The translations under genes and the position numbers were made by a program. The notes under the pieces were generated by a model. It searched no databases, was not told the DNA's origin, and worked only from the letters and a program-made list of their open reading frames with translations. Source: an uncultured Alphaproteobacteria bacterium (GTDB lineage: Bacteria; Pseudomonadota; Alphaproteobacteria; UBA2966). Taken from it: a stretch of 64,000 bases of DNA. The stretch spans positions 744,001 to 808,000 of the forward strand of contig OY282368.1 in assembly GCA_958295725.1 (NCBI GenBank), read 5' to 3'. Below are positions 1-64,000 of the stretch, piece after piece. Every line of letters begins with the position of its first letter. Position 1 is the stretch's first letter.

Positions 1-60
1 GGGGACGTTCCCCGGTTGCGAGTTTCGGCTCGGTATCGCGGGAACTTCCGTGCCGTCGGA

Positions 61-2973
61 TCAGGTCATCTGCCGGCGCACCAGATTCCGGAAGGGACCG
101 TCGGTCTCCATCAGCTCGTCGAAGGTGCCCGTCTGGGCCACCCGGCCGTCCCGCAGCACATGGATGCTGTCGGCCATCCGGATGGTCGACAGGCGGTGCG
201 CGCTCACGAACCGGGTGACGGCGAGTTCAGCCACGCTCCGCATCACCCTGGCCTGGCTCCTGTTGTCGAGCCAGTTGGTGGCCTCGTCCAGGAACAGGAC
301 GCTCGGATCCCGGACCAGCGCCGCGGCCAGTGCGATCCGCTGGATCTGCCCGCCCGAGAACAGCGACGAATCGTCGCCGACAGCCGTATGCATCTGCATC
401 GGCATGGCGGCGATGTCTTCGTCGATGGCGGCGAGGCGGGCGGCTCGCCAGGCGTCTTCCTCGGTGAGATCCCCGGAGAGTCCGACGATGTTCTCGAGCA
501 CGGTCCCGGGCCGCATCGACGCGTCCTGCACCACCATGCCGATCTTGCTGCGCACCGCTCGCTTGTTGAGGCGTCCGAGGTCTCGCCCATCGTAGTAGAC
601 GGCTCCCGACAGCGGCGTCTCGAGTCCGAGCGCGAGCCGGAACAGGGTGCTCTTGCCCGTCCCGGACTCCCCGACGATGGCCACGAACTCGCCCGCGCGG
701 GCGGGGATCGAGACGTCCCGGAGGACGAGGGGACCGTCCTCGGTGTAGCGGAAGCTCACGTGATCGATGTGGACGTCGCCGCCGAACTCCGGCGGCGATT
801 CGCCTTCGAGGCCGGTTTCCGGCGTCGCTTCCAGGATCGGGGTCGCCTGCCCGTATGCCGGCACGATGGCGGCGACGGCGGAGAACGAGCCGCCGAGCTG
901 GGCCAACGCCGCGTAGAACACCATGAGGGCCGCGTAGACGGTGAGGAAGTCTCCTGTCGGAAGGGTCGCGCCGCCGTCGTGCGTCGCGACCGCGAACACC
1001 GCCGCCGCGGTCAGCGGGGGAACGGCGGCGATGAAGGCGATCAGATGCTCGTTCAGCCTGCCGAGCCGCATCTCGGTCTGTTTCTGTTCCCGATAACCCT
1101 TCGCCCACATGGCGAACCCGATCCCCTCCGACCCGGTCGAGCGCAGTTTGCCGATGCCGTTCAGCAATTGCAGCAGCGTTCCCGCCAGACGCCGCGAGAC
1201 CGCGAGCAGGCGCCGATGGTGGGGCAGTTGGAGAATGCCGATGATCGACGTCGTCCCGAGGGAGAAAAGGCCCAGCGCCAGGCCCAGCCAGCCGATCGCG
1301 ATGTCGTAAAGGAACAGCAGGACGAACGTGGGCAGGAGGAAGATCACCGACAGCAGGGCGCCGCCGACCACGCCCGAAACCTGATCGCGCAGTTCCTGGA
1401 AGGTCATGGCGCGCATGGCCAGATCGCCGGACGAGAAGCGGCGAAAGAACCACCACGGCAGGCCGAGCATCCGGTCCCAGAGCGCCGCTCCGACGCGCGC
1501 GGTCGCGAGGGCTTCCAGTCGCATCAGGGCCGTTCCCTGGAGGATCTGCAGGAACGCCGTGAGGATCGCCAGCAGGACCAGGGACAGGGACAGTTTCAGT
1601 AGCTGCCAGCCGGATCCGCTCGGGATCACGCGGTCCGCGAGCGCGCCGAACAGGATGGACGGCACCAACATCAGGAGGCCGACGAGCAGCCCGGCGATGG
1701 CGAAGCGCGCGAGGTCGCCCCCGAGCCCGCGGAAGGCGAAGCGGAACAGAGAGGCCACGCGGGCCGCTCCGTCCCGCGGCAGCGCGCGGTAGAAGAAGTG
1801 CGCCTCGGAAACGAGATCGCTGGCCAGACGCGCGTCGACCCGCTCCGAACGGCCCGTCGCCGGGTCGACCGCGCGGTAGCGTCCCGACATGCCTGGAATC
1901 AGCGCCACCGGGTTCCCGGCTCCGCGGCGGAACGCCAGCAGCGCCCCGCTGTCGCCGAGCCACCACCGGTCGTCGTCGTCGAGCCTGATCTTGCGCGCGC
2001 GGACCCCGGATACGCGCTGAATCTCCGTCAGGTCGGGATCCCCTTCGTCCATTCCTCTCCGGCGAGGCGGAGAGCGGAACCGGATTCCCTCGTGGCGGCC
2101 GACCAGCTCGAGGGCGCCCAGCAGCGCCGATTCGTCGGTTCTGATCATGGAGCGGCGGCCATCCAGGACGCCGAACAGGTCGTGGCGGGCGTGCTCCTCG
2201 CTCCGGCGACGGTGCCGGGCCTGGGCGCGTTGCAGGTTGGCCATGTCGACGAGCGTCAGGCGCCTGTTGAGCTCCTCGACGGACAGCGCCAGACGATGGA
2301 ACTCGGCCAGGGCGGGAAACAGGAGGCCGTCGGCTTCGAGCGCCTCGGACGAGGTGACGATCAGCCGCGAGGGGCGGAACAGCCTTATCCAGCTATCGAC
2401 CGTGACGGGGGTGAAGCCGGGACCGTCGCCCGCTGGCTCGCCGGTGTCGAGGAAGGCCGCGTTCCCCTCCGGGCTGGAGACCCAGACCACGCCGTGCCGG
2501 GTCGTCAGCACGTTCTCGTTCACGGTTCCGACGTCCTCGCCCGCGGTCAGGAAGCGCTCGGGGCGCGGGCGCGGCGTCACCTCCCGGGCGACCGCGGCGG
2601 CGAGATCGACGATCCAGGAATCGACCTGTCCGGCCAGAAATTCGGCGACCTCCGGTTCGGCGAACGCCGTCCGGGGCAGGCGGCGGAGCTCGGTGTCGGG
2701 GAGTCCTTTGGCGATGCACAACGACGAGGAGTTGTCTTCCCCCTCGCCGACGCCGAAGACGAGCCGCCCGGCCCCGGCGCGCAGGAGTTGCCTGAAGTCC
2801 GATTCCGCCTCGTCTCCGGAGTTCCGGGCGGCAAAAATGTTGACCGCGCCCTCGACGACGTACCACACCACCTCGGGATCGGACAGGAAAATGGGCCGGT
2901 TGCCGCCGCCGATGAACGCCTCGCCCCGCGAGACCGCGATTTGCCCGAGTCTGTCCAGCGCCCGCTTCTCCAT
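61..2973 (-). CDS. NHLP/NHLM-type peptide export ABC transporter, ATPase/permease without peptidase domain
   Basis: This is the second ABC protein of an NHLP (nitrile-hydratase-leader-peptide) exporter, 970 residues. The N-terminal part has a cyclic-nucleotide-sensor-like segment (VVWYVVEGAVNIF) and a long linker. A six-helix permease domain and an ATPase domain follow, with Walker A GESGTGKST, signature LFSGGQIQR and Walker B VLFLDEATNWLD, where families usually have LDEATSALD. The peptidase of its partner is absent, as is normal for this subunit. I chose the ATG at 2973 because GGAG-CGAAGGA precedes it; a longer frame would run back into the upstream gene. It begins 25 bases after that gene, so the two are probably co-transcribed. 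It presumably forms a heterodimer in the inner membrane. The family call is firm; the cargo is unknown. Confidence 0.9.
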   Translation of the reverse strand: MEKRALDRLGQIAVSRGEAFIGGGNRPIFLSDPEVVWYVVEGAVNIFAARNSGDEAESDFRQLLRAGAGRLVFGVGEGEDNSSSLCIAKGLPDTELRRLPRTAFAEPEVAEFLAGQVDSWIVDLAAAVAREVTPRPRPERFLTAGEDVGTVNENVLTTRHGVVWVSSPEGNAAFLDTGEPAGDGPGFTPVTVDSWIRLFRPSRLIVTSSEALEADGLLFPALAEFHRLALSVEELNRRLTLVDMANLQRAQARHRRRSEEHARHDLFGVLDGRRSMIRTDESALLGALELVGRHEGIRFRSPPRRRGMDEGDPDLTEIQRVSGVRARKIRLDDDDRWWLGDSGALLAFRRGAGNPVALIPGMSGRYRAVDPATGRSERVDARLASDLVSEAHFFYRALPRDGAARVASLFRFAFRGLGGDLARFAIAGLLVGLLMLVPSILFGALADRVIPSGSGWQLLKLSLSLVLLAILTAFLQILQGTALMRLEALATARVGAALWDRMLGLPWWFFRRFSSGDLAMRAMTFQELRDQVSGVVGGALLSVIFLLPTFVLLFLYDIAIGWLGLALGLFSLGTTSIIGILQLPHHRRLLAVSRRLAGTLLQLLNGIGKLRSTGSEGIGFAMWAKGYREQKQTEMRLGRLNEHLIAFIAAVPPLTAAAVFAVATHDGGATLPTGDFLTVYAALMVFYAALAQLGGSFSAVAAIVPAYGQATPILEATPETGLEGESPPEFGGDVHIDHVSFRYTEDGPLVLRDVSIPARAGEFVAIVGESGTGKSTLFRLALGLETPLSGAVYYDGRDLGRLNKRAVRSKIGMVVQDASMRPGTVLENIVGLSGDLTEEDAWRAARLAAIDEDIAAMPMQMHTAVGDDSSLFSGGQIQRIALAAALVRDPSVLFLDEATNWLDNRSQARVMRSVAELAVTRFVSAHRLSTIRMADSIHVLRDGRVAQTGTFDELMETDGPFRNLVRRQMT

Positions 2974-2998
2974 GTCCTTCGCTCCGCGCGCGGCTCGT

Positions 2999-5248
2999 TC
3001 AGTTCGCTTCCACGAGCTGACGGTACAGCCCGTCGGCATCCCGCATCAGTTCCTGATGGATGCCCCGCTGCACCTCGCGCCCCCCGTCGAGGACCACGAT
3101 CAGGTCGCAGTCCCGGATGGTGCTCAGCCGATGGGCCACGATGAGGCAGGTGCATCCCCGGCGCCGCAGCGCGTCGTCGATCCGGACTTCGGTGATCGTA
3201 TCGAGAGAACAGGTCGCCTCGTCCAGGATCAGCACCGACGGGTTGTTGACGAGCGCGCGCGCGATCTCCAGCCGCTGCCTCTGGCCGCCGCTGAAGTTGC
3301 GCCCTCCCTCGTCGACCGGGGCGTCGTACCCGAGCGGCCGGGAGACGATCTCCTCGTGGATGGTCGCGTCCCGCGCGGCCGCCACCAGGATCTGATCCGG
3401 CACTTCCGGAACCCACATGGTCAGGTTCTCGCGTACCGTGTCCGCGAACAGGAAGATGTGCTGGTCGACGAGGGACATCGAACCGTGCAGCAGCTCGCGC
3501 GGAATCGCGCCGCGCGGGTGCCCGTCGATCAGGACCTCTCCCGACCACGGCTGGTGGAGGCCGGCCACCAGCGCCGAAAGCGTCGACTTCCCCGACCCGC
3601 TGGGGCCGACGATCGCCACGCGCTGGCCGGGCTCGATGGTCAGGTTGAAATCCTTGAGCAGGGGGTCGCGGTTGTCCTGGTAGCCGAAGGTGACGTCGCG
3701 CAGCTCGATCCGGCCCTTCAGCCGCAGCCGCCCGGCGGTCGAGGGCCGGTCCGCGGAGGCGCCGGGAACGGGCTCGAAGTCGCGGTCCTCGGGCGCGTCG
3801 AACACGTCGTCGAGACGCTGGAGGTCGGCCTCCAGGATCTGGAACATGTCGGCGAACTGGATGAAGCGTCCGATCGGCTGCATGAAGCTCACCGCCGCCA
3901 TGTAGAATGCCGTCAGCATCCCGAGGGTCATGTCGCCGGACATCACCCGCCAGCCGCCGAGACCGAGCACCGCCGCGTTGCCGATGATCAGGAGCAGCAC
4001 CGGCAGGGCCGCGTTCACGTAGCCGAGCTCGGTGAACCTCTGCCGGGCGAGCAGCTCTCGCGCCTGATACCCCGTCCAGCGGGAAAAGAAGTCGTCCTCG
4101 GACGCGGTCGCCTGCAAGGTGTCGATCTTGCCGAGGCCGAACATCCCGATCCCGTAGAGCATTCCCTGTTCGCGCCTGAGTTTGCGGTTCTCGTCCACGC
4201 GCGCCCGGGCCAGGACGCGCATGGCCACGGCGCCGAGCACGCTCAGCCCGACGACCAGGGCGCAGAGCAGAGGGTCGTAGGCCAGCATGAGTCCGAGAAA
4301 CGCCACGCTGGTGACGAGCTCGATCAGGATGCCGACGAAGTGCGCCGTCGCGATGCTGGAGACCGCGTCGAGAAGCTGGATCCGGGAGGTCAGATCGCCG
4401 GAGAATCGGTGCGAGAAGAACCGCATGGGAAGCCGGAGCAGCCGGGTCATGAAACGCTCGGCGTGATCGACGGAAAGACGCACGGAGAGCCGTCTGAGGC
4501 AGCGTTCCCGGAGCCAGGTAAGGAGGTAGAGCAGGCCCGCGGCGGCGAGGAGGATCCCGATCAGCGCGCCGCCCCAGGACGGTTCGCGCCCGGAGAGCAC
4601 GAAATCCACGAACAGGCCCGCCAGGAACGGCAGCGCCAGGGAAGGCAGGGCGAGGAGCAGCCCGCAGCACATCGCGAACGCGAGCGGTTTCTTGACGTCG
4701 CGCAACCACGGCAGGACCCGGTACAGGAGACCCGGGCGGACGCCGCCCGGCCGGAAATCGGGCCCCGGCTCGAACGTCAGCGTCACCCCCGTGAATGCCT
4801 GGTCGAACTCCTCCTCGCTGACCGTCCGGTGGCCGTTGGCCGGGTCGTTGATCAGGAAACGCCCCTTGCCGAAGCCCTCGAGAACGACGAAGTGGTCGAA
4901 TTCCCAGAAGAGGATCATCGGCGGGACCATGCTCCAGAGCTCTTTCGGCTCCTTGCGCCATCCCCTCGTCTCGAGGCCGTACCGGCTCGCCGCGCGGACT
5001 ATATCGGCCGCGTTGCACCCGTCCCGGCCGACCGAGCACGTCTCCCGCAGCTCCTCGATCGAGACCCAGCGCCCGAAGTGCGCGAGCACGATCCCGAGGC
5101 ACGCGGCCCCGCACTCGGTCTGGGTGAGCTGCAGCAGCACGGGGGTGTGCGCCCGGCGCCGCGAGGGAGCCTCGCTGGACACGCGCACCCGTTTCAGCGC
5201 CTCGTCCAGTTGGGATCGACGGGTCATGGCATCGCCGGGGGCGGTCAT
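2999..5248 (-). CDS. NHLP/NHLM-type bacteriocin export ABC transporter with C39 peptidase domain
   Basis: This peptidase-containing ABC transporter (749 residues) is expected to cut a leader peptide, usually at a double-glycine site, and to export the product. The C39 peptidase shows the catalytic Cys46 in QTECGAAC, His119 in FDHFVVLEG and Asp135 in NDPANG. A transmembrane domain comes next, then an ATPase with Walker A GPSGSGKST, signature FSGGQRQR and Walker B VLILDEATCSLD. The start at 5248 overlaps the stop of the upstream HlyD-like gene as ATGA, indicating translational coupling; a second ATG seven codons in (MTRRSQ) is an alternative. All three catalytic peptidase residues are present, so it should be active. 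No substrate gene was found in the window. Confidence 0.92.
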   Translation of the reverse strand: MTAPGDAMTRRSQLDEALKRVRVSSEAPSRRRAHTPVLLQLTQTECGAACLGIVLAHFGRWVSIEELRETCSVGRDGCNAADIVRAASRYGLETRGWRKEPKELWSMVPPMILFWEFDHFVVLEGFGKGRFLINDPANGHRTVSEEEFDQAFTGVTLTFEPGPDFRPGGVRPGLLYRVLPWLRDVKKPLAFAMCCGLLLALPSLALPFLAGLFVDFVLSGREPSWGGALIGILLAAAGLLYLLTWLRERCLRRLSVRLSVDHAERFMTRLLRLPMRFFSHRFSGDLTSRIQLLDAVSSIATAHFVGILIELVTSVAFLGLMLAYDPLLCALVVGLSVLGAVAMRVLARARVDENRKLRREQGMLYGIGMFGLGKIDTLQATASEDDFFSRWTGYQARELLARQRFTELGYVNAALPVLLLIIGNAAVLGLGGWRVMSGDMTLGMLTAFYMAAVSFMQPIGRFIQFADMFQILEADLQRLDDVFDAPEDRDFEPVPGASADRPSTAGRLRLKGRIELRDVTFGYQDNRDPLLKDFNLTIEPGQRVAIVGPSGSGKSTLSALVAGLHQPWSGEVLIDGHPRGAIPRELLHGSMSLVDQHIFLFADTVRENLTMWVPEVPDQILVAAARDATIHEEIVSRPLGYDAPVDEGGRNFSGGQRQRLEIARALVNNPSVLILDEATCSLDTITEVRIDDALRRRGCTCLIVAHRLSTIRDCDLIVVLDGGREVQRGIHQELMRDADGLYRQLVEAN

Positions 5249-6153
5249 TGGGTGCTCCCGCTCGCCAGCAGCAGGGCCGCGGGGGATTGCTCTCCCAACA
5301 CGATCCGCGCGAGGCCGCCTGCGCCGTCGGCGAACGGCGGGAGCGATGGTTCGTTCAGGACCAGCCGCAGCAGGTGCGCGGGGGCGGGAGTCGAGAGGCC
5401 GAGGTCGGCGAGCCATTCGGGGGCGGCGACGGGCCGGGGGGATACCTCCAGCACGCGAGCTTCCAGCGCGCTCGAACCCGGCCGCTCGGGCAGCGCCACG
5501 AGCACCTCCGCGTCCATGCCCGCCGTGAGCTTCCCGGCGTCTTCCGGCGATACGAAGGCCAGCGCCTGCCAGGCATCCTCGGACACGCCCCGGATCCGGG
5601 CGACCGTTTCCCCGGCGCCGACCGGCCGGCCCGGAGCCAGACGGTGCGCCACGAGCTTTCCTCCGCGCGGGGCGACGATCGATTCCCCGGCGTCGGTCTC
5701 GATCTTTCCGAGCTCCATTCGCGCCACCGCGAGCAGCGCTTCCTGGACCGCGGCGGCGGCGCCCTCGGCGTGGCGTATCCCGTCCTCGACCGTGCCGACG
5801 ATCCTCTGCGCGATTCGGGCCTGGCGTTCCGCTTCCGGCGGACGCACCCGGGCGATCGTCTGTCCCGTCTCCAGGACGTCCCCGATCTCGGCCATGATTC
5901 CGATGACGTTGCCGGACACGGGGGAGATCACGGCGTGGCGCTCGCCCGGCGCGACCAGCACGGCCTCGACCGAGAGGCCACGCTCCACACTCCCGAACAC
6001 CCCCCAGGCGAGGAACGCGAGAAGCGACAGGCCGAGTCCGGCCAGCACCATCCATTCGTGGGGCGCCGTGACCTGGAGCCGGTCGTCGAGGGGCTCCGTA
6101 CGCGACCGGCGCGCCACGGCATCCTGCCTGAAGACCTTGTTATGGAACAACAA
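5245..6153 (-). CDS. HlyD-like membrane fusion protein of the NHLP export system
   Basis: This 302-residue adaptor has one N-terminal membrane helix (about residues 35-53), followed by periplasmic lipoyl/barrel-sandwich segments (VISPVSGNVIGIMAEIGDVL and IVAPRGGKLVAHRLAPG). The arrangement matches the periplasmic adaptor of NHLM bacteriocin systems, including the RxxPLDDRLQVT region ahead of the helix. It is the first gene of the three-gene export operon and its stop overlaps the next start by four bases. The coiled-coil hairpin between the lipoyl halves is short. The gene upstream lies beyond a 350-base gap on the same strand and is unrelated (a surface protein). Function is inferred from family and operon; no outer-membrane partner is encoded nearby. 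Confidence 0.88.
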   Translation of the reverse strand: MLFHNKVFRQDAVARRSRTEPLDDRLQVTAPHEWMVLAGLGLSLLAFLAWGVFGSVERGLSVEAVLVAPGERHAVISPVSGNVIGIMAEIGDVLETGQTIARVRPPEAERQARIAQRIVGTVEDGIRHAEGAAAAVQEALLAVARMELGKIETDAGESIVAPRGGKLVAHRLAPGRPVGAGETVARIRGVSEDAWQALAFVSPEDAGKLTAGMDAEVLVALPERPGSSALEARVLEVSPRPVAAPEWLADLGLSTPAPAHLLRLVLNEPSLPPFADGAGGLARIVLGEQSPAALLLASGSTQ

Positions 6154-6503
6154 GACGCAATGCTCCCCGATTTCCCGCCTGCCCGCAGTATACCCCCAAT
6201 GGCGTATCTATGTATGGATATGAATTACCGATGTCCAATGCGCCGCTCCTCCCCCCCCTGACGGGGGAGAGGTCGGGAGGGGGTCCGCATACGCTCGAAC
6301 GGACCCAATGGCGACGGCGCGGGAGAATCTCCTCGGCGCCGGAGTACCGACTGGTTGAGCGACGACCCCTCGGATCAGAATCCGGATTCCACGGCCACGG
6401 GTAGGAGGAAGCCATCCGCGCGGCGCGACCTGCTGTGGATTTGACCCCTGTGCGCGCCGGTGGAGCCGCCCCGGTCACGGCCTTTCGGCGCGAACCGAAC
6501 GCT
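6154..6503. other. intergenic region upstream of the export operon
   Basis: This stretch separates the 3' end of the surface-protein gene from the start of the export operon and should carry the operon promoter. It is slightly richer in A/T near 6180-6235 and contains one GC-rich palindromic repeat at 6246-6284. The short open frames here have no ribosome binding site and no leader-peptide features, so I call no gene. Confidence 0.6.
6246..6284. repeat. GC-rich intergenic palindromic repeat (REP-like), copy 1
   Basis: A run of C, a short spacer with CTGACGGGGGAGAGG, then TCGGGAGGGGG forms an imperfect palindrome. Related copies lie at 25360-25396, 37881-37920 and 56536-56571, all intergenic. 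The shared core is CTCCCCC, 4-7 bases, GGGGGA, then GGTCGGGAGGGGG or its complement. Confidence 0.65.
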
Positions 6504-8915
6504 CTACCACCTGATGCGCAGGTCGAGCCCGATGCCGTGCCCGGTGTCGGCGGCGTTTTCCCTGCGTTCGGCCTCGATGCCCAGATCGAACCCGGTTCCG
6601 AGATCGAGGCGGACGCCGGCGCGCGTGTCGCGCTCGCCGCCTTGCGCCAGCCCGAACCCGGCGTAGGGGGTCGTCACTCCGGCGCCGCCGAACGCGGGCA
6701 GCCCGTAGCCCAGTTCCGTCTCCAGGCGCGCCTCGTTGCCGCCGCCGCCGTCCGCCGGGCGCGCCGCCGCCACGCCCTCGTCCCACAGCCGCGCCACGCC
6801 GCTCCCGGACGCGCCCCAACTCGGCAGCAACCGGAACGACAGGCCGAACCCGTCCGCGTCCGGGTCCAGGCGCATCGACCCCGACGCGCCCCACTCCTCC
6901 ACGTCTTTGTTGTGGGCGACAAGCGCGCGGCCCTCCGCCTCCACCGTCAGGCCCCGCGCCGGGTCCGTCCAGGACAGACCGCCGCCGGCCTCCAGGCCCG
7001 CCCCCGTCGCGCCGTCGCCGCCGTCCCAGCGCACGCCCGCTTCCAGCCTCGGCGTCAGGGACGTGCCATCCGGTAGCGCATGGGCCCGGCTCCCCTCCGC
7101 CGCCAGACGCAGACGTTGCGTCTCCGCCGTCACGCCGGCGATGGCCACCCCGTTGTCCTTCACACGCCAGCGCGTCGCCTCGGCCGATCCCTTCGCCTTC
7201 AGAGTCGCGGGGCCTCGCGACCACACCGGCACGGACCCGCCCGCGGCCCCCGCCAGGAACCGGCTGTCCGCTTTCTGCGCCCCGAACCGCTCGCGCAGGT
7301 CCGCGTCCACGATCTCGATCTCGCCCCAGCCGTAACCGGCCGCCCCCCACAGCCGCGCCCCGGCGCCCGCATCCCAGCCCAGGTAGGGCGTCAGAGACGT
7401 CATCCGGCTCTCGTGCGAACCCGCGATCGCTTCGCCCTGGCTCCGGTACGTGTAGTCCACGTCGCTCGAGAACCACGACGCCGCCAAGCCGGCCCGAAGG
7501 TCCGGCCGCAACGCCGCGTCCGCGCCCACGTGCGCCGAGAACGCGTCCCCCGACCAGTCCAGCGCATCCTCGTCCCGCGACAGGCGCCGCCAGTCGCCCG
7601 AACCCCACGCCACGACGCCGCCGGCGCCCGGACCGCCCTCGCCGTCTCCGGCCAGGCCGAAGGCGAAGGACTCGGCCCCCAGAAGCTCCTTCCACGACAC
7701 GTCGCCTTCCTCCAGGGCGCTCTCGTTGGCCCGCGCGAACCCCGCCGCCGTCTCCAGCCCATCGGCCACCGTGGGCGCCGCCGCATCGGGAGACTCCAGA
7801 CGCCCCGTCACCGCGTCCAGCGCGCTCCCCCACAGCGCCCAGGACAACTCCGGCAACACCGACTCGTTCACGGCCTTCAGGCGCGCCCGCGCCCGCGCCT
7901 TCGCCAGAGCCGGCTCCACCGCGATGGTGAAGATCAGCTTCCCCTCGTCGCCGTCCGCGTCCGTCGCCACCAGCGTGTAGTACGTCGCATCCTGCGCCGC
8001 CGTCGGCACCCCGGAAATCGTCCGCGTCGCCATGGCGAAGCCCAGCTTGGCCGGCAGTTTCTCCTCGATGGCGTAGGTCACGCCGCCGTCGCCCTTCTTC
8101 GCCGCCTCCGGCAGCGTTTCCGAACCGCTCTTGTCCACCGTGAACACCAGCGCCGGCTTGTCGGTGGTGCCGAACGCCGGCGTCGTGTCCTCGTAGCCCA
8201 GAGCGAAGGGCGAGAACGACGTCACCGTCGCGCACACCCGCATCCGCGTCGCGTCCCAGGCCGAACCCGTCACCGGCGCCCAAGCGCCGTCCGCGTAGCG
8301 CAGCAGCACAAGCCCCCGGCCGGGCGACCGGCCCGCCGCGTCCCGTATCCCCTGGGGCGCCTCCAGGCACAGCGTCAGGCCCCCGGTCGGAACTACGTCC
8401 ACCGCCACGTCCACCACGACCCGCGCGTCCCCGTCCCCCAGGCCGAACCCCGAACCCGCCGGCGACGGCACGGCGTTGCCCGCCAGAGGCGAATACGTCA
8501 CCCGGACCATCTCCGCGCCGATGCGGTAGACTCTCTCCGTCACCGCCGTCACCGGCGCCGCCAGGACCCGCGTGCCCCCGGCCTCCATCACCGCCACCGG
8601 CAGCGACGCCGCCACACGGTCGTAGCCGCCGCCCGTGGCGCCGTGGGTCAGGGACGCCGAATCGGCGTAGTCGTCCCTGTCCGCCGCCGCCGTCACCGTC
8701 ACCGTCTGCGCCGTGTCCCAGTCCGTCGCGTCGAAGGTCAGGCTGGCGGGGTCCGCCGTCACGTCGGCGTTGTCGCTCGTGACCGACACCGTCACCGTCC
8801 CGGTCGGCGCCGAGGTCAGCGCCGCCGTGTACGAGGCCGGGCTCCCCGCCGTCACTTCGAGCACCCTCGAGCGATCGAAGTCCGGATCCTCCGCCCGCGC
8901 GAACGTCAACCCCTT

Positions 8916-8957
8916 CTCGTCGTCCCTGATGGTCAGCTCGTCGTCCCTGATGGTCAG
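8916..8957. repeat. 21-bp perfect tandem duplication inside the surface-protein gene
   Basis: The 21-base unit is present twice head to tail (8916-8936 and 8937-8957). In the protein it doubles the motif LTIRDDE. It sits at the end of the last Calx-beta repeat and keeps the frame, suggesting replication slippage. Confidence 0.85.
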
Positions 8958-9097
8958 CGACGCTCCGGTGACCGTGCCCGCGCCCTGGCTGTTCGCGGCC
9001 GTGCCCGTCACCGTCACCGTCTTGTCCTCGGCCGCGTCCACATCGTTATCCACCGCGGTGATCGTCGCCGTGTCCGCGCTCGTCGTCGAACCCGCCG

Positions 9098-9757
9098 CGA
9101 CCACGATGGTCGCCCCCGAACCCGGCGCCACCGAATAGGCGTCCGCCACCGGAGTCACCGTCACCGTCGTCTCCGCGACCGACGGGTGCGAGAGCGTCGC
9201 CGTCACCGTCGCCACCCCGCCGTTCTCCGAAATCGACGCCGGCGATACCGTCAGCGTCACCCCCGGCGCCGCCTCGTCATCGGTCAGCGTCAGCGTGGCC
9301 CCGCTCACCGTCCCCGCGCCCTGGCTGTTGGCGACCGTCGCCGTCACCGTCACCTGCTTGTCCGGCGAGTCCGTGTCGTTGTCGTTCGCCGTAATCGTCA
9401 CCGTCCCGGTGCTCGTCGTCGCGTTCGCCGCGACCACGATGGTCGCCCCCGAACCCGGCGCCACCGAATAGGCGTCCGCCACCGGAGTCACCGTCACCGT
9501 CGTCTCCGCGACCGACGGGTGCGAGAGCGTCGCCGTCACCGTCGCCACCCCGCCGTTCTCCGAAATCGACGCCGGCGATACCGTCAGCGTCACCCCCGGC
9601 GCCGCCTCGTCATCGGTCAGCGTCAGCGTGGCCCCGCTCACCGTCCCCGCGCCCTGGCTGTTGGCGACCGTCGCCGTCACCGTCACCTGCTTGTCCGGCG
9701 AGTCCGTGTCGTTGTCGTTCGCCGTAATCGTCACCGTCCCGGTGCTCGTCGTCGCCC
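9098..9757. repeat. 333-bp near-identical tandem repeat encoding Calx-beta domains
   Basis: Two copies with a period of 333 bases (111 codons) lie at 9098-9430 and 9431 to about 9757. Copy two diverges at its end, where GCGTTCGCC becomes GCCCCCGCC. Each unit encodes one Calx-beta-like domain with motifs TANDNDTDSPDKQVTVT, LTLTDDEAAPGVTLTVSPA and HPSVAETTVTVTP. Near identity at DNA level implies recent duplication or gene conversion. Confidence 0.85.
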
Positions 9758-10443
9758 CCGCCGCGATCGTCAGCGTCGTCGCGCTCGACAGACTGAAGTC
9801 CGTCGCCACCGTCCCCGCGCCCGCCGCCGCCGACACCGTGATCGTCGTCGCGACGCTCGACGTCCGGTCCAGCGTCGCCGTCACCGTCGCAACGCCGGCG
9901 TTCTCCGCGATCGAGGACGAAGACAGCAGCAGCGTCGTTTGCGGCGCCTCGTCGTCGGTGATCGTCAGCGTCACGTCGGACGGATCCTCGACGACGTCCC
10001 CCGCCGCCGTCGCCGACACCGTGACCTGCTTGCTGCCCGACACGGCGCTGTTGTCGTTCGCCGTAATCGTCACCGTCCCGGTGCTCGTCGTCGCGTCCGC
10101 CGCGATCGTCAGCGTCGTCGCGCTCGACAGACTGAAGTCCGCCGCCACCGCCCCCGCGCCCGCCGCCGCCGACACCGTGATCGTCGTCGCGGCGCTCGTC
10201 GTCCGGTCCAGCGTCGCCGTCACCGTCGAAACCCCGCCAGCCTCCGAAATCGAGGCGGGCGTGAGGACCAGCGCCGCACTCGGAGGCGGTAGAAGAGGAA
10301 CCCACTCGGTCATGGCAACGTTCCCCCCGGCAGGGCTGTTGTAGTTTTTCCACCTGAGTCTGATGACGACCCCGCCGTTGTCGATCATGGCTTGGGTCGG
10401 AACGAAATTCGTCACCATCAAAGGGCGGTTCCGGAAACTACTA

Positions 10444-10460
10444 GGCTGTGTTGATGAATT
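10444..10460 (+). repeat. left inverted repeat of the IS5-family element
   Basis: GGCTGTGTTGATGAATT matches the reverse complement of the other end at 14 of 17 positions. The flanking TA is the target duplication. Confidence 0.88.
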
Positions 10461-11243
10461 ATCGGAGTCCGATCCATGCGGACACGATATGAACAAACGC
10501 CAGGAACGTCCGACCGAGCTTCTCATAGCGGGTGGCAATGCGGCGGAACTGCTTGAGCTTGTTGAAGAACCGTTCGACCTTCTCCCGCGACCCGTACTTC
10601 CGCGCATCGTGAGGAATCGGCTCGGTCCGGTTCGCTTTCGACGGGATGACGGCTTCAATCTCCCGCACGGCCAGGAACCGACGAATGGCGTTGCTGTCAT
10701 ACGCCTTGTCCATCACTACGGCCACCGGGGCGGGCAACACCGGCGCCCCCTCCCACACCGTTTCGAACGCCACCGCGTCATTGCGTTGTCCGCCAGTCAA
10801 CACGAACGACACCCCGGTGCGCTCGTCAATGCAGGCCGCGTGCAACTTGGTGGAGAACCCACCCCGAGAGCGACCCAGAGCCTGGGCCTGTTGTCCGCCG
10901 TTTTTTTTGACGCTCCGGCCGCGTGCTGATGCGCCCGTACAATGGTCGAATCGATGAACAACGCGCCGAGCCGTTCATCGTCGAGGGTCTGGAACCGCTG
11001 CCAGAGCCGTTTCCACAGGTCGCGCTTTTCCCAACGGCGGAAGCGGTGATAGACGGCATTCCAGTTGCCGAACTCATCGGGCAGGTCCCGCCACGGGGTC
11101 CCGGTGCGGGCCTGGTACAGGACGGCCTCGATGAACATCCGGTCGCTGAGCGCCGGCGGGCTGCCGGCGGCGTGCTTGAGCTCCTGAAGCACGGGTTCGA
11201 TCTTCGACCACAGGGCATCGCTGATGAGCAAGCGTAACGCCAT
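10459..11243 (-). CDS. IS5-family (IS427 group) transposase, made by programmed -1 frameshift
   Basis: The first frame (11243 to about 10901) encodes the N-terminal part, starting MALRLLISDALWSKIEPVL, with the zero-frame dimerisation/DNA-binding segment (DRMFIEAVLYQARTGTPWRDLP) and the first catalytic Asp in LGALFIDSTIVRAHQHAAG. A run of eight A (T on plus at 10901-10908) allows a -1 slip into the second frame. That frame continues KKNGGQQAQALGRSRGG, then the second Asp in AVVMDKAYDS and the final Glu in REKVERFFNKLKQFRR, ending at 10459. Read this way the DDE set is complete. Without the slip the first frame ends early as a 148-residue product. The coordinates cover the joined product. Confidence 0.9.
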
Positions 11244-11294
11244 GCTTGTTCTCCCAGGACCATCGACGGAGAACTATCGTCCAGAAATTCCAAC

Positions 11295-11311
11295 AATTCG
11301 CCAACACGGCC
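11295..11311 (-). repeat. right inverted repeat of the IS5-family element
   Basis: Read on the minus strand this end is GGCCGTGTTGGCGAATT. TA follows directly at 11312-11313, matching the duplication on the other side. Confidence 0.88.
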
Positions 11312-11702
11312 TAGTACTCGTTTCATAGCCCTTGAATGTCGTACACGAGGTAGACGGGAGCGGCAGAGTCACCTTCGTCCAGGGACAAGCGTCAATCGCG
11401 GCGTTAGCCCAGGTCTGGGTTCCTTCAAGTCTGTCGATTGTGACCGACTGCTGAAGCATCAGCTTGCCTATGAGGCTCGTCGTGGTCACATCATGATTCC
11501 AGACACCGCCCGGCGTCCATCTGTCTCCCGGGTTCGGCGTCGTCTGGGCGAACGCCCGCGGCGCCAGAGCCGCGACCATCACCAGCAGCAGGAGAACGGC
11601 CCGCGCCGGGACGCGAGAAGGGCCTCCTCCTCCTCTCCGGGGGAATCTCCGCCCATGCGAGCCGGCGAGCGACCGTGAGCGTCGGAGCATGAACCATCCC
11701 AT
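11312..11702 (-). pseudogene. autotransporter-like surface protein, 5' part with signal peptide
   Basis: This fragment carries the N-terminus of the surface protein whose remainder lies at 6504-10443. The ATG at 11702 is preceded by AGGGAGA about eight bases upstream. The product has an arginine-rich N-region, then a hydrophobic signal core (AVLLLLVMVAALA) and a likely cleavage after APRAFA. The mature part begins QTTPNPGDRW. The frame enters the IS after GYETST and stops 11 codons into the element. The extended N-region before the hydrophobic core resembles the long signal peptides of some autotransporters. The fragment would be exported as a short peptide at most. Confidence 0.85.
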
Positions 11703-12107
11703 CGGTTTTCTCCCTGTCTCCCGCGCATTCCGGCGAAGCCGATCGCCAGTCGGAGCGAAGCGGCGCGGAGCGATGACCATACCATGCAGCGATCGGCATG
11801 GATCAACACTCCGGGGCGCTGTTTTCGCATGGAACCCGCCGCGTCGCGCGGAGCCGCGGCCGCTCGCCCGGCGATCCTTCCCGGCGAGCGGTACGCGCGG
11901 AACGCGACGCGGACCGGATTGTCTCCGGGAAGCTGACGCATGACCCCGGCCCGTCGGCAGCGCCGATCCCCGTCATGTCTCGGCCGATCCCCATACGGAA
12001 TTCTCGTCGCCGGATCGGTCCCGCGGACGGGCGGGATGGTGTATATCTGTTCGCGGCCATGTATATGCTTTCGACACCCTGGGCGTGAAGCGGGTATCCC
12101 CGTCGTC
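11703..12107. other. intergenic region between divergent genes
   Basis: About 400 bases separate the surface-protein start (minus) from the toroid protein (plus). It should hold both promoters. The only clear structure is a direct repeat at 12040-12073. Short frames here lack ribosome binding sites, and I see no RNA gene. Confidence 0.5.
12040..12073 (+). promoter_or_regulatory. direct repeat, candidate activator or repressor site
   Basis: TGTATATCTGTTCG at 12040-12053 is repeated as TGTATATGCTTTCG at 12060-12073. The copies start exactly 20 bases apart, about two helical turns, and the second ends 34 bases before the ATG at 12108. The TATAT cores stand out in very GC-rich surroundings and could also serve as a -10 element. 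Confidence 0.35.
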
Positions 12108-13196
12108 ATGCCCGAAGCATCCGAACCGTTCGCCGGCGACCCCCCGGCGGCCGCGCCGCGGCTCCGGGAGGCGGCGCGCGACGCCGTGAATCGGGGTCTC
12201 GCCTTTCTCGAGGCCGCCGTCCGTTCCGACGGAGCCTGGACGTCGCGGTGCTACGACAACCTGGAGCTCGAGGGGCCCGCGCGGGAAGAGCAGGCTCCCT
12301 TCGTCGCCGCCCTCGGCGCGCTCACCCTGGCGGTCTGCGACGACCCCAGGTCCGCGGCCATCCGTGACCGGTCGGGGGAGTTCATCGTCCGGTCCATGAG
12401 CTATCCGGGGGTATGGCGCTACTGGCCGCGTCTCCCGAACGATCTCGACAGCCTCAGCGTCTGCTCCATGGCGATTCCGTGGCACCCGTGGGTGCTGTTC
12501 GCCAGGAACGTCGGATGTCCGTCGACGGCGCAGGACGACCGGGGCAGGTTCAGGACCTGGTTGACCTCACCCACCGACGCCAACGTCGTGGACGTGGACA
12601 GCGTGGTGAACGCCAACGTCGTCGGTTACCTCGCCTTTCAGGGTTGCAATGCGCCGGGCGAGCGGGCGGCGGAGTGGCTCGCCGGCCTGGTCCGGGAAGG
12701 GAGCGGCGAGGGGAGCTCCCATTACTATCCCGACATCCTGGACCTCTACGACGCCGTTGCCCGCGCCCGCCATCGGGGCGTGCCCGCGTTCCGGGACCTC
12801 GGGGTTCCGCTCGCGGACCGGATCCGGGCGCGGCGCGGCGCGGACGGCGGCTACGGCGATACGCTGCGCACCGCGCGCGCCCTCTCCGCCCTGCACCTCA
12901 TCGGGGCCGCGCCGGAGGGCGAGGACCTGTGGGCCACGCTCGAGCGGATCCTGCGCCGGCAACGGCCCGACGGAAGCTGGCCGGAGCATCTCTTCTGGCG
13001 GGGGCCGACGCCGCCGAGCCCGCCGACCGTGGGTTTCGCCTGCGAAATGCTCGACACCGCCTCGTGCATCGAAGCCCTCGTCCGGTCGATTCCCTTCCCG
13101 GAGGATCCCGAGGCGGACCGCGCGCGGGTTTCCCGGGCCGCGCGGCCCGGCGGCCCGGCGCCGTCGCGGGACCCGTGCCGGTCGGAACCGCCATGA
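12108..13196 (+). CDS. alpha/alpha-toroid (prenyltransferase/squalene-oxidase repeat-like) protein
   Basis: This 362-residue protein has repeats typical of the terpenoid-cyclase/prenyltransferase toroid fold. Examples are RRGADGGYGDTLRTARALSA around residue 245 and RQRPDGSWPEHLFW near residue 285 (QW-like motifs), with another copy near the start (AAVRSDGAWTSRCYD). The segment VVDVDSVVNANVVGYLAF, near residue 165, is a conserved-looking core. The cyclase acid motif DXDD is not evident, so catalysis of polyene cyclisation is doubtful. It ends in a low-complexity Pro/Arg tail whose stop overlaps the aminotransferase start (ATGA). The start is uncertain: the ATG at 12108 has only a weak upstream GAAGCGGG, but the sequence before it is not toroid-like. 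The substrate is unknown. Confidence 0.7.
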   Translation: MPEASEPFAGDPPAAAPRLREAARDAVNRGLAFLEAAVRSDGAWTSRCYDNLELEGPAREEQAPFVAALGALTLAVCDDPRSAAIRDRSGEFIVRSMSYPGVWRYWPRLPNDLDSLSVCSMAIPWHPWVLFARNVGCPSTAQDDRGRFRTWLTSPTDANVVDVDSVVNANVVGYLAFQGCNAPGERAAEWLAGLVREGSGEGSSHYYPDILDLYDAVARARHRGVPAFRDLGVPLADRIRARRGADGGYGDTLRTARALSALHLIGAAPEGEDLWATLERILRRQRPDGSWPEHLFWRGPTPPSPPTVGFACEMLDTASCIEALVRSIPFPEDPEADRARVSRAARPGGPAPSRDPCRSEPP

Positions 13197-14560
13197 CCCG
13201 CGTGTTCTACCGCGACATGCGGGAGAAGCCCCCGGTCGCCGCGCGGGGCGAGGGCATCCACATCGTCGACGACGCGGGGAACCGCTATATCGACGCCTCG
13301 GGCGGCGCCGCCGTGTCGACCCTGGGGCACTCGGACCCCGACGTCCGCCGGGCGATCCTCGAACAGGTCGAGTCGCTCGCCTACGCGCACACGGCCTTCT
13401 TCACGACGCATGCACAGGAAGACCTCGCCGATCTGCTGGTCGAGGTCTCGCCGTCCGGCCTCGATCGCGTCTACTTCGTCAGCGGCGGCTCGGAGGCCAT
13501 GGACACGGCGCTCAAGCTCGCCCGCCAGTACTTCGTCGACACCGGTGAACCGCGGCGCGGCAGCTTCGTCGCCCGGCGGCAGAGCTACCATGGGAACACG
13601 CTCGGCGCCCTGGCCGTCGGCGGCAACGCCGCGCGCAGGGCGCCCTTCGAGCCGCTCCTCGTCGACGTGACCCATATCTCGCCCTGCTACGCCTATCGCG
13701 GACGGAACCCGGGCGAATCGGAGGAGGCCTATGGCCTCCGGGTCGCGGACGAGCTCGAGTCGGCGATCCTGGCGCTCGGGCCGGGGACCGTGATCGGGTT
13801 CGTCGCCGAGACCGTCGCCGGGTCGACCATCGGGGCCGTTCCCGCCGCGCCCGGCTATTTCGCCCGGATCCGCGAGATATGCGACCGCCATGGCGTCCTG
13901 CTCATCCTCGACGAGGTGATGTCGGGCATGGGCCGGACCGGAACCCTTTTCGCCTGCGAACAGGAAGGGGTCGTGCCGGACCTCGTCGTCGTCGCCAAGG
14001 GGCTCGGCGCTGGATATCAGCCCATCGGAGCCGTGCTCGTATCGGACGCCATCTACCGCGGGATCGGCGCGGGCGACGGATACTTCCGGCACGGTCACAC
14101 GTACATGGGCCACGCCGCGGCGTGCGCGGCCGCCTTGGCCGTGCAACGGGCCATCGTCGAGCGTGATCTGCTGGCCAACGTGAGGCGCCAGGGGAAGGTG
14201 CTGGACGAGGCGCTCCACGACGCGTTCGGGGATCATCCACATGTCGGCGAGATCAGGGGCCGTGGGCTGTTTCGCGCGCTCGAACTCGTCGCCGACCGGA
14301 CCACGAAGGAACCGTTCGATCCGGCGCTGCGTTTCCACGCGCGGATCAAGAACGCCGCCTTCGCGCGCGGCCTGATCTGCTATCCTTCGGGCGGGACCGC
14401 CGACGGTCGACGGGGAGACCACGTCCTGCTGGCGCCGCCCTTCATCGTCGATGAGGACGACGTGCAGGAAATCGTGGACCGTCTCGAGGTGGCGTTCGGC
14501 GACGCGTTCGAGGGCATGGACGCCCGACCGGTCGCCCGGGCGGAGGGGGCGTCGCGATGA
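13193..14560 (+). CDS. class III (aspartate aminotransferase family) PLP-dependent aminotransferase
   Basis: This fold-type I aminotransferase is 455 residues, normal for the family. It shows SGGSEAMDTALKLARQYF near residue 98 for cofactor phosphate binding, YHGNTLGAL near 132, ILDEVMSGMGRTG with Asp240, and the PLP lysine Lys269 in VVVAKGLGAGYQPIGAV. Members transfer amino groups from or to omega-amines, beta-amino acids or amino alcohols; sequence alone does not tell which. The ATG at 13193 overlaps the stop of the toroid gene by four bases, so the two are translationally coupled and probably work in one pathway. A TRAP transporter lies downstream on the same strand and might import the substrate. 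Confidence 0.88.
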   Translation: MTRVFYRDMREKPPVAARGEGIHIVDDAGNRYIDASGGAAVSTLGHSDPDVRRAILEQVESLAYAHTAFFTTHAQEDLADLLVEVSPSGLDRVYFVSGGSEAMDTALKLARQYFVDTGEPRRGSFVARRQSYHGNTLGALAVGGNAARRAPFEPLLVDVTHISPCYAYRGRNPGESEEAYGLRVADELESAILALGPGTVIGFVAETVAGSTIGAVPAAPGYFARIREICDRHGVLLILDEVMSGMGRTGTLFACEQEGVVPDLVVVAKGLGAGYQPIGAVLVSDAIYRGIGAGDGYFRHGHTYMGHAAACAAALAVQRAIVERDLLANVRRQGKVLDEALHDAFGDHPHVGEIRGRGLFRALELVADRTTKEPFDPALRFHARIKNAAFARGLICYPSGGTADGRRGDHVLLAPPFIVDEDDVQEIVDRLEVAFGDAFEGMDARPVARAEGASR

Positions 14561-14674
14561 GAGGATCGATGACCCCGGGAGAATTCGTTTCGCGGCGGAG
14601 GGGGCCCGTGTCACGTCCCGCCGCCGTGCGCCCCGGTGGAGTTCCATCCGCCGGGGTTGGCCGAGGAGACTCGA

Positions 14675-14686
14675 CACGACGTCGTG
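14675..14686. promoter_or_regulatory. 12-bp perfect palindrome upstream of the TRAP operon
   Basis: CACGACGTCGTG is a perfect palindrome 32 bases before the ATG of the TAXI protein. Its position suits an operator, but no matching regulator is encoded next to it. Confidence 0.3.
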
Positions 14687-14718
14687 ACACCAACCTTTGA
14701 AATGGAGGACTGTGTAAA

Positions 14719-15699
14719 ATGAAACGTATCGCATTGACCGCGGCCGCCGTGGCCCTGGCCGGGGGCGCCTTCGTGGCGGCCGAGGCGCCGGTGGCGGAGG
14801 CGCAGCAGAAGTTCGTCACGATCGGCACGGGTGGCGTGACCGGCGTGTACTACCCCACGGGCGGGGCGATCTGCCGTCTCGTCAACAAGGACCGCAAGCG
14901 GCACGGCATCCGCTGCTCGGTGGAGAGCACGGGCGGCTCGGTCTACAACCTCAACACCATCCGTGCCGGCGAGCTCGACATGGGCGTGGCGCAGTCGGAC
15001 TGGCAGTATCACGCCTATCACGGCACCAGCAAATTCAAGGACGCCGGTCCGTTCAAGGAGCTGAGGGCCGTCTTCTCCGTCCATCCCGAGCCGTTCACGG
15101 TGGTCGCCCGAGCCGACTCCGGGGTCATGGATATCATGGACCTCAAGGGGAAGCGCGTGAACATCGGCAACCCGGGTTCCGGTCAGCGCGGTACCATGGA
15201 GGTCGTGATGGCCGCTCTGGGATGGGACAAGGGCGCCTTCATGCTCGCGTCCGAGCTGAAGTCGGCGGAGCAGTCCAAGGCGCTGTGCGACAACAAGATC
15301 GACGCCATGGTCTTCACGGTCGGCCACCCCTCGGGGTCGATCAAGGAAGCCACGACGTCGTGCGACAGCGTTCTCGTGTCGGTCAAGGGCGCCGCCATCG
15401 ACAAGCTCGTGATGGACAACGACTACTACCGGACGGCGACCATCCCCGGCGGGATGTATCGCGGCTCCGATAGCGACGTCCAGACCTTCGGTGTCGGCGC
15501 GACCTTCGTGTCGTCGACGGCGACGTCCGCCGATGTCGTGTACGAGGTCGTCAAGGCCGTGTTCGAGAACTTCGACGACTTCCGCAAGCTCCATCCGGCC
15601 TTCAGGCACCTCCAGAAGGCCCAGATGGCCAAGGACGGTCTCTCCGCGCCCCTCCACGACGGCGCGGCGAAGTACTACAAGGAAGCTGGCCTGATGTAG
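14719..15699 (+). CDS. TAXI family TRAP transporter solute-binding protein
   Basis: This 326-residue periplasmic binding protein belongs to the TAXI type. A signal peptide of about 28 residues ends APVAEA. The mature protein opens with the typical [25 protein letters not shown], followed by the family-like [28 protein letters not shown] proteins bind mostly carboxylates and deliver them to a fused TRAP permease, which follows here after a 16-bp hairpin. The start is supported by GGAGGA eight bases upstream. The gene is single-copy and intact. Ligand identity is not determined by sequence. Confidence 0.93.
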
Positions 15700-15707
15700 T
15701 CGCGTCG

Positions 15708-15742
15708 GGCGTCGGGACGTCCCCCGGGGACGTCCCGACGCC
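15708..15742 (+). promoter_or_regulatory. 16-bp perfect hairpin between binding-protein and permease genes
   Basis: The arms 15708-15723 and 15727-15742 pair perfectly (GGCGTCGGGACGTCCC and its complement) around a three-base loop. No T-run follows, so it is less likely a strong terminator than an mRNA-stabilising or attenuating structure. Such a structure would let more binding protein than permease be made. Confidence 0.7.
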
Positions 15743-15769
15743 GCCCGGCTCTTGCCACGGAGGCCGGAA

Positions 15770-18361
15770 ATGAACGATCGGAACGGCGGTTCCGAACCCG
15801 CGGAGGAGCATGCCCTCCAGGACATGATCGCGGAGGCCGATACCGGTGTGCGCGCGCCGGGCGGCCTTCCGGCCAAGGTCCTCTTCGGCGTGCCTCTCGT
15901 CTGGTCGCTGTTCCAGCTGTGGTACGCCTCGCCGCTGCCGTTCATGCTCGGGTTCGGCGTTCTCAATGACACCGAGGCGCGCGCGATCCACCTCGCGTTC
16001 TCGATCTTCCTGACCTTCGCTGCCTATCCGGCGCTGAAGCGCTCGCCGCGGCATCGCGTCCCGGTCCAGGACTGGGCGTTCGCCTTCGTCGGGGCCTTCG
16101 CCGCGGCGTACCTGTATCTCTTCTACGAGGCGTTGTCCGACCGGTCCGGCGCGCCCACGACGGTGGATCTCGTCGTCGCCGTGGCGGGCATGATTCTCCT
16201 CCTGGAGGCCACGAGACGCGCCTTGGGGCCGCCGCTCATGGCGGTGGCCAGCGTGTTCCTCGTCTACACGTTCTTCGGTCCCTGGATGCCGGACGTGATC
16301 GCGCACAAGGGCGCGTCGCTCTCCAAGGCGATGTCGCACCAGTGGTTGTCGACGGAGGGCGTGTTCGGCATCGCGCTGGGAGTCTCGACGAGCTTCGTGT
16401 TCCTGTTCGTGCTTTTCGGGGCATTGCTCGACAAGGCGGGAGCCGGCGGGTACTTCATCCGCGTCGCGTTCTCCCTCCTGGGTCACATGCGCGGGGGGCC
16501 GGCCAAGGCCGCCGTGGTGTCGTCCGGCATGACGGGCCTGATCTCGGGCTCCTCGATCGCCAACGTGGTGACCACGGGCACGTTCACGATCCCGCTGATG
16601 AAGCGGGTCGGATTCCCGGCCGAGAAGGCCGGCGCCGTCGAGGTCGCGTCGTCGACCAACGGCCAGCTGACGCCGCCGATCATGGGCGCCGCCGCGTTCC
16701 TCATGGTGGAATACGTGGGCGTTTCCTACGTCGACGTCATCAAGCACGCCTTCCTGCCGGCGATCATCTCCTACATCGCCCTGGTCTACATCGTGCACCT
16801 GGAAGCGGCGAAGGCGGACATGCGGGGCCTTCCGCGCCGTTACGAATCGACGCTGGCCGGGACGCTGCTGGCCTTCGTCATGACCGTTATCGGCCTGATC
16901 GTCCTGTCGGGCGCCGTGTACTACGGCATGGGCTGGGTCAAGACGGCGTTCGGGGCGGCGTCGCCGTGGATCGCGGCGGTTCTGACCGTGGTCGCGTATG
17001 TCGGACTGGCCTGGTACGGCTCCCGGTTCCCGGCCGGGGCGGACCCTCACGCGGAGATCGTGGAACTGCCGCCGCCGGGCCCGACGATCAAGTCCGGTCT
17101 CCATTACCTGCTGCCGGTCGTCGTGCTGGTCTGGTGTCTGGTGGTGGAGCGTTTCTCCCCGGGCCTGTCCGCCTTCTGGGCGACGGTGTTCATGATCTTC
17201 ATCGTCGTCACCCAGCGGCCGTTGACGGCCTGTTTCCGGCGGGACCGGGACCTGGGCGCGGCGGCGCGCCGGGGGTGGGACGAGTTGCTGGCCGGCCTCG
17301 TGGGCGGCGCCCGCAACATGATCGGCATCGGCGTCGCGACGGCGGCGGCCGGCATCGTCGTCGGCACGGTCACCCTGACCGGCATCGGTTTGGTGATGAC
17401 CGAGTTCGTCGAATTTATCTCCGGCGGCAATCTCGTCCTGATGCTCGTGTTCACGGCGATCATCAGCCTGATCCTGGGCATGGGCCTGCCGACGACGGCG
17501 AACTACATCGTCGTCTCGACCCTGATGGCGCCGGTGATCGTCACGCTGGGGGCGCAATCCGGCCTGATCGTGCCGCTCATCGCGGTGCACCTGTTCGTCT
17601 TCTACTTCGGCATCCTCGCGGACGACACGCCGCCCGTGGGACTCGCGGCGTTCGCCGCCGCCGCGATATCCGGCGGCGACCCGATCAGGACGGGTCTCCA
17701 GGGGTTCACCTACGACATCCGGACGGCCATCCTGCCGTTCCTGTTCATTTTCAACACCGAGTTGCTGATGATCGGGATCACGAGCTGGTACCACTTCCTC
17801 GTCGTGGTCGTCGCATCGGTGCTGGCGATGCTGGTGTTCGCCGCGGCCACCCAAGGCTTCTTCCTGGTCAGGAGCAGGTTGTGGGAGTCCCTGGCCCTGG
17901 TGCTCGTGGCGTTCACCCTGTTCCGGCCGGGGTTCTGGTGGGACATGGTCTACCCGCCGGTCGAGGTCGTCCCGGCGACGCGGATCGAGGCGATCGCCGA
18001 GGGCCTGCCCGCCGACGCCGGCCTTCGGATCGACGCCGAGGGCGAGACCCTGGACGGCGACCGGGTCGGCAAGCTCGTGGTGCTGCCGCTCGGGGCCGGG
18101 GCCGCCGGCGCGGAGCGTCTGAAGGAGGCCGGGATCGAGGTCCGGACCGGGGACGGCGGAGTCTTCGTCGACAATCTGGTGTTCGGTAGCCCGGCCGAAC
18201 TGGCGGGCCTGGACTTCGACTGGGAGATCAAGGGCATCCACGTGGAGGTGGAGCGCCCGCCCAAGCAGTTGATGTTCGCGCCGGCGCTCGTCCTGCTGGG
18301 GCTCGTCGTCCTGTCGCAGCGCCGCCGGCGCGAGGCGTCGGCGTCGACGACCGCCCGATAA
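15770..18361 (+). CDS. TRAP transporter fused permease with C-terminal DUF3394-like domain
   Basis: This large inner-membrane protein (863 residues) fuses the small DctQ-like and large DctM-like TRAP subunits. Many hydrophobic helices are visible. Conserved permease stretches include LISGSSIANVVTTGTFTIP and GMGLPTTANYIVVSTLMAP. After the last main helices comes a soluble segment (about 735-835) with a PDZ-like stretch GSPAELAGLDF and then a final helix, as in TRAP permeases with DUF3394. It uses ion gradients to import the ligand bound by the TAXI protein. The ATG at 15770 follows ACGGAGG; the family's usual length fits. The universal stress protein starts 11 bases after the stop. Confidence 0.93.
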   Translation: MNDRNGGSEPAEEHALQDMIAEADTGVRAPGGLPAKVLFGVPLVWSLFQLWYASPLPFMLGFGVLNDTEARAIHLAFSIFLTFAAYPALKRSPRHRVPVQDWAFAFVGAFAAAYLYLFYEALSDRSGAPTTVDLVVAVAGMILLLEATRRALGPPLMAVASVFLVYTFFGPWMPDVIAHKGASLSKAMSHQWLSTEGVFGIALGVSTSFVFLFVLFGALLDKAGAGGYFIRVAFSLLGHMRGGPAKAAVVSSGMTGLISGSSIANVVTTGTFTIPLMKRVGFPAEKAGAVEVASSTNGQLTPPIMGAAAFLMVEYVGVSYVDVIKHAFLPAIISYIALVYIVHLEAAKADMRGLPRRYESTLAGTLLAFVMTVIGLIVLSGAVYYGMGWVKTAFGAASPWIAAVLTVVAYVGLAWYGSRFPAGADPHAEIVELPPPGPTIKSGLHYLLPVVVLVWCLVVERFSPGLSAFWATVFMIFIVVTQRPLTACFRRDRDLGAAARRGWDELLAGLVGGARNMIGIGVATAAAGIVVGTVTLTGIGLVMTEFVEFISGGNLVLMLVFTAIISLILGMGLPTTANYIVVSTLMAPVIVTLGAQSGLIVPLIAVHLFVFYFGILADDTPPVGLAAFAAAAISGGDPIRTGLQGFTYDIRTAILPFLFIFNTELLMIGITSWYHFLVVVVASVLAMLVFAAATQGFFLVRSRLWESLALVLVAFTLFRPGFWWDMVYPPVEVVPATRIEAIAEGLPADAGLRIDAEGETLDGDRVGKLVVLPLGAGAAGAERLKEAGIEVRTGDGGVFVDNLVFGSPAELAGLDFDWEIKGIHVEVERPPKQLMFAPALVLLGLVVLSQRRRREASASTTAR

Positions 18362-18372
18362 GGAGGTTCGCG

Positions 18373-18816
18373 ATGTACGACGACATCCTGCTTCCCGTCG
18401 ATCTCGGCGACGAGTCCTCGTGGCGCGAGGCGTTGCCCGCGGCCCTGGAGCTCCGCCGGTCGCCCGACGCGAGGCTGCACGTGATGACCGTCGTGCCCGG
18501 CATGGGTTCGGCCTGGGTCGCCGGGTTCTTCCCCGACGGCTTCGAGGAGAAGGCGCTGGAGAAGGCGAACGCCGACATGGCGGCCTTCGTCGCCGGGAAC
18601 GTTCCCGACGGCGTCGCGGCGCGGACGATCGTCGCCAGCGGCGCGATCTACGAGCGGATCCTCGAAGCGGCGGAGAAGGTCGGCGCCGACCTGATCGTCA
18701 TGGCGTCGCACCGGCCCGGGTTCCGGGATTATCTGCTCGGGCCGAACGCCGCGCGGGTCGTCAGGCACGCGCCGGTGTCGGTCATGATCGTCCGCGAGCG
18801 CGCCGACCGGTCGTGA
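18373..18816 (+). CDS. universal stress protein (UspA family)
   Basis: This single UspA domain of 147 residues starts MYDDILLPVDLGDESSW and carries the ATP-binding signature GADLIVMASHRPGFRDYLLGPNAARVVRHAPVSVMIV in conserved order (G-2x-G-9x-G(S/N) variant: the second glycine region reads LLGPNA). AAGGAGG lies just upstream. It closes the TRAP operon. In other TRAP systems (TeaD next to TeaABC) such a protein binds ATP and modulates transport, and a similar role is likely here by analogy. Confidence 0.88.
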   Translation: MYDDILLPVDLGDESSWREALPAALELRRSPDARLHVMTVVPGMGSAWVAGFFPDGFEEKALEKANADMAAFVAGNVPDGVAARTIVASGAIYERILEAAEKVGADLIVMASHRPGFRDYLLGPNAARVVRHAPVSVMIVRERADRS

Positions 18817-18846
18817 GACTCGCGGACGGGAGGCGATACGCTTCTT

Positions 18847-20100
18847 CTACGGCGCCGCCTTCCGGTCGGATGTCGAACGGGCCGCGCGCCGGGCGATAGC
18901 CTTCCGGTCCCAGCCCAGCCAGTCCCGCAGCGCCTCCTCGGCGTGCTGGTCGAGCAGGGGCGGCGGCGTCATCCCGGCTTGGGCGCCCGACATGAGCCAG
19001 GGCGGGCCCACGACCCGGACTTCGCCGGACGCCGGGTGGTCCAGCGCGCGGACCAGGCCGCGAAAGGCGACCTGCTCGTCCTCCAGCGCCTCGAGATAGG
19101 TGTTCACGCGGGCGTAGGGCAGCCGTTCCGCCTCCAGGGCCTCGACGCACTCGCCGTAGGTGAGCTCCGAGACGCGCCCGGCGGTCCGCCCGTCGAGAAA
19201 CTCCCGCGCGGCGGCGCGGCCCGCGCTTCCGGCGTACCGGGGATCGTCGGCGAGATCGTCGAAGCCCATGGCCCGGCAGAAACGGGGCCAGTGGCGGTCG
19301 TTCTGGACGATCAGCGAGAGGTGGACGCCGTCCCTGGTCCTGTAGGTGTTGGCGGGGACGCGCATGGGGTTCTGGTTGCCGTGGCGGCCGGGGTTGCGCC
19401 CGGCCTGCAAGGACTCGCCCATGCGGGGGCCCAGCGCCGCGAGCGTCGCGTCCTGCATGGAGACGTCGATGTATCGCCCCTTGCCGTCGCGCCTCACGGC
19501 ATGGAGGGCGCCGACGATGGCGTAGGCCGAGAACATGCCCGCCATGACGTCGCAGAGCGGCGCGCCCACCATCGTCGGCGGGGCGTCGGGCTCGCCGTTG
19601 ACCGTCATCAGGCCGGTGACCGCCTGGATCATGGGATCGAGTGCGTAGCGGTCCCGCGACGGCCCGGTCTGGCCGAAGCCCGCCAGGCTGCAATAGACCA
19701 GCCCGGGGTTGAGCGGCCGCAGGTCCTCCCAACCCATACCGAGGCGGCGGGCCGTTCCCGGGGAGAAGTTCTCCACGACGACGTCGGCGACCTTTGCGAG
19801 GTCCCGCCCGATGGCGCGGTCGCCGGGGTCCTTGAGATCGAGGGCGATGCTCTTCTTCGAGCGGTTGTTGGCGTAGAAGTAGTCCTCGTGGTTCTCGCGG
19901 CCGGGATAACGCCCCACGGATCGCAGATCGTCGCCGCGTCCGGGCGGCTCGATCTTGAGGACCTCGGCGCCGAGATCGGCGAGCATCAGCGTCGCGTAAG
20001 GTCCCGCGATGACCTGCGTCAGGTCGACGACCCGGAACCCGGCGAGGGGCGGCCGGTCGTCCGGGTCCTCCGCCGCGGCGGTCATGCCCTCCCGCGACAC
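18847..20100 (-). CDS. CaiB/BaiF family (class III) CoA-transferase
   Basis: This 417-residue CoA-transferase moves CoA between carboxylic acids. Family landmarks are GFRVVDLTQVIAGPYATLMLAD at the N-terminus, LGAEVLKIEPPGRGDD, VVVENFSPGTARRLGM, and ALDPMIQAVTG containing the likely catalytic Asp155. The start is given as the GTG at 20100; an ATG at 20085 (MTAAAEDP) is possible, though GGGAGG lies very close to it. The gene lies 12 bases after a crotonase-fold gene on the same strand, suggesting a short acyl-CoA pathway in which this enzyme activates the acid. Substrate unknown. Confidence 0.9.
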   Translation of the reverse strand: MSREGMTAAAEDPDDRPPLAGFRVVDLTQVIAGPYATLMLADLGAEVLKIEPPGRGDDLRSVGRYPGRENHEDYFYANNRSKKSIALDLKDPGDRAIGRDLAKVADVVVENFSPGTARRLGMGWEDLRPLNPGLVYCSLAGFGQTGPSRDRYALDPMIQAVTGLMTVNGEPDAPPTMVGAPLCDVMAGMFSAYAIVGALHAVRRDGKGRYIDVSMQDATLAALGPRMGESLQAGRNPGRHGNQNPMRVPANTYRTRDGVHLSLIVQNDRHWPRFCRAMGFDDLADDPRYAGSAGRAAAREFLDGRTAGRVSELTYGECVEALEAERLPYARVNTYLEALEDEQVAFRGLVRALDHPASGEVRVVGPPWLMSGAQAGMTPPPLLDQHAEEALRDWLGWDRKAIARRAARSTSDRKAAP

Positions 20101-20112
20101 GGCACGGCGGCG

Positions 20113-20901
20113 CTACTCGCCTCGCCAGACGGGATCGCGCTTCTCCCTGAAGGCGAGGATGCCTTCCTTGGAGTCCTCGCTCTCCAGAACCCGGTCGGCG
20201 ATCTGGCGGGCGAGCCGCAGACGCGCTTCCAGGGGGAGTTCGAGGCACCGGCGGGCGGCCTCCTTCAGGCCCTGCACGGCGAGCGGCGCGTTCGCGAGGA
20301 TCTCGCCCGCCCAGCGCTCGGCCGTCTCCATGAGCTCGTCCTTGCCGCCCTTGACGATCTCGTTGCAGAGACCGAGACGCCAGGCTTCCTCCGGCAATAT
20401 CTGCTTGCCGCGCAGCAGGTAGCCCATCGCCGTCGGCCAGACCATCGCGTGCGCCCCCTGCGTCGGACCCGACACCGACGAGATGCCGCGTTTGACCTGG
20501 GGCCAGCCGATACTGGCGTTCTCGGTCATCAGCACGATGTCCGAGCTCAGCGCGAAGCCCGCGCCCTGGGCCATGCAGGCGCCCTGAAGCGCCACGATGA
20601 TCGGCTTGTAGACGGTCCGCATGTACACGAAGAGCTCGTCGTTGGAATGGACGGTGCCGTCGTCGGTGTCGGGATCCACCTGCTCGAGGAGGTCCTTTCC
20701 GGCGCAGAAGATCTTGCCCTCGGCGTCGATGATCGCGAGCCAGATATCCGGATTGGTCTTGATGTCGAACAGGGCGTTCTGGATTTCCTTACGCATCTGG
20801 CGGGTGAGCGCGTTCGCCTTCTCGGGCCGCTTCAACGTGATGCGCGCGATGTGGTCCTCGACCTCGTAGCTCGTCTGTTCGCGGTTGATGATCAGTGCCA
20901 T
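20113..20901 (-). CDS. crotonase-fold (enoyl-CoA hydratase/isomerase family) protein lacking both hydratase glutamates
   Basis: This 262-residue crotonase has the oxyanion-hole segments KIFCAGKDLLEQ (residues 63-74) and ACMAQGAGFALSSDIVL (108-124). In classical enoyl-CoA hydratase two glutamates act in catalysis. By motif alignment the first (P-E in GxPE) is Gln135 here (SIGWPQVKRG) and the second falls at Gly160 (AMGYLLRGKQI). Simple hydratase activity is therefore unlikely; other crotonase reactions (isomerase, decarboxylase, hydrolase) are possible. It is probably co-transcribed with the downstream CoA-transferase. The start is clear: MALIINREQ is the first in-frame codon after the gap. 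Confidence 0.88.
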   Translation of the reverse strand: MALIINREQTSYEVEDHIARITLKRPEKANALTRQMRKEIQNALFDIKTNPDIWLAIIDAEGKIFCAGKDLLEQVDPDTDDGTVHSNDELFVYMRTVYKPIIVALQGACMAQGAGFALSSDIVLMTENASIGWPQVKRGISSVSGPTQGAHAMVWPTAMGYLLRGKQILPEEAWRLGLCNEIVKGGKDELMETAERWAGEILANAPLAVQGLKEAARRCLELPLEARLRLARQIADRVLESEDSKEGILAFREKRDPVWRGE

Positions 20902-20977
20902 GCTTCGTCCTTTCCGTCGCCCGGGCGCGGGCGGAGCGCACTTCCCGTACCGGGGCGGTCGGACCGGGTCAAGTCCC

Positions 20978-21004
20978 TGTCCTGGTTCGATACGTATGAA
21001 ACTG
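20978..21004 (+). repeat. degenerate IS481-like terminal repeat
   Basis: TGTCCTGGTTC is followed by a sequence resembling the ends at 49330-49354 and 37561-37585 but with several changes (GATACGTATGAAAC against AGGACATATGAGAC). No transposase is next to it, so it looks like a solo relic. Confidence 0.5.
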
Positions 21005-21031
21005 CCGGCCCGCGGGCCGCGGGCCGGGACG

Positions 21032-22123
21032 TCACGGCCGACGCGCCGCGCCCTTCGCCACGCGGAGGCGGCGCAACAGCTCGCCGTGGTCGGGGGGGAT
21101 CCGGTACGGCGCGCAGCGCGCGATGTCTTCCTCGAGGCTCTCCCACTGGAGGATGTCGAGCTGGTCGGCGGTGAACCGCTCGAAGACGCGGGCGTCGCCC
21201 ATCTGCGCGACCGGGTTGCAGGACCCGCGCGCGAAGGCCACCGTCGGTGCGGTCTCGGGCGTGAGGACGTGTTCCAGGAACGCCAGCGCGGGCGCCGTGT
21301 CGCCCCCGTGGTCGACGACCGACGTCACCTCCAGGAACACGATGGCGCCCTTGCCGTTGACCGGCCCCGAGCGCGGGGTGACGGCGCGGATGCGGCGGTG
21401 GCCGTCCCGGCGGGCGGGAGAGGCGGTGTACATGCCGCCGGACAGGTAGAACCCGATGGCGCCGTCGACCAGCGCCCGGTTCATCTCGATGTGATCGGCG
21501 GTGACCGCCGCCGCGCCCGCGAACCATTGCCGGGCCTTGGCCTCGAAGGCGTCCAGTTGCTCCGCCGGGAGCGCGTCGAAGGGATCGAGGCCGGCGGCGA
21601 AACAGATGTGGAAGATATTGAAGTCGTCGTATTCGAGGACTCCGTACCGTCCCCTGTTGGCCGGGTCGTCCGCCAGCAGGAACCCTTCCGATTCCGCCGT
21701 GTCCCGCGCGATCCGGCCTTCGTCGATCACGATGTTGAACGGGCCGAAGCGCTGGCAGACGCCGATGATGTCGTTCCCGTCCCGGCTTCGGGTCCACCGG
21801 TAGAGGTCGTCGAATTGCGGCAGCAGGCGGTCGTACTCGTCCGCGAACCGGTCCCGGGGGAGCGCGCGGATTGCGCCCGCCGGATAAAGCGTCTCGCGCG
21901 CGAACGGGTTGTTCAGATTGACGACGTCCCAGGACGAGCGCTCCGGTCCGACGACGCGGGCCGCCGTATCCGCGTCGGAAACGATCGTCTCGGCGCGGAC
22001 GGAATAGCCGTGCCGTTCCGTGAACGGCTCGATGACGTTCGGGTCCTCGTAGCCTTCCCAGCAGAGGATGTTGAGATCGGCGCGCTCCGGCATCGGGGGA
22101 TCGGGCGTTCGTGGCGTCGGCAT
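21032..22123 (-). CDS. PotD-like extracellular solute-binding protein without a signal peptide
   Basis: The protein (363 residues) looks like a spermidine/putrescine-type (family 1) binding protein: ADLNILCWEGYEDPNVIEPF at the start of the fold, SSWDVVNLNNPF, NFVxxL-like later parts, and DHGGDTAPALAFLEHVLTPE. Such proteins carry an N-terminal signal, but here only about 15 polar residues (MPTPRTPDPPMPERA) precede the fold. The 37 bases before the ATG leave no room for one, because the upstream gene ends there. No permease or ATPase gene is adjacent. It may be cytoplasmic, acting as a ligand sensor or enzyme, or the leader may have been lost. Family confidence is good; role unknown. Confidence 0.75.
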   Translation of the reverse strand: MPTPRTPDPPMPERADLNILCWEGYEDPNVIEPFTERHGYSVRAETIVSDADTAARVVGPERSSWDVVNLNNPFARETLYPAGAIRALPRDRFADEYDRLLPQFDDLYRWTRSRDGNDIIGVCQRFGPFNIVIDEGRIARDTAESEGFLLADDPANRGRYGVLEYDDFNIFHICFAAGLDPFDALPAEQLDAFEAKARQWFAGAAAVTADHIEMNRALVDGAIGFYLSGGMYTASPARRDGHRRIRAVTPRSGPVNGKGAIVFLEVTSVVDHGGDTAPALAFLEHVLTPETAPTVAFARGSCNPVAQMGDARVFERFTADQLDILQWESLEEDIARCAPYRIPPDHGELLRRLRVAKGAARRP

Positions 22124-22160
22124 CTGGGGGCGGGAGGCCGGTATCGGACGGTCCGGCCCC

Positions 22161-22568
22161 TTACGCCTCCCGTCTTTCGCGGCGCGCTATGCGCCAGTGA
22201 GGGAGGAAAAGCATCAGGGAGATCAGGCCGAAAATGGCGCAACGGATGATGCTCTGTATGCCGTCGCGCCGTTCCCGCTCCAGCGCTTCCAGGAACGCCT
22301 GCCGCCGCCGTTCCGCGATTTCCGCGTCCGAGGGCGGTCCATTGGCCCGCCGCCCGCTCTCGTCTCCCGGGAAACGGCTCCACTCGGACAGGTGCTCCCG
22401 GTAGGCGTCGTCGGACTGGTAGCGCTGGTATTCGTAGGCGGGCATCGTCAGCTTCGGCCACGTCGCCTGGAGAATGCCGTAGACCGCGATGCCCCCGGAG
22501 ATGAGCAGCGGGACGATCAGCAGACCGCAAACGGCGAGGGCGTAGACGTGGAGCGCAGATTTTTTCAT
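22161..22568 (-). CDS. small two-helix membrane protein of unknown function
   Basis: This 135-residue protein has a membrane helix at about residues 8-32 (VYALAVCGLLIVPLLISGG), a polar middle with Tyr-rich YEYQRYQSDDAYREHL, a charged helix (RRRQAFLEALERERRDG) and a second membrane helix near 108-125 (CAIFGLISLMLFLPHW). Both termini are probably cytoplasmic. I do not recognise a family. It lies between the rhodanese and the PotD-like gene on the same strand, 75 and 37 bases away, so it may be a membrane partner of one of them. Confidence 0.7.
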   Translation of the reverse strand: MKKSALHVYALAVCGLLIVPLLISGGIAVYGILQATWPKLTMPAYEYQRYQSDDAYREHLSEWSRFPGDESGRRANGPPSDAEIAERRRQAFLEALERERRDGIQSIIRCAIFGLISLMLFLPHWRIARRERREA

Positions 22569-22643
22569 GGCGGGCGCATTTCCGGGTTGGCGCGCGGGTA
22601 GCGGTCGTCGCGGACCGTCTCGATAGTCTCCCGTGCGTCGCGG

Positions 22644-24248
22644 CTATGCCGGGCCGGGGCGGACGATGTCGAACCGCGCGTCGCCGTCGCGCTCCACCTG
22701 CGCGACGAGGCCGGTCTCCCAGGCGAGGTAATCCCGCATGGCCCGCTCGACGTCCGTGTCCCGGTCGTAGGCGCTCGGGTAGTGGTCGTCTGGTTCCTGC
22801 GCCATGTTCTCGAAGCCGCCGGTCAGCGGATAGCCGAGATCGCGCCACGCGAGGGTTCCTCCCGTCAGGACCTTGACCGGCGTGTCCGTCGCGGCCTCCG
22901 CTTCCGGCGCCGCCAGCCGGGCCAGGGTCCCGTCCTCCGATGCCAGAACGAGGAGGGAAGTCGCTCGGACCTTCGGCAGAGTGTCCGGGAGCCTGGCGCG
23001 CGTCGAGTACCACGCGCCGGGAACGTGTCCGGCCTTGTAGGCATGACTGTCGGACAGGTCGACCACGGCCGCGTCGCCGGCGTCGAGCGCGCGCTTCAGG
23101 CCCGCGGGCGAAATCTCCGCGGCTTCGATCTCGTCCAGGCCGGGGATCTCGGGGGAATGGGCACCGGCGACGAGGTCGCCGGACCCGAGCCCGTCCCGGA
23201 GAACCACCGTGTCCCGCCAGCCCATCTGCGACAGCCACGACGCGGTCATCGTGGCGCGAACGGCCGTATCGTCGATCAGCACGACCCGCGCGCCCCGGGT
23301 GGCCATGTACGAATCCGTGCTCTGGACGAGCTGGCCGCCCGGCGCGTGACGCGAGCCGCGCAGGTGGCCTCCGGCATACTCCTCCGGGTGGCGCACGTCG
23401 AGGAGATAGAGGGTGCGGGAGTCGGCCTCCCGGCGCCACTCCTCGAGCGTGTCGAGGCCGATACGGCTCACGCCGAATCGCGCGGCGACGTCGTCCGCCA
23501 TGGCCCGCGCCCGCTCCGCTTCGCCGGCGCCGGGCTCGGGCGCGAGGCGCGTCGCTCCGCGCTCGAGCTCGAGGCCGGCGAGACGCCATCCCATGGTTCC
23601 GTTGCGCAGCGCCCTGACCGGGTTGGGGAGGCCGGCGTTGATCAGCGACTGGGCCCCGATGATGCTCCGCGTCCGCCCGGCGCAGTTGACGATGACCTGC
23701 GTTGCCGGGTTCGGGACGAGCGTGCGCGCCCGGTAGGCGAGTTCGGCCCCGGGCACGTTGATCGCGCCGGGAACGGTCATGTGCAGGTACTCGTCGAGGG
23801 GGCGCGAATCCAGCACGATCACGTCCTCGCTGGCGGCGCGCTTGGCGCACAGCTCTTCCGCGGTGATGTCGGGCGTTCCGTCGATATGCTCGACGAATTC
23901 GCCGAAGGCCTTGCTCGGCACCGACACGCCGCTGAACAGCTCGTAGCCGGCGTCGCTCCAGCCCTGCACGCCGCCTTCCAGCACGGCCACGTCGGAATAC
24001 CCGAACCCTTCCAGCCTGTCCGCCGCCCGGTCGGCGAGTCCTTCGCCCGCGTCCGTGAGCACGATGCGCGTGCCGCGGCGCGGAACGAGGTCGCGAATAC
24101 GCAATTCGAGATGGCTCAGCGGCAGGCAGCTCGAGAAGAAGAGGTGGGCGCGACCGAAGCCGCCTTGCTCGCGCGCGTCCAGAAGCGCGAGTTCTCCGCC
24201 GTCGTTGATCAGCGCCTTGAGGCTGGGCGCGCTTATGCTCCGGGGCAT
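22644..24248 (-). CDS. four-domain rhodanese-like sulfurtransferase with a single active-site cysteine
   Basis: The protein has four rhodanese domains in 534 residues, each with the LLDAR/VLDSR/LLDVR/VVDLS strand and a GG-x-x-GW/GG-TLAW closing motif. Only domain two has an active-loop cysteine: Cys189 in QVIVNCAGRTRS. The matching loops read LTDAGEG (domain 1), LIDDTAV (domain 3) and LASEDGT (domain 4), so those domains are probably structural or binding. Rhodaneses carry sulfane sulfur as a persulfide. The gene begins 22 bases after a cysteine-dioxygenase-like cupin, which supports a role in sulfur-compound breakdown. A start at MPRSIS fits the domain boundary. Confidence 0.88.
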   Translation of the reverse strand: MPRSISAPSLKALINDGGELALLDAREQGGFGRAHLFFSSCLPLSHLELRIRDLVPRRGTRIVLTDAGEGLADRAADRLEGFGYSDVAVLEGGVQGWSDAGYELFSGVSVPSKAFGEFVEHIDGTPDITAEELCAKRAASEDVIVLDSRPLDEYLHMTVPGAINVPGAELAYRARTLVPNPATQVIVNCAGRTRSIIGAQSLINAGLPNPVRALRNGTMGWRLAGLELERGATRLAPEPGAGEAERARAMADDVAARFGVSRIGLDTLEEWRREADSRTLYLLDVRHPEEYAGGHLRGSRHAPGGQLVQSTDSYMATRGARVVLIDDTAVRATMTASWLSQMGWRDTVVLRDGLGSGDLVAGAHSPEIPGLDEIEAAEISPAGLKRALDAGDAAVVDLSDSHAYKAGHVPGAWYSTRARLPDTLPKVRATSLLVLASEDGTLARLAAPEAEAATDTPVKVLTGGTLAWRDLGYPLTGGFENMAQEPDDHYPSAYDRDTDVERAMRDYLAWETGLVAQVERDGDARFDIVRPGPA

Positions 24249-24270
24249 GGTCCGGCGTCCGTCCGGGCCG

Positions 24271-24879
24271 CTACGCCGTCGCTCCGGACCCGCCGCCGTA
24301 GCGGTCGGCCGTGCCGGCTTCCAGATCGAAGCCGAGCCGGTCGGGAATGGCGTCCAGCGACTTCCCGTACATGTGGAGATGGAGGGTCGGCGTGTCGCCC
24401 GTGACCGCGATGCTGTGGATGTCGTCCGGCATCAACGCCACGCCCACGCCCGGCCTCACCACGGTCTCGTCCGTCTGTTTCAGGGTTGCCTTGCCGGGGT
24501 CGGCGCCGTCGTCCGTGCGCTCGTAGAACCGGTTGATCTCCTCGCCTTCGACCGCCGCGACGATGGCCCATGTCGTGTGGTTGTGCGGGTTGGTGAGCTT
24601 TCCGGGCCTGATGGAGTTCATGTACAGCGCGAAGCGCTTGTCGGCGTCCTCCGACAGGAGGTAGCGGATATTGGAGGTATCGCCTTCCGGCGGCGGGAAA
24701 TCGCTCTTGGGAAAGAGCTCCTTCCGCGTGGCGAGTTTGTAGAGCTCCTCGCGCATGTCGTTCAATGCGTCGCGTGTGACGCCGCGCGTTCTCTCGATCT
24801 CACGCACGCGCGCCAGCATGTCGGCGACCGCGGCGGCGCGTCGGTCCGTGATCGAGGCGTTCGGCTCGGTGACGGTCAT
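24271..24879 (-). CDS. cysteine-dioxygenase-like cupin protein
   Basis: This 202-residue cupin carries the metal-binding histidines of the cysteine dioxygenase family: His99 and His101 in NPHNHTTWAIVAAVEGEE, and His155 in PDDIHSIAV. A helical N-terminus (residues 15-60) precedes the barrel. Enzymes of this group add oxygen to thiols such as cysteine or 3-mercaptopropionate; which one is not clear. The ATG at 24879 follows GGGGAGCGG. It heads a probable operon with the rhodanese, consistent with thiol oxidation and sulfur transfer. The long AT-rich region upstream probably holds its promoter. Confidence 0.82.
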   Translation of the reverse strand: MTVTEPNASITDRRAAAVADMLARVREIERTRGVTRDALNDMREELYKLATRKELFPKSDFPPPEGDTSNIRYLLSEDADKRFALYMNSIRPGKLTNPHNHTTWAIVAAVEGEEINRFYERTDDGADPGKATLKQTDETVVRPGVGVALMPDDIHSIAVTGDTPTLHLHMYGKSLDAIPDRLGFDLEAGTADRYGGGSGATA

Positions 24880-25099
24880 GGCCCGCTCCCCGGAAAGGAT
24901 CGTCGTTCGGCTCACTATATCGCCATGTCCGGGCCCGCGCAGCACCGTTCGGCCGTGCGATGAGGTCGTATCCGCATGACGGCTGGAGGCGGCCGCCACG
25001 GTGGCCGTCGTCGCCTTTTCCGGCGCGGGCGTCTGGCCGCGGCGGTGGCGGCATTGCCGCGCATGGCGATGTCTCTGTTCCCGTTCGAGGAACAACATA

Positions 25100-25134
25100 G
25101 GAATTTTCTTGGCGCGAGTCAACAGGAAAATTCC
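25100..25134. promoter_or_regulatory. inverted repeat, candidate operator
   Basis: GGAATTTTC (25100-25108) and GAAAATTCC (25126-25134) form perfect 9-bp arms around 17 bases. The site lies about 220 bases before the cupin start in an AT-rich patch. It could be bound by a dimeric regulator; which one is unknown. Confidence 0.4.
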
Positions 25135-25302
25135 ATTATAGAGAAAATTTTTCCAATCGTATGAGTGTGGACGCCGGTCGCATGTCCATGCCGCGTGTCT
25201 GTGCGGATCCTCTTCCTGATAATGCCTTCGATATACCATATATTGATTTACGTGGCCATATACTACAATATCTTGTGTTTTTGGCCGGAATGTCACATGC
25301 GG

Positions 25303-25451
25303 CCCGACGGTGTGCGGATTGTGCGATTCCGATCCGGCGTCGCGCCGTGTTGTCGATACTCCTCCCCCCTTGGCGGGGGAAAGGTCGGGAAGGTGGACCG
25401 CGACCTCGCGGCGCGCGGGGCTCGTGCCCCGACGGTGTGCGGATTGTGCGA
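25303..25451. repeat. pair of 24-bp direct repeats
   Basis: The same 24 bases (CCCGACGGTGTGCGGATTGT plus GCGA) occur at 25303-25326 and 25428-25451, 125 bases apart, on either side of a REP-like palindrome. This pattern suggests a duplicated mobile intergenic element. Confidence 0.65.
25360..25396. repeat. GC-rich intergenic palindromic repeat (REP-like), copy 2
   Basis: The sequence CTCCCCCC, TTGGCGGGGGAAAGG, TCGGGAAGG matches the copy at 6246-6284 in plan, with small changes. It sits between the two 24-bp repeats. Confidence 0.6.
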
Positions 25452-25606
25452 ATCGCCACGCCGGGACGGCGCCCCGCGCGACACGGCGCGGCGGGCCGAT
25501 GACCCGCATGGGGGGCCTTCTCCGAACCGGGTCGTGTCGACAGGCGTTGAAGCGTCGGCGCGAATCGTGTGTAAAAAGGGCGTGCGGAGCGCGGGGAGGG
25601 ACCTGG

Positions 25607-25975
25607 ATGCCGATCGTGCGCGTGGATATCCCGGAGGGGTATACGGATGCCCACAAGGAACGGCTGCGGCGGGGGATCAGGCGGGCGGTCGACGAGGCGC
25701 TGGCTCCCGCCCGGGAGGAGAGGTTTCCCGCGACCGGGAAATGGGTCTACGTCTCCGTTCGCGAGGCCTTCGGCGAGATCGGGGACGGACTGCCCACGGT
25801 GACCGTCGACATCGCGCCCGGCCTGCCCCAGGCGCGGAAGGACCTGTGCGCCAGACTGATTCGCGACGTGTTCGAAACCTACATGAATACCCGGGACGTT
25901 TACGTCCTGCTGAGGACGACGGAGGCCGCGGACCACCTTACCGGGGCCGACGCTCCGCCCGAACGGCGGCCGTGA
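25607..25975 (+). CDS. tautomerase superfamily protein
   Basis: The product (122 residues) starts MPIVRVDIPEGYT, so removal of Met exposes the catalytic Pro of the 4-oxalocrotonate tautomerase/MIF superfamily. It is longer than the 62-residue type and appears to hold two beta-alpha-beta units (the second around GLPTVTVDIAPGLPQARKDLCARLIRDVF). GGGAGGG lies seven bases before the ATG. These enzymes convert keto and enol forms in aromatic or halogenated compound breakdown. The neighbouring amidohydrolase, 56 bases downstream, may act in the same pathway. Substrate unknown. Confidence 0.8.
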   Translation: MPIVRVDIPEGYTDAHKERLRRGIRRAVDEALAPAREERFPATGKWVYVSVREAFGEIGDGLPTVTVDIAPGLPQARKDLCARLIRDVFETYMNTRDVYVLLRTTEAADHLTGADAPPERRP

Positions 25976-26031
25976 CCGCCCGGACCCGGGAATCCCGATG
26001 CCCACCGCGCCACCCCGAACGGAACGCCGTC

Positions 26032-26946
26032 ATGTCTGAAATGTCCGACCTGGAGATCGTCGATGCGCATCATCACTTCTGGGACCTCGACGCCCTCCAC
26101 TATCCGTGGCTGACGGATCGACCGTTGGCGAGCTTTCCGTTCGGCGACTACGACGTCCTGCGGCGCGACTATCTGCCCGAGGACTACTGGCGGGACGCGG
26201 GAGGGCACAACGTCGTCAAGACGGTCCATGTCGAGGCGGAGCGGCACGTCGGCGACCCGCTGGACGAGACGAACTGGCTGACGCGCCTCCACGATAAGGC
26301 CGGCGTGCCGAACGCGGTCGTGGCGTGGGCGCCACTGGCCCGCCCCGAGACCGGGGAGGTCCTCGCCCGGCAGGCCGAAAATCCCCTGGTCAAGGGTATT
26401 CGGACCAAGCCCAGGGTTTCCGGTTCGCCGGGCGAATCGATCGCGGGGGAACCGGGCACCATGCAGGACGACGCATGGCTCGGCGATCTGGCCCTGTTCC
26501 CGAAATACGGGCTGTCCTGGGACATGCGGGTGCCGTACTGGCATCTCGAGGAAGCCGCCGAGGTCGCCCGCGCGCTGCCCGACGTCCGCGCCGTCCTCAA
26601 TCACGCGGGTCTTCCGTGGGACCGCGGGGAGGAGGGCCTGAAACGCTGGCGGCGGGGGATGGAAGCCGTCGCCGCGTGCCCGAACGTCACGACCAAGATT
26701 TCCTTCCTGCTGGTGCCGGGAAGCGCTTGGAGCGACGACGGGAACGCGCGCGTCATCCGCGAGACCATCGAGGTCTTCGGCGTCGACCGCTGCATGTTCG
26801 CCAGCAATTACCCCGTCGACCGGATGGGAGCGTCGTTCGACGCCATCTACTCGCTGTTCAAGCGGACGACGGCCGACCTTCCCGTCGAGGACCGGCGCAA
26901 GCTGTTCGCCGGGAACGCCACGCGAATCTATCGGATCGACGCCTGA
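26032..26946 (+). CDS. amidohydrolase family 2 protein (COG3618-like)
   Basis: This TIM-barrel metal-dependent hydrolase of 304 residues shows the N-terminal metal motif DAHHHFWDLD (residues 11-20), later His in VKTVHVEAERHVGDP, the core KYGLSWDMRVPYWHLEE and the C-terminal Asp/Asn region CMFASNYPVDRMG. It resembles lactonase-type enzymes such as L-fuconolactone hydrolases and 2-pyrone-4,6-dicarboxylate hydrolases. The start at 26032 fits the domain; upstream in-frame sequence is not related. With the tautomerase it suggests ring-cleavage product or sugar-acid metabolism. Confidence 0.85.
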   Translation: MSEMSDLEIVDAHHHFWDLDALHYPWLTDRPLASFPFGDYDVLRRDYLPEDYWRDAGGHNVVKTVHVEAERHVGDPLDETNWLTRLHDKAGVPNAVVAWAPLARPETGEVLARQAENPLVKGIRTKPRVSGSPGESIAGEPGTMQDDAWLGDLALFPKYGLSWDMRVPYWHLEEAAEVARALPDVRAVLNHAGLPWDRGEEGLKRWRRGMEAVAACPNVTTKISFLLVPGSAWSDDGNARVIRETIEVFGVDRCMFASNYPVDRMGASFDAIYSLFKRTTADLPVEDRRKLFAGNATRIYRIDA

Positions 26947-27050
26947 AACGGCCCGGACGCCGGGAAGGGGGTGGATCGCGGTTCCGTAACCCGGCGAGGT
27001 AATGGGGGGAGGGCGCCGTGACCGAACCGCAAGTCATCCCCGACGACAGC

Positions 27051-27067
27051 TGTCCTGGTTCAGGACA
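27051..27067 (+). repeat. solo IS481-like terminal repeat next to the suf promoter
   Basis: TGTCCTGGTTCAGGACA, itself a palindrome around GTT, matches the first 17 bases of the relic ends at 49330 and (inverted) 37569. No transposase lies nearby. It ends six bases before the -35 box of the suf promoter. Confidence 0.7.
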
Positions 27068-27073
27068 CATAAC

Positions 27074-27102
27074 TTGACAAATTCACTCCGCTTTCCTATG
27101 TA
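27074..27102 (+). promoter_or_regulatory. sigma-70-type promoter of the suf operon
   Basis: TTGACA at 27074-27079 and TATGTA at 27097-27102 are separated by exactly 17 bases. The -35 box is a perfect consensus. The first gene of the operon starts at 27150. The encoded Rrf2 protein probably acts here, but I do not see an unambiguous operator. Confidence 0.75.
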
Positions 27103-27149
27103 CCTGTTGGAACCCTTGGGAAACGATCATCTGGCACCGGACGCCCGCC

Positions 27150-27625
27150 ATGTTGAGACTCGGTCGTATGACGGATTACGCCGTGATGGTGATGGGCCAC
27201 ATGGCCCACCACCACGGTGAGTTGCGGACGACGTCGGACGTCGTTCTGTCCACCGGTCTACCGGCGCCGACCGTCAGCAAGCTGCTTCATCGCCTGGCGG
27301 AGCTGGAACTGCTCACGGCCGTTCGCGGCCGGAACGGCGGCTACAGGATGGACCGTCCCGCGACGGACATCTCCGTCGCCGAGATCATCTCCGGATTCGA
27401 GGGGCCCGTCGCCCTGACCGATTGCCTGCCCGCGGGGGGCGGGCTCTGCGATTTCGAGGACCGCTGCCGGGTGGGCGGACGCTGGGTCGTCGTCGCCGAG
27501 GCCGTTCAGCGGGTTCTCGACGACCTGACCCTGGCGGACATGCTCCTCCACGCGCCGCGCGGCGCTGGCGGATCGGCCGGGACGGGCGACCGGGTTCCGG
27601 TATCCGGGCCCATGGAGATCGGACC

Positions 27626-27629
<4 letters not shown>
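27150..27629 (+). CDS. Rrf2 family regulator of the SUF operon
   Basis: This winged-helix regulator of 159 residues starts [20 protein letters not shown] helix-turn-helix lies near residues 26-50 ([20 protein letters not shown]), followed by the family wing [14 protein letters not shown]. Three cysteines, Cys92, Cys100 and Cys106, have the spacing seen in IscR-type regulators that bind a [2Fe-2S] cluster. It can therefore sense Fe-S supply and control the operon it leads. Its stop overlaps the sufB start (ATGA). The C-terminal 20 residues are a variable tail. Confidence 0.9.
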
Positions 27630-29086
<1,457 letters not shown>

Positions 29087-29120
29087 GCCGCGCGATCCCC
29101 CGCACGGAACGGAAGAAGGA

Positions 29121-29873
29121 ATGCTGGAGATCCGAGACCTGCATGTCCGCGTGGACGAGCGGGAGGTCCTGAAGGGGATCGATCTGACCATCGCGCGCGG
29201 CGAAGTCCATGCCGTGATGGGTCCGAACGGTTCCGGGAAGAGTACGCTCGCCTATGCGCTGGCCGGACGGGACGGGTACGAGGTGACCGGAGGGACCGTC
29301 CGGTACCGGGGCGCCGACCTGCTGGCCCTCTCCATCGAGGAGCGCGCGCGCGAAGGGCTCTTTCTCGCCTTCCAGTACCCGGTCGAGATCCCGGGGGTCG
29401 CGGGCACGACGTTCCTGCGCGCGGCCGTGAACGCGCGGCGCAGGCACCGGGGCGAACGGGAGCTCGATGCCATGCAGTTCGTGAAGTTCGTGCGGGGAAA
29501 GCAGGCCGAGCTGAATATCCCGGACGACATGCTGAAGCGCCCGGTGAACGTCGGATTCTCCGGCGGCGAGAAGAAGCGGAACGAGGTCTTCCAGATGGCA
29601 CTGCTCGAGCCGACGTTCGCGGTGCTCGACGAGACCGATTCGGGCCTCGACATCGACGCCTTGAAGATGGTCGCCAACGGCGTCAACGCCTTGCGGGAAC
29701 CGGCCCGGTCGATGCTGGTGATCACGCATTACCAGCGCCTTCTCGACTACATCGTGCCCGACCGCGTTCATGTCCTCGCCCATGGCCGGATCGTCAAATC
29801 CGGGGGCAGGGAACTGGCGCTGGAGTTGGAGAGGGAAGGGTACGGCGCGCTGACGGCCGCCGAGGCCGCCTGA
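29121..29873 (+). CDS. sufC: Fe-S cluster assembly ATPase SufC
   Basis: SufC is the ABC-type ATPase of the SufBCD complex, 250 residues. Walker A is GPNGSGKST at residues 34-42, the signature VGFSGGEKKRNEV, and Walker B FAVLDETDSGLDID, the last being diagnostic for SufC. His in VITHYQRLLDYI completes the site. GGAAGAAGGA directly precedes the ATG at 29121. ATP binding dimerises SufC and opens the SufB-SufD interface. It lies between sufB and sufD in the usual order. Confidence 0.97.
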   Translation: MLEIRDLHVRVDEREVLKGIDLTIARGEVHAVMGPNGSGKSTLAYALAGRDGYEVTGGTVRYRGADLLALSIEERAREGLFLAFQYPVEIPGVAGTTFLRAAVNARRRHRGERELDAMQFVKFVRGKQAELNIPDDMLKRPVNVGFSGGEKKRNEVFQMALLEPTFAVLDETDSGLDIDALKMVANGVNALREPARSMLVITHYQRLLDYIVPDRVHVLAHGRIVKSGGRELALELEREGYGALTAAEAA

Positions 29874-29897
29874 AGCCGGGGAATGGGAGACCGGGAC

Positions 29898-31244
29898 ATG
29901 TCGCGCCGGATCGTAGCCGAGTTCCCGTTCGTCGAGCGTTTCGACGAGGTGGCCGCGGGACTGCCCGGTGCCGGGCTCGACTGGCTCGACGCGCTGCGCC
30001 GCGACTCCCTGGACGCTTTCAACCGGGTCGCCCTGCCGTCGACGCGCGTCGAGGCCTGGAAGTACACCAACCTCAAGGACCTCGCGAAAACGCCCTTCGA
30101 CATCGCGGCGTCGCCGGAAGGGGACTCGCCGTTCGATCTCGATGGCATCCGCGCGGGCGGACCGGGCGCCGGGCGCCGGCTGGTGTTCGTGAACGGCCGG
30201 TTCGACGCCGGCCGGTCCCGCACGGGGCCGCCGTCCGAGGGTCTTGCCGTGCTGAGCCTGGGCGAGGCGCTGCGGAGCCGGGCGCGGGTCGTGCGCCCGC
30301 ACATCGAACGCCTGTCCTCGTTGGAGGACGAGGCGTTTCTGGCCCTCAACACGGCGTTCATGATGGACGGTTGCGTGATCGTCGCAGGTGACGGCGTGAC
30401 GATCGACCGGCCGGTCGAAACGGTCTTCGTGAACGATGCGCGGTCGCCGACCAGCGTCCATCCGCGGAATCTCGTCGTCGCCGGAGCCGGCAGCCGGATC
30501 GCCTTGACCGAGACGCACGTCGGCGCCGGGCCGTCGGAGTACTGGTCCAACCCGGTGACGGAGATCGTCGTCGCCGCGTCCGCGTCCGTCGTTCACCGGA
30601 AGATCCAGCGCGAGTCCCGGCGCGCCTATCACCTGGCGAACACCCGCGTGACGTTGGCGGAACGGGGGACGTATCGCGCTTTTCTGATGTCGGTGGGGGC
30701 CGGGCTCTCCCGGTGCGAGATCGACGCCACGCTGGAGGGGGAAGGCGCCGATTGCCGGCTCGACGGGGCCTATCTCGCGCGGGACCGCCAGCACACCGAT
30801 ATCACGACCCGGGTCACCCACGCCGGGTCCGGGGGCAGTAGCCGGCAGGCGTTCAGGGGCGTGCTCGACGGCCGGAGCCGCGGGGTGTTCCAGGGGCGGG
30901 TCTCTGTCCGTCCGGACGCCCAGCGCACCGACGGCCATCAGCTCAACAAGACCCTTCTCCTCTCGAACGACGCGGAGATCGACACGAAGCCGGAACTGGA
31001 GATCTACGCCGACGACGTGAAGTGCAGCCACGGCGCCACGGCCGGTCATCTGGACGAACTCGAGCTGCTTTACCTTCGCTCGCGCGGCCTCGGCGCCGAG
31101 GAGGCGCGCCGGGTGCTGATCAGGGCTTTCGTGGCCGAAGCCGTGGAGTCGGTCGAGGACGGACCGTTCCGGGACCGTCTCGACGCCGAGATCGACGACT
31201 GGCTGTCGCGCGAGCCGCCGGCCGACGCGGAGGCGGGCGCATGA
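29898..31244 (+). CDS. sufD: Fe-S cluster assembly protein SufD
   Basis: SufD is the partner of SufB in the SufBC2D scaffold; 448 residues. The N-terminal helical part carries the family motif RVEAWKYTNLKDL near residue 50, and the C-terminal beta-helix part ends in DDVKCSHGATAGHLDELELLYLRSRGL, with the conserved Cys-Ser-His used at the cluster site. I chose the ATG at 29898 because GGGAG stands nine bases upstream; an ATG at 29883 in the same frame is an alternative. Its stop overlaps the sufS start (ATGA). Confidence 0.95.
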   Translation: MSRRIVAEFPFVERFDEVAAGLPGAGLDWLDALRRDSLDAFNRVALPSTRVEAWKYTNLKDLAKTPFDIAASPEGDSPFDLDGIRAGGPGAGRRLVFVNGRFDAGRSRTGPPSEGLAVLSLGEALRSRARVVRPHIERLSSLEDEAFLALNTAFMMDGCVIVAGDGVTIDRPVETVFVNDARSPTSVHPRNLVVAGAGSRIALTETHVGAGPSEYWSNPVTEIVVAASASVVHRKIQRESRRAYHLANTRVTLAERGTYRAFLMSVGAGLSRCEIDATLEGEGADCRLDGAYLARDRQHTDITTRVTHAGSGGSSRQAFRGVLDGRSRGVFQGRVSVRPDAQRTDGHQLNKTLLLSNDAEIDTKPELEIYADDVKCSHGATAGHLDELELLYLRSRGLGAEEARRVLIRAFVAEAVESVEDGPFRDRLDAEIDDWLSREPPADAEAGA

Positions 31245-32515
31245 ACCCGGCGGTCGCGGAGGTGGCGTGGCGCGGTGCCGACCGCGCGGGTCCGCCGGCA
31301 TACGATGTCGACAGGGTGCGGGCGGACTTTCCCATCCTGTCGCGGGAGGTGCGCGGGAAGCCGCTGACCTTCCTCGACAGCGGCGCCAGCGCCCAGAAAC
31401 CGCGCGCCGTGATCGACGCCGTCTCCGCCGTCTACGAGAGGGAATACGCCAACATCCACCGGGGTGTGCACTACCTGAGCGCGCGGGCGACGGAGCTCCA
31501 CGACGAGGCCCGCGAGAAGGTCCGGGCGTACCTCAACGCGGCGGAAACCCGCGAGATCGTGTTCACCAGGAACGCGACCGAGGCGATCAACCTCGTGGCC
31601 AGCAGCTTCGCGGCGCGACGCCTTCGGGAGGGAGACGAGATCCTGCTGACCGAGCTCGAGCACCACGCCAATATCGTGCCCTGGCAGCTCGCGGCCGAAC
31701 GCGCGGGCGCCGCGGTCAGGGCCGCACCGGTGGACGACGACGGCCTCGTCGATCTCGAGGCTTTCGAGGCGATGCTCACCCCGCGCACGAGGATGGTGGC
31801 GTTCACGCATATCTCCAACGTGCTGGGAGTGGTCACGCCGGCCAGGGAGATGACCCGGCTCGCGCGCGAAAAGGGCATCCCCGTTCTCATCGACGGGGCG
31901 CAGAGCGCGGTGCATCTCGACGTCGACGTCCGGGATCTGGGCTGCGATTTTTTCGCTTTCACCGGTCACAAGCTCTACGGCCCGTCCGGCATCGGCGTGC
32001 TCTACGGGAAGGCGGAACACCTGGAGGCCATGCCGCCCTACCAGGGCGGCGGCGACATGATCGAGTACGTCACCTTCGAGAAGACGACGTTCGCCGCGCC
32101 GCCCGAACGATTCGAGGCGGGAACGCCGAACATCTCGGGCGCGATCGGGCTCGGGGCGGCCATCGATTACGTCAACGCGCTCGGCCGCGACGCCGTGGCG
32201 GCCCACGAACGCGACCTGCTCCGGTACGCCACCGCGCGGCTGTCGGACGCGCCCGGTGTCCGGCTCTTCGGCGCCAGGGGCGAGAAGGCCGGCATCGTCT
32301 CTTTCCTGCAGGACGACGTGCATCCGCACGACGTGGGCACGATCCTGGACCGGGACGGCATCGCGGTCCGCGTCGGCCACCATTGCGCGCAGCCGCTGAT
32401 GGACCGCTTCGGCATATCCGGCACCGTGCGCGCCTCGATCGGTCTCTACAACACGCGCGAGGAAATCGACCGGCTCGTGGACTCGCTCCACCATGTGAAG
32501 GAGATTTTCGGCTGA
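31241..32515 (+). CDS. sufS: cysteine desulfurase SufS
   Basis: This group II cysteine desulfurase, 424 residues, takes sulfur from cysteine and passes it on as persulfide. The PLP lysine is Lys244 in FTGHKLYGPSGIG, the PLP-stacking His141 sits in ELEHHANIVPWQ, and the active-site Cys382 in RVGHHCAQPLMDRF. The start overlaps the sufD stop and the stop overlaps the sufU start by one base, so translation is coupled across the operon. The N-terminal 15 residues before the fold are variable. Confidence 0.96.
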   Translation: MNPAVAEVAWRGADRAGPPAYDVDRVRADFPILSREVRGKPLTFLDSGASAQKPRAVIDAVSAVYEREYANIHRGVHYLSARATELHDEAREKVRAYLNAAETREIVFTRNATEAINLVASSFAARRLREGDEILLTELEHHANIVPWQLAAERAGAAVRAAPVDDDGLVDLEAFEAMLTPRTRMVAFTHISNVLGVVTPAREMTRLAREKGIPVLIDGAQSAVHLDVDVRDLGCDFFAFTGHKLYGPSGIGVLYGKAEHLEAMPPYQGGGDMIEYVTFEKTTFAAPPERFEAGTPNISGAIGLGAAIDYVNALGRDAVAAHERDLLRYATARLSDAPGVRLFGARGEKAGIVSFLQDDVHPHDVGTILDRDGIAVRVGHHCAQPLMDRFGISGTVRASIGLYNTREEIDRLVDSLHHVKEIFG

Positions 32516-32979
32516 TGCTGGACGATCTCAGGGAACTCTATCAGGAAGTCATCCTCGACCACGGCCGGAACCCGCGGAACTACGGGAAGCCGGACGAGGC
32601 GAGCCATCGCGCCGCCGGACACAATCCGTTGTGCGGCGACCGCATCTCCGTCTATCTCGATGTCGACGGGGAGGGCGTGGTGCGGAACGCGGCGTTCGAC
32701 GGACGCGGCTGCGCCATCTCCCAGGCCTCCGCGTCGCTGATGACGGAGATCGTTCCGGGCAAGACGCTGGCGCAGGTCGGCGCGTTGTTCCGGAACTTCC
32801 ACGGGATGTGCACGTCCGATGCCGGCGCGGAGACGGACGAGCGCCTCGCCGACGAGATGGACCGCCTCCGGGTGCTGTCCGGGGTGCGCCAGTACCCGAT
32901 CCGGGTGAAGTGCGCGACTCTCGCCTGGCACACGATGAACGCGGCGCTCCAGGGCGAAGCCGAAGCGACGACAGAATAG
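32515..32979 (+). CDS. sufU: SufU/NifU-like sulfur relay or scaffold protein
   Basis: This IscU-fold protein of 154 residues has Cys40 with Asp42 (NPLCGDRI), Cys66 (GRGCAISQASAS) and Cys133 (VKCATLAW). The 18-residue insertion between the second and third cysteines and lack of the LPPVK motif place it in the SufU group, which binds zinc and accepts sulfur from SufS. No sufE is present in this operon, which fits SufU acting as the SufS partner. It starts in a TGATG overlap with sufS. Confidence 0.92.
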   Translation: MLDDLRELYQEVILDHGRNPRNYGKPDEASHRAAGHNPLCGDRISVYLDVDGEGVVRNAAFDGRGCAISQASASLMTEIVPGKTLAQVGALFRNFHGMCTSDAGAETDERLADEMDRLRVLSGVRQYPIRVKCATLAWHTMNAALQGEAEATTE

Positions 32980-32986
32980 GTTCGCG

Positions 32987-33415
32987 ATGCAGCAGGAATC
33001 GGAACGGAGAGACCTTCGCGACGGTCCGTCGCTCGTGGACTTCATGCCGGAGCGGCCGGCGCCGGAGCCGTTCGTCGCGCGGTCGGGGTCCCCGAGGCCC
33101 GGCGACGCGGGGACGCTTCCCGGCGAGGACGTCCTGATCGAGGCGATGCGGACGGTCTACGACCCGGAGATCCCGGTCAACATCTACGATCTCGGTCTCG
33201 TCTACGACGTGTCGCTGGCGGAAAGCGGCGATGTCGCCATCGAGATGACCTTGACGGCCCCGGGTTGTCCCGTGGCCGGCGAACTGCCGGGCTGGGTCGC
33301 CGACGCGGTCGCCGCGGTCGACGGTGTCGGAGAGGTCGAGGTGGCGCTGGTATGGGATCCGCCGTGGTCCCCGGACCGCATGTCGGACGACGCGAAACTC
33401 GCGCTGGATTTTTGA
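32987..33415 (+). CDS. sufT: SufT / MIP18 family (DUF59) Fe-S assembly protein
   Basis: The core (residues 45-142) is a DUF59/MIP18 domain with MRTVYDPEIPVNIYDLGLVY, MTLTAPGCPVAGELPG and VWDPPWSPDRMS, typical of SufT. A variable, proline-rich N-terminal segment of about 45 residues comes before it. These proteins help in Fe-S maturation when demand is high. It starts eight bases after sufU and stops seven bases before the A-type carrier. Confidence 0.93.
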   Translation: MQQESERRDLRDGPSLVDFMPERPAPEPFVARSGSPRPGDAGTLPGEDVLIEAMRTVYDPEIPVNIYDLGLVYDVSLAESGDVAIEMTLTAPGCPVAGELPGWVADAVAAVDGVGEVEVALVWDPPWSPDRMSDDAKLALDF

Positions 33416-33421
33416 GGGTTC

Positions 33422-33787
33422 ATGGGGATGGGAATGGAACCGAAGGGAATGACCGATCGGGAATTGTTCAGGCTGACGGATGCCGCGGCGCGCCAGGTGA
33501 GGCATCTCATCGACGTGGGCGACAAGGCCGGCGCGGTGTTGCGCATCAGCGTGAAGACCCGGGGGTGCTCGGGCCTCGCCTACGCGATGGAATACGCGGA
33601 CGCGCCGCTTCCCATGGACGAGCTCGTCGAGGACAGGGGCGTGAAGATCTGCGTCGATCCGCTGGCCACGATGTATCTCGCCGGCACCGAGATGGATTAT
33701 GTCGAGGACAGGCTGAGCTCGGGCTTCGTGTTCAACAACCCGAACGAAAAGGGCCGTTGCGGCTGCGGCGAGTCGTTTCACGTTTAG
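33422..33787 (+). CDS. sufA: A-type Fe-S carrier protein (HesB/IscA/SufA family)
   Basis: This A-type carrier of 121 residues has the three cluster-binding cysteines in the expected places: one in VKTRGCSGLAYAMEY and two in GRCGCGESFHV at the C-terminus. It accepts a cluster from the scaffold and delivers it to targets. The N-terminal MGMGMEPKGM leaves the exact start open; the first ATG has GAGGG five bases upstream, while ATGs at 33434 and 33449 are also possible. It is the last gene of the suf operon; sufA is assigned by position and family. Confidence 0.9.
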   Translation: MGMGMEPKGMTDRELFRLTDAAARQVRHLIDVGDKAGAVLRISVKTRGCSGLAYAMEYADAPLPMDELVEDRGVKICVDPLATMYLAGTEMDYVEDRLSSGFVFNNPNEKGRCGCGESFHV

Positions 33788-33851
33788 CCGCCGTCCGGCG
33801 GTCGCTCCGTTCTTCTCCACCGCCCCGACCGGCGGGAAGGGACCGGACGGC

Positions 33852-36185
33852 GTGACCGGCTCCCGCATCGGACGACCGTTGCGGCGGATCGAGGACGGGC
33901 GGTTCCTCGCCGGCGCCGGGACCTTCGTCGACGACATCGACCTGCCGGACATGGCGCATGGCGCGGTGCTGCGGTCGCCCCACGCCCACGCGCGTATTCT
34001 CTCGGTCGACACGGCTTCGGCGCTCGCGGCGCCCGGGGTTCTCGCGATCCATACCTGCGCCGATCTGGCCGCAGGGGGTCTCGGCGCGATCGAAACGCGG
34101 ACGGTGCTGAACAACCGGGACGGGACGCCGCTCGCCAAACCGGCGCGTCCGATCCTGGCCGACGGGCGCGCGCGCTTCGTCGGCGACGCCGTCGCGTTCG
34201 TCGTGGCCGAGAGCGTCGCGGCCGCCAGAGACGCCATGGAGTCGATCGAGGTCGTCTACGAACCGCTTCCCGCGGTCGTCGAGCCGCGCGCCGCGCTCGA
34301 ACCCGGAGCGCCCCTGGTCTGGGACGGAGTGGAGGGAAACCTGTGCCTCGACTACGAGGCGGGCGATCCCGAAGCGGTCGACTCCGCGTTTGCCGCCGCC
34401 GCGCATGTCGTCCGCATCGAGATCCTCAACCAGCGCGTCGCGGTCGTTCCTCTGGAACCGCGCGGCGCCGTCGGCGAATACGACTCCGCGACGGGATCCT
34501 TCACGCTCACGGCATCGACCCAGAACGTGCATGTCCTCCGCGATCAGCTCGCCGCCGAGATATTCGACGTTCCCGCCGAGGCCGTGCGCGTGAGGGCGGC
34601 GGATGTCGGCGGCGGGTTCGGCGCCAAGAACGCCCTTTATCCGGAGTATCCGCTGGTGCTGTTCGCGGCGCGGGAGCTCGGGCGGCCGGTCAAGTGGATC
34701 GCCGATCGCTCCGAGAGTTTCCTGAGCGACAACGACGGCCGGGATCAGTGGAGCGAGGTCTCGCTCGCCCTCGACGAGGAGCGCCGTTTCCTGGCCTTGC
34801 GCGTGCTTTCCGTCGGCGAGGCCGGGGCCTATCTCGCCGCCAACAGCGCCAGCATCGCCACCGCGGCCACGGTGAGGACCGTCGGCGGGCACTATCGGAT
34901 CGGCGCGCGTCACTTCCGTTCGAAGGTCGCGTTCACCCATACCTCGCCGACCGACCCCTATCGCGGCGCGGGCCGGCCCGAGGCCACGTACCAGATCGAA
35001 CGTGTCATCGACGCGGCCGCCCGGGAGCTCGCCGTCGACCGTGTCGAGCTCCGGCGCCTGAACGTCCTCCGGCCCGACGAGTTGCCCTACGACAACGGCC
35101 TCGGCCATACCTTCGATACCGGCGATTTCCCGGAGGTCCTCGATCGCGCGCTGGAACCGGCGGCGTGGCCGGAGGCGGAGCGCCGGGGAGCGCCCGGCAG
35201 ACCGGGGATTCTTCGCGGTATCGGGATGAGTTTCTGGCTGGCGCCCACCGGGGGGCCGTCCAGGGAGTACGCGGCCTTGCGCTTCGCCGATGACGGGTCC
35301 GTCGTGCTGGCGGTCGGGAGCCAGTCCACGGGCATGGGGCACGAGACCGCGTTGACCCAGCTCGTCGCGACGTGGCTCGGCGTTCCCCGCGCGGCCGTCG
35401 TCTATCGCCAGGGCGATACCGATGCGACGCCCTCCGGCGGCGGACATTCCGGCTCGCGCACTCTCGGCATGGCCGGGTCGGCTCTCAGGGTGGTTTCGGA
35501 CCGGGTCGTCGAGAAGGCTGCGCCGGTCGCCGCCCACCTGCTGGAGGCGGCGCCGGCGGACGTGCGCTTCGCCGAAGGCGCGTTCGTCGTCGCCGGGACC
35601 GACCGGCGCGTCGCGATGACGGACGTCGTCCGGGCGTCTTTCGATCCGTCGCGATGCCCGGACGGGTTCGAAGGTCCGCTGGACGACGAGGAAGTCTACG
35701 AACGGCCCTGGATCTCCTATCCCAACGGCTGTCACGTGGCGGAGGTCGAGGTCGATCCGGACACCGGCGCCGTCGCGGTCGTCGGCTACCGCGCGGTCGA
35801 GGACGCGGGTCCGGTCGTCAATCCGATGACGGCGGAAGGCCAGGTCATGGGCGGCGTCGCCCAGGGCATCGGGCAGGCGGTCGTGGAGGGCGTCGCTTAC
35901 GAGTCCGGCGGCGGGCAGCTCCTGACCGGGTCCCTGATGGATTACTGCCTGCCCCGCGCCGACGATCTTCCGAACATGCGGGTCCGCTTCTTCGAGGACG
36001 CCCCTTCCACGAACAACCTGCTCGGGGTCAAGGGCGTGGGGGAGGCGGGATGCGTCGGCGCGCCGCCGGCCGTGGTCAACGCCGTGCTGGATGCCCTCCG
36101 TCCCCATGGCGTGCGCGGTCTCGATATGCCCCTGACACCCGAGAAGATCTGGCGCGCCATCCGCGCGGCGCGAGCGCGTGCGTGA
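33852..36185 (+). CDS. xanthine-dehydrogenase-family molybdopterin-binding large subunit (CoxL-like), without partner subunits
   Basis: This large subunit of 777 residues is from the xanthine oxidase/CO dehydrogenase family. It has the N-terminal domain RRIEDGRFLAGAGTFVDDI, then ADVGGGFGAKN, the active-site loop DPYRGAGRPEA and the catalytic glutamate in GVKGVGEAGCVGAPPA. The loop lacks the Cys of true (form I) CO dehydrogenase, so it is a form II-type hydroxylase of unknown substrate. The family needs FAD and [2Fe-2S] subunits, but none is encoded next to it. It follows the suf operon by 64 bases. The GTG start at 33852 has GAAGGGA upstream. Confidence 0.9.
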   Translation: MTGSRIGRPLRRIEDGRFLAGAGTFVDDIDLPDMAHGAVLRSPHAHARILSVDTASALAAPGVLAIHTCADLAAGGLGAIETRTVLNNRDGTPLAKPARPILADGRARFVGDAVAFVVAESVAAARDAMESIEVVYEPLPAVVEPRAALEPGAPLVWDGVEGNLCLDYEAGDPEAVDSAFAAAAHVVRIEILNQRVAVVPLEPRGAVGEYDSATGSFTLTASTQNVHVLRDQLAAEIFDVPAEAVRVRAADVGGGFGAKNALYPEYPLVLFAARELGRPVKWIADRSESFLSDNDGRDQWSEVSLALDEERRFLALRVLSVGEAGAYLAANSASIATAATVRTVGGHYRIGARHFRSKVAFTHTSPTDPYRGAGRPEATYQIERVIDAAARELAVDRVELRRLNVLRPDELPYDNGLGHTFDTGDFPEVLDRALEPAAWPEAERRGAPGRPGILRGIGMSFWLAPTGGPSREYAALRFADDGSVVLAVGSQSTGMGHETALTQLVATWLGVPRAAVVYRQGDTDATPSGGGHSGSRTLGMAGSALRVVSDRVVEKAAPVAAHLLEAAPADVRFAEGAFVVAGTDRRVAMTDVVRASFDPSRCPDGFEGPLDDEEVYERPWISYPNGCHVAEVEVDPDTGAVAVVGYRAVEDAGPVVNPMTAEGQVMGGVAQGIGQAVVEGVAYESGGGQLLTGSLMDYCLPRADDLPNMRVRFFEDAPSTNNLLGVKGVGEAGCVGAPPAVVNAVLDALRPHGVRGLDMPLTPEKIWRAIRAARARA

Positions 36186-36341
36186 CGGGCCGCGCCCGGT
36201 GGCAACAGGGGCGATGGTGGCAGCGAACGCGCGATTGACGGCGGCGGTCGGGGCGTACTTCGCCGGCCTGCGCCGCGCCCGCGCCTCGGGCGGGGCGACG
36301 GGGGAGCAACAGCGGCACCACGCCTCCTCCCGGGACGGTCG

Positions 36342-36611
36342 ATGGCACAACTCGATCCCGAGCCGTCGCGCGCAACGAAGCGGCGGCCCCTCGTCGTCCC
36401 GCCGGTCCCGATTGCGCTGAAGGCGGCCCTCTACGAAGCGTTCCGCAACGCCGGCGTGCCGCAACGCCGTCTCGCTCGAGACCTTGAGGTCGCCGAAAGC
36501 GAGGTGCGGCGCATGTTGGATCCCGACCATACTACGAAGGCGGGTACCATCGACCGTGCCTTGCGCCGGTTAGGCAAGTGCGTCAGCGTGACCGTCGGCG
36601 AGGCTGCGTGA
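36342..36611 (+). pseudogene. HicB-like antitoxin, C-terminal fragment
   Basis: The 89 residues resemble the C-terminal part of HicB antitoxins. There is a linker, then VVPPVPIALKAALYEAFRNAGVPQRRLARDLEVAESEVRRMLDPDHTTK, a helix-turn-helix typical for their DNA-binding domain. The N-terminal partial RNase-H-like domain is missing, and no hicA is nearby. Upstream, another frame (AANARLTAAVGAYF) could be a frameshifted remnant of the linker. I treat it as a relic, though a short DNA-binding protein could still be made from the ATG at 36342. Confidence 0.55.
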
Positions 36612-36660
36612 TCCGCACATCCACTGAAACCGGGAAGACCCTCGTTGTGCTGTGCGGCCT

Positions 36661-37146
36661 ATGCGGGCCATGACAACCGATCCGAGAGTTGCAGCGATGC
36701 CCCATCGAATCTTCTTTGGCGTCGATTTGGCTGCCTGGGTCTACGGGACAATCGAAAAACACCGAGACGGCGCTTTGTGGCGGCCCGCTTGGGTTGACAC
36801 CTATCGAGAGATCGGTGGCACGGCGAAGACCAGCGGCGAGAAGAGCTGTCCAATGACGGCGGCGAGAATACTGTACTGCCTGGGTCGGCTGAAGAACGGT
36901 GGCCTGCCGTTCAGGGACTGCGAGATATCCGACCTTTGGAAGCACTCCAGGAACGGAACGTACGCAATTCTCGCTGTGAGACTTCTGCGCGAGAGTCCGC
37001 ACGTGAGCAAAAGCTCGCTGTGGGCAGAAACTCAACGCGCTGTGAGGCGCGAGACCGGTGACGAACCGGCTCGCACCAACCAGGGCGGCCCGACGCTGGC
37101 TTATCAACTGTGGCATCTTGGCCTGATCGTGGAGGAGCCTGCGTGA
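36661..37146 (+). CDS. uncharacterised small protein, possibly DUF6979-like
   Basis: This frame of about 161 residues has a composition less GC-biased than its neighbours, suggesting transfer from outside. Recognisable points are WRPAWVDTYREIGG, GEKSCPMTAARILYCLG, a Cys-containing helix, SRNGTYAILAVRLLRESP and the ending LAYQLWHLGLIVEEP. This resembles uncharacterised proteins I associate with DUF6979, but I cannot confirm it. The start is uncertain: ATGs at 36661, 36670 and 36697 share the frame and none has a strong ribosome site. It lies between a HicB fragment and a transposase relic, so it may be cargo of an old mobile unit. Confidence 0.5.
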   Translation: MRAMTTDPRVAAMPHRIFFGVDLAAWVYGTIEKHRDGALWRPAWVDTYREIGGTAKTSGEKSCPMTAARILYCLGRLKNGGLPFRDCEISDLWKHSRNGTYAILAVRLLRESPHVSKSSLWAETQRAVRRETGDEPARTNQGGPTLAYQLWHLGLIVEEPA

Positions 37147-37149
37147 CCA

Positions 37150-37576
37150 CTGTGCACAAGTGGACATGCGCCCAAGCCCGTCGATGCGCCACCGCCAACA
37201 ACGCCAAACGCTTCCTCGACACGCTCCAGAACCCCATGCCCTTCCCCATCCGGGCCATACAGGTCGATGGCGGAAGCGAGTTCAAGGCCGACTTCGAGAC
37301 CGAATGCCGGAAACGCGGTATCGACCTCTTCGAACTACCCCCAGATCGCCCGAACCCGATGGACATGTCGAGCGCGACGACGGTGCTTGGCGATACGAGC
37401 GCCACGCGACATGGGACCCGCCCGACGACGACCTCGACGACACCGACCGGTGGATCGACGCCTTCGCCGACGAGTCCGACATCTTCCGACCGCACCAGGC
37501 CCTCGACGGACATACCCCTGTCGAGTACCTTGCCAGACACACAGCCGAAGAACCCCTCCCGTCTCATATGTCCTGA
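37150..37576 (+). pseudogene. decayed IS481-like transposase, C-terminal half with frameshift
   Basis: The relic shows the second half of an integrase-type transposase: KWTCAQA..ATANNAKRFLDTL, then IRAIQVDGGSEFKADFE carrying a catalytic Asp, in one frame. The reading then moves to another frame with RSPEPDGHVERDDGAWRYE and FRPHQALDGHTPVEYLARH to the stop. The shift sits in the C-run at 37338-37342 and looks like one lost base. The N-terminal half is missing. The stop codon lies inside the terminal repeat at 37561-37585. Confidence 0.8.
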
Positions 37577-37585
37577 ACCAGGACA
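37561..37585 (-). repeat. IS481-like terminal repeat, relic 2
   Basis: These 25 bases are the exact reverse complement of 49330-49354. They contain the palindrome TGTCCTGAACCAGGACA. They mark the end of the decayed transposase and overlap its stop codon. Confidence 0.8.
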
Positions 37586-37625
37586 CGCGGTTGGCTCGAC
37601 GCGGCGGCGCGGGTAAGGTGCCGGC

Positions 37626-37874
37626 ATGGCGACCGTGGCATTCAATCCCCTGGCGCTGGCGCGGCGGCTCAAGGACGCCGGCATGGACGAGTCGCAAGCC
37701 GAGGCGGTCGCCGACGGCTTGCATGAAGCGGTGACGGAGAACGTCGCTACGAAAGCCGACCTCGCGGCGGTGGAGAAAACGCTGAGGGCGGAGATGGGCG
37801 CGGTCAAATGGATGGTCGGGCTCACTCTCGCGCTGGTGCTGGCGGTGCTCGCCCGGTCGTTCGCGCTGATCTGA
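37626..37874 (+). CDS. small coiled-coil membrane protein (DUF1640/CCDC90-like)
   Basis: The 82-residue product starts MATVAFNPLALARRLKDAGM and has the pattern AEAVADGLHEAVTENVATKADLAAVEKTL, a coiled coil with the TKADL element typical of DUF1640-like proteins. One C-terminal membrane helix follows (WMVGLTLALVLAVLARSFALI). Such proteins are often found next to mobile or phage-related genes; their function is unknown. It sits just after the IS481-like relic. Confidence 0.7.
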   Translation: MATVAFNPLALARRLKDAGMDESQAEAVADGLHEAVTENVATKADLAAVEKTLRAEMGAVKWMVGLTLALVLAVLARSFALI

Positions 37875-37880
37875 TCCGCT

Positions 37881-37920
37881 GTCTACCCCCTCCCGGCCTC
37901 CCCTCGCGGGGGAAGGGGAG
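37881..37920. repeat. GC-rich intergenic palindromic repeat (REP-like), copy 3
   Basis: CTACCCCCTCCCGGCCTCCC, CTCG and GGGGGAAGGGGAG form an imperfect palindrome. It is related to the copies at 6246, 25360 and 56536 and in reverse orientation to the first two. It follows the stop of the coiled-coil gene. Confidence 0.6.
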
Positions 37921-38011
37921 CATGAACGGCGCCGGCGACGCGTTCTCTCGCCCGAGGGAGTCCGGCGCTTCGCCGACACCGCGCGGCGGATCGCGAGGGC
38001 GCCTGCCGTGA

Positions 38012-38398
38012 CTATTTCGACGCCCGCATGAGGTAGGCGATGACGTCGGCCCGGTCCCGCGCCTTCTTCAATCCGGGGAAGACCATTCGGCCGCCCTCGA
38101 TCATCTTCCTCGGGCGCGTCAGATACCGGTCGAGCAGTTCCGCGTCCCATGCGAATCCGGCGGTCTTCAGACCCTTGGAGTAGCGCCTGTAACCCTCGGC
38201 GGCGCCGGCCCGGCGTCCGATCACGCCGTACAGATTCGGGCCGACCTTGTGCTTCGCGCCTTGCGCGACCGTGTGGCACGCCTTGCACTTCCTGAACACC
38301 TTCTCGCCCCTCGCCGGATCGCCTTCCGCGAAAGCCGGCGAACCGGCGGAGGCCGCCGCGACCGCCGCGGCGAGGGCCAGGAGCCCGCGCTTCTTCAT
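38012..38398 (-). CDS. soluble class I cytochrome c, periplasmic
   Basis: This 128-residue c-type cytochrome has a signal peptide ending SPAFA (about 24 residues) and one haem site, Cys38-Lys-Ala-Cys41-His42 ([13 protein letters not shown]). The sixth ligand is probably Met105 in [12 protein letters not shown]. The pattern [13 protein letters not shown] and MVFPGL is that of mitochondrial-type cytochrome c (c2/c550), common in alphaproteobacteria. A strong GAGGAG lies eight bases before the ATG. It lies 86 bases after the DM13 gene on the same strand, which may share its transcript. It carries electrons between membrane complexes. Confidence 0.92.
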
Positions 38399-38484
38399 CC
38401 GCCGTTCTCCTCGGTCGACATCGCCCTGCCGGGCCTTCCCGCCCGTCGCCGCGTCGCTCGCCGCGCCTCGGGAGCGGACGATAC

Positions 38485-38970
38485 CTATGGAAATTCCAGG
38501 GTGGCGGGGGAGATCAGCACCCCGAAGCGCTCGCACCAGATGACGACGCTTCGATAGTCGGCGGGGTCGACGCCGACGGGCACCGGGAACACCTGGCTGC
38601 CCTTGAACGCGCGCAACCGCCCCAGATCGACGTACATCGAGGCCGCGACGTCGTCGCCGGGCGTGACCGGCGCCTGGGGCACCAGGTAGACGTGAAACTT
38701 CGGCCCCGGTCCGACTTCGAAATCCGTTCCCAGGCGCACGGCGTCCCTGTAGACCGTCACGGACCCCTTGCCGTAATGGATGGGGTCGGACGGGTTGGCG
38801 TGAATGAACGTTCCCTTGGCCACGACCACTCTCGACGCCGCGTCGGTCACTTCCTCCGCCGCCACGATGTCCGCGAGGAAAATGTATGGGTAGGCGAAGA
38901 TGCCCGCCGCGAAGCCCAGACCGGCGCCGATCAGACCGCCGACGATCGCTCCCAGAATCGCTGTTCGCAT
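38485..38970 (-). CDS. DM13 domain protein with N-terminal membrane anchor
   Basis: The 161-residue protein has a glycine-rich membrane helix (residues 5-29). Next comes a DM13 domain with [46 protein letters not shown]-like sequence and the conserved cysteine Cys146 in [15 protein letters not shown]13 domains are proposed to act in redox or electron transfer; the pairing with a cytochrome c gene immediately downstream supports this here, but it remains inference. GGGAGCGAG precedes the ATG at 38970. It is divergent from pgi, with about 100 bases between. Confidence 0.85.
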
Positions 38971-39071
38971 GGTGCTCGCTCCCGTGATGCGCGTGGGAGG
39001 ATAGATTGGCGGATATTCGGCCGACGTGCCATCTTCCGCTTCCCCGATTTTTTCGCAAGGATGTCCACCGC

Positions 39072-40355
39072 ATGTCCGCGCCCTACGAACAGGATGTTCG
39101 CGGTTGCCTCGCCGAGACGATCGGAGAACACGGCCTCGCCGAGGACGAGCTGGCGCCTTTGCTCGACGGCGCGACCGCCGCGATCGAGGATCTGCGCGAT
39201 GGCGCCGTGGACGACGCCGTGGACATCCTGGCGCTGCCCGCGCGCCGGGACGATATTCCCCGCATCGCCTCCGTCGCGGCGGAGATCGGGTCCCGGTTCG
39301 AGAGCGTCGTCGTGCTGGGTACCGGAGGCTCGAGTCTCGGAGGCCGGGCGATCGCGCGGCTGAACCCGAAAGACGGTCCGAAACTCCATTTCGTCGACAA
39401 TCTCGACCCGGCGTCCCTGGCGGCGCTGGTCGATACGACCGACTTCGCGCGCACCGGGTTTCTGGTGATCTCGAAGTCGGGCTCCACGGTGGAAACGGTC
39501 TCGCAGTACCTGGTTTGCCACGAGGCGGCGCGGGCCGCGCTCGGCGAGGCGGTGTCCGACAGTTTCGTCGTCGTTACTGACCCGGCGGACAACGTCCTGA
39601 GACGCCTGGCCGTCGCGCGTGGCCACGGGGTGCTGGATCACGATCCCGGCGTGGGTGGGCGTTTCTCGGTCCTGTCGGCGGTCGGCCTGTTGCCGGCCGC
39701 GATCGCGGGCCTGGACCCGATGGAGATACGGAGCGGAGCGGCCGCGGTTCTGGATGGCGGCTTCGGCGCGGGATCGTCCCCCTCCGATCCTCCGGCGCTC
39801 GGAGCCGCGGTCTCGCTGGGACTGGCCCGGTATCGCGGCGCGACCATGAGCGTCCTCATGCCCTATGGCGACGCTCTCGATCCGTTCGCCGCCTGGCACC
39901 GTCAGCTGTGGGCCGAGAGTCTGGGCAAGGGCGGATCGGGCACGACCCCGGTTCCCGCGCTGGGGCCCCTGGACCAGCACAGTCAGCTACAGCTTTACCT
40001 CGACGGTCCGCGGGACAAGGCGTTCACGATCATTCAGCCGGATGTCGGCGGCGCCGGACCCGCGATCCCCGCGGGACGGACGGGCGAGGAGGCCCTGGCC
40101 TACCTGGCGGACACGACCGTCGGCGACCTCGTCGCGGCGCAGCGGACGGCCACGACCGAGGCCTTGATCGCGCGCGGCCGGCCCACGCGGGTCCTCCGGA
40201 TGGCCCGTGTCGACGCCGCGGCGATGGGCGCGCTGTTCATGCACTTCATGCTGGAGACGATGATCGCGGCGCGGATGTCGGGCGTAAACGCTTTCGACCA
40301 GCCCGCCGTCGAGCACGGCAAGGTGCGGACGCGCGAGATCCTGGGCGGGCGGTGA
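39072..40355 (+). CDS. pgi: glucose-6-phosphate isomerase
   Basis: This phosphoglucose isomerase interconverts glucose 6-phosphate and fructose 6-phosphate. It is 427 residues from the chosen ATG, shorter than the usual ~550 and typical of the compact bacterial type. Motifs are [49 protein letters not shown] (active glutamate) and [13 protein letters not shown]. The ATG at 39072 has AAGGA ten bases upstream and fits the fold; a longer frame starts at 39006. Its stop overlaps a possible GTG start of otsB. As first gene of the trehalose operon it can supply or recycle glucose 6-phosphate. Confidence 0.93.
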
Positions 40356-40366
40356 CCGCGCGCTCC

Positions 40367-41143
40367 ATGGACCTGCCCGAACCGCGCCTGGATTGGGCGT
40401 TGTTCCTCGATTTCGACGGCAGCATCGTCGATATCGCGCCAACGCCGGAGTCCATCGACGTTCCGGAGACTCTGCCTCCGCTTCTGGCCGCGTTGCGCGA
40501 GGCGCTGGGAGACGCCGTCGCGATCGTGACGGGCCGGCCGATCGAGCAGATCGACGGCTTTCTCGGCGCCGTCGTTCCGGCCGTCGCCGGGTTGCATGGA
40601 TTCGAACGGCGCACCGCGGATGGCGCGATCGTCCGTCCGACCCTGCCTCCCCATTGCCCGCGGAACGTCCGCGTGTCGCTGCGGGAGTTCGCCGCCCGGC
40701 ATCGAGGCGTCCTGGTCGAAGACAAGAAGTTCGCCGTCGCCTTGCACTATCGCCTCAATCCCTCGTTGACGGATGCTTGCAGAGACGCTGTGAACGCGGC
40801 TCTCGCGGGCGAGACGGAGGACTGGCAAGTGGTCGAGGGAAAGTTCGCTTTCGACATCAAGCCGCGCGCCTTCACGAAGGGCACCGCCATAGAGGCGTTC
40901 ATGCGCGAAGCGCCGTTCAGGGGGCGGACCCCGGTATTTTGCGGCGACGACGTCACCGACGAAGACGGTTTCGCCATCGTCAACGCACGGGACGGCGTGA
41001 GCGTCCGTATCGGACGCGCCGGGAAGGGCTCGGCCACGCGGGCCGCGGCGCGGGTCGACACGGTCGAGGAACTGCTGGGCTGGCTGACGCGGATCGCCGG
41101 CGCGGCCGGGGCGTCCACCTCGGCCACGGGGACGCGAGCATGA
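40367..41143 (+). CDS. otsB: trehalose-6-phosphate phosphatase
   Basis: OtsB, 258 residues, is a HAD phosphatase that removes phosphate from trehalose 6-phosphate. The HAD motifs are LFLDFDGSIVDIAP (usual T replaced by S), IVTGRPIEQID, then a cap domain, KPRAFTKGTAIEAFM and FCGDDVTDEDGFAIVN. The start may instead be the GTG at 40352, which overlaps the pgi stop as GTGA and fits the coupled style of the operon. The stop overlaps the next start (ATGA). Cytoplasmic. Confidence 0.92.
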   Translation: MDLPEPRLDWALFLDFDGSIVDIAPTPESIDVPETLPPLLAALREALGDAVAIVTGRPIEQIDGFLGAVVPAVAGLHGFERRTADGAIVRPTLPPHCPRNVRVSLREFAARHRGVLVEDKKFAVALHYRLNPSLTDACRDAVNAALAGETEDWQVVEGKFAFDIKPRAFTKGTAIEAFMREAPFRGRTPVFCGDDVTDEDGFAIVNARDGVSVRIGRAGKGSATRAAARVDTVEELLGWLTRIAGAAGASTSATGTRA

Positions 41144-42933
41144 CGAATCTCGATCTCGGCGTCATCGGAAATTGCGCGATCGCCGCGCTGGTCGACGCGC
41201 GGGCCCGGGTGGTCTGGTACTGCTTGCCGAGATTCGACGGAGACCCCGTGTTCTGCGACTTGTTGCGGGGGCATGGACGCCGACGGCCCGACGCCTCCGG
41301 CGTCTACGAAATCGAGATCGACGACTTCATCCGCTCGGAGCAGGAGTATCTGGCCAATACGGCGGTTCTGGTCACGCGCCTCTACGACAGGAACGGCGGC
41401 GTCGTCGAGATCCAGGACTTCGCGCCCCGCTTCGAGCAGTTCGGCCGTGTCTTCCGGCCGCTGATGCTGGTCCGCGGAGTCCGGCCGGTCGCCGGCGTGC
41501 CGCGAATCAGGATCAAACTGCGGCCGAGTTCCGACTATGGCGCCAACGCGCCCGGCATCACCCACGGCAGCAACCACGTCCGCTACGTGGGCGCCAACAC
41601 GACGATGCGGCTTACGACGGACGCGCCCCCGGCCTACGTGCTCGACGAGACGCCGTTCTTCCTCGAGGAGCCGGTAACCCTGGTCCTGGGTCCCGACGAA
41701 ACACTGTCCGAGGGCCCGGCCACGGTCTTCTCGAGGTTTCTGGAACAGACCCGGGACTACTGGCGTGAGTGGATCAGGCGGCTCGCCATCCCGCTCGACT
41801 GGCAGGACGCCGTGATTCGGTCCGCGATAACGCTCAAGCTGTGCAGTTTCGAGGAGACCGGCGCCATCGTGGCCGCTCTCACCACTTCCATTCCGGAGTA
41901 CCCGGACAGTGGACGGAACTGGGACTACCGGTATTGCTGGCCGCGGGACGCGTATTTCGTCGTCCGCGCCCTCAATCGGCTGGGAGCGGTTCCGGTTCTG
42001 GAGAACTACGTGCGCTTTCTGACCAACATCGTCGCCACGGCGAACGGCCGCGACATCCAGCCCGTGTACGGAATCGCGCTGGAGCGGCGGTTGCATGAAC
42101 GCACCGTCGATGGAATCGCCGGATACCGGGGGATGGGTCCGGTTCGCGTCGGCAATCAGGCATTCGAACAGCGTCAGCACGACGTGTACGGCGACATCGT
42201 CCTCGCGACCACCCAGGCGTTCTTCGATTCGCGTTTCCTGCGGCCCGGAGACGAAAAGACCTTCGCGCGACTCGAGGGCGTGGGCAAACAGGCGGTCAGA
42301 CTCGCCGCGAAACCGGATGCCGGAATGTGGGAACTGCGCAACCGGACGACGGTCCACACGTCTTCCAGCTTGATGTGTTGGGCCGCCTGCGATCGTCTGG
42401 CGAAGGTCGCCCGCCACCTGGGCCTCGGGCGGCGTTGGCGCTACTGGCGGCGGAAGGCCACGGAGATTCGCGAGACGATTCTCGATGAGGCCTGGAATCC
42501 ACGCCTCGGAACTTTCGTCGCCTCGTTCGGCGGCAACGACATCGACGCCAGTCTGTTGCTGATGCCGGAAGTCGGGTTTATCGATCCCAACGACCGACGT
42601 TTTCGCCGGACCCTGAAAACCGTCGAGCAAGAGCTTCGCCGGGGGAACCATCTGATGCGGTACGCCACGTCGGACGATCTCGGCGAGCCGGTGAATTCAT
42701 TCATTATCTGCACGTTCTGGTATGTTGAGTGTCTGGCCGCGTTGGGACGGAACGAGGAGGCGCGCGAGATTTACGAGGACGTTCTGTCGCACGGCAATCA
42801 CCTCGGCCTGTTGTCCGAAGACCTCGACGTCGAGACCGGCGAGCTGTGGGGTAATTTCCCGCAGACCTACTCCCTGGTGGGTCAGATCAATTCCGCGATT
42901 CGACTGAGCCGGAGCTGGGAAGAGGTGCTGTGA
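41140..42933 (+). CDS. glycoside hydrolase family 15 protein (glucoamylase/trehalase-like)
   Basis: The 597-residue enzyme has an N-terminal beta-sandwich (DLGVIGNCAIAALVDARARVVWYCLPRFDGDPVF) and an (alpha/alpha)6 barrel. Family GH15 motifs are RNWDYRYCWPRDAYF (substrate binding), GPVRVGNQAFEQRQHDVYGD and LSEDLDVETGELWGNFPQTYSLVGQI, with catalytic acids in the QHDVYGD and EDLDVETGELWGNFPQ regions. Bacterial GH15 proteins between trehalose genes often act as trehalases or on alpha-glucans; the substrate is not decided by sequence. No signal peptide is seen, so it is cytoplasmic. It lies between otsB and otsA, overlapping both by four bases. Confidence 0.92.
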   Translation: MTNLDLGVIGNCAIAALVDARARVVWYCLPRFDGDPVFCDLLRGHGRRRPDASGVYEIEIDDFIRSEQEYLANTAVLVTRLYDRNGGVVEIQDFAPRFEQFGRVFRPLMLVRGVRPVAGVPRIRIKLRPSSDYGANAPGITHGSNHVRYVGANTTMRLTTDAPPAYVLDETPFFLEEPVTLVLGPDETLSEGPATVFSRFLEQTRDYWREWIRRLAIPLDWQDAVIRSAITLKLCSFEETGAIVAALTTSIPEYPDSGRNWDYRYCWPRDAYFVVRALNRLGAVPVLENYVRFLTNIVATANGRDIQPVYGIALERRLHERTVDGIAGYRGMGPVRVGNQAFEQRQHDVYGDIVLATTQAFFDSRFLRPGDEKTFARLEGVGKQAVRLAAKPDAGMWELRNRTTVHTSSSLMCWAACDRLAKVARHLGLGRRWRYWRRKATEIRETILDEAWNPRLGTFVASFGGNDIDASLLLMPEVGFIDPNDRRFRRTLKTVEQELRRGNHLMRYATSDDLGEPVNSFIICTFWYVECLAALGRNEEAREIYEDVLSHGNHLGLLSEDLDVETGELWGNFPQTYSLVGQINSAIRLSRSWEEVL

Positions 42934-44321
42934 GCCGAATCGTCGTCGTTTCCAACCGCGTCGCCGTCGCGCGTGACACCGGAAAGACGCGGGCCCGCGC
43001 CGGCGGGCTCGCGGTCGCGCTGGAGGCCGCGCTCCGGGAATCTGGAGGTTTGTGGTTCGGATGGAGTGGCGAAACGACCCAGAACAGGCATCGCGCTCCG
43101 AAAGTCACGACATCCGGACAGGTCTCCTATGCGACCCTCGACCTGACGCGAGCCGAACGGGCCGAGTACTACAACGGGTTCGCCAACCAGACCTTGTGGC
43201 CGCTGTTTCACTACCGCATGGATCTGACGGCGTACGAACGCGGTCAGGAGAAGGGGTACATAGGAGTCAATCGGTTCTTCGCCCGCCATCTGGCCAAATT
43301 GCTGCGGCGGGACGATCTCGTCTGGGTCCACGACTTCCACTTGCTGCCCATGGGCCAGGAGCTGCGCAGGCTGGGCGCCCCTTACCCCATCGGCTTCTTC
43401 CTGCATACTCCTTTCCCGCCGCCGGAGATTCTGCTCACCCTGCCCAATCACGAAGCCATCGTTCGCTCGCTGTTCGCTTACGACCTCGCCGGTTTCCAGA
43501 CGCCCGACGATTTGCGCTCTTTCCACGAGTACGTAACGCGCGAAGTGGGAGGCGAGGTGCGCCGCAACTCGACCGTCAGCGCCTTCGGCCGCACGATTCG
43601 GGCCCAGGCCTTTCCGATCTCGATAGATACCGGGGAATTCGCGGAGATGGCGGAGAGCGAACCCGCGAAACGGGAGTACGAGCGCACGCGCGCGAGCATG
43701 AGAGGCCACAAGTTGATCCTGGGCGTCGATCGTCTCGACTACTCCAAGGGTTTGCACGAGAAGTTCCTTGCGTTCGAACGGTTCCTCGAGCGGCGCGCCG
43801 AGAGTCGGGGCAAGGTCGTGCTGATGCAGGTCGCGCCGCCCTCGCGCGGCGACGTCGCGCAGTACCGGGAAATCCGCGAGGACCTCGAGCAACTCACCGG
43901 ACACATCAACGGCCGCTTCTCGGAACCCGACTGGGTCCCGATCCGGTACCTCAACCGTTCCTTTCAGCGCGCCAATCTGGCCGGTCTGTATCGGGCATCG
44001 CGCGTGGCGCTCGTGACGCCGTTCCGCGACGGCATGAACCTGGTCGCCAAGGAATTCGTGGCCGCCCAGCTCCCCGAGGAGCCCGCCGTCCTCGTCGTCT
44101 CCCGCTTCGCCGGCGCGGCGCGCGAATTGAGCGACGCGCTGGTGGTCAACCCCTACGACACGGATGGCGTCGCCGATGCCATCCACCGGGCGCTCAACAT
44201 GCGGCGGAAGGAACGGATCGAACGCTGGTCGTCCATGATGAGCGTGCTGGAGAACAACGACCTGACCGCCTGGCGGCGCGGGTATGTCCGTGCGTTGCGA
44301 CGAACGGCCCGAACGGCCTGA
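42930..44321 (+). CDS. otsA: alpha,alpha-trehalose-phosphate synthase
   Basis: OtsA joins a nucleotide-activated glucose (usually UDP-glucose) to glucose 6-phosphate. The 463-residue GT20 enzyme shows [52 protein letters not shown] and [15 protein letters not shown], all core family motifs. The start is a GTG at 42930 overlapping the stop of the GH15 gene, so translation is coupled. The product is dephosphorylated by OtsB of the same operon, giving trehalose for osmotic or stress protection. Confidence 0.96.
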
Positions 44322-44331
44322 ACGCCCCGAC

Positions 44332-45798
44332 ATGAGCGACGTGTCGCCCAATCCGAATGCGCTGGAGACGTTCCGGCCGCTCGTCGAACCCCGCGCCATC
44401 GCGGTGGTCGGGGCTTCGGCTTCGAGCGTGACGCTCGGCAACGAAATCATCAATCACGTCCGGAACTTCGGCTTCGGGGGCGGCATCTATCCGATTCATC
44501 CGTCGGCGGAGGAGGTAGAGGGCCTTCGCGCCTATCGTACCTTCGCCGACCTGCCGGAGACCGTGGACTACGCGTATATCTCGGTCGCGGCGGCGTCGGT
44601 TCCCGGGCTCCTCGCCGGCGCCGGGGGCAAGGTGCGGTTCGCGCAGGTGTCGTCCAGCGGCTTCGGCGAGACCGTCGCCGGCAAGGAGCTCGAAGAGGAC
44701 ATCGTCGCGGCGGCCCGCGCCGGGGGCTCGCGGCTGGTCGGACCGAACTGTATCGGGATCTATTGTCCCAAGGGTCGCCTCACATGGGTCGGGGGCGTCT
44801 CGCCGGAACCGGGACCCGTCGGCGTCGTCACCCAGAGCGGCGGGCTCGGCACGAACATGATCCGCCGCGGGAACGAACGCGGTGTGCGTTTCAGCAGCCT
44901 CGTCAGCGTCGGCAACAGCGCGGACGTCGGTCCCAACGATCTTCTCGAGTTCTACCTCGCCGACCCCGATACCGGGGTCGTGGGGCTGTATCTGGAGGAC
45001 GTCAAGGACGGCCGCCGCTTCTTCGATATCCTCCGTGCCGCCGGCGGGGCCAAGCCGGTCGTCCTGTTGCGCGGGGGGCGCAGCCACGAGGGGCAGCGCG
45101 CAGCGGTCTCCCACACGGGCGCCATGGCCAGCGACGAGCGTATCTGGCAAGCGGCCGTTCGCCAGCTGGGTCTCGCGCACGCGGAAACCCTCGACGAGTT
45201 CCTGGATATCCTGCTGGCGTTCCAGATGCTGACGCCGCGCCCGGCGCGGCCCACGGAGAAGGTCGCCCTGTTCGGCAACGGCGGCGGGATCAGCGTCATG
45301 GGCGCCGACATCTTCTCTTCGGTGGGGCTCTCGGTCCCCGCGTTCTCGGAAGAAACGCGGAAGCCGTTGGACGCGCTCGACCTGCCGCCGGGGACGAGCA
45401 TCGGCAATCCGATCGACACACCGCGCTCGACGCTTCGGGTCGAAGGGGCGGGAATCGTGGAGAAGATCCTGGAAGCGGTGTACGCCTCGGGTGAGTCGGA
45501 TGCGTTGGTGGTGCATCTCAACATCGCGTCGTTCGTCGGTTCGGCGGACCGGCGTTTCAACATCCTCGAGAACCTCGTCCAGAACGTCCTGGACGTCCGG
45601 GCCCGGATGGAAGCGCACGTTCATTTCGCGCTCGTGCTGCGCTCCGACGGCTCCGTCGAGGCGGACGGGCGGAAACGCGCCGACCGGGCCCGGGCCCTGG
45701 CGCTGGGGATCCCCGTATTCGACGAAATTCCGGAAGCGGCGCGCGCCCTGGCGGGCATCGGCCGTTACGAGCGCTTCCTCGTCTCCCGGAAAACGTAG
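44332..45798 (+). CDS. CoA-binding acyl-CoA synthetase (NDP-forming) alpha-like protein, no ATP-grasp domain
   Basis: The 488 residues match the alpha part of NDP-forming acyl-CoA synthetases. A CoA-binding Rossmann domain starts RAIAVVGASASSVTLGNEIINH, two succinyl-CoA-synthetase-like domains follow, and the phosphorylated histidine is His261 in AAVSHTGAMASDE. The C-terminal ATP-grasp (beta) part of the usual ~700-residue fused protein is missing, and no separate beta gene is near. It may need a partner elsewhere or have another CoA-linked role. The ATG at 44332 is 10 bases after otsA; a start inside otsA (44284) is possible. Confidence 0.8.
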   Translation: MSDVSPNPNALETFRPLVEPRAIAVVGASASSVTLGNEIINHVRNFGFGGGIYPIHPSAEEVEGLRAYRTFADLPETVDYAYISVAAASVPGLLAGAGGKVRFAQVSSSGFGETVAGKELEEDIVAAARAGGSRLVGPNCIGIYCPKGRLTWVGGVSPEPGPVGVVTQSGGLGTNMIRRGNERGVRFSSLVSVGNSADVGPNDLLEFYLADPDTGVVGLYLEDVKDGRRFFDILRAAGGAKPVVLLRGGRSHEGQRAAVSHTGAMASDERIWQAAVRQLGLAHAETLDEFLDILLAFQMLTPRPARPTEKVALFGNGGGISVMGADIFSSVGLSVPAFSEETRKPLDALDLPPGTSIGNPIDTPRSTLRVEGAGIVEKILEAVYASGESDALVVHLNIASFVGSADRRFNILENLVQNVLDVRARMEAHVHFALVLRSDGSVEADGRKRADRARALALGIPVFDEIPEAARALAGIGRYERFLVSRKT

Positions 45799-45810
45799 TT
45801 GTCCCTTCGT

Positions 45811-46956
45811 TTACGCCGCCTCGCGGTAGTTCGCCACGGCGATCCGTCCCGGTTCGCGGTCCATGTGGATGGCCGCGAAATCTCCCTCGCACGGCGGACC
45901 GGAGCAGAAGTGCAGAACCCGTTCCGTCAGGTCCATGATCATGCAGCCCAACGTCTCGATGCCCTGGCCTTCCCGGGCGTTCGGATTGGGGTGCCGACAA
46001 ATGGAATCCGGATGGTTGAAGTGATCGCTCATGGCGTGCGCCAGGACACCGGGATCGACGCGGCCGCGCCGCGCGCTCAGGAGATCGTGGAGCCGGACAT
46101 CGCGCAGAAGGGTGTCGGGGAAGATGTCACGGCCGATGTCCTCGCGGTCCGTCCGCGCGATCTGGAAATGGTTGGCGTGGGTAAGCAGGCCGTCCCTGGC
46201 ATGGACGATATCGAGCCCGCCGGGCCACGCTTCCAGCGCCACGCCGGCGCCGTCGGCATGACCTATCATGTAGTTGGCGGCAAGCGCGCGTTCGGCGTTG
46301 AGGACGGCGCCGATAGCGTCGCCCGGAATCCGGGCGGTGAGGGCCTTGCGGCGGATGACGTGGACCGGCATTCCGAAACGCCGCTTATCCGACAGCATGA
46401 AGTTGTTGCACAGGCCGATCCCCTCCTCGTTGAGGCCGTGCTTGCCCACGAGGCCGGCCTCGGTAAGGGTCAGGATTCGGGGATCCCCTTCGCGCTGGAT
46501 GTCGAGCACGACGGCGTTGGGCTTCATGGCCGGGTTCCAGTCCCAGTTCTGGCCCACGTAGGTACGCCCGTCGGCCGTCATGCCGCCGAACACGATGAAC
46601 GAGGTGCAGCCGTCGTCGAGCCGCGCCTTGAGACCATGGACGAGCTCGCTTCGCGCGTTGATGGTCAGAATCGCTTCAAGGGGCGCATCGGCGCCTTCGG
46701 CGATGCCCTCGATCTCTTCCATCGTGGCGGGGTCGAACTCCGCGATGGCCGGCTCGAATCTCCGCGCCAACTCGAAAACGACGTCTCGCTCCAGGCCGTG
46801 GAGGACACGGAAGGACTCGAGATAAGCCTTGAGCGATCCATGGATGAGATCGGCCACAGCGCGGCCATACTGGACGCCGCATGCCCGTGGCGAGCCCTTC
46901 ATCGCGACGATCGGAATTTCGTGCCCGTTCGTGGTGAACGTCTCCAGGCGCGTCAT
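45811..46956 (-). CDS. C45-type (acyl-CoA:6-aminopenicillanic acid acyltransferase-like) Ntn hydrolase
   Basis: This 381-residue protein of the C45 autoprocessing family has a nucleophile Cys117 in ARLDDGCTSFIVFG; cleavage before it would create the active N-terminus. Other landmarks are YGRAVADLIHGSLKAYL, GQNWDWNP and TLTEAGLVGKHGLNEEGIGLCNN, all typical. The fungal namesake swaps side chains on penicillins, but bacterial members mostly act on unknown N-acyl amides. It lies alone between a convergent synthetase gene and metK (64 bases away, same strand). Confidence 0.88.
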   Translation of the reverse strand: MTRLETFTTNGHEIPIVAMKGSPRACGVQYGRAVADLIHGSLKAYLESFRVLHGLERDVVFELARRFEPAIAEFDPATMEEIEGIAEGADAPLEAILTINARSELVHGLKARLDDGCTSFIVFGGMTADGRTYVGQNWDWNPAMKPNAVVLDIQREGDPRILTLTEAGLVGKHGLNEEGIGLCNNFMLSDKRRFGMPVHVIRRKALTARIPGDAIGAVLNAERALAANYMIGHADGAGVALEAWPGGLDIVHARDGLLTHANHFQIARTDREDIGRDIFPDTLLRDVRLHDLLSARRGRVDPGVLAHAMSDHFNHPDSICRHPNPNAREGQGIETLGCMIMDLTERVLHFCSGPPCEGDFAAIHMDREPGRIAVANYREAA

Positions 46957-47020
46957 CGTGTCCCCCCGAGCGAAGATTCCACCAGATAACGATCCGGTTC
47001 CGCGTCGGACGGTCCGTGGC

Positions 47021-48190
47021 TCAGGTCAGGGCCGACTTCAACGAGTCCACGAGGTCGAGACGTTCCCAGGGGAACCCGCCGTCGGGCTCGGGCGGGCGGC
47101 CGAAGTGGCCGTAAGCGGCCGTGCGCGCGTAAATCGGCTTGTCGAGTTCGAGGCGTTCGCGAATGCCTCTCGGGCTGAGGTCCATGATGTCGGCCAACGT
47201 CTTCTCCAGCCTCGCCTGATCGACCTTGCCGGTGCCGTAGAGATCCACGTAGACGGCGAGAGGTTGCGCGACGCCGATGGCGTAGGCGACTTGAATGCCG
47301 CAGCGGTCCGCGAGTCCGGCGCCCACGACGTTCTTGGCCAGATGCCGGGCGGCGTAGGCGCCCGATCGGTCGACCTTGCTCGGATCCTTGCCCGAAAACG
47401 CCCCGCCGCCGTGGAGAGCCGCGCCGCCATACGTGTCGACGATGATCTTGCGTCCGGTCAGGCCGCAGTCGCCGTCGGGGCCGCCAATGACGAACCGGCC
47501 CGTCGGATTGACGTAGAACCGGTCCTCGTCGCACATCCAGCCGTCGGGCAGCGTGTCCAGGACGTAAGGGCGGACGATTTCCCGAACCTCGTCCTGGTCG
47601 ACGTCACCGCCGTGCTGGGTGGAGACGACGACGCATGTCGCGCGCACGGGCTTGCCGTTCTCGTATCGCAGAGTGACCTGGCTCTTGGAGTCGGGTCCTA
47701 GCTTGGGTTCCCTGCCCGCGTGCCGCGCGGCGGCCATGGCGCGCAGGATTCCGTGGGCATAATGGATCGGCGCCGGCATCAGCTCGTCGGTCTCGCGGCA
47801 CGCGTAACCGAACATCATGCCCTGATCGCCCGCGCCTTCGTCCTTGTTGCCGCGGGCATCGACGCCCTGCGCGATGTCGGCCGACTGTTCGTGGACGAAG
47901 TTGCGGACATCCGCCTTCTCCCAGTGGAAACCGTCCTGCTCGTAGCCGATTTCGCGGACGCAGTCGCGGGCCAGTTCGACCATGCGATCCCCGGTCACCG
48001 AGGCGGGGCCGCGCACCTCGCCCGCCAGAACGATCCGGTTCGTGGTGGCCATGGTTTCGACGCCGCAACGGCTGTCCGGATCCTCGGCCATGAAGGCGTC
48101 GACGATGGCGTCCGAGATCCGGTCGCAGACCTTGTCGGGGTGTCCTTCCGAAACGGACTCGCTCGTGAAGAGGTGGCTGGCGTATGTCAA
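47021..48190 (-). CDS. metK: S-adenosylmethionine synthetase
   Basis: MetK, 389 residues, makes S-adenosylmethionine from methionine and ATP. It has [15 protein letters not shown] near the N-terminus, [12 protein letters not shown] near residue 122 and [22 protein letters not shown] near residue 262, covering substrate, loop and metal sites. The start is a TTG at 48190, supported by GGAGGAA seven bases upstream and by [20 protein letters not shown] alignment. Seventy bases separate it from the quinone oxidoreductase gene; this gap shows no SAM riboswitch that I can fold convincingly. Confidence 0.97.
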
Positions 48191-48260
48191 TCGAGGTTCC
48201 TCCGGCGCGGCCCGGAGACTCCGTCCCCGGACCGGACAGCCTTATCCGCGCTTTCCGGCC

Positions 48261-49253
48261 TCACATGGTCAGAATGATCTTTCCGATGTGCGCCCCTCCG
48301 TCGATCCTTTCGTGAGCCTTGACGGCATCCGCGAGCGGAAAGGTCGAGTCGACGACGGGTCTGATCCGGCCGTTCTCGATCAGCGGCCAGACCTTTTCCC
48401 GCAACGAGTGCGCGATGTTCGTCTTCGCCTCGATGCTCTGTGGTCTGAGGGTCGATCCCAAAACCGAGAGGCGTTTGAGCATCGTCGGCATCAGATTGAG
48501 TTCGACCTTGTGCCCGCCGAGAAAGGCGATGTGCACCAGCCGTCCCTCGGGACGCAACAGCGAGATGTTCTTCTGGACGTAGTCTCCGGCCACCATGTCG
48601 AGAATGACGTCCATTCCGCCGGTCGGTTCCTTGAGCACCTCGAGGAAGTCCTCCTCGCGGTAGTTGACGGCTCGCTCGGCGCCGAGCTCCAGGCAGGCGT
48701 CGCACTTCTCCTTCGATCCGGCGGTCGCGAAAACACGAGCGCCGAGCTGACTCGCCATCTGGATGGCCGTCGTTCCGATACCCGAGGATCCGCCGTGCAC
48801 GAGCAGTTTTTCGCCCGCCCGAAGGCCCGCGCGATCGAAGACGTTGGTCCATACCGTAAAGAACGTCTCCGGCAGCCCGCCGGCGTGCTCCAGACCGATC
48901 CCTCTCGGTACGGGCAGGACCTGGGCGGCGGGCGTCGGGCAGTACTCGGCGTAGCCGCCGCCGGTCACCAGCGCGCAGACCTCGTCGCCTTCCCGCCATT
49001 CGACGACGCCGGCTCCCACCTTCGCCACGATCCCGGCGATCTCCAGTCCGGGAATATCCGAGGCTCCCGGCGGCGGCGGATAGCCGCCTTGGCGCTGCAT
49101 GACGTCCGGACGATTGACTCCCGCCGAGGCCACTTTCACCAGGACCTCCCCATGCCCCGGTTCGGGTATCGGCCGAGTGCCGAGCTTCAGGGCATCGGGA
49201 CCTCCCGGCTCGGGAATTTCGATGCATTTCATGGTCTCCGGGATCGTGGCCAT
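48261..49253 (-). CDS. NAD(P)H-quinone oxidoreductase, PIG3/zeta-crystallin type
   Basis: This 330-residue medium-chain reductase without the zinc-binding cysteines has the Rossmann motif LLVHGGSSGIGTTAIQMASQLGARVFATAGS and the family features PGLEIAGIVAKVG and GGYAEY. It belongs to the PIG3 group of quinone reductases, which reduce quinones or enones with NADPH. GAGGAG before the ATG at 49253 supports the start; MKCIEIPEPGG seven codons later is another option. It is probably transcribed with metK downstream. Confidence 0.92.
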   Translation of the reverse strand: MATIPETMKCIEIPEPGGPDALKLGTRPIPEPGHGEVLVKVASAGVNRPDVMQRQGGYPPPPGASDIPGLEIAGIVAKVGAGVVEWREGDEVCALVTGGGYAEYCPTPAAQVLPVPRGIGLEHAGGLPETFFTVWTNVFDRAGLRAGEKLLVHGGSSGIGTTAIQMASQLGARVFATAGSKEKCDACLELGAERAVNYREEDFLEVLKEPTGGMDVILDMVAGDYVQKNISLLRPEGRLVHIAFLGGHKVELNLMPTMLKRLSVLGSTLRPQSIEAKTNIAHSLREKVWPLIENGRIRPVVDSTFPLADAVKAHERIDGGAHIGKIILTM

Positions 49254-49329
49254 CGGCTCCTCTCGTCTCGGGAAATTCGGGGGGCGGGATGGTGCTGTTT
49301 ACCCCGAAACCCGGCGTCGCGCAAACGGC

Positions 49330-49354
49330 TGTCCTGGTTCAGGACATATGAGAC
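49330..49354 (+). repeat. IS481-like terminal repeat, relic 3
   Basis: These 25 bases are the exact reverse complement of 37561-37585 and include the palindrome TGTCCTGGTTCAGGACA. They border the transposase tail at 49339-49458. Confidence 0.8.
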
Positions 49355-49458
49355 GGAGGGGTTTCTCCGGCCGGGTGTCTGGCAAGGTACTGGGCGGGGG
49401 TATGTCCGCCAAGGGCTTGGTGCGGTCGGAAGGTGTCGGACTCGTCGGCGAAGGCATG
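49339..49458 (-). pseudogene. IS481-like transposase C-terminal tail
   Basis: About 39 codons remain, reading HAFADESDTFRPHQALGG then HTPAQYLARHPAGETPPSHMS to the stop. This matches the end of the relic at 37150-37576. Sequence upstream of it is unrelated, so the rest was deleted. It sits between hemB and the quinone oxidoreductase gene. Confidence 0.75.
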
Positions 49459-49565
49459 GCGTCGCTCGGTTCCGTCGCCCAGAACAGGTTCTCTTTTCCT
49501 TCTTTCTGCGTAGCTACACGCGATGCGCGGTCTCGCCGCTCTCCGTCGCGTGCCGGGGAGGGAGT

Positions 49566-50681
<1,116 letters not shown>

Positions 50682-50722
50682 CTAAGCGCACTCGGCTTCA
50701 AACGCCGTCGCGGAGGAGATCC

Positions 50723-53700
50723 TTGCTGGAAGACGTGGGATCGGCCCGGGAGTCGGAGGCCGGAAGCCGAAACGGGAACGGGTCGCCGAAATCCCGGACG
50801 AAGCGCCATCCGTCGGCGGGAAAGACGGCCCAGGGACGCTACGCGCCCAAGCGCACGCTGCGTTTCGTGACGGCCACCGGCCTTTTCGACGGCCACGACG
50901 CCTCGATCAACGTCATGCGGCGAATCCTTCAGGCGGCGGGTGCCGAAGTCGTTCACCTCGGCCACAACCGTTCGGTCGAAGAGGTGGTGACGGCCGCCAT
51001 TCAGGAGGACGTCCACGGTATCGCGGTCAGCTCCTACCAGGGCGGGCACGTCGAGTATTTCAAGTACATGGTCGATCTCCTCGCGGAGCGAGGGGCGGCG
51101 CGCATCAGGGTCTTCGGCGGCGGCGGCGGCGTCATCGTGCCGGAGGAAATCCGGGAACTCCACGATTATGGCGTCGCATGCGTCTACTCTCCCGAGGACG
51201 GCCAGAAGCTGGGCCTGGAGGGCATGATCGACGACATGCTCGAGCGCGCGGACTTCGACCTCGCCGGTTCGCCGTCCGAATATCTGGACGGGATCGACGG
51301 CGCCGACCACGGCGCGTTGGCGCGCGTCATCACGGCACTCGAGCTCGGCGCGGTCGATGCGCGGTTCCGCGGGGACATCGCGAGGCGCGCCGAGGCGCGC
51401 GGCGGAGTTCCCGCCGTCGGCTTGACCGGGACCGGCGGCGCGGGGAAATCCTCCCTCACGGACGAGATCGTCCGGCGGTTCCGGCGCCACCGGCCCGGGC
51501 TCAAGGTCGCGATCATCGCCGTGGACCCGTCGAAGCGCCGGACAGGCGGCGCGCTTCTCGGCGACCGTATCCGCATGAACGCGATTCACGATCCGAACGT
51601 CTACATGCGCTCGCTGGCGACGCGCGGCTCCGGCACGGAACTCGCGGACTGTCTCCCCGACGCGATCACGGCGTGCCGGGCGGCGGGTCACGACCTCGTC
51701 GTCGTCGAGACGTCCGGCATCGGGCAGGGGGACGCGGAGATCGCGCCTTTCGTCGATGTCGCGATCTATGCGATGACGCCGGAATACGGTGCCGCGAGCC
51801 AGCTCGAGAAGATCGACATGCTGGATTTCGCCGACCTCGTGGCGATCAACAAGTTCGATCGGAAGGGGGCCGAGGACGCGCTGCGCGACGTGCGCAAGCA
51901 GTACCGGCGTAACCACGGGCTGTTCGGAACGCCGCCGGACGAAATGCCGGTATTCGGAACCGTCGCCTCGAAATTCAACGACGACGGTGTCATGGCCTTG
52001 TATCGGGCGCTCCTCGGCATGCTCTCGGAACGCGGACTCGCGGAATGGGCCGACGATTCTCCCCCGGTCACGGCGAGGACGTCCTCGAACCGCGACTTGA
52101 TCGTGCCCGCCGACCGGACGCGGTATCTCGCCGAAATCGCGGACACGGTGCGGCGTTACCACCGGACCACGGAAATCCAGGCGCGGATCGCCCGCGAACG
52201 CCAGCAGCTTCGCGCCGCCGCGGCGATGGTCGGGGGCGCCGGCGGCGAGACGGAGGATCTCGACCGTCTCGCGGCGGAAAAGGAGACCGCTCTCGCCCCG
52301 GAGTCGAGACGATTGCTGGCCGATTGGCCAGAGATGAAGAAGGCCTATTCCGGCAAGCAGTACACCTATCGGGTGCGGGGACGGGAGGTTCGCACGCCGC
52401 TGACCACGACGACGATATGCGGCAACGAGGTGCCGCGCGTCGCGCTGCCGGGATACGAGGACGAGGGAGAGCTGTTGAAGTGGCGCCGGCGGGAGAACCT
52501 GCCGGGGCACTTCCCGTTCACCGCGGGTGTGTTCCCGTTCAGACGCCGGGGCGAGGACCCCACGCGGATGTTCGCCGGCGAGGGTGACCCGTTCCGCACC
52601 AACAGGCGGTTCAGGCTCTTGTCCGAGCACTCGGAGGCCAAGCGCCTGTCGACGGCTTTCGATTCGGTGACGCTCTACGGCAACGATCCCGACCCGCGGC
52701 CCGATATCTACGGAAAGGTCGGCAACTCGGGCGTGTCGATCGCGACGCTCGACGACATGAAGGCGATGTATGACGGTTTCGACCTGTGCGACCCGTCGAC
52801 GTCCGTCTCCATGACCATCAACGGGCCGGCGCCGACCATCATGGCGATGTTCCTCGACACCGCCATCGACCAGCAATCCGACAGGTTTCGAGCCGAGCAC
52901 GGACGCGGTCCGGGGAAGGCCGAGGCCGCGAAGATCCGGAAATGGGTGCACGAAAACGTCCGCGGGACCGTGCAGGCCGACATCCTCAAGGAGGATCAGG
53001 GCCAGAACACGTGCCTGTTCTCCACCGAGTTCTCGCTCAAGGTGATGGGCGATATCCAGGAGTATTTCATCGAACACGACGTGAGGAACTTCTATTCGGT
53101 ATCGATCTCCGGCTACCACATCGCCGAGGCGGGGGCGAACCCGATCAGCCAGCTCGCCTTCACGCTGGCGAACGGGTTCACCTATGTCGAGGCGTACCTC
53201 GCCCGGGGCATGGACGTCGACGACTTCGCCCCCAACCTGTCGTTCTTCTTCTCGGCGGGCATGGACCCGGAATACACGGTGCTCGGCCGGGTCGCCCGGC
53301 GGATCTGGGCCGTGACCATGCGCGACAGATACGGAGCCTCGGAACGGAGTCAGAAGCTCAAGTATCACACGCAGACTTCGGGACGTTCCCTGCACGCGCA
53401 GGAGTACGCCTTCAACGACATCCGGACCACCTTGCAGGCTCTGGTCGCCACCTACGACGGCACCAACAGCCTGCACACCAACGCATACGACGAGGCGATC
53501 ACCACGCCGTCGGAGGAGTCGGCGCGCCGGGCCATGGCCATTCAGCTTATCATCAACAAGGAGTGGGGTCTCGCCGGCAACGAAAACCCGAACCAGGGAT
53601 CCTTCGTCATCGACGAGCTCACCGATCTCGTGGAAGAGGCTGTCCTCAAGGAATTCGAGTGCATTTCCGAGCGCGGCGGCGTGCTCGGCGCCATGGAGAC

Positions 53701-54064
53701 CGGTTACCAGCGCGGCAAGATACAGGACGAATCGCTGTACTACGAGACCCGCAAGCACGACGGCAGCTATCCCTTCGTCGGCGTCAACACCTTCGTTGAT
53801 CCCGACGCCGACGCGTCGAAGACGACGACCGTGGCGTTGGCCCGATCCACGGAGAAGGAAAAGAAGAGCCAGCTCGAACGTCTGCGCGATTTCCACGATC
53901 GACACGCGGACGAGGCGCCGGTCATGCTCGAACGCCTCAAGGCCGCGGCGGCGGCGAACGACAACGTCTTCGCGGTACTGATGGACGCCGTCCGCGTCTG
54001 CTCGCTGGGGCAGATCACCGGCGCCTTGTTCGAGGTGGGCGGCCAGTACCGGCGTAACATGTGA
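50723..54064 (+). CDS. icmF: fused isobutyryl-CoA mutase (IcmF): B12 domain, G-protein chaperone and mutase
   Basis: IcmF (1113 residues) combines three parts. Residues 45-175 form the cobalamin-binding domain with DGHD (56-59) and SSYQGGHVEYF. Residues 225-560 are a MeaB-like GTPase with Walker A TGTGGAGKSS (235-244), VETSGIGQGD and NKFD. Residues about 570-1110 are the mutase barrel (RTNRRFRLLSEHSEAKRLSTAFD, SVSISGYHIAEAGANPISQ, TNAYDEAI). It rearranges isobutyryl-CoA and n-butyryl-CoA (and often isovaleryl-CoA) with adenosylcobalamin, while the GTPase guards cofactor loading. The start is a TTG with GGAGGAG six bases upstream. Length is typical for IcmF. Confidence 0.94.
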   Translation: MLEDVGSARESEAGSRNGNGSPKSRTKRHPSAGKTAQGRYAPKRTLRFVTATGLFDGHDASINVMRRILQAAGAEVVHLGHNRSVEEVVTAAIQEDVHGIAVSSYQGGHVEYFKYMVDLLAERGAARIRVFGGGGGVIVPEEIRELHDYGVACVYSPEDGQKLGLEGMIDDMLERADFDLAGSPSEYLDGIDGADHGALARVITALELGAVDARFRGDIARRAEARGGVPAVGLTGTGGAGKSSLTDEIVRRFRRHRPGLKVAIIAVDPSKRRTGGALLGDRIRMNAIHDPNVYMRSLATRGSGTELADCLPDAITACRAAGHDLVVVETSGIGQGDAEIAPFVDVAIYAMTPEYGAASQLEKIDMLDFADLVAINKFDRKGAEDALRDVRKQYRRNHGLFGTPPDEMPVFGTVASKFNDDGVMALYRALLGMLSERGLAEWADDSPPVTARTSSNRDLIVPADRTRYLAEIADTVRRYHRTTEIQARIARERQQLRAAAAMVGGAGGETEDLDRLAAEKETALAPESRRLLADWPEMKKAYSGKQYTYRVRGREVRTPLTTTTICGNEVPRVALPGYEDEGELLKWRRRENLPGHFPFTAGVFPFRRRGEDPTRMFAGEGDPFRTNRRFRLLSEHSEAKRLSTAFDSVTLYGNDPDPRPDIYGKVGNSGVSIATLDDMKAMYDGFDLCDPSTSVSMTINGPAPTIMAMFLDTAIDQQSDRFRAEHGRGPGKAEAAKIRKWVHENVRGTVQADILKEDQGQNTCLFSTEFSLKVMGDIQEYFIEHDVRNFYSVSISGYHIAEAGANPISQLAFTLANGFTYVEAYLARGMDVDDFAPNLSFFFSAGMDPEYTVLGRVARRIWAVTMRDRYGASERSQKLKYHTQTSGRSLHAQEYAFNDIRTTLQALVATYDGTNSLHTNAYDEAITTPSEESARRAMAIQLIINKEWGLAGNENPNQGSFVIDELTDLVEEAVLKEFECISERGGVLGAMETGYQRGKIQDESLYYETRKHDGSYPFVGVNTFVDPDADASKTTTVALARSTEKEKKSQLERLRDFHDRHADEAPVMLERLKAAAAANDNVFAVLMDAVRVCSLGQITGALFEVGGQYRRNM

Positions 54065-54219
54065 GCGGCATCGCCCTCGCCCGGACAACTCCTGCGGTCC
54101 CGCCCCGAATTTCGCGGGCGGTCTTGCGTTCGCGAGCAGGAATCCCCATTTGACGCGGCGATCGTCGTCCGCGACACGAAGCGGCGGAGAGCCCTCGCGG
54201 ATCGATATCGGAGCCAGAG

Positions 54220-55479
54220 ATGGTCCAGTTGTTGCCGATCCTCGGGGCGCTGTTCCTCGGCGTGGGACTGCTCATCGCCGGAAACAGCCTGTTCACGACG
54301 TTGCTGGCCGTCCGTATGGGGGTCGAGGGTATGCCGGCCCTATCGATCGGCCTCGTGCTCGCCTGTTATTCCGTCGGCTTCATCCTCGGGGCGCGAACGA
54401 GCCACTGGTTCGTGGACCGCGTCGGCCATATACGTTCGTTCGCGGCGCTCGCCGCGCTTGCCGCGTGCTCGGCGCTCCTGCACCCGATCTTCGTTTCGCA
54501 GATCGTCTGGGGCGTTCTGCGGGTTCTCACCGGATACTGTACGGCGAGCCTTTATACGATCGCCGAGTCGTGGATCAACGCCAAGGTCCCCAACTACATT
54601 CGCGGGCGAGTCCTGTCCCTCTACATGGTGATTTCGTTTCTCGCCCTGGGCTCGGGCCAGTTGATGCTGAACCTCGGGAGTCCCGAGACGTTCGTTCCGT
54701 TTAGCGTCGTCGCCATGCTGTTCGCGGTCGGCCTCGTCCCCGTGGCGCTGACGCGAATGGAGGCCCCCGTTCCCGAACCGGGCGGACGGCTCGGTATCCT
54801 CGCGCTGATCCGGATCTCTCCCCTCGGTGTCGCGCTGTGTTTCTCGGCCGGGGCGATCAACGGCGCGTTCTTCAACATGGGTCCCCTGTTCGCCCAACGG
54901 AGCGGCTTCGATACGGGTCAGGTATCCACCTTCATGGCGACCGCCATCTTCGCCGGTCTCGTCCTGCAATGGCCCGTCGGATGGCTCTCGGATCGCTTCG
55001 ACCGCCGCAAGGTCGTCATGTGGATCCTCGTGGGCGTTGCCGCGGCCAGCGTCGCCATCGTCGTCGCTGGCGACGTGGCGTTCCTCGTGCTGTTGTCCCT
55101 GGTCTCGCTCCTCGGCGGACTCGCCTTCACGCTCTACGGGCAGGGGTTGACCCACGCCAACGACTTCGCCGATGCGTCCGAGCTTCTGTCCATCAGCGCC
55201 GGTCTCCTGTTCGCGTTCGGCGTCGGCGCGGTCGTCGGTCCGATCGCGGCATCCGCGATCATGAGCCTGACGGGACCCTTCGGCCTCTTCGTCTTCACCG
55301 GGGCCCTGACGGTGGTTCTGGCGTCGTTCGTCATCTACCGCATGACGCGGCGCGAGCCGCTTCCCGTAGAGGACCAGACCCCGTTCTCGCCGATGCCCGC
55401 GACGACGCCGGTGATCGCGGAACTCGATCCCCGGTCCGAGCCGGAGGAGGGCGGGCCGGAGCACGAGATCGTGAATTGA
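54220..55479 (+). CDS. MFS transporter (YcaD-like)
   Basis: This 419-residue protein has about twelve membrane helices. MFS features include the loop RTSHWFVDRVGHIRSFAALAAL after helix 2, GYCTASLYTIAESWINAKVPNYIRGRVLSLY, and WPVGWLSDRFDRRKVVMW, an MFS motif A in the second half. It resembles the YcaD group; substrate unknown. A short acidic C-terminal tail follows helix 12. The ATG at 54220 is 155 bases after icmF; the gene converges on an EamA transporter 38 bases away. Confidence 0.88.
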   Translation: MVQLLPILGALFLGVGLLIAGNSLFTTLLAVRMGVEGMPALSIGLVLACYSVGFILGARTSHWFVDRVGHIRSFAALAALAACSALLHPIFVSQIVWGVLRVLTGYCTASLYTIAESWINAKVPNYIRGRVLSLYMVISFLALGSGQLMLNLGSPETFVPFSVVAMLFAVGLVPVALTRMEAPVPEPGGRLGILALIRISPLGVALCFSAGAINGAFFNMGPLFAQRSGFDTGQVSTFMATAIFAGLVLQWPVGWLSDRFDRRKVVMWILVGVAAASVAIVVAGDVAFLVLLSLVSLLGGLAFTLYGQGLTHANDFADASELLSISAGLLFAFGVGAVVGPIAASAIMSLTGPFGLFVFTGALTVVLASFVIYRMTRREPLPVEDQTPFSPMPATTPVIAELDPRSEPEEGGPEHEIVN

Positions 55480-55517
55480 TGGCGCGCCCCGGCATCACGG
55501 TCTCCCCGATTCGGAGG

Positions 55518-56456
55518 TTACGACCCTGGTCGGGCGCGACGTTTCGTCGCCGGTCTCGGCATGACCGTGATCAGGGCGCCGACGAGCATCGCGAACGCCA
55601 AGGCGTCCAACACCGTCATCGCCTCGCCGAGCATGACCAGGCCGCCGGCGAACGCGACTCCGGGCACGGCGAGCACCGACAGCGACGCCACGAGGGCGGG
55701 GACTTGCTTGATGAGCACGAAGAACCCCAGAAACCCGACGAGGTTGCATCCGAACGCGACGAAGAGGGCGGAGAGCAACGCGACCGGGGATACGGGTCCG
55801 ATCCGGTCGATCTCGGCGAGACCCATCAGGCACAGCGGTATCCCGCCGATCACGAACATCCACCCCGTCAGGATGAGTGGCGGGACGTGGCCCGAGACGC
55901 TTTTGGCGGCGATGGTTCCGCAAGCCCACGAGACGGCGGCCGCCAATCCTATGAGAACGCCCGGGGATATCCCGTCCCCCGACGTCTGCAACCACAGTAG
56001 GGCCATGCCGCCGGTCCCCAACGCGAGGCCGACCCAGTGGCCGCTGGTGGGCCGTTCTCCCAGCACAGGGATGCCGATGATGAAGGCCCAGAGCGGCATG
56101 GTGTAGATCATGATCGATGTCTGGCCGGCTGCGATGTACAGCGTGCTGAAATTCGTCAGCGCATGGGTCAGCGTGACCGTGAAGAAGCCCGTCAGGATCA
56201 CGCCCAGGCGGTACGCGCGCGGCACGCGGAGCGGGTGACCGCTGGCGCGGGCGAGCGCCAGCAGGACCAGCCCCGGCACGACCGCCGCCCAGCCCCGAAA
56301 GGTGAGGATCGGGATCTCGAGCGCCGCCGCCTTCATCGTCGGGTAGGACGCGCCCCACAACAGTACGATGAAGACCAGCAGGACCAGCGCCCGCGCGGAC
56401 AGGCGCGTCGGGGCGGAGTGTCGCGCCGCGACGGCGGAAGACGTCGGCCCGGTCAT
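55518..56456 (-). CDS. EamA/DMT family transporter
   Basis: This drug/metabolite transporter of 312 residues has ten predicted helices in two EamA repeats, with LLWGASYPTMKAAALEIP in the first and GLAAAVSWACGTIAAKSVSGH in the second, followed by PGVAFAGGLVMLGEAMTVLDALAFAMLVGALI. Members usually export metabolites or amino acids. The ATG at 56456 (MTGPTSSAVAAR) was chosen over an upstream start at 56552 that would add a basic 32-residue lead. It is divergent from the secreted-protein gene. Confidence 0.88.
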   Translation of the reverse strand: MTGPTSSAVAARHSAPTRLSARALVLLVFIVLLWGASYPTMKAAALEIPILTFRGWAAVVPGLVLLALARASGHPLRVPRAYRLGVILTGFFTVTLTHALTNFSTLYIAAGQTSIMIYTMPLWAFIIGIPVLGERPTSGHWVGLALGTGGMALLWLQTSGDGISPGVLIGLAAAVSWACGTIAAKSVSGHVPPLILTGWMFVIGGIPLCLMGLAEIDRIGPVSPVALLSALFVAFGCNLVGFLGFFVLIKQVPALVASLSVLAVPGVAFAGGLVMLGEAMTVLDALAFAMLVGALITVMPRPATKRRARPGS

Positions 56457-56535
56457 GAGCCGACTTTTCCAGGGGAGTCTACGCGCTTCAAGCGTAGCGC
56501 CCGCGCGGAGCGCGTCTGTCCGAACCGAAACGGTC

Positions 56536-56571
56536 TCTTCTCCCCCTCGCAAGGGGGAGGCCGGGAGGGGG
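56536..56571. repeat. GC-rich intergenic palindromic repeat (REP-like), copy 4
   Basis: CTTCTCCCCCTCGCAAGGGG followed by GAGGCCGGGAGGGGG is an imperfect palindrome of the same plan as the copies at 6246, 25360 and 37881. It lies in the divergent gap between the EamA gene and the secreted-protein gene. Confidence 0.65.
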
Positions 56572-56696
56572 TAACGGACGGTGCCGGGGACTGCCTCGTC
56601 TCATGATGTCGTGAACGTGATCGTCCGGTTGCGGCGCGGTCCGCGCGTCCATATCATCATCCTGCCATCGACCACTGGAGAAACGAGGTGCGCGCC

Positions 56697-57206
56697 ATGT
56701 TCTCACGCGGGATGATCGCCTTGGCACTGGTCGGCGCTCTGGGCGCGGTCCAGACCGCCGGCGCCGACGAGAGCGGCAGCTTCAGCACGATCGGAAGTTA
56801 CGTCAACAACTACGTCAAGTTCGATCACGCGGGGGGAACGGTCATCGGTGGCTCCATGGAGGGAACCGACACCGTTATCGAGAGCACTGGCGGTCCGTTC
56901 TCCGAGGGGGCGCACAACCTCGTGACATGTGTGGCCTACGGAAAGGTATCCGCCAAGGGCCCGGATTTCGAGGCGCCCTGCACGGTGGCCGACGCCTCGG
57001 GCGACAGGTTGTACACGTTGGCGAGAAGGCGCGCGGGCGGCGTCGAGGAGGGCGGCGGCGGCGAAGGTCGCCTGGAGCTGTTGGGCGGCACCGGAAAGTA
57101 TGCCGGAGTGACGGGACGCTGCGCCTATGCGGTCGATTATCTGGCCAACAACCGGCATATCTTGACGACGAACTGCGAGTGGCGGCGGTCCACCGACCGG
57201 GAGTGA
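56697..57206 (+). CDS. small secreted protein of unknown function
   Basis: This 169-residue protein has a signal peptide ending AGADESG (cleavage near residue 24). The mature part is rich in Gly and Thr and includes GTDTVIESTGGPFSEGAHNLVTCVAYG and GGTGKYAGVTGRCAYAVDY, the latter typical of small beta-barrel proteins of the allene-oxide-cyclase-like type. Three cysteines could form disulfides. Start: ATG at 56697 with GAGG eight bases upstream, or the GTG at 56688. It stands alone; no partner gene is near. I do not assign a function. Confidence 0.72.
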   Translation: MFSRGMIALALVGALGAVQTAGADESGSFSTIGSYVNNYVKFDHAGGTVIGGSMEGTDTVIESTGGPFSEGAHNLVTCVAYGKVSAKGPDFEAPCTVADASGDRLYTLARRRAGGVEEGGGGEGRLELLGGTGKYAGVTGRCAYAVDYLANNRHILTTNCEWRRSTDRE

Positions 57207-57256
57207 AGGTTGCCGCCGCTCGCGCGCGGGGCCGTCCCCGAAGCCGCGGGACTCCT

Positions 57257-60160
57257 TCAATCCACCGCGGGTGCGGTGCTTTTCCCCCCATGCACGGAAG
57301 GTTCGTCGCACCATTGAAGGCGAAGGTTCGCGAACGCCTCGAGCGTGTCTTCCGGTAACCCGAGAAGCTCGACGAGGACGGCGCGGTCCAGTGCCTGGCG
57401 GACATCGTCGCGATAGGCCTCGTTCGCCGGCATCAGGGCGACGCTCCGGAACCGTTCGAAAATCGTCGCCGCCTGATCGAGTTTGGCTTCGGACAGAGTC
57501 CTCGGATCGAGGGCCATGAGCGTCGGCAATTCCGAGATCGTCAGTACCGCCCGGCCCTGCTGTTGGCGCGAACCCGACCACCAGAAGGCCATCAATCCCG
57601 GCGTGCTGTTGGCCCAGAGCGCCACGACCTCGTCCCAACGCTCGTCTCGCAGCCGGAAGTTCGGCCAGGCACGGCCGCCGAGCGTGCGTTCCCGCGTCAG
57701 GCACGCTGCAAGGCTCTGCGAGTTGAGTTGGAAATCGCGATTGAAGTGGAGTCGCGTGGCGGTTTGCCAGGCGGCCACCGCGCGGTCTTCGCTATCGGGG
57801 CGAACCTCGCCCTCGCTGTCCGGCTCCACGAACATGTGCCGTTCGCGTTCGGCGTCGTGCCTCCAAAGGATCGGGTAGCTGGGCGCGCCTTGGGTCGGAA
57901 CGATCTTGAACGGGCCGCGGAACGGTGGCTTTCCGTCGTTCTTGTTGCCGACGTCCCGATCCAGCAAACCGCGTTCTCCCAACCGCCCGAGGGGCACGAT
58001 CGGAATGGGATGGCGTTCCGCATCACGCGGCATCCGCAGTTCGCCGCACCGCAACGCCATCATCGTGTCGGCGAGCGCCGACTCGCGCAGGGCCGCGCAC
58101 CCGCCCTCGCTCAACGGCGCGCGGATATAGCTTCCGAGCGGCTGGTCGCCGGCGCGGAGACGGCCCGTCGCGGATGTCTCCGGCAGGTGTGTGACGAGCT
58201 TGGCGACCTCCACGGCTTCGAGCAGGGTGGCCGGACGGCGATGAAGGTTCACGAACAATGTCGGCCCTGCCGCGCCGTTCCGGTCGCGTCGCTTCGTCGC
58301 CACGACGAGCGCTTCCGCCATGCCGGTGTCGGCCGAGAACGCGCGGTCCAGGTTACCGGAGGCGGCAATGGTAACGACCGTGACATCCATATATCGGTCG
58401 GCAAGCAAGTCCCGGACCGCCTGCCAGGATACACCCTGGATGGCGGCGATGGGCAGGACCAGCGCCGCCACGCCGTCCGGCTTCGTCTTGGCGTGCGCCA
58501 GATCGATGAAGTTCGACGCCAGCCCGGCGTTGCCGTGACCGGCCGGGCTTTCCAGTTCCCGGCGAATGCTCGCGAGGCGGTCGGACATCGCCCGTTGTTC
58601 GTCCTCGGTGGTGCGGAAGCCGGCGAAGGACGGGACGGGAACCCTGGTGGTTTCGTGATTGGTCGGACGGGTGAAGGGCGGGTTCATGATCACCAGATCG
58701 ACCGACTCGTGGGGCAACTCGACATCCTGTATGTCCATGTCGCCTCGGATGCCGTGCGCCTGCCGCTGCCCGGTAGCGAACAGGGAGCGCGTCTGCGCCG
58801 CGACGATCAGATCGAGGGAGCCGACGGCGACGCCGCGGTCGCGTTCCTCGCCGGCGCCGACCCCGTAGGGCATCGTGTAGACGCGGGTGTTGTCGAAAAT
58901 TACGGACGGATGGACGCTCGACAGCTGCGAGGCACAGAGGTGCGCGGCGGCGGGCATGATGTCGGCCGCGACGATGGAACGCTCGATCATCCGGCGGTGA
59001 ATCTCGCTGTCGTCGCCGCCGGCATGGCGGTATCTGCCGAGGACGGCGTGATAGGCGGCGGAGAGGAGCGTGCCCGTGCCGCAGGAAAGGTCGGCGATGG
59101 TGAGGTTCGGGTAGGCGGCGAGATCGGTCCAGTCGGCGTCCAGGCGGGCCGTGGCGAGTTCCGCGAGCAGGGTGGCGCTGGTCGGCAAGGTGTAGAAGGT
59201 TGCCAGGAATTTCCGGTCGACGATCAGGTTCTGGAACATCCTGCCCGCCAGGTCGTGGCGTGTCGTCGCGCCGATATGGGCGAGTCGGTCCGCCGCGTCG
59301 GCGAGGGCGGCGAGAATGCGCCGCGCCGTGTCGGAACGGACCGTGGCGAGGAGGTCGGACGCGACCTTGAAGATCGGCCAGTAGTTGATCTCGTCGAGAA
59401 TATGTCGCCATGCGAACAGAAGCTCCATCTGGAAGGACGTTCGCGAAGTGGTCCGGAGTTGCGCGACCGGCGGGACGTCGTGCGCACCGGTGATCATCGC
59501 GTGGAACGTCAGCGCATTGGCGATGATGGTCATCGCCATGCGGTTCGTCTGTTCGCCGCCGCGCTGGTTGAGGATGCGTCCGAAATTGCGCTCGACGTCC
59601 GGGAAGCCGAGCGTGACTGCGTCCTGGATGGCCCTGGTGGCGATGCGCACGCCGTTTTCGAGTATCGACATGCCTTTGTCGACGAGGCGCTGCGACACCA
59701 TCGCGTGCTCGATGCATCGGGCGATGTGGTCGATGCCGCCCGTGAGCCACCCCGTCTCGGGCCAGCGTCGGGTCGTCGATGGATCGCCCGAGAACACGCA
59801 GTAATCGAAGTCGGCGGCGGCGATGCGTTCGGCGAGGTCGGCCTGGCCGCGCCGAAGGGAGTCCGGGATGCGGACGGCGATGGCCTGTTCGATCGGCTCG
59901 GCGGATGCCAGCGGCTGCTTGCCGAGCCGGGCCCTGGCGTCGCCCTCGACGGTGGCCGCCGGCGCGTACTCGGTTTCGACGACGACGGGCTGCGTGTTCG
60001 GCGCCTGGACGAGAATGTCGGGCCGCAGCCGGGGATCGTCGGGAAAGACCCCGGTCCGTTCGACGCCCAGATGATCTCTCCACAAGGGGTGCTTGCCGCG
60101 CAGGGCTTCGGCGAAATGGCCGTTGAACGTGACTTCGCCGGTGCGTGGCACTTTGATCAC
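57257..60160 (-). CDS. large DNA adenine-type methyltransferase with nuclease-like N-terminus
   Basis: This 967-residue protein is a class I SAM-dependent DNA methyltransferase. The SAM motif is DLSCGTGTL (residues 357-365), preceded by FYTLPTSATLLAELA, and the catalytic motif is NPPF (493-496) as in N6-adenine enzymes. The N-terminal 130 residues contain RPDILVQAPNTQPVVVETEY, where Asp48 and Glu62/Glu64 resemble a PD-(D/E)xK nuclease core, though with Glu where a Lys is expected. After the methylase core comes a long C-terminal part (about 650-967) that may be a DNA-recognition domain. It could be a restriction-modification or single-protein (type IIG-like) defence enzyme. The start is a GTG with a weak ribosome site. 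It is alone; no partner restriction gene is adjacent. Confidence 0.82.
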   Translation of the reverse strand: MIKVPRTGEVTFNGHFAEALRGKHPLWRDHLGVERTGVFPDDPRLRPDILVQAPNTQPVVVETEYAPAATVEGDARARLGKQPLASAEPIEQAIAVRIPDSLRRGQADLAERIAAADFDYCVFSGDPSTTRRWPETGWLTGGIDHIARCIEHAMVSQRLVDKGMSILENGVRIATRAIQDAVTLGFPDVERNFGRILNQRGGEQTNRMAMTIIANALTFHAMITGAHDVPPVAQLRTTSRTSFQMELLFAWRHILDEINYWPIFKVASDLLATVRSDTARRILAALADAADRLAHIGATTRHDLAGRMFQNLIVDRKFLATFYTLPTSATLLAELATARLDADWTDLAAYPNLTIADLSCGTGTLLSAAYHAVLGRYRHAGGDDSEIHRRMIERSIVAADIMPAAAHLCASQLSSVHPSVIFDNTRVYTMPYGVGAGEERDRGVAVGSLDLIVAAQTRSLFATGQRQAHGIRGDMDIQDVELPHESVDLVIMNPPFTRPTNHETTRVPVPSFAGFRTTEDEQRAMSDRLASIRRELESPAGHGNAGLASNFIDLAHAKTKPDGVAALVLPIAAIQGVSWQAVRDLLADRYMDVTVVTIAASGNLDRAFSADTGMAEALVVATKRRDRNGAAGPTLFVNLHRRPATLLEAVEVAKLVTHLPETSATGRLRAGDQPLGSYIRAPLSEGGCAALRESALADTMMALRCGELRMPRDAERHPIPIVPLGRLGERGLLDRDVGNKNDGKPPFRGPFKIVPTQGAPSYPILWRHDAERERHMFVEPDSEGEVRPDSEDRAVAAWQTATRLHFNRDFQLNSQSLAACLTRERTLGGRAWPNFRLRDERWDEVVALWANSTPGLMAFWWSGSRQQQGRAVLTISELPTLMALDPRTLSEAKLDQAATIFERFRSVALMPANEAYRDDVRQALDRAVLVELLGLPEDTLEAFANLRLQWCDEPSVHGGKSTAPAVD

Positions 60161-60428
60161 GCTGATCGCGCCAAGCGCCCCGCGGTCGCGGACCGGTCGC
60201 CGCGATGCGCATGGAAACAGGCGGTTCCGTCGATCAGGTCAGTCGCGCCAGTTATGCCGAGCCCGCTTTGCATGGGCGCAAACTACCATCAAATGCTTCC
60301 GTCGACGAACCGCGCCTCGGTTCACTCGATGTCGCGGCGAAGCCTGCTATATCCGACCGGACGTTGGTGGGATATTCTTCCCGTTCGTGCCGACCGGCTC
60401 GAACAATGCCCTTTCCGGCGGGCCCGCC

Positions 60429-61637
60429 ATGAACGACAGACCCACCGGGGCCCTTTCCGGCGTTCGCGTGATCGACGTCACGACGATCGTTCTCGGGCCC
60501 TACGCGACTCAGCTGCTCGGAGACCTCGGCGCCGACGTCATCAAGATCGAGCCCCCGGGCGCCGGCGATCCCATCCGTCACGCGGGCCCCAAGCGCAACG
60601 AGGGCATGGGCGGCATCTTCCTGAACATAAATCGCAACAAACGGAGCGTCGTCCTCGACCTCAAGCGAGACGGGGCGAAGGAAGCCTTGCGCCGTCTCGT
60701 CCCGACGGCCGCCGTCTTCTTCCACAACATGCGGCCGCGGGCGATAAAGCGCCTGGGGTTCGATTACGAGGCGGTCTCGGAGCTGAAGCCGGACATCGTC
60801 TACTGCGGCGCCTACGGATACTCGGAGAGGGGTCCATACGCCGACAGGCCGGCCTATGACGATCTGATACAGGGCGCGTCGGGACTGGCGGTGCTCGGCG
60901 CGGACTCCGACGGAGCGCCGCGTTACACGCCGACCATTCTGGTGGACAAGCTCGTCGGCTTGGTGGCGAGCCAAGCCATTCTCGGCGCGCTCTACCATCG
61001 GTCGCGGACGGGGAAAGGGCAGAAGGTCGAGGTGCCGATGTTCGAGACCATGGCGGCCTTCATGCTGGCCGAGCACATTTATGGTCGCGCCTTCGAACCC
61101 TCGCTCGGGGGGACGGGATACGCCCGCGTCGTATCCCCGCATCGCAGGCCGGCGAGAGCCAGGGACGGCTACATCTGCATCCTGCCGTATACCGAGGCGC
61201 AGTGGGTCGCCTTCTTCGAGATATCGGGGCGCCCGGAATTGCGCTCGGATCCGAGGTTCGGGGACTACGCCTCGCGTAGCGGGAACATCGACGCCCTGTA
61301 CGAAACGATGGGCGAGGCGATCGCGGAGAAGACCGTCGCCGAATGGGCGGAGCTCTGTGACAGGGCACAGATTCCCTGGGCGCCGGTCAACACGCTCGAC
61401 GACCTGTTCGAGGACGAGCATCTGCGGGCGGTCGGGTTCTTTCGTCATTCCACGCATCCGAGCGAGGGTGGGATGGTTCTTCCGGAACCGCCCGTCCGGT
61501 TCTCCGCGACGCCCGCCTCGATCCACCGGCACGCGCCGCGGTATGGAGAGCATGGTGCCGAGGTGCTGGAGGAATTGGGGTATACGGAGGAAGAGATCGG
61601 CCGGCTGAGGGAATGCGGCGCGCTGTGGATGCCGTGA
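60429..61637 (+). CDS. CaiB/BaiF family (class III) CoA-transferase
   Basis: The 402-residue CoA-transferase opens GVRVIDVTTIVLGPYATQLLGDLGADVIKIEPPG and has the likely catalytic Asp144 in AYDDLIQGASGL. Other marks are VFFHNMRPRAIKRLG and IPWAPVNTLDDLFEDEHL. It is a second, distinct paralogue of the one at 18847-20100. The start at 60429 follows a divergent 268-base gap shared with the methyltransferase. A small dimeric-barrel gene follows 49 bases downstream and may be in the same operon. Confidence 0.9.
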   Translation: MNDRPTGALSGVRVIDVTTIVLGPYATQLLGDLGADVIKIEPPGAGDPIRHAGPKRNEGMGGIFLNINRNKRSVVLDLKRDGAKEALRRLVPTAAVFFHNMRPRAIKRLGFDYEAVSELKPDIVYCGAYGYSERGPYADRPAYDDLIQGASGLAVLGADSDGAPRYTPTILVDKLVGLVASQAILGALYHRSRTGKGQKVEVPMFETMAAFMLAEHIYGRAFEPSLGGTGYARVVSPHRRPARARDGYICILPYTEAQWVAFFEISGRPELRSDPRFGDYASRSGNIDALYETMGEAIAEKTVAEWAELCDRAQIPWAPVNTLDDLFEDEHLRAVGFFRHSTHPSEGGMVLPEPPVRFSATPASIHRHAPRYGEHGAEVLEELGYTEEEIGRLRECGALWMP

Positions 61638-61686
61638 TCCCGACCGGTCGTTCGTGAAAACGAGACACGATCGAGGAGGAGACGCG

Positions 61687-62004
61687 ATGTCGAAGACGTT
61701 GGTCATGGTGATGGTGGAAAAGCCGGAGAGCGTCGGCGACGAGGAATTCAACCGGTTGTACAATGAAGACCATATCCCGGCGCTCTTGGGCGTCCCCGGG
61801 GTGCATGGGGCGAAGCGCTACAGGGTGAACAAGGTGGACGGCGACCTCGACGTGCCGACCTACTTCGCGTTGTACGAGGTCGACTCCCCGGAGACCCGCG
61901 ACTCGGAGGCGTGGCGGGAGGCGGCCAACACCGGAGAGTGGGCGGATACCGTTCGTCCGCTCATTACGAGGCGCCTGGCCGTCACGCTCGATCCCATCGA
62001 TTGA
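61687..62004 (+). CDS. small dimeric alpha/beta-barrel (EthD-like) protein
   Basis: This 105-residue protein has the pattern of a ferredoxin-like dimeric barrel: MVMVEKPESVGDEEFNRLYNEDHIPALLGVPGVHGAKRYRVN, then TYFALYEVDSPE. The YNEDHIP motif is frequent in the EthD/DUF4286-like group. GAGGAGGAGA precedes the ATG at 61687. Family members often bind small aromatic or polyketide-like molecules; the role here is unknown. It may be co-transcribed with the CoA-transferase. Confidence 0.72.
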   Translation: MSKTLVMVMVEKPESVGDEEFNRLYNEDHIPALLGVPGVHGAKRYRVNKVDGDLDVPTYFALYEVDSPETRDSEAWREAANTGEWADTVRPLITRRLAVTLDPID

Positions 62005-62177
62005 GTCCGCCGGAAGCGGGCTCGACGCGCTGAACCGTTTCGGAGGGCTTGTCCGCCCGGTAACGACGCCGGGCGTGCACCGCCGATCTACGACATTCAG
62101 TCGGTTTCGCGTTTCGTTCGCCTTATCCAATGCGGTCGGCTATGGGATGATGCCGCGTCCAGCATGACGTGAGGACC

Positions 62178-64000
62178 ATGGCGCACGCGGATTTCGCTCA
62201 TCTGAGGGTGCATACGGCGTACTCGTTGTCGGAGGGCGCCATCACCATCGGCGAACTCGTCGAACTCTGCGCGCGTCACGACATGCCGGCCGTGGCGGTC
62301 ACCGACTCCGGAAACCTCTTCGGGGCGCTGGAATTTTCCATGGCCTGCGCCGAGGCGGGGATCCAGCCGGTCGTCGGTACGGTATTGGGCGTTTCATCGT
62401 TCGCCGAGGCGGACCGCCGGCACAATCGATCCCAGGTCGACTCGGTGGTCCTGCTCGTACAGGACGAAACGGGTTATCGGAATCTCCTCAAGCTGTCCAG
62501 CCAGGCATTCCTCGCCGCGGAGGACGGCGGCGCGCCGAGCGTCACGTATGCCGATCTGAGAGACCACGCCGGGGGGCTCATCGCCTTGACCGGCGGACCT
62601 GTCGGTCCCGTCGACAAGCTGCTTGCCGCCCAGCAGCGCGAGGCCGCCGCGGCCAACTTGCGGGCCCTCGCGAACATGTTTCCGGGGCGCCTGTATGTCG
62701 AATTGCAACGTCACGGGCCGCCCGAGGAAGGCCGGGTCGAAGGGGCCTTGGTCGATCTGGCTTATGAGTTGGAACTTCCGCTCGTGGCGACCAACGATGT
62801 GTACTTTGCTGACGAGTCGATGCGGGAGGCGCACGATGCGCTGATCTGCATTTCCGACGGCACGTATCTCAGCCAGACCGACCGCCGGAAGTTTACGGCG
62901 GAGCACCGCTTCAAATCGGCTCGCGAGATGCGGGAGCTCTTTCAGGATCTTCCCGAGGCCGTGGACAACACCCTCGTCATCGCCCGGCGGTGCTCGTTCC
63001 GCCCCCTGGAGCGCGAACCGATTTTCCCGGCCTATACGTCCCCCCGGGGCCTGGACGCGGAGACGGAAATCCGTCGGCAGGCGGAAGCGGGTCTGGAACG
63101 ACGCCTCGAACGGATCGTCTTTCCGCTCGCCGGCGGGAATGCCGATCGGGAAGCGATAGCGGCGCCCTACCGCGAGCGTCTCGACTACGAGCTGTCCGTG
63201 ATCGTCGACATGGGTTTCGCCGGGTACTTTCTCATCGTGGCCGATTTCATCGGTTTCGCGCGGAAGTCCGAAATCCCCATCGGCCCGGGACGGGGGTCGG
63301 GGGCCGGCTCGGTCGCGGCATGGTCGTTGGGCATCACCGATATCGATCCTCTGAGATTCGGCCTCCTGTTCGAGCGTTTCCTGAACCCGGGCCGGATCTC
63401 GATGCCGGACTTCGACGTCGATTTCTGCCAGGAGGGTCGCGACGAAGTCCTGCGCTACGTCGAGAAAAAGTACGGCCGGGACCGCGTCGCCCAGATCATC
63501 ACCTTCGGAAAGCTCCAGGCGCGTGCGGCGCTGCGCGACGTGGGGCGGGTCCTGGAGATGCCCTACGGTCAGGTCGACCGTATCTGCAAGATGGTCCCGA
63601 ACAACCCCGCGAATCCCGTGAAGCTCGCCGATGCGATCGGCGGAGAGCCGCGACTCCAGGAGATGCGCGATTCGGACGAGGCGGTCGCCCACCTGCTCGA
63701 CATCGCGCTGAAGCTCGAGGGTCTGTACCGGCATGCGTCCACGCACGCCGCGGGCGTGGTCATCGGGGATCGACCGCTCGACACGTTGATTCCGCTTTAC
63801 CGCGACCCGAGATCCACCATGCCGGTGACGCAGTTCTCCATGAAGTATGTCGACCGGGCGGGTCTGGTGAAGTTCGACTTCCTCGGTCTGAAGACGCTCA
63901 CCGTCTTGAACAAGACGCTGAGTCTCATCGACCGAAGGGACGGTGAGATCGAGTTGGAGAAGATACCTCTCGACGATCATGGGACGTTCGAGATGCTCGG
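62178..64000 (+). CDS. dnaE: DNA polymerase III subunit alpha, partial (5' part)
   Basis: The replicative polymerase starts MAHADFAHLRVHTAYSLSEG; the first 607 codons are in the window and the rest runs off at 64000. The N-terminal PHP domain (residues 5-about 275) includes HLRVHTAYS and AVAVTDSGNLFGALEF. The palm has GPGRGSGAGSVAAWSLGIT and the catalytic PDFDVDF with Asp411 and Asp413; the third acidic region is VKFDFLGLKTL. It is DnaE1-like by motifs. GAGGACC lies just before the ATG. No frameshift is seen. Confidence 0.95.
   Translation, partial: MAHADFAHLRVHTAYSLSEGAITIGELVELCARHDMPAVAVTDSGNLFGALEFSMACAEAGIQPVVGTVLGVSSFAEADRRHNRSQVDSVVLLVQDETGYRNLLKLSSQAFLAAEDGGAPSVTYADLRDHAGGLIALTGGPVGPVDKLLAAQQREAAAANLRALANMFPGRLYVELQRHGPPEEGRVEGALVDLAYELELPLVATNDVYFADESMREAHDALICISDGTYLSQTDRRKFTAEHRFKSAREMRELFQDLPEAVDNTLVIARRCSFRPLEREPIFPAYTSPRGLDAETEIRRQAEAGLERRLERIVFPLAGGNADREAIAAPYRERLDYELSVIVDMGFAGYFLIVADFIGFARKSEIPIGPGRGSGAGSVAAWSLGITDIDPLRFGLLFERFLNPGRISMPDFDVDFCQEGRDEVLRYVEKKYGRDRVAQIITFGKLQARAALRDVGRVLEMPYGQVDRICKMVPNNPANPVKLADAIGGEPRLQEMRDSDEAVAHLLDIALKLEGLYRHASTHAAGVVIGDRPLDTLIPLYRDPRSTMPVTQFSMKYVDRAGLVKFDFLGLKTLTVLNKTLSLIDRRDGEIELEKIPLDDHGTFEML

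Follow-up and report, generated by a model that had tools for sequence, protein, structure and literature searches.

The Locus and Its Surroundings

The window analyzed here comprises 64,000 nucleotides (positions 744001–808000 of contig C1) of a 3.67-Mb genome in three contigs. All four predicted open reading frames are present on the minus strand, transcribed in the order cupin, rhodanese, two-helix protein, and PotD-like protein, with intergenic gaps of 22, 75, and 37 bp:

24271..24879, minus strand: Msdo-type cupin thiol dioxygenase, 202 residues; matches the Msdo structure 8vni (PDB) with E 6.9e-53, has motifs in common with it, and is set apart from seven CDO-like rows at 100/100 in a tree
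22644..24248, minus strand: four-domain rhodanese, 534 residues; PF00581 in four stretches, with a catalytic-type cysteine (Cys189) in domain 2 only
22161..22568, minus strand: two-helix membrane protein, 135 residues, by hydropathy; no family; absent from the sister species G014
21032..22123, minus strand: leaderless PotD/PotF-like solute-binding protein, 363 residues (353 from Met11); SBP_bac_8 below cutoff, 3ttk/3ttm at E 5e-7; falls in a leaderless clade

The reading frames, Pfam, PDB, and hydropathy agree with the preliminary description, which placed four genes on one strand and assigned them these types. G014 keeps the cupin, rhodanese, and PotD-like genes in collinear order, and comparison of the window with that genome (NG86) gives dN/dS values of about 0.20, 0.24, and 0.17, respectively. 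This conserved order, together with these ratios, argues that the set of three is not a chance arrangement.

The two-helix gene is a different matter. Its product has 19-residue hydropathy peaks of 2.51 near residue 11 and 2.08 near residue 104, matches no known family in family-model searches, and is confined to its own genome (in both copies of the region), one of 15 genomes of the order. The rhodanese match in G014 is followed after 8 bases by the PotD-like match, with no gene intervening, and the stretch preceding the PotD-like start is still recognizably that of the window, so the two-helix gene is either an insertion in the window or a loss in G014. A conserved four-gene system was rejected on these grounds, as the gene has no homologue in the 14 other genomes of the order and is missing between its flanking genes in G014. 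For the same reason, the four families do not co-occur. A link between the PotD-like protein and Msdo is confined to the genus. The preliminary description had also suggested that the combination could be an undescribed system, a view that gives way on two counts: an Msdo-rhodanese neighborhood has been published (PMC5373536), and the two-helix protein occurs only in its own genome. We regard the two-helix protein as a probable local addition, without which the system would work.

Several other gene groups lie nearby, many of them named by reading of the sequence. An enoyl-CoA hydratase and family III CoA-transferase pair (18847–20901, minus strand) is directly downstream of the PotD-like gene on the same strand; such a pair lies about 4.6 kb downstream of the PotD-like gene in G013, another member of the genus (L027:5855–7913), and was not seen beside that gene in G014. 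Tautomerase-like and amidohydrolase-like genes, named by reading, stand divergently upstream of the cupin in the window (25165–26946, plus strand) and in G014 (L018:3818–5148, minus strand). Also named by reading are a TAXI-type TRAP binding protein, a fused TRAP permease, and a universal-stress-type protein (14719–18816, plus strand); an Rrf2-type regulator with SufB-like and SufC-like genes (27150–29873, plus strand); and a repetitive protein of 1398 residues with an autotransporter-like C terminus (6504–10700, minus strand). The TRAP genes could possibly provide an uptake route, unlinked to the cluster.

A collinear near-copy of window positions 14409–33407 is found on a second contig of the same genome (C2:40000–59000, L005). 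The two are 98.9% identical over 19,026 aligned columns, with 159 mismatches and 22 gaps, and the rhodanese and PotD-like genes are frameshifted in the copy on C2, which seems to be the window region assembled redundantly or with many errors.

The Thiol Dioxygenase and Its Rhodanese Partner

The closest PDB match of the cupin is mercaptosuccinate dioxygenase (8vni, E 6.9e-53), with cysteine and 3-mercaptopropionate dioxygenases following at 1.8e-8 and 1.6e-7. The motifs HNHTTW (His99 and His101) and DIHS(I) (His155) align with the same motifs in 8vni, and these histidines, which bind the metal in this family, would form the three-His iron site of a cupin. An SHY motif has been described for structurally characterized thiol dioxygenases (PMC8050391); where CDO/MDO have this motif, the window cupin has HLHMY. 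In a tree of 27 rows, the window cupin falls on the Msdo side with 8vni on a 100/100 branch, leaving seven CDO-like rows outside. The pattern H-x-H-x-Y is present in all 20 Msdo-side rows versus S-x-H-x-Y in all seven CDO-like rows, and HxHxxW is missing from two of the 20 (G998 and G855). By sequence, then, the cupin is an Msdo-type thiol dioxygenase, closer to Msdo than to CDO/MDO. Because the window genus forms its own sub-branch on the Msdo side, the substrate of this enzyme may differ from mercaptosuccinate. From homology, we expect the cupin to act on a small thiol-bearing organic carboxylate (mercaptosuccinate or an analogue), whose SH group it would oxidize to a sulfinate. As published for Msdo, and here by homology, the sulfinate would collapse to sulfite and a desulfurized carbon skeleton.

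The rhodanese scores 150.2 bits against PF00581 (cutoff 22.2) over its four stretches. Cys189, in the domain 2 loop NCAGRTRS, is present in all 12 aligned rhodaneses (the window protein and 11 Msdo-linked homologues), and the other three rhodanese loops of the window protein have no cysteine. To place this pairing in a wider context, 398 genomes of the phylum were surveyed for Msdo at E ≤ 1e-35, which returned nine places in six genomes besides the window's own. A homologous rhodanese is adjacent to Msdo or one gene away at six of the nine; at the other three, none was found in the fetched stretch, which in one case stops 1.3 kb past the cupin. At three of the six paired places, cupin and rhodanese are a single open reading frame of about 730 residues (G080, contig 93 of G566, and the second place in G745; L084:5040–7241, minus strand; L085:6670–8838, plus strand; and L086:7169–9364, plus strand). 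G566 has three Msdo places, one of them fused, and G745 has two. Named examples of the pairing on plasmids come from Caballeronia, Aminobacter, and Marinobacter. In Variovorax VAI-C, an annotated sulfurtransferase lies 3.5 kb upstream of Msdo and is not adjacent.

The enzyme pair itself is already known, as msdo of the Variovorax and Advenella clusters occurs with rhodanese and cystathionine β-lyase genes (PMC5373536). The same report finds that Advenella can grow on mercaptosuccinate without the transporter encoded beside msdo, so neighbors of msdo need not be functional parts. A fusion of a cupin thiol dioxygenase to a rhodanese, on the other hand, was not found described in the open-access full-text literature.

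What does the rhodanese contribute? With its one active-type cysteine, it would take the sulfur product onward, most likely by combining sulfane sulfur with sulfite to give thiosulfate, a step for which the persulfide dioxygenase–rhodanese fusions offer an analogy (PMC6060420). A different role has been proposed for Variovorax, in which the rhodanese would supply molybdenum cofactor for a sulfite-oxidizing molybdoenzyme and no thiosulfate would be made; PMC5373536 reports this proposed cofactor role, not thiosulfate formation. The best NCBIfam matches of the window rhodanese are MoeB/MoeZ models, all below cutoff, which fits that role, whereas the rhodanese-dioxygenase fusion at three of nine places points to joint handling of the sulfur product. 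We consider the cofactor role possible but on the unlikely side. Regardless of which role applies, the part played by the rhodanese in organic-thiol breakdown can be tested directly on the fusions; PMC5373536 brings only a proposal on this question. The suggestion that the locus is a sulfur-compound breakdown unit is borne out, by homology, for an organic sulfur compound, with an Msdo-type thiol dioxygenase and a rhodanese at its center.

The Leaderless Binding Protein

The PotD-like protein scores 21.8 bits against SBP_bac_8, under the cutoff of 27, and its profile matches the solved polyamine- and putrescine-binding proteins 3ttk and 3ttm (E 5e-7) and 1a99. Even the farthest in-frame start adds only 21 residues before the conserved Trp22, and these include no hydrophobic stretch; an upstream start giving a signal peptide, which the preliminary description had named as one observation that would overturn its proposal, was looked for on this basis and rejected. 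In G014, ATA replaces the upstream ATG, the ATG of Met11 is kept, and another 11 codons upstream the frame is closed, which places the translation start at or near Met11 (22093). The protein thus probably begins at Met11 and has 353 residues. No permease or ATPase genes lie within 1.5 kb of the gene, and within 9 kb there is only a weak ATPase match (26% identity, at 29.1–29.9 kb of the window). A protein with neither signal peptide nor permease, as originally described, is what we find, and the leader is likewise missing in all 17 members of the clade considered below.

A less remarkable account would be that this is a decayed or mis-started exported binding protein, its leader lost recently or hidden by an assembly error. 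Assembly errors do exist, as the frameshifted second copy on C2 attests, and a dying gene would not need a permease. However, substitutions between the window and G014 are mostly silent (dN 0.065, dS 0.383; dN/dS about 0.17), the ratio between the window and G013 is about 0.11, and the protein is leaderless, with the start kept, in all three species of the genus. Judged from these ratios, the gene is under purifying selection. The leaderless clade is also old, spans two classes, and has fixed residues of its own. Decay or a missed leader is consequently very improbable.

To define this clade, relatives were collected from 385 genomes of the class, 398 of the phylum, and 249 and 109 of the orders of G726 and G754, respectively, together with a further scan and a plasmid search, giving 79 proteins; G051 and G275, both with leaders, and six of the 36 places from the G726-order search, for which no loci were returned, stand outside the 79-row tree. 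A scan of viral contigs for relatives found none. A leader is present in 62 of the 79 and missing from 17, which come from 16 genomes, and one 100/100 branch separates the two groups. With three distant exported outgroups in a 34-row tree, all 15 leaderless rows used (of the 17) group together as one clade within the exported proteins, again at 100/100. The split is the same in the 20-, 79-, and 34-row trees, in which several branches were flagged by the program as long. This nesting suggests a single loss of the leader, in a clade whose 16 genomes are now found among both alpha- and gammaproteobacteria.

Other features divide along the same line. A twin-Arg-like motif was scored within a 70-residue window in 57 of 62 exported proteins versus none of 17 leaderless ones; for one exported row (G208b) lacking it there, a longer reading reveals a twin-Arg leader. 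Of the exported cases, 59 of 62 have within 1.5 kb an ATPase gene resembling that of the Agrobacterium transporter, versus one of 17 leaderless cases, and of the three exported rows without it, two have stretches that end early. In the single leaderless case (G1053), the neighbor resembles an ABC ATPase of the amino-acid type. Every leaderless protein has Phe168 and Phe263 (17/17), and every exported one has tryptophan at both positions (62/62). Cys337 is likewise fixed in the 17 versus seven of 62 exported rows. A conserved cluster of four cysteines, suggested by the first five leaderless sequences, was rejected, as only Cys337 is fixed in all 17.

Leaderless and exported proteins have in common a core of Trp22, Tyr25, Asp50, Asn69, Asn71, Gln124, Arg125, and Glu265. 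Glu265 aligns with an aspartate of a polyamine-binding protein that we take to be its amine ligand, and Arg125 and Glu265 would together suit a zwitterionic ligand. The AlphaFold model of the protein (five rows) has a pLDDT of 39.7, so cleft residues are placed here by alignment.

Some other enzymes are built on the binding-protein fold, and the PotD-like protein could be a further one, a cytosolic enzyme with Cys337 and the changed aromatic pair in its active site. The residues fixed specifically in the clade and the position of the gene at the end of catabolic gene sets would suit an enzyme. The core residues in common with exported homologues, however, suggest that ligand binding was kept, and Cys337 also occurs in the seven exported rows. 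We consider this alternative less probable.

The gene neighborhoods of the leaderless clade offer further hints. Rieske oxygenase genes lie near seven of 16 leaderless wide loci versus none of 17 exported, as do EamA transporter genes (7/16 versus 0/17), counts that favor leaderless loci because the context references (Rieske, EamA, amidase, and Sox) were drawn from those loci and count themselves, that compare stretches of different lengths, and that include several near relatives (among them G1060, G1070, and G1066). Amine-oxidase-type genes are also often near leaderless genes, and G170 and G1053 have SoxB, SoxA, and SoxG-type genes plus a Rieske gene nearby. A PAS-type histidine kinase, named by reading, divergently adjoins the leaderless gene in three related genomes, G1060, G1070, and G1066 (L164:6224–8209, L165:6127–8112, L166:2545–4530), and one is a single gene away in G997. 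Such an arrangement would fit a protein that senses substrate level inside the cell and signals it to a regulator or kinase. No regulator adjoins the PotD-like gene in the window genus, however, and most other leaderless loci have no such kinase, so a sensor of this kind seems to us a less probable alternative.

Within the window genus, G013 has an FAD oxidoreductase, a Rieske oxygenase, and an ABC-type permease just upstream of Msdo; no Rieske gene is near the cupin in the window or in G014. The PotD-like gene of G013 is at the end of a different contig from the cupin-rhodanese pair, and an operon joining the pair and the PotD-like gene across the contig break is likely. Outside the genus, the PotD-like protein is found in other catabolic neighborhoods. 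That it might be a dedicated partner of Msdo was considered and rejected: among the 13 leaderless-carrying genomes outside the genus, only G1053, G998, and G855 have an Msdo-side cupin relative, on other contigs than the leaderless gene. G754 has a CDO-like match only, also elsewhere, and in the remaining nine no cupin relative was found at the limits used.

Proposed Function and Known Systems

We favor, with a probability of roughly 0.6, a reading of the locus as an organic-thiol degradation operon with a cytosolic ligand-binding accessory protein, drawn from a clade that arose by a single loss of leader and ABC partner. The PotD-like protein, judging from the 17 member sequences, would stay in the cytosol, where it may carry, buffer, or sense a zwitterionic compound, either a substrate or an intermediate, handled by catabolic operons. 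A bolder version is rather unlikely: an ancient single loss of the leader would have given rise to a new class of cytosolic binding protein that accompanies the oxidative degradation of amino compounds, methylated or zwitterionic, and was recruited in the window genus to an operon degrading a sulfur-bearing, betaine-like compound. The genes behind the amino-compound part are the Rieske oxygenase, FAD amine-oxidase, and sarcosine-oxidase-type genes. The corresponding operon, suggested by G013 across its contig break, would consist of an amino-acid-type permease, an FAD oxidoreductase, a Rieske oxygenase, Msdo, the rhodanese, and the binding protein.

Solute-binding proteins are assumed to be extracytoplasmic, and annotation assigns them to transporters as a matter of course; we found no description of cytosolic PotD-type proteins in the open-access full-text literature. 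An old clade that keeps the binding core with neither leader nor transporter would show this fold turned to an intracellular catabolic job, and annotations in alpha- and gammaproteobacteria would then need correcting.

Of the systems known, the mercaptosuccinate cluster of Variovorax paradoxus B4 and Advenella mimigardefordensis is like the window in having an Msdo-type cupin beside a rhodanese gene. It also has a cystathionine β-lyase and, in Advenella, an amino-acid ABC transporter, whereas the window cluster has neither and instead has the leaderless PotD-like protein. Mercaptosuccinate is the substrate of those clusters but only the putative one here. The persulfide dioxygenase–rhodanese fusions of the Paraburkholderia phytofirmans and Staphylococcus aureus types likewise couple a mononuclear-iron sulfur dioxygenase to a rhodanese (PMC6060420). 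Persulfide dioxygenase, however, belongs to the metallo-β-lactamase superfamily, with two histidines and one aspartate on iron, whereas the dioxygenase of the window is a cupin associated with a four-domain rhodanese; it matches Msdo and CDO/MDO cupin structures rather than a metallo-β-lactamase-type dioxygenase domain. For the binding protein, the exported, ABC-linked ATU_RS25100 of Agrobacterium fabrum is of the same family (about 44% identity over 94% of the query) and has the core residues in common. Compared with PotD/PotF-type exported proteins, the window protein is without a Tat or Sec leader and without an ATPase or permease partner, and in their place carries the signature of its clade, Phe168, Phe263, and Cys337.
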